Origin: a virus
DNA length: 24,849 bases
Reading direction: 5' to 3' (one strand)
IMG/VR virus record: IMGVR_UViG_3300043395_001520
Span: 1 to 24,849 of that record
Of this stretch, positions 1-24,849 are shown piece after piece. Position 1 is the stretch's first letter. Each line of letters begins with the position of its first letter. Made by a program: the position numbers and the translations under genes. The notes under the pieces were generated by a model. That model was not told the DNA's origin, did not search any database, and saw only the letters and a program-made list of their open reading frames with translations.

Positions 1-562
1 TGTGTCCCGCCACGCGACGCGTAGGGGGGGTGCAAGTAGACTTCCTGCCGGGGGGCATAGGGGGAGAAATGGAAGGATCTGGTGCCAGTCCGCGGGCGAT
101 GGCAAGCCGCCTGTCCACCCGGGCCAGCATCTGCTTTGCCTTCATGCTGATGCCTTGCTTGGAGATGCCGAAGAGCTTGGCCAGTTGCGGACCGTTGAGA
201 TGTCCAGGCACACGGAGGACGGCACGCATAAGTTCCCAGTGGCGCAGGGTGGTGGGGTCGGTCGTGTAGCCCATCAGGTCGACGACGTCATGCACGATGC
301 GGCCGACCGTTTCGCGGGAGATGAACGACTCGGTCTCGGTGCGCGTCTCGTCCTCTCGCGGATCATACAGCCAGATGGACGCACGCTCATACACCGGGAA
401 GACGTGGTCAGGCGAGCGGGCTTCCTTGTACGGCACGACGCCTTCCTCACGCAACTTGTCCTGCTGTATGGCGGGCAAGGAGTAGAACCACTTGTCGAAC
501 CGCTTGGCGTGGGCGAAGTCCTCGCGGGACGCGGCCCTGTCGAAACCGTTCAGCCCTGGCAT
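1..562 (-). CDS. Partial HTH protein, possible small terminase or regulator
   Basis: The minus strand reads open from an ATG at 562 to the left window edge (187 residues visible, no stop), so the C-terminus lies outside. The start is supported by the best Shine-Dalgarno in the window, AAGGAGG, about ten bases upstream. Residues ~124-150 contain a convincing helix-turn-helix (GPQLAKLFGISKQGISMKAK), followed by a basic stretch (ARVDRRLAIARG) and a Pro-rich tail (SPPMPPGRK). The N-terminal half is charged and holds KWFYSLPAIQQDKLREEG. DNA binding is well supported; the role is not. Small terminase subunits carry such HTH domains and would sit before the large terminase, which would lie beyond the edge. 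A transcriptional regulator is the alternative. The long open frame on the opposite strand here is a shadow. Confidence 0.75.
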   Translation of the reverse strand, partial: MPGLNGFDRAASREDFAHAKRFDKWFYSLPAIQQDKLREEGVVPYKEARSPDHVFPVYERASIWLYDPREDETRTETESFISRETVGRIVHDVVDLMGYTTDPTTLRHWELMRAVLRVPGHLNGPQLAKLFGISKQGISMKAKQMLARVDRRLAIARGLAPDPSISPPMPPGRKSTCTPPTRRVAGH

Positions 563-705
563 GATGTCTCTCCCTCCTTGTCCTGCATCTTCTGCCAGAG
601 CTTTAGGTACGCGTTGAAGCGGCGCTGACGTTCCCTGTCGACCTTCGACGGCATAGGCCGGGAGGGCTTGGGCATCGGCTTGCGTGCCTTGGGTTTCTTC
701 AACAC
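550..705 (-). CDS. Small basic ORF overlapping the next gene start
   Basis: A frame of up to 51 residues runs from a GTG at 705 (or TTG 702, or ATG 675 giving 41 residues) to a TGA at 550-552. It is very basic at the N-terminus (KKPKARKPMPKPSRPMPSK) and then helical (DRERQRRFNAYLKLWQKMQDKEGE). Its end overlaps the start of the HTH gene at 562, and its last codons contain that gene's AAGGAGG ribosome site, which suggests coupling. No Shine-Dalgarno is visible for it and the start is undecided. It resembles the tiny basic peptides often seen beside phage packaging genes, but no family is recognised. Confidence 0.4.
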   Translation of the reverse strand: MLKKPKARKPMPKPSRPMPSKVDRERQRRFNAYLKLWQKMQDKEGETSCQG

Positions 706-745
706 GCTGGCACACTGGTAAGGATTTTAGGACAGCGTAAGCAGA

Positions 746-1198
746 TTATGCTTTCATTTCCTTGGCCTTGTTCGTCCAGGTGAAGGACTCCAGTTCGAAG
801 ACCAGATAGCCACGGCGACGGCAACGGGCGATGAAGGAGCCGAACGTCAGCCTGTTCATGCCGTTTCGCATCTGCATCTTTCTGCTCCTTGATGGGTTCT
901 TGAACGTTCGGTTGAGGAAGTTGCCGGCCTCGACGATGGCACGGATCTCGTCCATGCTGGCCTTATCCGGGATGGTCGACGCAACATACTGGCGGAACTC
1001 CTTGTCCTCATCGTCGAACTTCTTCTTGGCGACTTGGACGGCATAGGTTCGGATTTTCTCCATCACGTCATGCTTCTCGCGCCAAAGCTTCTGGCGAAGC
1101 CGGGTAAGTTCATAGCGCGTCAGCCTGGTGATAGGCTTGCCCTTTTTCTTCTGGGGAAGGCTGGCTGGGTTATCTTGGTTGGTTGGCTGGGTATCCAT
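746..1198 (-). CDS. Hypothetical basic protein
   Basis: 150 residues, strongly basic, mostly predicted helical, with no family recognised. The N-terminus (MDTQPTNQDNPASLPQKKKGKP) looks disordered; residues 25-70 are rich in Arg/Lys (RYELTRLRQKLWREKHDVMEK), and residues 100-130 contain NPSRSRKMQMRNGMNRLTFG. Nucleic-acid contact is plausible from charge but is inference. The ATG at 1198 is preceded by the A/C-rich leader AAAAACCCAACCCT instead of a Shine-Dalgarno, as at other unlinked genes here. It follows a 220-bp non-coding gap after the helicase gene. Confidence 0.75.
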   Translation of the reverse strand: MDTQPTNQDNPASLPQKKKGKPITRLTRYELTRLRQKLWREKHDVMEKIRTYAVQVAKKKFDDEDKEFRQYVASTIPDKASMDEIRAIVEAGNFLNRTFKNPSRSRKMQMRNGMNRLTFGSFIARCRRRGYLVFELESFTWTNKAKEMKA

Positions 1199-1420
1199 AG
1201 GGTTGGGTTTTTAGCGAGAGGTGCGAAGTTAGATAATGAAACGACCAGCGACCGTAAGGGAGCGTATGGGGAGTTTCATACCCTACTCTGTGGCTCGTAG
1301 GGAGGGATAGTAGAAGGAGAGTAGTTGGAATGTAGTTGGAATGTTTGAGGGAGAGTTTTACGGCCAGCAAGTAGGAAGTTTGAGGGCGGGCTGACCTGCT
1401 ATGGCTGGTAGGATACCAAC
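1199..1420. other. Intergenic gap with iteron-like repeats
   Basis: This is the longest non-coding stretch in the left half. It holds two exact tandem copies of the 11-bp unit gtagttggaat (1321-1342), a degenerate third copy at 1310-1320, two copies of gtttgaggg (1343-1351 and 1378-1386), and a small inverted repeat gtatg/catac near 1265-1282. A 66-codon minus frame across it is low-complexity and not gene-like. No convincing promoter was found. Its place beside the helicase gene makes an origin or regulatory role possible. Confidence 0.5.
1310..1342. repeat. 11-bp tandem repeat (about three copies)
   Basis: Two perfect head-to-tail copies of gtagttggaat at 1321-1331 and 1332-1342 follow a diverged copy, gtagaaggaga, at 1310-1320. 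The 11-bp period is close to one helical turn, as in binding-site arrays (iterons). The location immediately downstream of the replicative helicase gene is the only hint of function. Confidence 0.6.
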
Positions 1421-2770
1421 CTATACCGCAAAACGCCTTGGCGACCCCTTGGCGGGGCTGGAAACGCTATCCTGTGGGACGGCTAGGGTCGAGGTTCTAC
1501 GCTCCCAAGCGATGCGTCCCTGCTCCCGGGCGTGGCGGAGGGGGATGGCGGAGGTGTAGTTGCCTTGGTCGTCCTTAAGGCCGGCACGGCCACCGCGCTT
1601 GGGGATGCGTAGGGTGTAGAACGGCTGCTCATCGGCTCCCTCGGCGGTCGGGTCTTTGGTCAGGACCATGACGGCCCGGTGCCAATTGGCGAGTTCGGCT
1701 GAGCCAGAGCCAGCGTAGGCGAGGTCGGCGAGGGAGTTCGACTTATCCTTGGCGGGTTTGGTCGTGTGGTGGACGGAGAACAGGACCACCCCGGTGTCTT
1801 GGAGGACGGGCTGGATGATGTGGCGCAGGAAATGGGACGCGGCCTCCTGATCGGAAAGGTCCACGCCGGCGAACCCGAGGATGGGGTCGACCCAGACTAG
1901 GTCGGCCTTGTGGCGGGTCACGAGCTCACGGAGGAGCAGCCCGAAAGCCTCGCCTGTCCGCACGGCCTCGCGGTAGTAGAAGACGCGGTCGGCCAGTTGG
2001 TCGATGATCTGCGAGCCTCGGGCGATGCCCATGCCGTCGAGCGTCCCTTGGATGCTTTCGGCCACGTCCATCTCGTCGTTCTCGGATTGAATGATGACCG
2101 AGGTCAACGGACCCTTGCGGGACTTGATGCCGAAGAAGTCATGCCCAGGAGCGAGGGCGAGGGACAGGGCTGCGTGGGTGACGAGGGCGGACTTGCCCGC
2201 CCCTGTCTGCGAGACGAGGAGGCAGGAACCGCCACGGCAGAGGAAGCGGTTGCCTAGGACGCAGGAGGGGTCCTGCTCTTTATCGCTGGCGACCATCGTG
2301 CGGAAGTCGAAGGCCTGTGAGGTCTCCTTCGTCGGCTGGCCCTTGCGCCGTGCCGCGTTTTTGGCAAGTTGCTCTTGGGCGAGGAAAATGGCCTCGGGGT
2401 CGGCACCTGCTTCACCGATGATGTTGAGGACGGCCCGAGCCTGTTCTGCCAGTTTGCGTAGGTTAAGGGCTTTAATCACCGCATCGCTCCAAGCCTTGTT
2501 CGGCTGGATGAATTGCCCGGTCGTTGATAGGTCCGAGACGGCGAAGGCCTCGACAGGTGAGCCAAGTTCGCGGAGGCGCTGCGTGACCGTCAGCTCGTCA
2601 GGAGTCGTGCCTTCCTCGGTCAGGCCAACGATCGCGGAGGCGATGTCCTGATTGGTCGGCTCGAAGAAGTCGGAAGGGATGAGGCCGTCGGGCAGCGGGA
2701 GCCCTTGGGCGATGGAGACGGCTAGGATATGCCGTTCCGCGTCTAGGGCGGAAGGTGGTGGTTGTTCCAT
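1421..2770 (-). CDS. DnaB/RepA-like replicative helicase ATPase
   Basis: 449 residues. Residues ~7-110 resemble the DnaB N-terminal helical domain (ALDAERHILAVSI ... FFEPTNQDIASAI). The RecA-type ATPase core shows a Walker A at 187-194 (SQTGAGKS), a hydrophobic Walker B at 290-297 (DLVWVDPI), SVHHTTKP at 332-339 and AGSGSAELANWHRAVMVL at 353-370, which is typical of the RepA/AAA_25 group of hexameric helicases. It would unwind DNA at the phage replication fork, or act as a primase-helicase partner; no primase was seen in the window. The ATG at 2770 lies 27 bp after the winged-helix gene, with the leader CCCCAAACCTCCAAGCC and no Shine-Dalgarno. The C-terminal 25 residues are Ser/Pro/Arg-rich and look disordered. 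Confidence 0.9.
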   Translation of the reverse strand: MEQPPPSALDAERHILAVSIAQGLPLPDGLIPSDFFEPTNQDIASAIVGLTEEGTTPDELTVTQRLRELGSPVEAFAVSDLSTTGQFIQPNKAWSDAVIKALNLRKLAEQARAVLNIIGEAGADPEAIFLAQEQLAKNAARRKGQPTKETSQAFDFRTMVASDKEQDPSCVLGNRFLCRGGSCLLVSQTGAGKSALVTHAALSLALAPGHDFFGIKSRKGPLTSVIIQSENDEMDVAESIQGTLDGMGIARGSQIIDQLADRVFYYREAVRTGEAFGLLLRELVTRHKADLVWVDPILGFAGVDLSDQEAASHFLRHIIQPVLQDTGVVLFSVHHTTKPAKDKSNSLADLAYAGSGSAELANWHRAVMVLTKDPTAEGADEQPFYTLRIPKRGGRAGLKDDQGNYTSAIPLRHAREQGRIAWERRTSTLAVPQDSVSSPAKGSPRRFAV

Positions 2771-2797
2771 GGCTTGGAGGTTTGGGGACTAAGGTGG

Positions 2798-3061
2798 TTA
2801 ACGTTTCTTTGGTCGAGCCTTTTCGCAGTAGTGGGCGGTCGGGTAGGGGCGGGCGTCCTTCCGGCAGGTGACGAGGAACGACTTCTTTTCCATGAGCCCG
2901 ATGTCGACGGCCTTGTGGATATACTTGGTCGCCATCGTGCGGGAGACGTCCCAGCGCTTGGCCCATTGGTCGATGGTATGGTAGCCAGGAGGGACGGCCT
3001 CGGGCTTGCGGTGGATTGCCGCCATGACCACGGCGAGCAGCGGGTCGAGTTTGCGCTTCAT
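2798..3061 (-). CDS. Small winged-helix-like DNA-binding protein
   Basis: 87 residues. The start at 3061 is chosen because its ATG overlaps the TGA of the metallophosphoesterase gene (ATGA at 3058-3061); a longer frame upstream is ignored. Residues 27-64 read as a winged HTH: YHTIDQWAKRWDVSRTMATKYIHKAVDIGLM followed by a short basic strand. The C-terminus is basic (EKARPKKR). It immediately precedes the helicase gene, so a replication initiator-like or helicase-loading accessory role, or local transcription control, is possible. DNA binding is inferred from the fold pattern only. Confidence 0.8.
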   Translation of the reverse strand: MKRKLDPLLAVVMAAIHRKPEAVPPGYHTIDQWAKRWDVSRTMATKYIHKAVDIGLMEKKSFLVTCRKDARPYPTAHYCEKARPKKR

Positions 3062-3813
3062 GGGGTGAAGGTCTTGAGTTCGGTCTGCCAGATCCAGACG
3101 CCGCCCATCTTGTGGACGAGCCACGCCTTGTAGTCGCCGCCCTTGGTCACGAAGCCGGCGACGAAGCCCGAGCCCCAGCGGGAGGTGGCTAGGCGGTGGG
3201 ACGCGTAGTCCATCTCGTCCTTACGGCAGAGGCACCCAGCTGAGAACGCGTTCCCGCCTCCGTGCTTGGTCAGGGCGATGCTGGCGAGGTTGTGGGTGTG
3301 GCCGTGGATGAGGGCACCGCCAAAGGGAGCGTAGTGAAGCCCCTGGACGACCGTCGCGTTGGCGCCGTGGGCGTAGCCGTGGACCATCGCCACCGGGCCG
3401 AGGCGGTAGACGCCCTTGTCGGCGTGGTATGGTAGGATGACCTTCGCCCCGTTCTGTCGAGCGACGCGGTTGATGCGGGCCTTCAGGTCGGTGCAATAGT
3501 CTCGGACGATGGCCTGTCCGTGGCCCTGCATCGTGTCTAGTCGGTGTTCATGGTTGCCCCAAAGGTAGACGTCGGGCTTCCAGCGGGCGAAGAACTGCTC
3601 GCCGGCCTCGATGTCGAGCTGCAGGGATTCGGCGCCTTCCTTATCGGAGCCCACGCCCTTGCGGAGCGAACGGAAGTCATAATGGTCACCGCCCGCGATC
3701 TTTAGGTCTGGCTTGAAGTCCTTCGTGAACTCGTAGAGGGCGGACAGGCTTTCCGGGTCGGCCATGTCGCCGTGGCTGTCCGAGGCGAAGATGAACTTGG
3801 TCAGGCGGCTCAT
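3058..3813 (-). CDS. Calcineurin-like metallophosphoesterase
   Basis: 251 residues with a full set of metallophosphoesterase motifs: D12-x-H14 (SDSHGD), GGDHYD at 41-46, GNHEHR at 86-91, VHGYAHG at 144-150 and HGHTHN at 170-175. These supply the residues that bind two metal ions in this superfamily, so an active phosphoesterase is expected. The substrate cannot be read from the sequence: DNA ends, nucleotides or phosphoproteins are all known for the family. Both ends overlap neighbours by ATGA (start with the HTH gene, stop with the winged-helix gene), giving tight coupling inside the replication cluster. Confidence 0.92.
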   Translation of the reverse strand: MSRLTKFIFASDSHGDMADPESLSALYEFTKDFKPDLKIAGGDHYDFRSLRKGVGSDKEGAESLQLDIEAGEQFFARWKPDVYLWGNHEHRLDTMQGHGQAIVRDYCTDLKARINRVARQNGAKVILPYHADKGVYRLGPVAMVHGYAHGANATVVQGLHYAPFGGALIHGHTHNLASIALTKHGGGNAFSAGCLCRKDEMDYASHRLATSRWGSGFVAGFVTKGGDYKAWLVHKMGGVWIWQTELKTFTP

Positions 3814-4361
3814 ACGCTTGGGGACTTTGGCATACCGCGAGGCACGCCGAACTTCTCGCGGTGAGCGATAAACTTGAGCCCTTGGCGGACGGCCGCGTTA
3901 TACATCCCTGGAGCGCTGAAGCCGTATTTCTCGGCGGTCTCCTTGGCGGTCAGCCCTTCGGCGATGCCTTTGGCTGCGGCATCAGCCATCGTAATGCGTC
4001 CCTTCGCCAGCAGGTTGGCGTGTTCTTCGTTTAGGCGGTGCGTGTGGGTCGTACCTCGTCCCCACTCCAGACGGCGCCGACAACCGGGCGGCCAGATGAT
4101 GCCGTGACGGCAGACGAAGGCCTGTATGGTCTTGAGGCTGACATTGCCAATCTTGGCGGCGTCCTCGGGCGTCCACGATCCACGTATGGCCTCGCGTATG
4201 GAGCGGGCGATATGCTTGTCCTTCGGGTCTTTGAAGTCGTCGACCCGGATATGCGGCTTGCTGTCATAGTGCGGGCAGGTGGCGAGGAAGCGGAGGCGGT
4301 CGATTGAAACCCCCCATGCTCTCGACATCTCGGCCAGCTCGTCGTCGGTGGGGGAAGGCAT
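3810..4361 (-). CDS. Double HTH-like DNA-binding protein
   Basis: 183 residues with two HTH-like stretches: ~61-87 (SWTPEDAAKIGNVSLKTIQAF then a Cys/His segment CRHGIIWPPGCRRR) and ~135-163 (GLTAKETAEKYGFSAPGMYN). The pattern resembles phage regulators or homing/transposase-type DNA-binding modules without a catalytic domain. The stop overlaps the metallophosphoesterase start (ATGA), and the start lies 5 bp after the coiled-coil gene. The specific role is unknown; a regulator of the replication cluster is one guess. Confidence 0.75.
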   Translation of the reverse strand: MPSPTDDELAEMSRAWGVSIDRLRFLATCPHYDSKPHIRVDDFKDPKDKHIARSIREAIRGSWTPEDAAKIGNVSLKTIQAFVCRHGIIWPPGCRRRLEWGRGTTHTHRLNEEHANLLAKGRITMADAAAKGIAEGLTAKETAEKYGFSAPGMYNAAVRQGLKFIAHREKFGVPRGMPKSPSV

Positions 4362-4366
4362 AGGGG

Positions 4367-4651
4367 CTAGAACTTGTCGGACTCCTTGGCTTGCTTCCAG
4401 ACTTGGCGGACCGCGAAGCCGTCCTCGGTCGGGTCAAATTCTCCTAGGTGTTCGTCGAGGGCGTTCCCGGCCTTGATGAGGACGTCGATGCCGTTGCGGT
4501 AGCGGTTGAGGTCGACCATCGAGATGACGACCCATTGGCCTTCCTCGGTCATCTTGAGGACTTGGGAGAGTTGGAGGTTCAGCGCGTTGACCTGCTCCAA
4601 CTGCTTCTCCAGTTCCTCGATGCGTTCCTGCTTGGTGGGCTTCTTGCTCAC
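4367..4651 (-). CDS. Small coiled-coil protein
   Basis: 94 residues. Residues 5-35 form a clear heptad-type coiled coil (KQERIEELEKQLEQVNALNL), followed by a mixed region ending in FAVRQVWKQAKESDKF. No family is recognised. It starts with GTG, in the overlap GTGA with the stop of the kinase gene (4648-4651), so it is probably expressed by coupling. Oligomerisation is the only property the sequence supports. Confidence 0.7.
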   Translation of the reverse strand: MSKKPTKQERIEELEKQLEQVNALNLQLSQVLKMTEEGQWVVISMVDLNRYRNGIDVLIKAGNALDEHLGEFDPTEDGFAVRQVWKQAKESDKF

Positions 4652-5214
4652 AGTTGCAGGTGCTTGGCGACCGAGGCGGCGACCTCGCGGATCGTCACGG
4701 CGCTGTTGGGCTTGAAGTGGTAGGTCTGGTCGGGGATGACGCCCTCGAGCATCTCGCGGATGCTGGTGGCCTCCTCGTCGTTCGCCGGACCGATGCCTTC
4801 GGTCTCGATGTGCAGGTGGATGGTCCTCCAGCCTCGGATTTCGCCCATCAGCTGCTTGGTCACGACCACCTCATTGATGTAGCGGGTGTCGGTGACGACG
4901 ACGTGGCCACGCTCACGCTTGGCGACTTCGGTCAGGTTGTAGATGAAGACGTCCTTATGGATTGACCGGGCGAAGCGACCCATGGCGACGAGCGTCTCGC
5001 GGTTCTGGGCCTTGAAGGTCTCTTCGTGGAAGTTCACCGACAGGCCGAGGTTACGGGAGAACTCATTGGCCGCGTCCTTGAGGGCGTCCGCGAAGGCGAT
5101 GCGTCTAATGGCGTTGCTGTAGCGGGTCATCCCTTCCGCGAAGGTGTCCTTCCCGCTGCGGGCGTAGCCGGAGAGCAGGACGATGGTCTGCGGGGCCTTG
5201 AGGTTCGGGCGCAT
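4648..5214 (-). CDS. Deoxynucleoside monophosphate kinase-like P-loop protein
   Basis: 188 residues from ATG 5214, 2 bp after the preceding stop; a frame extending to 5310 is rejected because it overlaps the upstream gene. Walker A lies at 16-24 (GYARSGKDT), with the GKDT form typical of dNMP/adenylate-type kinases. VVVTDTRYINEV at 105-116 matches the D-x-R-x-x-NE element of the T4 gp1-like dNMP kinase family. It would phosphorylate dNMPs to dNDPs in the cytoplasm, feeding phage DNA synthesis or handling modified nucleotides. No modified-base synthesis gene accompanies it here. Confidence 0.85.
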   Translation of the reverse strand: MRPNLKAPQTIVLLSGYARSGKDTFAEGMTRYSNAIRRIAFADALKDAANEFSRNLGLSVNFHEETFKAQNRETLVAMGRFARSIHKDVFIYNLTEVAKRERGHVVVTDTRYINEVVVTKQLMGEIRGWRTIHLHIETEGIGPANDEEATSIREMLEGVIPDQTYHFKPNSAVTIREVAASVAKHLQL

Positions 5215-5216
5215 GG

Positions 5217-5642
5217 TTACCAGTCGGTCGGGGTCGGGATGGTTGAAGCGGCTACGCCTTTGCCCTTGGGGAAGTTCAGCTTGTATTTGTATTGGGGCTT
5301 GCCCTGCCACTCGCCGTCGGGAGTCACTTCCACCTCGACCTCAAAATAGACATTGGTCGCGGGGCGGAGGTAGTCCAGGAACGCCGGCACGGAGAGGTCG
5401 GCCTTGGGTTCGCTGACGTACTTCCCGCTGATCTTGCCGACGAGCATGGCGAGGCTCTTGCCGTACTTCGTGCCGTAGGACTTGGAGAAGCAGAGCCCTT
5501 CGGCCGTCTTGAAGAACAGGCGGGCGGACACGCCGTCGTCGTAGACCTTGACCTTGTCCTCTTTGGGGAGGGACAGTTTCAGGACATACTTGCCGGTCTT
5601 GTCGATGGTGGTGAGGGGCGGGCGGTCGTTTTGGTTTTCCAT
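5217..5642 (-). CDS. Hypothetical beta-rich protein of the replication cluster
   Basis: 141 residues, with alternating hydrophobic strands (GKYVLKLSLPKEDKVKVYDD, GVSARLFFKT, NVYFEVEVEVTPDG, PQYKYKLNFPKG). Unrecognised. Phage proteins of this size and strand pattern next to recombinases and nucleases are sometimes single-stranded DNA-binding proteins, but no OB-fold motif can be shown. The ATG at 5642 has an A/C-rich leader (CTCCTAACCCACAACCCAC) and no Shine-Dalgarno. It begins the run of genes leading to the helicase. Confidence 0.7.
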   Translation of the reverse strand: MENQNDRPPLTTIDKTGKYVLKLSLPKEDKVKVYDDGVSARLFFKTAEGLCFSKSYGTKYGKSLAMLVGKISGKYVSEPKADLSVPAFLDYLRPATNVYFEVEVEVTPDGEWQGKPQYKYKLNFPKGKGVAASTIPTPTDW

Positions 5643-5654
5643 GTGGGTTGTGGG

Positions 5655-5813
5655 TTAGGAGATGGTGCGCTTGGCCTTGCGGAACTGACGGCCGGAGATG
5701 CCCAGGGACTTGCGGACCTTGCGGGGCTTCACGCCGTTCTTGAGCAGGTAGGCGACGTCGACGTAGGTCTGCTCGCGGACCTTGCGGGCGTGGAGGTGTT
5801 GGGTGTATGGCAT
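5655..5813 (-). CDS. Small basic HTH-like protein
   Basis: 52 residues from ATG 5813, four bases after the nuclease stop (TAACCCGATG); an upstream in-frame extension overlaps the nuclease gene and is rejected. Residues 18-50 have an HTH cadence (VDVAYLLKNGVKPRKVRKSL then GISGRQFRKAKRTI) and the protein is very basic. DNA binding is likely. It may be a small accessory factor of the recombination genes or a regulator. Confidence 0.7.
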   Translation of the reverse strand: MPYTQHLHARKVREQTYVDVAYLLKNGVKPRKVRKSLGISGRQFRKAKRTIS

Positions 5814-5817
5814 CGGG

Positions 5818-6651
5818 TTAGGCGAAGTTGATGGGGGCGATGGCGGCGGTCGACTGCGGGCGGGCAATCGTGATCACCTCGGTCGGGTAGGCGGGCCACT
5901 CATTGAAGGACTTGCAGACCTCGTAGGCCTTGATGGCGGAGAGCATCAGCGTCTGGCCTTCGGCGATGAGGTCGGGGTGCAGTTCGAAGACGGCGGTCAG
6001 GAACGGCGCCTCCTTCTCGACAACGAGGAAGCGGAAGCCCTTGGGACGGACGCCTCCAAAGTTCAGTTTGCAGAGTTCGAGGTACCAAGCGGCCTGCAGT
6101 TTGAAGTCGTCCGACCAGATGAGCTGACGACCGAAGCCCTTGGGCGTGGCCTCCTCGGCGGTGGTCTTGATGTCGTAGAGGTAGCCGTCCTCCGCGATCA
6201 GGTCGAGGGAGCCCTTGATGGGCACCATGTAGTCGGCCTTGAGCATCACCTCGGTGGCGACCGGGACGATGTTATAACGGGCCATGGCTTGCTTCAGCGC
6301 GTCGGCGTAGGAAAGGGCGCTGTCGTACTCGTCGGCCTTGCAACGGATGTCGTCGGGCTGGAGGGTGGACGCCCAGTAGGCGTGGACTTCCTTGCCTTCC
6401 TTCGTGCGCTTGTCGACCTCGGGCTCGGGCTTGAACTTGGCGAAGGCCTCGGGGTCGAGGACGGCGGCGTGGGTCATGATGCCTTCACGGAGGGCCTTGG
6501 AGTCCTTGCGAGGATTGGCCTTGTCGTGGGCGTACTTCGCCGGCGCCTTGAGGAGCAGTTTGGCGGAGGTCTGGTTGAGGGCGTCGATGGCCTCGTACTC
6601 CTGGCGGGTGCGGGCGGCGAGTTTGCTCTGGATTTCTTCGTAGTGATACAT
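5818..6651 (-). CDS. PD-(D/E)XK exonuclease, RecE/exo VIII-like
   Basis: 277 residues. Motifs in order: LREGIMTHAAVLDP with H61 (54-67), E134, GSLDLIAEDGYLYDIKTT with D150 and D160-I-K162 (147-164), and QAAWYLEL with Q186 and Y190. This is the arrangement of the PDDEXK nuclease fold found in exodeoxyribonuclease VIII and related phage exonucleases. It would resect double-stranded ends to give the single-stranded DNA used by the ERF protein encoded just upstream. The ATG at 6651 has leader CCACCAACCCACCAAAGCC and no Shine-Dalgarno. Confidence 0.88.
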   Translation of the reverse strand: MYHYEEIQSKLAARTRQEYEAIDALNQTSAKLLLKAPAKYAHDKANPRKDSKALREGIMTHAAVLDPEAFAKFKPEPEVDKRTKEGKEVHAYWASTLQPDDIRCKADEYDSALSYADALKQAMARYNIVPVATEVMLKADYMVPIKGSLDLIAEDGYLYDIKTTAEEATPKGFGRQLIWSDDFKLQAAWYLELCKLNFGGVRPKGFRFLVVEKEAPFLTAVFELHPDLIAEGQTLMLSAIKAYEVCKSFNEWPAYPTEVITIARPQSTAAIAPINFA

Positions 6652-6677
6652 GGCTTTGGTGGGTTGGTGGGAAAGGG

Positions 6678-7016
6678 TTAGAGGACTTCGTCCGTGCTGT
6701 CGACGATGTTCTCCAGGTTATTCAGCGTGCCGTTCATCCCCTCGGCCTTCTCGTGGAGGTTCTGGACGGAGACGAGCAGGGCGGCGAGGTCGGCCCGGAC
6801 GATGTTAAGGCGCTCGCGCAGCTCGATGAGGTCCTCGGGCTCCTCCAGTTTGGCAGGGTCCGTGATCGCGAGGACGGAGAGCAACCGGGACAGGTCGGTG
6901 GAGATGCGGGTGATGTCGTACTGTGTGACGAAGTTGGTCTGGTAGGACTCCAGTCCTCGGGCTTCGTTGGATAGGCGACGCAGGGTGGCTGCGAGCGTGT
7001 CGGGTTTGATGGTCAT
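6678..7016 (-). CDS. Hypothetical helical protein
   Basis: 112 residues from ATG 7016, which overlaps the preceding TGA (ATGA, 7013-7016). The same frame is open to 7331, but that extension is Arg/Pro-rich shadow of other genes and is not used. The protein is mostly helical with two coiled-coil-like stretches (LEEPEDLIELRERLNIVRAD; SVQNLHEKAEGMNGTLNNLE). No family is recognised. It is the last of five chained genes after ERF. Confidence 0.75.
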   Translation of the reverse strand: MTIKPDTLAATLRRLSNEARGLESYQTNFVTQYDITRISTDLSRLLSVLAITDPAKLEEPEDLIELRERLNIVRADLAALLVSVQNLHEKAEGMNGTLNNLENIVDSTDEVL

Positions 7017-7282
7017 CGTTTGAGGGTCTTGGCTTTGGTTAAGGTCACTTCCTTGACGGCCGTCGGGGAGCAGATGAAGACGCGGACGTTGGAACGGTAA
7101 AGGGTCGGGAGGGTCTCGTCGCTCCAAGCCTTGAGGGCTTTCTCGAAGGCGATGGCGGTCTTGGCGGTGGCCTCGACGTAGAGCATGGAGTCCAGCAGGA
7201 TGACCAGGGCGAAGGGCTTGCCCTTGTCGCGGAAGGCTTGGGTCGTCTTGTAGACGCAGGATGGGACGGATTTCGGCGTCAT
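7013..7282 (-). CDS. Hypothetical small alpha/beta protein
   Basis: 89 residues from ATG 7282, chosen because it overlaps the preceding TGA (ATGA, 7279-7282). Two hydrophobic strands (KPFALVILLDSMLYVEATAK; NVRVFICSPTAVKE) flank a helix (IAFEKALKAWSDETLPTLY). Unknown family. Coupled by overlap at both ends with its neighbours in the recombination module. Confidence 0.7.
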   Translation of the reverse strand: MTPKSVPSCVYKTTQAFRDKGKPFALVILLDSMLYVEATAKTAIAFEKALKAWSDETLPTLYRSNVRVFICSPTAVKEVTLTKAKTLKR

Positions 7283-7617
7283 CTTGGGAAGAAAGAGCGT
7301 GCGGAGAGCCAAATAGGGGTAAGATAAACACTTTTTTTGTTTATCTTGTCGGCGACCGTCTGGCTGACGGCGTCGATGACATAGGCGTTGCCGTCTTTCT
7401 CAAACGTCGCCCCGGTCATCTCGCGGATGTGCTTGGCTTGCTTGGACAGGATGACCGCGTCGAAGTCCGCGAGTTCGACCTCGGCCTGTTTCATGTCCTG
7501 GATGGCGAACTGCCGGATGGCCTCGGTCTTGACGATCCACATCAGCACGATGGTCGAGTCGGGCAGGATGACGTTGATAGGCTGACAGGCGCCGAGCTTG
7601 GATGTCGTGGAGGTCAC
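7279..7617 (-). CDS. Hypothetical protein with AT-rich 3' end
   Basis: 112 residues from a GTG at 7617 inside a GTGA overlap with the upstream coiled-coil gene. The middle looks alpha/beta (DSTIVLMWIVKTEAI, DFDAVILSKQAKHIREMTGA). The C-terminal part is coded by a perfect AT-rich inverted repeat (7321-7347) and reads KINKKSVYL followed by TPIWLSARSFFPR. No family recognised. The AT-rich end contrasts with the GC-rich neighbours. Confidence 0.65.
   Translation of the reverse strand: MTSTTSKLGACQPINVILPDSTIVLMWIVKTEAIRQFAIQDMKQAEVELADFDAVILSKQAKHIREMTGATFEKDGNAYVIDAVSQTVADKINKKSVYLTPIWLSARSFFPR
7321..7347. repeat. Perfect 10-bp AT-rich inverted repeat inside a gene
   Basis: aagataaaca at 7321-7330 and tgtttatctt at 7338-7347 are exact inverted copies around a 7-base loop (c plus six t). 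It is an AT island in a GC-rich region. No U-tract follows on either strand, so it is not a standard terminator. On the coding strand it includes a run of seven A. Confidence 0.75.
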
Positions 7618-8087
7618 GGCTGGCCTCCCTTGGCGGAGTTCAACGCATCCTTAAAGGCAAGCGATGCTGTCCTAGCCATAAGTCGAGCGTCCTCATTAGC
7701 AAACATAGCCAGCCTATCCATAGCATCAGAGTAGGCATCCCCCGCCTTGGTCAGCCGCTCGACCTCGGCCTTGAGGCGGGCGTTCTCGGCTTCAAGCCGG
7801 GCAATCGCGTCCTTCCTGTCCTTATGCAGACCACCAGAGTCCACGTTGTCTTGATACATTTTGAAGCCAACTTGTGCGAGTGCGTTCTGTTCAATCTGAA
7901 GTCGTAGGCTTTGCTTGAGTCGATCATTCTCGACCGACAGCGTCCAGACCACCCCATCCGACTTCTCAAGGTCGGCTTTAAGTTGGTCGCGCTCGGCCTT
8001 CAGATTGGCCAATTCGCCCTTCAGCGCCATCAGCTCGTTGGACTGATACAGGGCGTTCACCGCGTTCTGGATGAAATCGTGGCTCAT
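7614..8087 (-). CDS. Coiled-coil protein downstream of ERF
   Basis: 157 residues with two coiled coils: ~20-62 (ELANLKAERDQLKADLEKSD) and ~95-125 (ARLEAENARLKAEVERLTKA). No catalytic motif seen. The ATG overlaps the ERF stop (ATGA, 8084-8087) and its own TGA overlaps the next GTG. Parts of the gene (about 7640-7740 and 7840-7960) are visibly less GC-rich than the flanks. Probably an oligomeric accessory of the recombination module, but this is inference. Confidence 0.75.
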   Translation of the reverse strand: MSHDFIQNAVNALYQSNELMALKGELANLKAERDQLKADLEKSDGVVWTLSVENDRLKQSLRLQIEQNALAQVGFKMYQDNVDSGGLHKDRKDAIARLEAENARLKAEVERLTKAGDAYSDAMDRLAMFANEDARLMARTASLAFKDALNSAKGGQP

Positions 8088-8671
8088 TTGGCGGCGTTGC
8101 GGACGGCCTGTTCAAAGGCGTGGTTGGTGAGGACGGCGGCCTGTTCCGAGGACAAGTCCTTGAGGCCTTGTCCAGGCTTAAGCCAGCCCTTGGTGATCAG
8201 GATTTCCACGGCGGCCTTCTCGTACTTCAGCTCGCCCATGAAGACCTTCGGGGCTTGGGGCTTGGGTGCGGACGCCTGATGGCCGTCGTCGTCGAGGTCG
8301 ACCGAGATGCCGCAAGCCGTCTGGATGGACTGCCGGCGGATGTAGGTGATGGCACCACCGACCTGTTGCGCCGTGAGGCCGTCGGCCTTGACCATCAGTT
8401 TCCCGAAGGAGAAGAGATGGCCGGACGAGTGCAGGAACGAAGTGGACACGCCGACCTTGCCTTCCTCGGTCTCGAGGACTTGGACGAGGGCGAGGTTATG
8501 TTCCTTCAGGACGGGCTTCACCGCGTCGAGCAGGGCGTCGAGCGAGACGTAGCGGGCCTTGAAGGCGGGGTTCAGTCGGTTGGCCCCGACGTTCTCCATC
8601 TTGGCGAGGGCGCCGATCAGGTCGAAGTAGGGATTGGTCTGCTCCTGGGGAGCGGTTTCTTTTTTGCTCAT
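8084..8671 (-). CDS. erf: ERF-family single-strand annealing protein
   Basis: 195 residues. The ERF core spans ~14-130: PYFDLIGALAKMENVG, NPAFKARYVSLDALLDAVKP (34-53), LTAQQVGGAITYIRRQSIQT (99-118) and the closing CGISVDLDDDG. The rest is a Pro/Ala linker and a helical tail that probably contacts partners. ERF proteins anneal complementary single strands in phage recombination and genome circularisation. The ATG at 8671 is preceded by CCAACCCAACCCACACAAGCC without a Shine-Dalgarno. The gene heads the overlap-linked module that ends near the PD-(D/E)XK nuclease. Confidence 0.92.
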   Translation of the reverse strand: MSKKETAPQEQTNPYFDLIGALAKMENVGANRLNPAFKARYVSLDALLDAVKPVLKEHNLALVQVLETEEGKVGVSTSFLHSSGHLFSFGKLMVKADGLTAQQVGGAITYIRRQSIQTACGISVDLDDDGHQASAPKPQAPKVFMGELKYEKAAVEILITKGWLKPGQGLKDLSSEQAAVLTNHAFEQAVRNAAK

Positions 8672-8702
8672 GGCTTGTGTGGGTTGGGTTGGTGGGAAAA
8701 GA

Positions 8703-8921
8703 TTAGGGGAAGGTCGTCATCTCGTCGATGGTCTTCTGGGAGATGCAGCGCAGGTGGTTGTCGTGGGACAGGAACCAATAGCGGGTCTGCCCGGCGAGGC
8801 GGGGCTTCAGCTTGCGGGCCACCGTGCCGTCGGAGAGGACGATGTAGGACGAGCCGTTGAGTTCGCGGTAGGTCGCAGGTGCTTTGGCTTCGGGATTGGT
8901 CTTGGTTTGTTTCTTGAGCAT
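8703..8921 (-). CDS. Small hypothetical protein before ERF
   Basis: 72 residues: a Lys-rich N-terminus, then YRELNGSSYIVLSDGTVARK and RYWFLSHDNHLRCISQKTIDE. The SDGTVARKLKP turn resembles short NUMOD-like modules associated with DNA-binding nucleases, but the match is only by eye. The ATG at 8921 sits 7 bp from three GTTAAG boxes spaced exactly 10 bp apart, a likely control site. Confidence 0.65.
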   Translation of the reverse strand: MLKKQTKTNPEAKAPATYRELNGSSYIVLSDGTVARKLKPRLAGQTRYWFLSHDNHLRCISQKTIDEMTTFP

Positions 8922-8928
8922 AACAAAT

Positions 8929-8954
8929 GTTAAGGAATGTTAAGTTTGGTTAAG
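8929..8954. promoter_or_regulatory. Three GTTAAG boxes at exact 10-bp spacing
   Basis: gttaag occurs at 8929-8934, 8939-8944 and 8949-8954 on the plus strand (CTTAAC on the coding strand), 7 bp upstream of the ATG at 8921. The one-turn phasing puts the sites on the same DNA face, as for operators or curved DNA. A fourth copy lies in the hairpin at 9046-9051. Confidence 0.6.
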
Positions 8955-9039
8955 TTGGAGTTCCCGGCCGCTGCAAGACTCTCACTTGCTTCATCATTCG
9001 TCACGCACCTATTTACTAGTATTGATGCGCTTCTAGTGA

Positions 9040-9059
9040 TGCCGGGTTAAGACCCGGTG
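9040..9059. other. Short GC hairpin
   Basis: ccgggt (9042-9047) and acccgg (9052-9057) form a perfect stem around the loop taag. On plus-strand RNA two further G-U pairs extend it; on the coding strand these become A-C mismatches. No U-run follows, so it is not an intrinsic terminator, and it does not complete a tRNA. Confidence 0.45.
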
Positions 9060-9095
9060 CTTCGTAGGTTTCAGCTCTATGCGGCTTTATCCGTT

Positions 9096-9407
9096 TTAGG
9101 GATTGGGAACGTAAGGGTTTAGGTCGGTGATGCCGTGTCCAAGTGCGACCCTGGACTGGTATCTTTCAAGAATAAGGCCTTGGACGTAGGATTGCAGGAT
9201 GCCACGAGAGATGCAGACTTGTCCAATCTTGTGTAGGTCGACATCGACGATGGCGTGTTGTTTGTAGCCCTTGTAGGTCGTCCAATCGATGCGATAACGG
9301 ACGCACTGCATCTTCCGTTTGATTGAAGTAATCAGATGGGCGTAAATAGGAAGGTCAATGCCGTCTATGCGGATTGAACAATAGAGCTCTGGCTTCCTTG
9401 AAAGCAT
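9096..9407 (-). CDS. Hypothetical protein of lower GC
   Basis: 103 residues, unrecognised: MLSRKPELYCSIRIDGIDLP, then KRKMQCVRYRIDWTTYKGYKQ and DVDLHKIGQVCISRGILQSY. The strand-rich start and basic middle suggest a compact nucleic-acid or protein-binding domain, without a motif to name it. It starts 2 bp after the resolvase stop. The gene is visibly poorer in G+C than its neighbours, which suggests separate origin. Confidence 0.65.
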   Translation of the reverse strand: MLSRKPELYCSIRIDGIDLPIYAHLITSIKRKMQCVRYRIDWTTYKGYKQHAIVDVDLHKIGQVCISRGILQSYVQGLILERYQSRVALGHGITDLNPYVPNP

Positions 9408-9409
9408 CG

Positions 9410-9880
9410 TCAGTTGATGGCACCGCGTTTGGCGGCGTCAAGGATGAGGAGGGCGTCGGCGTTCCAGAGGGTCACGTCCTCGTCGGGGAAGAGTTCGGCC
9501 GCTCGGGCCTTCAGGACGTTCTTCCATTGGGTGCCGGTGCGGTCGCCCTTCGTGCCGACTGGGTGGGCCTTCATCCAGATCGCGGGCTTCACGCGGTGGA
9601 CCTCCCAGCCCATGCCGATGGCGGCGCCGTAGAGGATGCCCGTGTTCCACATGAGCTTACCGATACTCGACCCGGGCACGGCCTTGCCCGCGAAGAGCGG
9701 AGGCTCCTCAAGGTAAAGGACCACGCGGCCTTTGGCTAGGTGGATGTCCTTGATGAGGTTCACCACGTCCCAATCGGTGCCGGGCATCTTGTGGACCTCG
9801 GTGGTGCCTTCGGACGGGGTGAAGACGGCGATGCCTCCGTTTACTCCAGGGTCGACGGCCACGATGGTTGGCTTGTTCAT
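9410..9880 (-). CDS. RuvC-like Holliday junction resolvase
   Basis: 156 residues with an RNase H-like fold signature: VAVDPGVNGGIAVF with D10, a second strand ending VVLYLEEPP with E58/E59, and NADALLILDAA with D142 and D148 near the C-terminus. These four acidic positions are the metal ligands of RuvC-type resolvases. It would cut branched recombination or replication intermediates before packaging, partnering ERF and the exonuclease. The start overlaps the transglycosylase stop by one base (TAATG). Confidence 0.85.
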   Translation of the reverse strand: MNKPTIVAVDPGVNGGIAVFTPSEGTTEVHKMPGTDWDVVNLIKDIHLAKGRVVLYLEEPPLFAGKAVPGSSIGKLMWNTGILYGAAIGMGWEVHRVKPAIWMKAHPVGTKGDRTGTQWKNVLKARAAELFPDEDVTLWNADALLILDAAKRGAIN

Positions 9881-10320
9881 TATTTCGAGCGCGGGTCTCG
9901 GTTAATCCGAGCGACCACGATGCGAGTGATGGCTGGGCAACGGCGTAGGTCAAACCCTTTAGATTTGAAACCAGCGAAGCCGAGCTGATGGGCGGCGTAG
10001 ACTTCGCCGATCGTGGGCTTCCTGCCCAGCGCCGTCGTCAGCCTGTCCTCAAGGTAGGTCAGCCAAGAGGTGGCGTATTCCCGCCCCACGCCCGCGTCCG
10101 TGGACCAAGTGCCGTACCCGTAGGTCGGAAGGCCGTGGCGGGCACGCCAGAGGGTCGTATCGGCCCACGCAGCGGGGAAGAACTGCAGGAGGCCACGCTC
10201 GCCCAGTCGCCCGATGGCGTTGGGGTTGCCGGAGGACTCGACCTGAATGACGGCCTCGACCTGTCCAGGGGTGATGGCTTGCAGGGAGGCGGAGGCCAGA
10301 AGGATGGCGAGGAGCCTCAT
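9880..10320 (-). CDS. Secreted lytic transglycosylase (endolysin candidate)
   Basis: 146 residues from ATG 10320, which overlaps the preceding TGA (ATGA). A short signal peptide-like start (MRLLAILLASASLQA) is followed by an SLT/goose-lysozyme-like domain: VIQVESSGNPNAIG with catalytic E28, GERGLLQFFPAAW at 40-52, and EVYAAHQLGFAGFKSKGF at 106-123. It would cleave peptidoglycan glycan strands in the periplasm. It is the only murein hydrolase seen, so it probably acts as the lysis enzyme, although it lies about 3.5 kb away from the holin genes. Export by the signal would make it partly holin-independent. Confidence 0.85.
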   Translation of the reverse strand: MRLLAILLASASLQAITPGQVEAVIQVESSGNPNAIGRLGERGLLQFFPAAWADTTLWRARHGLPTYGYGTWSTDAGVGREYATSWLTYLEDRLTTALGRKPTIGEVYAAHQLGFAGFKSKGFDLRRCPAITRIVVARINRDPRSK

Positions 10321-10631
10321 CGTCCGTCGATGCTGGGGTGGACCGAGCCGGCGTCCTTCTCGCCGTTGCGGTCGACATAGGACCAAGTCAGCAGGGCACG
10401 GCAGCCGGTGGTGAGGTTCGCGTAGATCGTCACGGCCTTGCATCCGTGGGACAGGCGGAGGTTGTCCTCGGCGATGGCGGCGCAGAGCTGGATACGCTCG
10501 CGGGCAAACTTGTCGGTCCAGTCGCCCTGCAGGACGCGGTCGCGGGCGTAGGCAATCTGGTAGGACAGCCCACGGATGACGTGGGAAGGCGAAGCCAGCA
10601 TATCGGGGAGGTGGGACATGGGGTCGGGCAT
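10317..10631 (-). CDS. Hypothetical protein before the transglycosylase
   Basis: 104 residues, or 100 if the second Met (10619) is used. Contents: HVIRGLSYQIAYARDRVLQG, a helical middle (FARERIQLCAAIAEDNLRL) and AVTIYANLTTGCRALLTWSY. No family recognised. ATGA overlap with the transglycosylase suggests joint expression. The leader is CCCAACCAAATAATCCC with no Shine-Dalgarno. Confidence 0.7.
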   Translation of the reverse strand: MPDPMSHLPDMLASPSHVIRGLSYQIAYARDRVLQGDWTDKFARERIQLCAAIAEDNLRLSHGCKAVTIYANLTTGCRALLTWSYVDRNGEKDAGSVHPSIDGR

Positions 10632-10635
10632 GGGA

Positions 10636-12234
10636 TTATTTGGTTGGGTTGTTGAGGGAAAGTTCTACGCGGGCGATTTGCTCGCCGATCCAGCGCATCA
10701 CGGGGACGGCCATCGAGTTGCCGGCGCACTTGTAGCGTGGGCCGTCTGGGCATTGGTCGGCGGGCTTGCCCTTCCAAGGGATTTGCGACCAGTTGTCTGG
10801 GAAGCCCTGGAGTCGCTCGCACTCGACAGGAGTTAGGCGACGGACGGCCATAGGTGCTTGGGGAGTCAAAACGGCTCCGTAATGATTGACGTCAGATGCA
10901 GAAGACGAAAGAGCTTGGTTGGTGTTTGCTACGCTTTGATTATAGGTATCAAAAGCAATAGGGTGAACAATATGCGGCATCTGGTCGCCCATAGTAGCCT
11001 TGAGCGTAGTGGTCGCAACGGTCGATGGGTCAGCACCAGCCTCGCGCGGGAGGTTGCCGGGCTGGAAGGTGATGGCGTCCACCACCGCGTGGGTAGGATA
11101 AGCCACGGCGTGTTTGTCGCCTTGTGTTAGAGTATTCATTGGGTCGCCAGGCTGGCCGATGCCAAGGCCGTTGCCTTTGCCGTCCTGCTTATTGCCGTGC
11201 TTTCCGGCAAAACGAGTAGCTTGATCGTGAATAGGGATTACCGGCTCAACCACCGCGTGGGTCGTGCGGGTGTCGCCGAGGTCGAAGTTGTTGAGCGTGT
11301 TGCTCGCATCGGCCACGACCCAAACTTCATCATCCGTAGTTGACTGCGCCCGCTTGGACTTGCGGAAGGGGACACCGACGGCGTGCGGGCCGCGGGCAAC
11401 CAGCGAGTCCATCACGTCAGTCTGCTCGATGTGCGGTTCGTACTGGGCGTTCTCGCCTTGATTGAAAGCGGCCCGGTCGATGACGACGGGCTGTTCATGC
11501 GGAATCAAACGCCCTGTGTAGGCGTCTTGTCCAGAGTATGCTCCGGGGTGGGCGTCGGCGCAGAGGGTTCCGACAGTCCTTGGCAAGCCTGCCTCAACGC
11601 CTGCTCCAGCATCGGCGGCAGTTGTTTGCCCCTTCTTTCGGCGCGGCGCAGGATTCCAGCACACGCTTTCGGGCTTAAGAAGAACCGAGGCGGCAACGTC
11701 CCGACCTCCAAGACTTGCGACAACGAAGACTCGACGACGGCGTTGGGGAACTCCGAAGTATTGAGCGTCCAAGACCCGGTAGGCCCACCCATACCCGAGC
11801 TGTTCCAACGCCCCGAGGAAGGAACCAAAGTCCCGTCCTCCGCCCGATGACAGGACGCCAGGGACGTTTTCCCAGACGATCCAGCGGGGTTTGAGCTTAT
11901 CAGCGAGTCCAAGAAAGACGAGGGCGAGGTTGCCGCGGGGGTCGGCGAGTCCTTTGCGGAGGCCGGCGACGGAGAAGGATTGGCAAGGTGTTCCTCCGAC
12001 CAGAAGGTCGATTGAATCGGGTTCGATGGGCCAGGATTGGTATTCGGTGAGTGAGCCATAGTTTGGTGTGTTGGGAAAGCGGTGTTTGAGGACGGCGCAG
12101 GGGAAGGGTTCGATTTCGGAGAAGCCGACGGCCTTCCAGCCAAGGGGTTCCCAAGCTACGGACGCGGCTTCCATGCCGGAGCAGACGGAAAGGAAACGAA
12201 AAGGGACTTGAGGGGTTGATGGTTGGGTGGTCAT
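10636..12234 (-). CDS. DNA cytosine-5 methyltransferase (Dcm type)
   Basis: 532 residues from ATG 12234. Motif I is FLSVCSGMEAA (14-24); motif IV is GGTPCQSFSVAG with catalytic C84; motif VI is WENVPGV (121-127); motif VIII is FGVPQRRRRVFVV (160-172); the C-terminus holds RRLTPVECERLQGFPDNW and motif X GNSMAVPVMRWIGE. A long variable insert (~180-455) with short repeats (THAVV and similar) separates the catalytic part from the end, as in many phage Dcm enzymes. It would methylate cytosine C5 and protect phage DNA from host restriction; no nuclease partner is seen. The frame stays open about 97 codons further upstream, see the separate entry. GC dips at about 10860-11010. Confidence 0.95.
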   Translation of the reverse strand: MTTQPSTPQVPFRFLSVCSGMEAASVAWEPLGWKAVGFSEIEPFPCAVLKHRFPNTPNYGSLTEYQSWPIEPDSIDLLVGGTPCQSFSVAGLRKGLADPRGNLALVFLGLADKLKPRWIVWENVPGVLSSGGGRDFGSFLGALEQLGYGWAYRVLDAQYFGVPQRRRRVFVVASLGGRDVAASVLLKPESVCWNPAPRRKKGQTTAADAGAGVEAGLPRTVGTLCADAHPGAYSGQDAYTGRLIPHEQPVVIDRAAFNQGENAQYEPHIEQTDVMDSLVARGPHAVGVPFRKSKRAQSTTDDEVWVVADASNTLNNFDLGDTRTTHAVVEPVIPIHDQATRFAGKHGNKQDGKGNGLGIGQPGDPMNTLTQGDKHAVAYPTHAVVDAITFQPGNLPREAGADPSTVATTTLKATMGDQMPHIVHPIAFDTYNQSVANTNQALSSSASDVNHYGAVLTPQAPMAVRRLTPVECERLQGFPDNWSQIPWKGKPADQCPDGPRYKCAGNSMAVPVMRWIGEQIARVELSLNNPTK

Positions 12235-12526
12235 AGGATTTGGCTTAATGAAAGGTTGTTGTTGGCGGGCTTCGTGGACGGCCTTGATTTCCTCAAGGGC
12301 TTCGTCGGAGCAACCGCCTCGGCTGCCTTTGCAAGTCGTGATCGTAGGGGAGATGATTGGCTTCATAGCGCAGATGAACTGGTCTTGGGTGCTGGCGATG
12401 GTGAAGGTCTTGTCGATGTACCACAAGGCTCCAGTCCCGCCTTTCTCATTGGGGCGCACGGCTCCGCCCTTTGTGCCGGAGTAGTTCCCCCCCCACGGAC
12501 CTTGAACGCGATAGGCAGCACAATGA
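12235..12526 (-). other. Open in-frame segment upstream of the methyltransferase
   Basis: The methyltransferase frame is open back to a TTG at 12576. From about 12520 it reads like coding sequence (GNYSGTKGGAVRPNEKGG, then LWYIDKTFTIASTQDQFI, then PTITTCKGSRGGCSDEALEE). The FTIASTQDQ piece resembles parts of the variable insert of phage Dcm enzymes, from memory. A run of eight G (12487-12494) lies near its start, and another frame before the run reads LPIAFKVRGG, which also looks Dcm-like. It could be a longer N-terminus, a remnant of a second enzyme, or a separate gene broken at the run. Confidence 0.5.
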
Positions 12527-12637
12527 TTAGTAGCGGGGGTTGTCGATGATCTCGATGACGTTGGGGCCGTCCGCAAGGGCGAGGACGAGCAGCGTCAGGG
12601 CGGCGATGGCGAGGAGGATGAGGATGAGGCGGGTCAT
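12527..12637 (-). CDS. 36-residue single-span membrane peptide
   Basis: Starts at ATG 12637, four bases after the preceding stop (TAACCCAATG), and ends with TAA at 12527-12529. Residues 1-22 form one hydrophobic helix after an initial MTR (LILILLAIAALTLLVLALA); the polar tail reads DGPNVIEIIDNPRY. Size and form match small phage membrane peptides of unknown role; a holin- or inhibitor-like function is possible but not shown. Confidence 0.6.
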   Translation of the reverse strand: MTRLILILLAIAALTLLVLALADGPNVIEIIDNPRY

Positions 12638-12641
12638 TGGG

Positions 12642-13187
12642 TTAGATGGCGAAGTGGGCGATGATTTCAGCGTCGGTCATTTCGGCGATGAGGATGGTGA
12701 AGCCTTCAACCTTGCGGGCAACCTCGATTGCTTGCGGTCGGTTGAGGTCGTTCACGCCCTTGATGCTGCGATAGGAACCTTTGCCGACCTTGTCGGTGAG
12801 GAACCAGACGGACTTCACGGCGTCCTTGCGGATTTTAGCGACTCGCTTCTTCTGGGCATCCGCTCGGTCACGACGCTCGACGGCGATGTCGATGAGGTTG
12901 TCGAAGGTGAAGCCAGAGTCGGCTAGGAACTCCCAGCCTTCCACATCGGTCGGGCTGATGGACTTGGCGAACGCCTCGGCGGTCACGCGAGCGGCGTCGT
13001 TCACATAGTGGATGAAGGTGCTACCGCCGTGACCTTCGTTGGACGCTTCGCCAATCGCCTTGCCGTCGATGCAGACGATGGCGGTGAAGCAGATGGTTTC
13101 CTCGCTCATCCACTTGACGGTCTTGAAGGACTTCAAGGTGAGGCGCGAGAGGTTGTGGGCGGTGGTGGTGTTGGCTTGGGTGGTCAT
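12642..13187 (-). CDS. Hypothetical protein of the early operon
   Basis: 181 residues, unrecognised. The N-terminal half has strands (ETICFTAIVCIDGKAIGEAS) and a GHGGSTFIHYVND turn; the middle is helical and charged (VERRDRADAQKKRVAKIRKD); the end reads ARKVEGFTILIAEMTDAEII. The ATG at 13187 has the leader CTCACCCAACCCAT and no Shine-Dalgarno. It is second in the operon behind the promoter near 13480. Confidence 0.75.
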   Translation of the reverse strand: MTTQANTTTAHNLSRLTLKSFKTVKWMSEETICFTAIVCIDGKAIGEASNEGHGGSTFIHYVNDAARVTAEAFAKSISPTDVEGWEFLADSGFTFDNLIDIAVERRDRADAQKKRVAKIRKDAVKSVWFLTDKVGKGSYRSIKGVNDLNRPQAIEVARKVEGFTILIAEMTDAEIIAHFAI

Positions 13188-13211
13188 ATGGGTTGGGTGA
13201 GCCTATGAAGA

Positions 13212-13427
13212 TTACTCGGCTTCCTGGCCGTTGATGCATTCGGTCATCGTGTGAGCAGTATCACCGAACACCAGCATCGATGCTTCGTTTTCAATCGCGT
13301 CGGCTTTATCGACTGCACGGTTATATCGGAACGAACCGTATTCGTTGCGATCACGAATGGCGATTTGGTTGTGCCACTTAGCAGACAGTTCGATGATTTT
13401 GTTTTGGATTTCGGCGGTGGTGTTCAT
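13212..13427 (-). CDS. Small hypothetical protein, first gene after the promoter
   Basis: 71 residues from ATG 13427: MNTTAEIQNKIIELSAKWHN, then RDRNEYGSFRYNRAVDKADA and an acidic end. Helical, no family. An upstream in-frame ATG (13451) would be at or before the expected transcription start of the promoter at 13455-13482, so 13427 is preferred, giving a leader of about 20 bases that ends CACCAAGCC. First-in-operon position would suit an early host-takeover protein; this is inference. Confidence 0.65.
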   Translation of the reverse strand: MNTTAEIQNKIIELSAKWHNQIAIRDRNEYGSFRYNRAVDKADAIENEASMLVFGDTAHTMTECINGQEAE

Positions 13428-13454
13428 GGCTTGGTGTATTGGGTACGCCATTGA

Positions 13455-13482
13455 GTTATGAGGTCTTTAGGTCTCACGTCAA
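13455..13482 (-). promoter_or_regulatory. Sigma-70-like promoter
   Basis: On the minus strand TTGACG (13477-13482) and CATAAC (13455-13460) are separated by 16 bp, matching 5 of 6 and 4 of 6 consensus bases. It lies between the convergent ends of the lysis region and the early operon and would start transcription near 13448. The region upstream is AT-rich compared with the genome. Confidence 0.65.
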
Positions 13483-13489
13483 CACCTTT

Positions 13490-13502
13490 CTAAACTATTT
13501 AG
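13490..13502. promoter_or_regulatory. 13-bp palindrome next to the promoter
   Basis: ctaaa-cta-tttag is a perfect 5-bp inverted repeat around 3 bp, centred about 14 bp upstream of the -35 box on the minus strand. This is a place where activators or repressors commonly bind. Confidence 0.5.
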
Positions 13503-13599
13503 CAAAACCCCCATTTGGACACTTTACCCCCCTTTAGTTGGCAAAGGAAGCCGACCGAGGGTGGTTATGGAAACCCACATTAGACCCCCTTGGCTTGCC

Positions 13600-13926
13600 C
13601 TAGGAAGCCTTTTGACGGCGGAAGCGTAGGAAGACCGCCACCCCCACCCCTAGGCACCCGACCGCCAACGCCCATCCAAGGTCGCGGCAGGCCTTCAGCC
13701 CTTGGGTCGCCGTGGTCAGTTGCCCTTCCAGCTTAGCGTCGTCGCTCTTCGTCCCGGCGTCCGTGATGATCAGAGCCATCGTCTGGGAGTCTTGGAACGA
13801 GTTGAGGATGTAGTCCGTGATGAAGGCCACGGCCACCGCAGCTAGGCCAGCGCACGCGACAAGGGCCACCGTCGCCCAGAGGAGGTTCGCCTCACTTTCG
13901 CTTGGCTGGCTTCTTGGCTTTGCCAT
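13600..13926 (-). CDS. Two-TM membrane protein of the lysis cassette
   Basis: 108 residues. TM1 is at ~15-41 (LLWATVALVACAGLAAVAVA), TM2 at ~83-102 (LGWALAVGCLGVGVAVFLRF) with a basic RFRRQKAS end; a soluble loop of about 40 residues lies between. The start at 13926 lies inside the end of the holin gene (35-bp overlap). Placement directly behind a LydA-like holin suggests a second holin, antiholin or spanin-associated protein; the family is not recognised. Confidence 0.7.
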   Translation of the reverse strand: MAKPRSQPSESEANLLWATVALVACAGLAAVAVAFITDYILNSFQDSQTMALIITDAGTKSDDAKLEGQLTTATQGLKACRDLGWALAVGCLGVGVAVFLRFRRQKAS

Positions 13927-14269
13927 TGGAGGGAAGTTTCTTCGTCACCTTCGACACCTCGGCCTCACCGCGGGCCTTGATGTATTTCAGCATATAGTCC
14001 AAGACCTCGGGGGCTGCGTAGCCGGCGGCACCGATGGCACCCATCCGCAGTCCAGGGGAAGAGATATGCTCCTGGATGGCGTACCCGACGAGGGCGGCCG
14101 TGATTGCGGCGGCGCTGATGCGGCGGAAGACCCAGCCCGGGGAGACGGGTTCGGTCGAGAGGAGCAGCCGTGCAGTCATCGCCAAGCCTCCGAGGATGCT
14201 CGCCACCAGCCCGTCCTTCACGATGGCATGCGTCTGTTCGTGGTCGATGGGCGGGGTAGGTGGGCTCAT
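13892..14269 (-). CDS. LydA-like holin
   Basis: 125 residues. Three hydrophobic helices at ~18-37 (DGLVASILGGLAMTARLLL), ~50-68 (RISAAAITAALVGYAI) and ~75-95 (RMGAIGAAGYAAPEVLDYML), then a very basic tail (KKLPSNGKAKKPAKRK). The GGLAMTAR and GAIGAAGYAAPEVLD pieces match the LydA/holin_3_3 pattern. It would permeabilise the inner membrane at lysis. The start overlaps the mini-metalloprotease stop (ATGA, 14266-14269). Confidence 0.8.
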   Translation of the reverse strand: MSPPTPPIDHEQTHAIVKDGLVASILGGLAMTARLLLSTEPVSPGWVFRRISAAAITAALVGYAIQEHISSPGLRMGAIGAAGYAAPEVLDYMLKYIKARGEAEVSKVTKKLPSNGKAKKPAKRK

Positions 14270-14523
14270 TTGATGTTGCGGCGGTAGCCCTCCCGCCAGA
14301 GGACTTCGGTGACGACCGAGGTGAGTTTGCGGACGTGGGCTTCCGTGAGGTCAAAGTCTCCGACGTGCAGCGCTTCGTGGACCACGGTGTTCAGGCGGCT
14401 CTTCTCCGAGCTGTGCCGGGCGTTGATGCGGATGGTGTAGCGGTCGCCGTCCTTGATGGCTTCGCCCAGCAGCCGACTGCCCAGCCTAGCCTCCTTGATT
14501 TTTATCTTCTTCTTGAGAGGCAT
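14266..14523 (-). CDS. HEALH mini-zincin (putative metalloprotease)
   Basis: 85 residues. Residues 47-53 read VVHEALH, an HExxH zinc motif, followed by VGDFDLTEAHVRKLTS where D56 or E61 could give a third ligand. The N-terminus is basic (MPLKKKIKIKEARLGSRL). The protein is about the minimal size of a zincin fold. The start overlaps the spanin-like gene by 38 bp and the stop overlaps the holin start. A metalloprotease or metallopeptidase-like role in lysis or virion maturation is possible; the substrate is unknown. Confidence 0.75.
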   Translation of the reverse strand: MPLKKKIKIKEARLGSRLLGEAIKDGDRYTIRINARHSSEKSRLNTVVHEALHVGDFDLTEAHVRKLTSVVTEVLWREGYRRNIK

Positions 14524-15202
14524 CGGCCTTGAGGTGGTTGCGGTAGGCGTGCCACCCGCCGACCAAGAGGCCGAACAGGAAGACGCCGCCCACGGCAGGG
14601 AGGAACCAGACGGAGTCCAGGAGATAGGGAACGGCGCCGATGCAGATGCCCGAGACCAGCAGACCCGCCCCGATCATCACGCGGCCGAAGGCGATGGCGA
14701 ACCCACCGAGGACCATCATGCCGGCGGCGACCATCGCGTAGAGGTTCCGCTGGCCTTCCTTCTTGGCCTCCTCGACCTGTTTTTTCAATATGTCGATTTG
14801 GGCGGTCATCTTGGACATGGCCTCGGCGTTCTGCTTCTGCTCGCCTTCGAGCTTCGTCCACATGGCGTCGATGTCGGCCTTGGCCTTGGCGGCGGCAGCG
14901 ACGTTGGCCTCGTACTGCTTGGCGTCGGCCTTGGCGGCTCGGGCCTTCGCGTAGGCTAGGTCGGAGGCGTCAGGGATGGGCAGGGCGGCTTGGGCCACGG
15001 AGAGTTCGGAACGGACGACCTCTGGCTTGTCGGCGTTCTCCTTCGCGACGATGACGGCGGCGGCCGTGCGGGACTCCTGCTTGTCCTCCTTCTTGCCGAC
15101 GATGTCCAGCGTGCCTTGGGCGGGCACGGGGTCGGGCGTAGGCGGAGGGACGGACGGACAGCCAGCCAGGAGCAGGACAGACAGGACCAAAATCAGACGC
15201 AT
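14486..15202 (-). CDS. Spanin-like lipoprotein with C-terminal membrane domain
   Basis: 238 residues. A lipoprotein signal (MRLILVLSVLLLAGC, lipobox LAGC with C15) is followed by a Pro-rich stretch, a long Ala/Lys/Glu coiled coil (~82-150) and three hydrophobic segments at ~154-173, 176-195 and 198-218, ending in a polar tail. A lipid anchor for the outer membrane plus a C-terminal inner-membrane domain is the layout of unimolecular spanins, which join the two membranes at the end of lysis, but those usually have a single TM. The neighbouring holin supports the lysis reading. The palindrome GGTCTAGACC lies 8 bp upstream of the ATG. Confidence 0.7.
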   Translation of the reverse strand: MRLILVLSVLLLAGCPSVPPPTPDPVPAQGTLDIVGKKEDKQESRTAAAVIVAKENADKPEVVRSELSVAQAALPIPDASDLAYAKARAAKADAKQYEANVAAAAKAKADIDAMWTKLEGEQKQNAEAMSKMTAQIDILKKQVEEAKKEGQRNLYAMVAAGMMVLGGFAIAFGRVMIGAGLLVSGICIGAVPYLLDSVWFLPAVGGVFLFGLLVGGWHAYRNHLKADASQEEDKNQGG

Positions 15203-15210
15203 CGTATTCT

Positions 15211-15220
15211 GGTCTAGACC
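15211..15220. repeat. GGTCTAGACC palindrome before the spanin-like gene
   Basis: A perfect 10-bp palindrome 8 bp upstream of the ATG at 15202. It shares the half TAGACC with the start-proximal element of structural genes (AAGGTTAGACC). Confidence 0.5.
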
Positions 15221-15229
15221 GATTTGCGA

Positions 15230-15370
15230 TTACTTGCCCTTGAGGGCGTCGAGGAGGTGCTTGCCCTTGTCTTCGGAGGCCTTGAGCTTGGTTGCGTTGT
15301 TGCGGTAGACGAGGATGCCGCCGAGGACGCCGATCAGGAGGCCGGTGAGGAAGGTGTAGATGTATGACAT
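15230..15370 (-). CDS. 46-residue single-span membrane protein
   Basis: Starts at ATG 15370, four bases after the fibre gene stop, and ends with TAA at 15230-15232. Residues 4-22 form one hydrophobic helix (IYTFLTGLLIGVLGGILVY); the rest is basic and soluble (RNNATKLKASEDKGKHLLDA). A small N-in type membrane protein at the front of the lysis cassette; a holin-like or pinholin-like role is possible. Confidence 0.65.
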   Translation of the reverse strand: MSYIYTFLTGLLIGVLGGILVYRNNATKLKASEDKGKHLLDALKGK

Positions 15371-15374
15371 CGGA

Positions 15375-16067
15375 TTAAGGATTGGAGATGGCGATGCTGG
15401 AGCGCTGGCCGTTATAGGTGACGTAGATGTAGTCGGAGTTGGTCAGCGTAGAAGTCGTATAGGTCCAGGTCGAAGAGGTTGAATAGGACGTGATGGACTC
15501 GCTGGACGTGCCATCCGAAAGGCTGACGGAAAGCCCAAGGCTCATCGCTTGAGCATTCACAGGAGCAAAAGTAATCTGCCAATAGCCGCTTGAGGAAGTC
15601 ACATCCTGCACCTTGCCGAGTGTAAAGGCGTCTCCGAAATTGCACCCAGCGACCGCCGCCGTGGTCTGGGTCGTGCTGTCAGGGAAGGTCAGCCCGGTCG
15701 GTCCAATGGTCATCGTGCCGCTGCCGTTCTGGACGCTGACCGCGTTGTATTGGATGGACGCGTTCTGGGTCGTGTCGCTGGTCAGTTCGACGCCGAAGCC
15801 CCAGCCGCCGATTTCGGAGTCGTAAGTCGCGTCGGAGTAGGTGACGAGCGCCGTCGAGTCCATCGCGCCGCCAGCCAAGGCGAGGTAGGAACCGCCACCG
15901 CCAACGGTAGCCCAGACCAAGTCGGTGCCGTCGTAGGTCAAGGCCTGTCCGGTCGTCGGGGCCGTGGCGTTGAGGGTCGAGGTCGCCGCGTTGGAAAGCG
16001 ACGAGATGGACAACTTGGCGGACAGGAGGTTGTCGACCGAGTCCTTGCTGTAGATGTTGATTGCCAT
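15375..16067 (-). CDS. Fibre-like structural protein
   Basis: 230 residues, Ser/Thr-rich and strand-rich, with almost no charged residues (SDGTSSESITSYSTSS and similar). Residues 1-20 (MAINIYSKDSVDNLLSAKLS) recall the N-terminus of fibres that attach to a previous fibre or baseplate; FPDSTTQTTAA near 128-138 is a common fibre motif. It starts directly after the collagen-repeat fibre stop (TAAATG). Host-contacting tip or fibre extension is the likely role. Confidence 0.75.
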   Translation of the reverse strand: MAINIYSKDSVDNLLSAKLSISSLSNAATSTLNATAPTTGQALTYDGTDLVWATVGGGGSYLALAGGAMDSTALVTYSDATYDSEIGGWGFGVELTSDTTQNASIQYNAVSVQNGSGTMTIGPTGLTFPDSTTQTTAAVAGCNFGDAFTLGKVQDVTSSSGYWQITFAPVNAQAMSLGLSVSLSDGTSSESITSYSTSSTWTYTTSTLTNSDYIYVTYNGQRSSIAISNP

Positions 16068-17354
16068 TTAGGTGATGATGAGTTGTTCCCAGGCTCCGTC
16101 CTTACGCACATAGGGCGTGCCGTCGGAGGGAGCGTCGGTAATGTAGGAGCCGATGGGCTGATAGGTCGAGGCGGCCGCGCTGGTCGTCAGGTAGGATGAC
16201 ATACCAGACTGCGTTTGATAGGTCGAAGCGGCGTTGCTCTGGGTGAGGTAGGTCGACGAAGCGGACGAGGTCGTCAGGTACGAGGACATCCCGGCTTGCG
16301 TCTGGTAGGTCGACGCGGCGCTGGACTGCGTGAGGTAGGTCGAGGAGGCCGAGGAAGTGGTCAGGTAGGCCGACATCCCGCTGATCGTCTGGTAGGTCGA
16401 CGACGCGTGGCTGGAGGTCTCGATGCCGAGCGTGCTGATGCTCTTGTTCTTCCAGAGGGTCGTGGACGACTCGTAGGCCAGCAGGTCGGCGTTGGCCACC
16501 GAGGAGATGGCGACGTTATGCAGTTCCTCCAGCTCGTAGCCGTTCTGGATGCGGACCTGCATCGTGCCTTGGTTCGCGTGGGAACGCTCGACGACGCCGA
16601 TGTAGACGAGGTGGTTCGGGGCCGAGGGCTTGGTCGAGGTGTACGCGCCAGCCGTGGTCGGGGAAAGGTACAGCTGCGTGCCGGCGGAGAAAGCCGTCGT
16701 GTCGAGGTTCTCGAGCAGACCAGCCGTGACCACATAGCCGTTCTGGTTGTTCGGGATGTCGGTCAGGACGACGCCGAAGGTCTGGGCGGAGGTCGAGTCG
16801 CCCGTGGCGATGGCCTTCGTCACCGTGACCTTGTTGCCCGCGGCGCCGTTGATGTAGACCACCGTTCCTTTGGAGAGCGTGGCGCCCGTCTCGTTGCGGA
16901 CTTGGGCTTGGGTCTGGATGGTCGAGCCCGAGGGGATGCCGAAGTCGAGGACGGCGACCGAAGAGGTGCCCGAGTTCGTGACCGTGGCCGATGCTCCAGG
17001 GGAGAGGGTCGTGGTCGTGCCGACGCTGATCGTCGCCGCGCTGCCCGTCGCCCCGGTCGCACCCGTAGCCCCGGTGGCCCCGGTCTGGCCTTGGATGCCT
17101 TGCGGGCCGGCGGGGATGCCGAAGTTCAGGACCGCCGCGAGGGACGAGCCGGAGTTCGTGACGGTGGCCGAGGAGCCAGCCGAGAGGGTGGTCGTGCTGC
17201 CGACCGTGACCGTGGCCGCAGGGCCGGGGGTCCCGAGCTCGACGGAAAGGACCGCAGGGGCCGTGGCTAGGACCGCGACCTCCAGCGTGCCGGTCGTCTC
17301 GGCCACCGTGACCGAGAGCGTCCCCAGGACCTGTGACGAGATGGAGATGGGCAC
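16068..17354 (-). CDS. Tail fibre with collagen-like and 29-residue repeats
   Basis: 428 residues from GTG 17354. A duplicated segment (TVTVGSTTTLSAGSSATVTN at ~48-67 and its copy at ~108-127, each ending in a FGIP strand) flanks a collagen-like Gly-X-Y run (GPQGIQGQTGATGATGATG, ~83-105). A middle domain (~145-290) leads to Ser/Thr/Tyr-rich repeats of 29 residues (321-399) and a short tip (TPYVRKDGAWEQLI). This is the plan of a trimeric phage fibre. The number of repeats may vary among relatives. Confidence 0.88.
   Translation of the reverse strand: MPISISSQVLGTLSVTVAETTGTLEVAVLATAPAVLSVELGTPGPAATVTVGSTTTLSAGSSATVTNSGSSLAAVLNFGIPAGPQGIQGQTGATGATGATGATGSAATISVGTTTTLSPGASATVTNSGTSSVAVLDFGIPSGSTIQTQAQVRNETGATLSKGTVVYINGAAGNKVTVTKAIATGDSTSAQTFGVVLTDIPNNQNGYVVTAGLLENLDTTAFSAGTQLYLSPTTAGAYTSTKPSAPNHLVYIGVVERSHANQGTMQVRIQNGYELEELHNVAISSVANADLLAYESSTTLWKNKSISTLGIETSSHASSTYQTISGMSAYLTTSSASSTYLTQSSAASTYQTQAGMSSYLTTSSASSTYLTQSNAASTYQTQSGMSSYLTTSAAASTYQPIGSYITDAPSDGTPYVRKDGAWEQLIIT
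16158..16394 (-). repeat. 87-bp tandem repeats in the fibre gene
   Basis: About 2.7 copies of an 87-bp (29-codon) unit coding YQTxxGMSxYLTTSSASST and YLTQSxAAST. Copies are nearly identical at protein level (321-349, 350-378, 379-399 as a shortened last copy). In-frame repeats of this kind can change copy number. Confidence 0.8.
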
Positions 17355-17363
17355 GGCGGTCGG

Positions 17364-17672
17364 TTAGTCGGTGACTTGGTCGATGATGTTCAGGCGCATC
17401 GTCTCCGAGTAGAAGACGGTCGTGCCGTAGGCGAACTTGATGTCCCAGCGGGCCGAGCCCAGCGTCCAGTCGGCGGTCGAGGAGTAGGAGCAGACGAAGG
17501 ACAGGCCGTCCACCGCCATCGTGATCGTGGTCGGGTAGGTCTGGCCGGCCGCGTCGATGATGGACGAGGTGACGGTGGTCGTCAGTAGGTTGGCAGGACC
17601 GCCCGTCTCGGGCGTATAGGTCACGGTTCCCGCGAAGGTCGTACCGCGCTTGAAGGTGACGCTGTTGCTCAT
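17364..17672 (-). CDS. Small beta-rich structural protein
   Basis: 102 residues with strands throughout (VTFKRGTTFAGTVTYTPE, TITMAVDGLSFVCSY, RWDIKFAYGTTVFYSETMRL). It resembles small baseplate or Ig-like proteins that precede fibres in siphoviruses; no family is fixed. The ATG at 17672 carries the exact leader CCAAGGTTAGACC that is also found before the head-tail joining gene. Confidence 0.7.
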   Translation of the reverse strand: MSNSVTFKRGTTFAGTVTYTPETGGPANLLTTTVTSSIIDAAGQTYPTTITMAVDGLSFVCSYSSTADWTLGSARWDIKFAYGTTVFYSETMRLNIIDQVTD

Positions 17673-17697
17673 GGTCTAACCTTGGAGGGGGGTCAAA

Positions 17698-18543
17698 TCA
17701 GACGAGGATTTCAGCGGTTCGGGTCAGGCCGCCACTGTTGAAGTTCTTATCATAGCCCGTCCAAGAGCCGGACCAATCGTCGTTCTCGGCGGAGTTAAGC
17801 GGCCAGTCGATGTCGGGGGCGTCGTCTCCGGCCTCGTAGTCCAGCTCGCCGTAGAAGTGGACGTTGTTCGGCATATACAGCGACCCGATGAGGTGCTGGG
17901 TGATGACCCAGCCGGTGGACAGATACCAGTTGAGCGAAGCGACCTTGATGCGTTGGCAGTTGTAGCGCTTGATGGCGCCGTGGAAGGATTGGACTAGGCC
18001 GCCGTAGACCACCTCGGTCGGGGTCGTGATCTCCACGGACTGTGTTTGGCGGATGATGTAATATTCACGCAGGTCGCCGTGCTGGCCTGAAGTGTTCCAG
18101 GGCTTGCTCTTGGTCTCCGCGTCCGAGCCGTCGGCCATCACCGCTAGGAACGGCTTATCCACATATGAACCCTCGCCTCCGCCATCGCGGTTGCGGATGA
18201 GGTAGACGCCCCAGGAGTCCGTGCCGTCGTTATCGGCGTTGGCGATTTCCACGTCACCGCCTTGCGAGCACCAGACGCTGGTGGCATCGGTGCCGGTGGT
18301 CAGTTTCCCGGTCGGATAGACCGCGAAGCCCTGCACGTCGTATTCCAGCGTCATCGTCGTCGGCATCGCCGTCAGGGCTTGGGCGACCACGCGGCCCTTG
18401 GCGACCATGACCTTGTCGCCGACCATCTTCACCTTGAACTGCTCGGGGCCGTATTCCTTCTGCGGAGGGAACAGGATTTCCAGCGAGTCACCATGAGGCG
18501 ACTGGACGAGGTTGTAGCCGACGCCGGGTTGGAGTTCGCCCAT
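17698..18543 (-). CDS. Minor tail or baseplate protein, unknown
   Basis: 281 residues, beta-rich, with aromatic and acidic patches (GELDYEAGDDAPDIDWPLN, AENDDWSGSWTGYDKNFN). Unrecognised. Order (after the tape measure, before fibres) puts it at the tail tip or baseplate. The ATG at 18543 follows the previous stop by three bases (TAACCCATG). Confidence 0.7.
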   Translation of the reverse strand: MGELQPGVGYNLVQSPHGDSLEILFPPQKEYGPEQFKVKMVGDKVMVAKGRVVAQALTAMPTTMTLEYDVQGFAVYPTGKLTTGTDATSVWCSQGGDVEIANADNDGTDSWGVYLIRNRDGGGEGSYVDKPFLAVMADGSDAETKSKPWNTSGQHGDLREYYIIRQTQSVEITTPTEVVYGGLVQSFHGAIKRYNCQRIKVASLNWYLSTGWVITQHLIGSLYMPNNVHFYGELDYEAGDDAPDIDWPLNSAENDDWSGSWTGYDKNFNSGGLTRTAEILV

Positions 18544-18546
18544 GGG

Positions 18547-19401
18547 TTAAGCGATGTCCGCGTAGGTGCTCGGGTAGACGGCCTCGGGCCATCCCTCGTT
18601 ATTCAGGCGGATGGTGTAGGTGCACTTGTAGATCGTGCCGTACTCCTCGAAGTTCACACTGGAGAGCAGGAGCTTAGCGCCGTACTTGCCTTCCCAGCCA
18701 GGGTTTAAGGATGTGCCGATATAGGTAGGGATGATAAGCGGAAGTTTGGCACCCCAGTTGGAGTCGAAGGCCGAGCGTCCGACCAGTTGCCAGAAGCGCT
18801 TCACGGTCGTCGAGGACTTGACGTACATGATGCCCGAGAGGGTCGTAGTGCCGGCGAGGTAGTTGCCTTTACCGAAGTAATAGGGGTAGGCGGGGTCCTT
18901 GAAGCCGATGAAGGTCGTGCCCTTGGCGTCGTCGAAGTGAGCGCCGTTGAGACCGTAGTACTTGCCCGGGACGACGCTTGAAGCTGGGTAGACTGGTGCG
19001 CTATAGGTACCCGTGCCATAGCCAGCGATGGCGGTGCCAGGAGAGCCCGGGCTGGAGACGCCCAACTGCTGGCGGAAGAAGTTAGGGTGGCTTTGGATGG
19101 TTTCCGTCTGGAGGCCGACCGCCCCACTCATGTTGGCGTCCGTGTTGTCGGCGTCATTATTGATGCCCACATAGTCGACCTTGTACTGGACGCGGGAGGT
19201 CGTGGAATAGTCGGCCTGCACCTTGAAGGCCTTCATGTAGGACTTGATGGGATGCGAGTCGCCCTTGGCCGGAGGCGTGGCGGTCACATCGCCCCACCAG
19301 AGGACCGTCGAGGTCAGGAGGCCGTAGCCGTCGTTCTGGATGGTGACGCCCTTCTGGTAGACGAGGGTCGTCAGCGGGTTGCCTTTTTTGTTTACAGCCA
19401 T
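18547..19401 (-). CDS. Structural tail-tip protein, unknown
   Basis: 284 residues: MAVNKKGNPLTTLVYQKGVT, long beta stretches, GAHFDDAKGTTFIGFKDPA and a C-terminal domain with LLLSSVNFEEYGTIYKCTYT. No family recognised. Directly follows the tape measure gene (TAACCTTCCATG), the usual slot of distal tail proteins. Confidence 0.72.
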   Translation of the reverse strand: MAVNKKGNPLTTLVYQKGVTIQNDGYGLLTSTVLWWGDVTATPPAKGDSHPIKSYMKAFKVQADYSTTSRVQYKVDYVGINNDADNTDANMSGAVGLQTETIQSHPNFFRQQLGVSSPGSPGTAIAGYGTGTYSAPVYPASSVVPGKYYGLNGAHFDDAKGTTFIGFKDPAYPYYFGKGNYLAGTTTLSGIMYVKSSTTVKRFWQLVGRSAFDSNWGAKLPLIIPTYIGTSLNPGWEGKYGAKLLLSSVNFEEYGTIYKCTYTIRLNNEGWPEAVYPSTYADIA

Positions 19402-19407
19402 GGAAGG

Positions 19408-20490
19408 TTAGCGGTTGTCCATCGCGTGGACCTTGCGGCGGACGGATTTGGTGAAGTCGGTGTCGATGGAGCCCTTGACGAGGTCGCCCATCTTGGAGTC
19501 GATGCTGGCGAGCAGGGTGTTGCTCTCTTGGATCGCGGCGACCTGCGGGGAAGCCCCTACGCCGATGACGCCGGAGCCCATCGAGGCCTCGCCAATCTTG
19601 GTGCCGAGGGCGGCGAGGGCGGAAGAGTTAGCGCTCGGTCCAGTATCGGTGCCGTTGGGCTTTCCGTCTCCTACGGCTCCACCGGCTGCTGCTTGAATGC
19701 CCGTAATAACACCACCTATCCCAGGAATAGGAATAAGTTGATCTGCTGCGCCAGGAACTGCTCTTCCTAAAGACCCGCGTCCAAAAATGGTTTGATAGGC
19801 TGCGGTGGCAGCAATAAACTCTAGAATAAGTTTTAACTTACCAAGTTTATCCATCATGTTGTCCAAGTCCTTTAATGCTTGGTTATTCATGATTGGCGTT
19901 TCGCCAAAGGTCTGGCGAAGCTTGGCGCGCGTCTGGTCGAGCAAAGGTAAAAGGTCTGTGGCTACCTTGTCGCCAAAGATTGCCGTCATGATTGCAAGTT
20001 TATCCGCGTCCGAACCTGCCTGCTCCATCGCATTGGCAAGTTGCAGGAAGACATCCGTGGCTTTGATGGTTCCGCTTTTCACCTGTTCCTCCGTGAAGCC
20101 AAGTGCCTTTAACTTATCGATTGCCAACTGATTGCCGGAGGCCGCGTCCTTCATCAGGATGCGAAGTTCACGGGCCGCCTTGCTCACGGTCTGCATCGAT
20201 ACGCCTGCTTCCTCTGCGGCGGCGGCTAGGCGTTGGAAGTCCTCGCCGTCCATGCCGGACTTCTGGGCCTTGTCGGCGATGTCGGCGTACTTCTTGACGG
20301 AACTTACGACGAAGTCGAAGCCCTGTTGGACCATAGCCAGACCCCTATCGACCAAGGCCATGGCGCCGAAGGCCGAGGTGAAGCGCTTCGCCAGATCGGA
20401 GCCGAAGTTCTCGGACGCCTTCTGGATGCGGTTGAAGACGACGTCCGCGTTGCTTTTAGCCTGGAGCTCTAGTTCAAGTTTGCGGGCCAT
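19408..20490 (-). CDS. Short tape measure protein
   Basis: 360 residues. Helical start (KSNADVVFNRIQKASENFGS) and FKYADIADKAQKSGMD-like coiled region, then DVFLQLANAMEQAGSDADKL with IFGDKVATDLLPLL (147-184), a signature of tape measure proteins; a hydrophobic Gly/Ala segment (~224-274) precedes a helical end. At roughly 0.15 nm per residue the predicted tail is only about 50 nm. The start overlaps the previous gene by 17 bp. A stretch of lower GC (about 19680-20150, residues ~115-270) suggests a recombination patch. Confidence 0.82.
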   Translation of the reverse strand: MARKLELELQAKSNADVVFNRIQKASENFGSDLAKRFTSAFGAMALVDRGLAMVQQGFDFVVSSVKKYADIADKAQKSGMDGEDFQRLAAAAEEAGVSMQTVSKAARELRILMKDAASGNQLAIDKLKALGFTEEQVKSGTIKATDVFLQLANAMEQAGSDADKLAIMTAIFGDKVATDLLPLLDQTRAKLRQTFGETPIMNNQALKDLDNMMDKLGKLKLILEFIAATAAYQTIFGRGSLGRAVPGAADQLIPIPGIGGVITGIQAAAGGAVGDGKPNGTDTGPSANSSALAALGTKIGEASMGSGVIGVGASPQVAAIQESNTLLASIDSKMGDLVKGSIDTDFTKSVRRKVHAMDNR

Positions 20491-21052
20491 CGGAGGTTCT
20501 TACCCTTGCCGATTGGTCAAGGAGCGACTTCTGCAGCTCCTCCTCCTCCGTGGTCATCAGTTGGATGTCCGACCCGCCTTGCCCGATGCTATTGAACCCC
20601 GTCGACATCCAGACGGCTTGAGCCTCGGGCATCATCCAAGCACGCTCCTCGGGGAAGCCATTCTTCATCAGGTTGCAGACCACCTGCAGAACCCAAGGGA
20701 TGGTGTTCACGGAGCCCGAAGTCGAGCCCTGCTTCTCCCAGAACTTGGGCCATTGGGTGAGCATCGTGAAGGCTACGAACTTCTCCAGTTCCGCGTTCAG
20801 GTAGCCCGGGACGTGCTTCATCTTGAGGGCTTGCCATTGGTCCTTCCAAGTGACGCGGTCGATGGGCTCCTCGGCGCACACCTTGACGGCGAGGATGAGG
20901 TCGGCGGCCGTGATCTGCTTGCCCTCTAGGACCAGCGGGGACTCAAGGGCCAGCAGGTGCAGGCGATGCTTGAGGCAAAACGGATAAACGAAACGTCCCA
21001 GGATACGCACCCGGGACGGCTCGGTGAAGGCTCGGACGAAGCGCTTATCCAA
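20474..21052 (-). CDS. Tail assembly chaperone-position protein
   Basis: 192 residues from a TTG start (21052), three bases after the tube gene stop. Helical, with VTWKDQWQALKMKHVPGYLN and the segment NGFPEERAWMMPEAQAVWMS (129-148) near the end. Position between the tube gene and the tape measure, with an overlap into the latter, is that of tail assembly chaperones. No slippery heptamer was seen, so the usual frameshift form is not evident. Confidence 0.65.
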   Translation of the reverse strand: MDKRFVRAFTEPSRVRILGRFVYPFCLKHRLHLLALESPLVLEGKQITAADLILAVKVCAEEPIDRVTWKDQWQALKMKHVPGYLNAELEKFVAFTMLTQWPKFWEKQGSTSGSVNTIPWVLQVVCNLMKNGFPEERAWMMPEAQAVWMSTGFNSIGQGGSDIQLMTTEEEELQKSLLDQSARVRTSDGPQT

Positions 21053-21055
21053 GGC

Positions 21056-21424
21056 TTACGAGTAGGAGGCGATGGACTCCCACTGCTTGGCCTTGATGCT
21101 GACCTTGACGAACTCCTTATTGCCGCCCTTTTCCTCGAGCGACTCGATGACGCCCGTGAAGGACGAGGTCACGCCCAAGTCGGTGGCGACGGCGAAGGTG
21201 ATGGACGCGCCGAGTTCGGGCATATCGGAGGTCTTGCAGATGCCGTCGACGGTCAGTTCACGCATCACGCCGTCGTAGCGGGCGGTCACGGTCTTGCCGG
21301 TCTCGTCCTGAACCGTGTCGTTCAGCTCGTAGTTCTTCGTCAGCGTGTAGGACTGGACGTAGAGGTTCGAGACGGTTCCAGCGACGCCATAGAGGCAGGT
21401 CGTTCCTTTGAGTACGGCAGCCAT
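21056..21424 (-). CDS. Major tail (tube) protein candidate
   Basis: 122 residues, strand-rich: VLKGTTCLYGVAGTVSNLYV, TGKTVTARYDGVMRELTVDG and a C-terminal beta region (GVIESLEEKGGNKEFVKVSI). Size, composition and place before the chaperone and tape measure fit a small tail tube protein. The ATG at 21424 has the leader ACCCCCAAGGTTAAGAACCAACT, a relative of the AAGGTTAGACC element. Confidence 0.7.
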   Translation of the reverse strand: MAAVLKGTTCLYGVAGTVSNLYVQSYTLTKNYELNDTVQDETGKTVTARYDGVMRELTVDGICKTSDMPELGASITFAVATDLGVTSSFTGVIESLEEKGGNKEFVKVSIKAKQWESIASYS

Positions 21425-21457
21425 AGTTGGTTCTTAACCTTGGGGGTTTAGTCAACC

Positions 21458-21889
21458 TTACGCGGGGAGGACGCAGAGGACCCCATAGGACAGGGTCGTG
21501 TGCCAGATGCGGGACTCGTGGTCGTCGGCCTCGGCGTTGGGGGTGATGTCGTAGAGGTGGGCATCACCGCCCGAGGTGAAGACGGCCCCGAGGTCGGTCA
21601 CGCTGTCCATGTAGCCGGCCACGGCTGCGCAGCGGGCACGGTGGGCGGTCAAAGTCGTATCGTCGGCGGAGGACAGGACATGGACCTCGACTTGGGCGAG
21701 GAAATTGCCGAGCCCTTCGGGGAGGTCGGGCGGTGGGTTCGCGCTCGGGCAATAGCAGATGATGCGGGGCAGGGACTGCACGTCGGTCGAGTCGCCGGTG
21801 CTGATCTGCACGCCCGAGAACTCGGACTTGCCCGTGAGGTAGGCGGAGACGGCGGTCTCCACGATGTGGCGGATGGATTTGGTGCCCAT
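21458..21889 (-). CDS. Tail terminator or completion protein candidate
   Basis: 143 residues: IRHIVETAVSAYLTGKSEFS, LPRIICYCPSANPPPDLPEG, VEVHVLSSADDTTLTAHRAR and a beta end (ESRIWHTTLSYGVLCVLPA). The helix-then-strand layout with a VEVHVL strand resembles phage tail terminator proteins. The start overlaps the previous stop by one base (TAATG). Confidence 0.65.
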   Translation of the reverse strand: MGTKSIRHIVETAVSAYLTGKSEFSGVQISTGDSTDVQSLPRIICYCPSANPPPDLPEGLGNFLAQVEVHVLSSADDTTLTAHRARCAAVAGYMDSVTDLGAVFTSGGDAHLYDITPNAEADDHESRIWHTTLSYGVLCVLPA

Positions 21890-22887
21890 TAGTTTTGTGC
21901 GTTAAATGCTCGGATGTATTTGCCCAGTCGGCGCATCACTTCCTTGTCGAGCTTGTTGGCCCGGACGTTGAGGACGTGGTTGATGGTGGTCGCCTTGGTC
22001 GCCACGCCGTCGTTATCGCCTACTTGGTTGCCGATGGTAAGGTTGAAGTTTCCGTCCTTCTGGTTGCCCGAGAAGTTCGCGTAGCCTCGGGAGCCTTGGT
22101 TGCGCATGATCCATGCGGGGACCTTGGCGGTCGAGGCGTACTGAACGTCAGGGCCGTAGTCCGTGGGCTTGGGCAACGCCAGGAGCGTGTTCGCCCAGCC
22201 GGCCTTTAGGTAGCCGACGTTGCGCTGCTGGAGTTTGACGTAGGTCTTCAGCTTGGCGAGGTCGACGGCGTACTTGTAGCCGTTCAGCCCTGGACCGCCA
22301 TGCTTGACGATGCGGCCTTGGTACTGCTTCTTGGCCTTGCGGTGAACGCCCGCTAGGTCGTTGGTCACGGCCACATCGGGCTTGGTATCGAAGCCAGCGC
22401 CGAAGCGGTTCTTGAAGGCTTGGAAGTCCTTCTGAGGATTTGAGCCGAGGAGGATTTTCTGGAAGATGCCCCGAGGGTCGCGGCCTTCCTGCTTGCGGTA
22501 GATGTTCACGCCACCGACCACGGCGGCCACCCTCATGCTGCCCTTGGCGACGCCCTGCCACTTGACGAAAGAACCGACGTCGCCCTTGGTCACGGCTTCG
22601 CCCATCTTCTGGAAGGCCACGCCCGGGTCGTCCTTGGGGCGGAACAGTGAAATGATATCGATGGCCGTGGCGAACTCGCCCCACTTCTTGGCCGTGCTGG
22701 TCAGACCTTTGCCTCCGCCCTTGGGCATCGGGGGGCTGTAGCGCATGAACTCATAGCAGCAGAACCCAGCCTCGCGGATGAAGGAGTCCCGCATGGTGAT
22801 CCCGGTCGCCATCCGAAACTCGTTCAGGGCGAACTGGAAGCGGTCGAAGGACGCCTTATTGACGACGACTCGGACCTCGGTCGACAC
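21889..22887 (-). CDS. Neck or head-tail connector protein, gp10-like
   Basis: 332 residues from GTG 22887, immediately after the previous TAA. A basic protein with helical start (FDRFQFALNEFRMATGITMRDSF), SPPMPKGGGKGLTSTAKKWG at ~51-70, and a long C-terminal region (KAGWANTLLALPKP, WIMRNQGSRGYANFSG, NHVLNVRANKLDKEVMR). Placement between the joining and terminator genes suggests a neck or HK97 gp10-like role, although it is longer than typical gp10. Confidence 0.65.
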   Translation of the reverse strand: MSTEVRVVVNKASFDRFQFALNEFRMATGITMRDSFIREAGFCCYEFMRYSPPMPKGGGKGLTSTAKKWGEFATAIDIISLFRPKDDPGVAFQKMGEAVTKGDVGSFVKWQGVAKGSMRVAAVVGGVNIYRKQEGRDPRGIFQKILLGSNPQKDFQAFKNRFGAGFDTKPDVAVTNDLAGVHRKAKKQYQGRIVKHGGPGLNGYKYAVDLAKLKTYVKLQQRNVGYLKAGWANTLLALPKPTDYGPDVQYASTAKVPAWIMRNQGSRGYANFSGNQKDGNFNLTIGNQVGDNDGVATKATTINHVLNVRANKLDKEVMRRLGKYIRAFNAQN

Positions 22888-23262
22888 TTACTGGGTGTCC
22901 GTGTGGACGGTTAGGATGACCCAAGCCGACCCGGGCTTGTACTGGGAACCCACGATGCGTAGGCCTAGGTTGGCCGCTGTGACCTTTTTACCGATGGTTA
23001 ATGGGGTGATGGCTACCCCAGCAGTCAAAGAGCCTGTAGAGCCTCCTACGAGGCCGTCTTCGGTGGTCCACGCCGAGGTCGTGGCGGCGACCTTGAGGGT
23101 AAAGGAGGTCTGGTTGACGAAGCCGCCCGCGTCTAGGGTCTGGGTCAGTTGGGCGTCCGAAGCCATGACCATGAAGGTCTCGCCTGTCGGGCAGGTCATC
23201 GGGATGCCGAACTCATTCAGCATCTCCTTGGCGTCGGCGAGGAAGGTCGAGGAATAGTCCAT
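22888..23262 (-). CDS. Head-tail joining protein candidate
   Basis: 124 residues: DYSSTFLADAKEMLNEFGIP at the N-terminus, TGETFMVMASDAQLTQTLDA, then a Ser/Thr/Gly-rich beta region and LGLRIVGSQYKPGSAWVILT. It resembles the small beta-barrel head-tail attachment proteins of siphoviruses. First gene behind the capsid terminator; the ATG at 23262 has the leader CCAAGGTTAGACCGCC. Confidence 0.65.
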   Translation of the reverse strand: MDYSSTFLADAKEMLNEFGIPMTCPTGETFMVMASDAQLTQTLDAGGFVNQTSFTLKVAATTSAWTTEDGLVGGSTGSLTAGVAITPLTIGKKVTAANLGLRIVGSQYKPGSAWVILTVHTDTQ

Positions 23263-23286
23263 GGCGGTCTAACCTTGGCAGGGGGT

Positions 23287-23323
23287 AAAAACAAAAGACC
23301 CCCAAGGTTGCCCAAGGGGGTCT
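23287..23323 (-). terminator. Intrinsic terminator after the capsid gene
   Basis: On the coding strand AGACCCCC pairs with GGGGGTCT (8 bp), followed inside by a T/T internal loop, two G-C pairs and a GCAA loop, and then a T-rich tract (TTTTGTTTTT). It sits about 30 bp after the capsid stop and would lower transcription of the tail genes relative to capsid. Confidence 0.85.
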
Positions 23324-23351
23324 CGTCAAGCGGTCTAGCGACCGCGACCGT

Positions 23352-24221
23352 TTAGGCGGTCGTCAGGCGGCGGAGGGACGTCGCACGGCCCACGGCGCAA
23401 CCGAAGAGGAGCGTGGCGGTGACGTTGAGGTAGCCCGACTGCTCCTGGATGATCATGACCTGGACCGAGAGACCCGTGTTCGGGTCGGTGGCCTGGGACA
23501 CTTCAGCGCCCGGGATTTCGTTGAACGGCAGGGCGGTGGCGACGGCGATGGCGTCAGCGCCGCAGATGAAGCCCGCGAGGGACTCGCTGTTCGTGGCGAG
23601 GTTCGAGAACTGGTAGACCTGGGCGCCAGCGATGGAGCCGAGGGAACCGGTGCTGATGACGTTCGCGCCGAGCTGGAAGGCCGCGATGATGGAGGCGTCG
23701 CCACGAAGGTCGGCGAGGTAGCCGTTGCCGAGGACGAGCGCGCGCTTGTCAGGGGCCTTGGCGTCGTCGAGGGTCTTCTGGGCGGCGACCACTTCGGCGT
23801 AGGAAAGGTTCGCGCCGGTGTTGGTGGACGAGCTGTAGTTGGAGGCGGTGATGAGAGAGTTGATTTCCGTCATGCACTTCTGGGAGAGGGCGATGGCGGC
23901 CGTTTCCACGAAGTTGTTCGCGAAGAAGCCCATGCCGTATTCGCGGACGTCCAGAGGCGAGAAGCGGCTGGAGACCTTGAAGTGCTTGAGGGTGACGCTC
24001 GAGGAGGTGACGGTGGCGTCGTCCTGCGTGAGGTAGCCGCCAGAGCTGAACTCGGTGGCGGTCGAGGTGCCGATCAGGGGGACCTGGATGGTCTTGCCGG
24101 CGCCGGCGATGGAGGAGGTGAAGACGGACGAGAAGCCGTTGAGGACGGGCAGCTTGTTCGCGAGGGCGGAGATGACGCCCTGGGCCAGAACGGACGGGGC
24201 GGCAGCAATAGAATTAGCCAT
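23352..24221 (-). CDS. Major capsid protein (HK97-fold type)
   Basis: 289 residues, low in charge and rich in Ala/Ser/Thr. Features include GAGKTIQVPLIGTSTATEFS (40-59), TVTSSSVTLKHFKVSSRFSP, a helical spine (ETAAIALSQKCMTEINSLI ... LSYAEVVAAQKTLDDA), DKRALVLGNGYLADLRGD and the beta end QVMIIQEQSGYLNVTATLLF. This is the pattern of P22/N4-coat-like HK97-fold proteins. The place after a scaffold gene and before a terminator supports it. The leader (CTAACCCTAATCTCCTCCTAACACACT) is pyrimidine-rich with no Shine-Dalgarno. Confidence 0.85.
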   Translation of the reverse strand: MANSIAAAPSVLAQGVISALANKLPVLNGFSSVFTSSIAGAGKTIQVPLIGTSTATEFSSGGYLTQDDATVTSSSVTLKHFKVSSRFSPLDVREYGMGFFANNFVETAAIALSQKCMTEINSLITASNYSSSTNTGANLSYAEVVAAQKTLDDAKAPDKRALVLGNGYLADLRGDASIIAAFQLGANVISTGSLGSIAGAQVYQFSNLATNSESLAGFICGADAIAVATALPFNEIPGAEVSQATDPNTGLSVQVMIIQEQSGYLNVTATLLFGCAVGRATSLRRLTTA

Positions 24222-24255
24222 AGTGTGTTAGGAGGAGATTAGGGTTAGGGAAAAA

Positions 24256-24849
24256 TTAGACCTTGATGGACGCGTAGATGGCTTGGGCGTTCTTCGCGAA
24301 GAAGTCGGCCTTGGCCTTCGGGTCGGTAAGGGAGTTGTAGGTCGCGAGGACATCGGCCTTAGCGGCGGCGTTGTCGGAGCCCGGGATGATGGCCGTCGGT
24401 TCGACGCCGACCGAGGCCGCGATCTTGGCGGCTTCCTTGGAGGCTGAGACCTTGCTCGCTTCGAGTTCGGCGACCTTCACGGCGAAGGCATCACGCTCAG
24501 CCTTGGCGGCCTCAAGGGCGGCACCGAGGTCGGCGAGGGCGGCGTCCTTCGTGACGAGGTCGGCCTTGATGGCGGTCAGTTCGTCAGCGGCGCCGACGGT
24601 GAGCTTCTCGACGGTGGCACGGAGATCGTCGCGTTCGGCGGTGAGCGCCTGAGCGAGCATCTCGGCGGTGGCGAGCTTGTCTTCGATGGTCATCTTAATC
24701 TTGGAGAGATGGTCAACCGCGAGGGCCTTGGCGGCCAAGTCATACATCGGGTTCTCTTCGTCGTCGTCTTCTTCGGCCTGTTCCGTTTTGGGGCTCAGGT
24801 CGGCAGGGTCGGCGACTTCCACGCCGAGGGCGGAGACGGCTTCGCGGTT
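24256..24849 (-). CDS. Scaffold-like protein, N-terminus outside the window
   Basis: The frame is open to the right edge; 197 residues are visible and the true start lies beyond. An acidic stretch (KTEQAEEDDDEENPM) leads into a long coiled coil (~residues 55-140 of the visible part, ELEASKVSASKEAA and similar), then SVGVEPTAIIPGSDN and DVLATYNSLTDPKAKADFFA near the C-terminus. This is the form of a capsid scaffold, alone or as the C-terminal part of a fused protease. It stands directly before the capsid gene. A GTG at 24822 is a possible internal start but is not needed. Confidence 0.75.
   Translation of the reverse strand, partial: NREAVSALGVEVADPADLSPKTEQAEEDDDEENPMYDLAAKALAVDHLSKIKMTIEDKLATAEMLAQALTAERDDLRATVEKLTVGAADELTAIKADLVTKDAALADLGAALEAAKAERDAFAVKVAELEASKVSASKEAAKIAASVGVEPTAIIPGSDNAAAKADVLATYNSLTDPKAKADFFAKNAQAIYASIKV

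Follow-up and report, generated by a model that had tools for sequence, protein, structure and literature searches.

Short repeated sequences directly before start codons are known from Cluster K mycobacteriophages, whose start-associated sequences (SASs; GGGATAGGAGCCC) contain a Shine-Dalgarno (SD) core and are essentially absent from the host (PMC3203893). Among bacteria, Bacteroidia, Akkermansia, and Verrucomicrobia IMCC26134 are SD-scarce and have a conserved CCUCC (PMC10783764), and Flavobacterium uses a Kozak-like start context in which A is favored at -3 (PMC6847099). An extended SD, which is not obligatory, is reported before rpsU of many Flavobacteriales (PMC9976891). ACA motifs act as enhancers of initiation, activity without an SD is cited for an ACAA repeat, and S1 is the suggested reader of such sequences (PMC3879156). 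How start codons are chosen in bacteria that keep the anti-SD and do not use SDs is an open question, for which the compact leader described here offers a short natural element to test.

We analyzed a 24,849-bp IMG/VR virus fragment (the window), whose main genes all lie on the minus strand, as do all features given below, and encode a major capsid protein, a tape measure protein, an ERF-family single-stranded DNA annealing protein (8084–8671), an exonuclease VIII-like/DUF3799 PDDEXK protein (5818–6651), and a DnaB-like replicative helicase (1421–2770). One compact C/A leader stands before unrelated genes of this phage family, in a presumed host group with the same type of leader at its ribosomal genes. 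Like a Cluster K SAS, it contains a short asymmetric repeat that adjoins ATG in a single orientation, in the non-structural half and before differing gene families; unlike an SAS, it lacks an SD, includes a long C/A tract, and has similar counterparts in the inferred host family (PMC3203893). Because the leaders are C/A-rich with AAGCC and have no SD, we do not class them as Cluster K SASs. The SD-less starts recall the SD-scarce bacteria, as may the canonical CCTCC in the two 16S tails that were readable, although the leaders here are C/A-rich (PMC10783764). With the ACA and CA enhancers they share the form of a C/A-rich, single-stranded element 5′ of the start with loose positioning, but the Salmonella yifK enhancer acts together with an SD, which the phage leaders do not have (PMC3879156). 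As proposed for Flavobacterium, the start context together with low structure would substitute for the SD, whereas at -3 the phage motif carries G, not the A favored in Flavobacterium, followed by C at -2 and -1 (PMC6847099).

C/A-rich leaders at starts of the window

An earlier note on this DNA had claimed that leaders ending in CAAGCC or AAAGCC adjoin the ATGs at 13427, 8671, 6651, and 2770, and reading the minus strand bore this out at all four. Start 13427, which opens a 71-aa ORF (13212–13427) with non-homologous ORFs at the same position in relatives, is preceded by acccaatacaCCAAGCC, and its 30-nt leader (AACTCAATGGCGTACCCAATACACCAAGCC; 13428–13457) is near-invariant in relatives despite the differing downstream ORF. 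The ERF start at 8671 is preceded by ccaacccaacccacaCAAGCC (leader containing tcttttcccaccaacccaacccacacaagcc; 8672–8702), the exonuclease start at 6651 by ccaacccaccAAAGCC (leader containing ccctttcccaccaacccaccaaagcc; 6652–6677), and the helicase start at 2770 by ccccaaacctCCAAGCC (leader ccaccttagtccccaaacctccaagcc; 2771–2797); in both the ERF and the exonuclease leader, 19 of the last 20 bases are A or C. An in-frame ATG at 13451, 24 nt upstream of 13427, is disfavored as the real start: two relatives (L052 and L059) have lost it but keep the remainder of the leader, which makes 13427 the better start and argues that its leader is not N-terminal coding sequence.

A CCCAACC tract had been described at four further starts, 13187, 10631, 5642, and 1198, and this held in part. 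It stands, without AAGCC, at 13187 (acccaacccat; leader ctcacccaacccat-ATG, 13188–13202) and at 1198 (aaaaacccaaccct; leader ctcgctaaaaacccaaccct-ATG, 1199–1218). Before 10631, the tract (10632–10655) lies partly within the last codons of the upstream gene, and 5642 has cccacaacccac / CCCACAACCCAC in place of CCCAACC, in a leader (tctcctaacccacaacccac-ATG; 5643–5662) that is G-free, as are the leaders of its ortholog family. Overlapping genes lack the AAGCC motif, as the note had stated.

The association of the motif with starts is far above chance. AAGCC occupies -5 to -1 at 5 of 41 starts against 0.13 expected (binomial P = 2e-7); the fifth of these, at 21052, is a weak TTG start. A CCCAACC or CCAACCC tract is present within 35 nt of five starts (background 0.0085, P = 2.5e-5). 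In a 0.49-Mb set made up of the window and its relatives, 55 sequences in all, the coding strand carries 127 copies of AAGCCATG and the opposite strand a single one (4.7 expected), a 27-fold excess over the Markov expectation; for CCAACCCA, the strand counts are 116 to 1 against an expectation of 22. Where the gap upstream of a start is at least 9 nt, the sequence before the start is G-poor, with a mean of 2.1 G per 20 nt versus 5.3 in the background and 0 of 20,000 resamples as low, and the base composition before window starts outside overlapping gene pairs is A.29, C.42, G.11, T.17. An exact search of all viral contigs for the 15-mer CCCACACAAGCCATG gave 37 matches, which may be about the chance level for a collection that large, and these were dropped as evidence.

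Leaders in related phages and in the inferred host family

The motif is conserved in related phages, where it is strand-specific, adjoins ATG, and stands before non-homologous genes; among the 55 relatives, AAGCCATG precedes many non-homologous genes and separate gene clusters. At the position of 13427, a near-identical 30-nt leader, with TTGACG upstream, stands before five unrelated ORFs that have no mutual BLASTP match. The leaders of ERF and exonuclease orthologs consist of a near-pure A/C tract of variable length and order that runs into AAGCC or ACGCC. More distant orthologs change to CCCACC-ATG or AAACCT-ATG, still without an SD, and distant ERF relatives have TAATCTCCCACC-ATG or AATAAACCT-ATG instead, likewise SD-less. 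In a contig of an uncultured Opitutae metagenome-assembled genome (MAG), the orthologs carry CACACC, CCACC, or TTCC before ATG. Thus, a G-poor, C-ending class of leader is widely conserved, with AAGCC as a local consensus.

This contig (L096) shares synteny with the window across about 20 genes and may represent a provirus or else a virus contig that was binned with the MAG. An ERF profile matched one genome contig, in the Opitutae MAG, and found nothing beyond that MAG in 373 genomes of the order. The tetranucleotide composition of the window correlates best with the MAG and a related genome (0.81 and 0.78 for G001 and G334, versus 0.29 for E. coli), and the only match of the major capsid protein, a weak one, is to Verrucomicrobia phage P8625. 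Opitutae (Verrucomicrobiota) are the most likely hosts of the phage, as judged from binning, synteny, and composition.

A comparison with leaders of the host's ribosomal protein genes, which the earlier note had called for, revealed the same SD-free, G-poor C/A type in the family inferred as host (A.26, C.43, G.10, T.22; C at -1 in 68%), in a sample drawn from related genomes and hence non-independent. One such leader ends in CCAAAGCC-ATG; others read CTCACC-ATG or CTTACAAACCACACA-ATG, and one rplV leader reads CTTTACCAAAGCC-ATG. In AT-richer members of the family, leaders contain more A and in some cases purine runs, and leaders taken genome-wide, where start calls are less reliable, point in the same direction and are only mildly C/A-rich. 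In P8625, an Opitutae phage that has been isolated, the leaders at upstream gaps of at least 9 nt contain 12% G versus 27% genome-wide.

The rpsU leaders of Opitutae share this composition (one reads CAACCAACACAACCCAACTGAC-ATG), and an SD was absent from those of the host family that were read, which sets them apart from the rpsU leaders of many Flavobacteriales, for which an extended SD is reported (PMC9976891). Protein bS21 is encoded in 73 of the 79 family genomes, and bS21-dependent sequestration of the anti-SD in the host is possible by analogy with Bacteroidia, the presence of bS21 alone being no proof of it. At three rpsU loci of the clade of G001 and G334 (L285, L281, and L284), CTCGACCCTCCAACTGCCAAC-ATG recurs across genomes, with an anti-SD-like CCTCC and no SD.

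Probable initiation without Shine-Dalgarno pairing

The motif leaders had been described as having no SD, and an AGGAGG-type complement is indeed lacking at -5 to -12; strong anti-SD pairing was found at no window start outside overlapping gene pairs. Duplex energies against ACCUCCUUU, computed for the window, phage P8625, and host genomes G334, G020, and G001, are hardly or not at all stronger than those of shuffled sequences, excluding complementarity to the 16S tail, raised in the earlier note, as the mechanism. The E. coli K-12 control (41 starts) gave a mean of -5.8 versus -3.4 shuffled, with 61% versus 31% of starts at dG ≤ -4.5. The 16S tail carries the canonical CCTCC (GGATCACCTCCTTTCT) in one genome of the family (G222) and one of the order (G037); among the 79 family genomes, a 16S was obtained from G222 only, those nearest the phage contig having none assembled. 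An apparent SD in some ribosomal protein leaders (19% at dG ≤ -4.5) seems, by eye, to come mostly from rplX, where GAGG lies within the last codons of rplN. Predicted structure is weak, with a median minimum free energy (MFE) of -3.2 at the four motif starts versus a window mean of -14.5, and an MFE of 0.0 for -35 to +25 of the exonuclease gene.

From these observations we infer a role of the leader in translation and the way in which the ribosome would recognize it. On sequence grounds, we think it likely that the phage initiates translation as its host does, independently of an SD, on a C/A leader that is unstructured and G-poor, with AAGCC-ATG as a start-associated consensus of the phage lineage. 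The block would be the 5′ initiation region of genes that need a fresh, uncoupled start, in an Opitutae host lineage whose genes would largely lack SDs and whose relatives keep a canonical anti-SD where it is readable. A C/A tract of 20–30 nt, almost free of G and with C at -1 and -2, would leave the start region single-stranded; the 30S subunit would then probably land without anti-SD pairing, plausibly via bS1 and the mRNA channel in the manner of ACA/ACAA-type enhancers, and AAGCC adjoining ATG may be the lineage's preferred start context, an SD-less start-associated sequence. Such initiation would provide gene finders with a model of start sites in Verrucomicrobiota and in the phages that infect them.

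The element looks like the host's own mode of initiation because ribosomal protein genes of the host family have the same SD-free C/A leaders. AAGCC-ATG is clear only at genes of the non-structural module, however, and the structural genes of the window have other leaders, three of them carrying CAAGGTTA; a purely generic host signal therefore fails to explain the repeated exact AAGCC. Of the earlier proposal, a phage-wide start signal or a binding site for an RNA or protein, the start signal survives, whereas its purely phage-wide character does not, given the similar host ribosomal leaders, and a dedicated binder is unsupported. It is rather unlikely that AAGCC-AUG and the C/A tract form a specific element read by a phage factor or by some feature that the Opitutae 30S subunit dedicates to it; if true, such an element would be a distinct alternative to the SD interaction, one that phages would have exaggerated so as to out-compete the messages of the host.

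The same distribution could reflect regulation, with a phage or host protein or a small RNA binding CCCAACCCA..AAGCC and jointly setting the expression of the non-structural genes. This would suit the exact AAGCC repeated at non-structural genes, near-absent on the other strand and placed before non-homologous ORFs, as well as the like distribution of Cluster K SASs and the targeting of C/A-rich leaders by small RNAs in enteric bacteria (GcvB). We consider it quite improbable, however, as the tract varies in length and order while its composition is kept, which is ill suited to precise pairing or a protein site, and host ribosomal genes have the same composition. Nothing pointed to a dedicated RNA or protein that binds the leader, and a phage-encoded antisense RNA was rejected, the anti-leader sequence TGGGTTGG being absent from the coding (transcribed) strand of the window.

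Very little probability falls to the leaders being conserved module boundaries, short homologies for recombination and gene exchange with translation as a by-product: differing ORFs do stand behind one near-identical 30-nt leader at the 13427 position, and the phage encodes ERF and an exonuclease, but the tracts of these two genes differ in length and sequence between relatives with composition kept, the motif stops exactly at ATG, and host genes have similar leaders. A composition artifact, by which a C- and A-rich coding strand makes intergenic stretches appear C/A-rich, can be practically discounted, for the skew (C over G, A over T) is real, yet the background mean is 11.3 A+C per 20-nt window, with 17 reached in only 0.9% of windows, and both the 27-fold excess of AAGCCATG and the motif counts at starts already contradict it.

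Other leaders and noncoding stretches

Three structural genes have a common leader, CCAAGGTTAGACC(GCC)-ATG or CCAAGGTTAAGAACCAACT-ATG (23263–23288, 17673–17698, and 21425–21445), and CCAAGGTTAGACC-ATG also precedes orthologs of two of them (L201, L210/L218, L198, L202, and L220). The AAGG within CCAAGGTTAGACC, a few bases 5′ of ATG, could be a weak SD. A 532-aa ORF (10636–12234) resembles a DNA cytosine methyltransferase when its sequence is read by eye.

Between the structural and early modules lies a noncoding stretch of ~170 nt (13428–13599) that retains 77–95% identity in many relatives and is probably an early promoter region. It includes TTGACG (13479–13484), a candidate -35 element 5′ of the 13427 leader, which is conserved in relatives and was missed by a sigma-70 consensus scan that found no promoter excess. 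The 222-nt noncoding stretch at 1199–1420 is C/T-rich with ATTCCAACTAC repeated, and its conservation among the fetched relatives amounts to 24 nt in one of them (L004). A third noncoding stretch, of 174 nt (8922–9095), is missing from most relatives and conserved over 147 nt at 97% in two (L007 and L037). It yielded no credible Rfam match, folds better than its shuffles (z = -2.2), and is possibly a small structured RNA or an inserted element.
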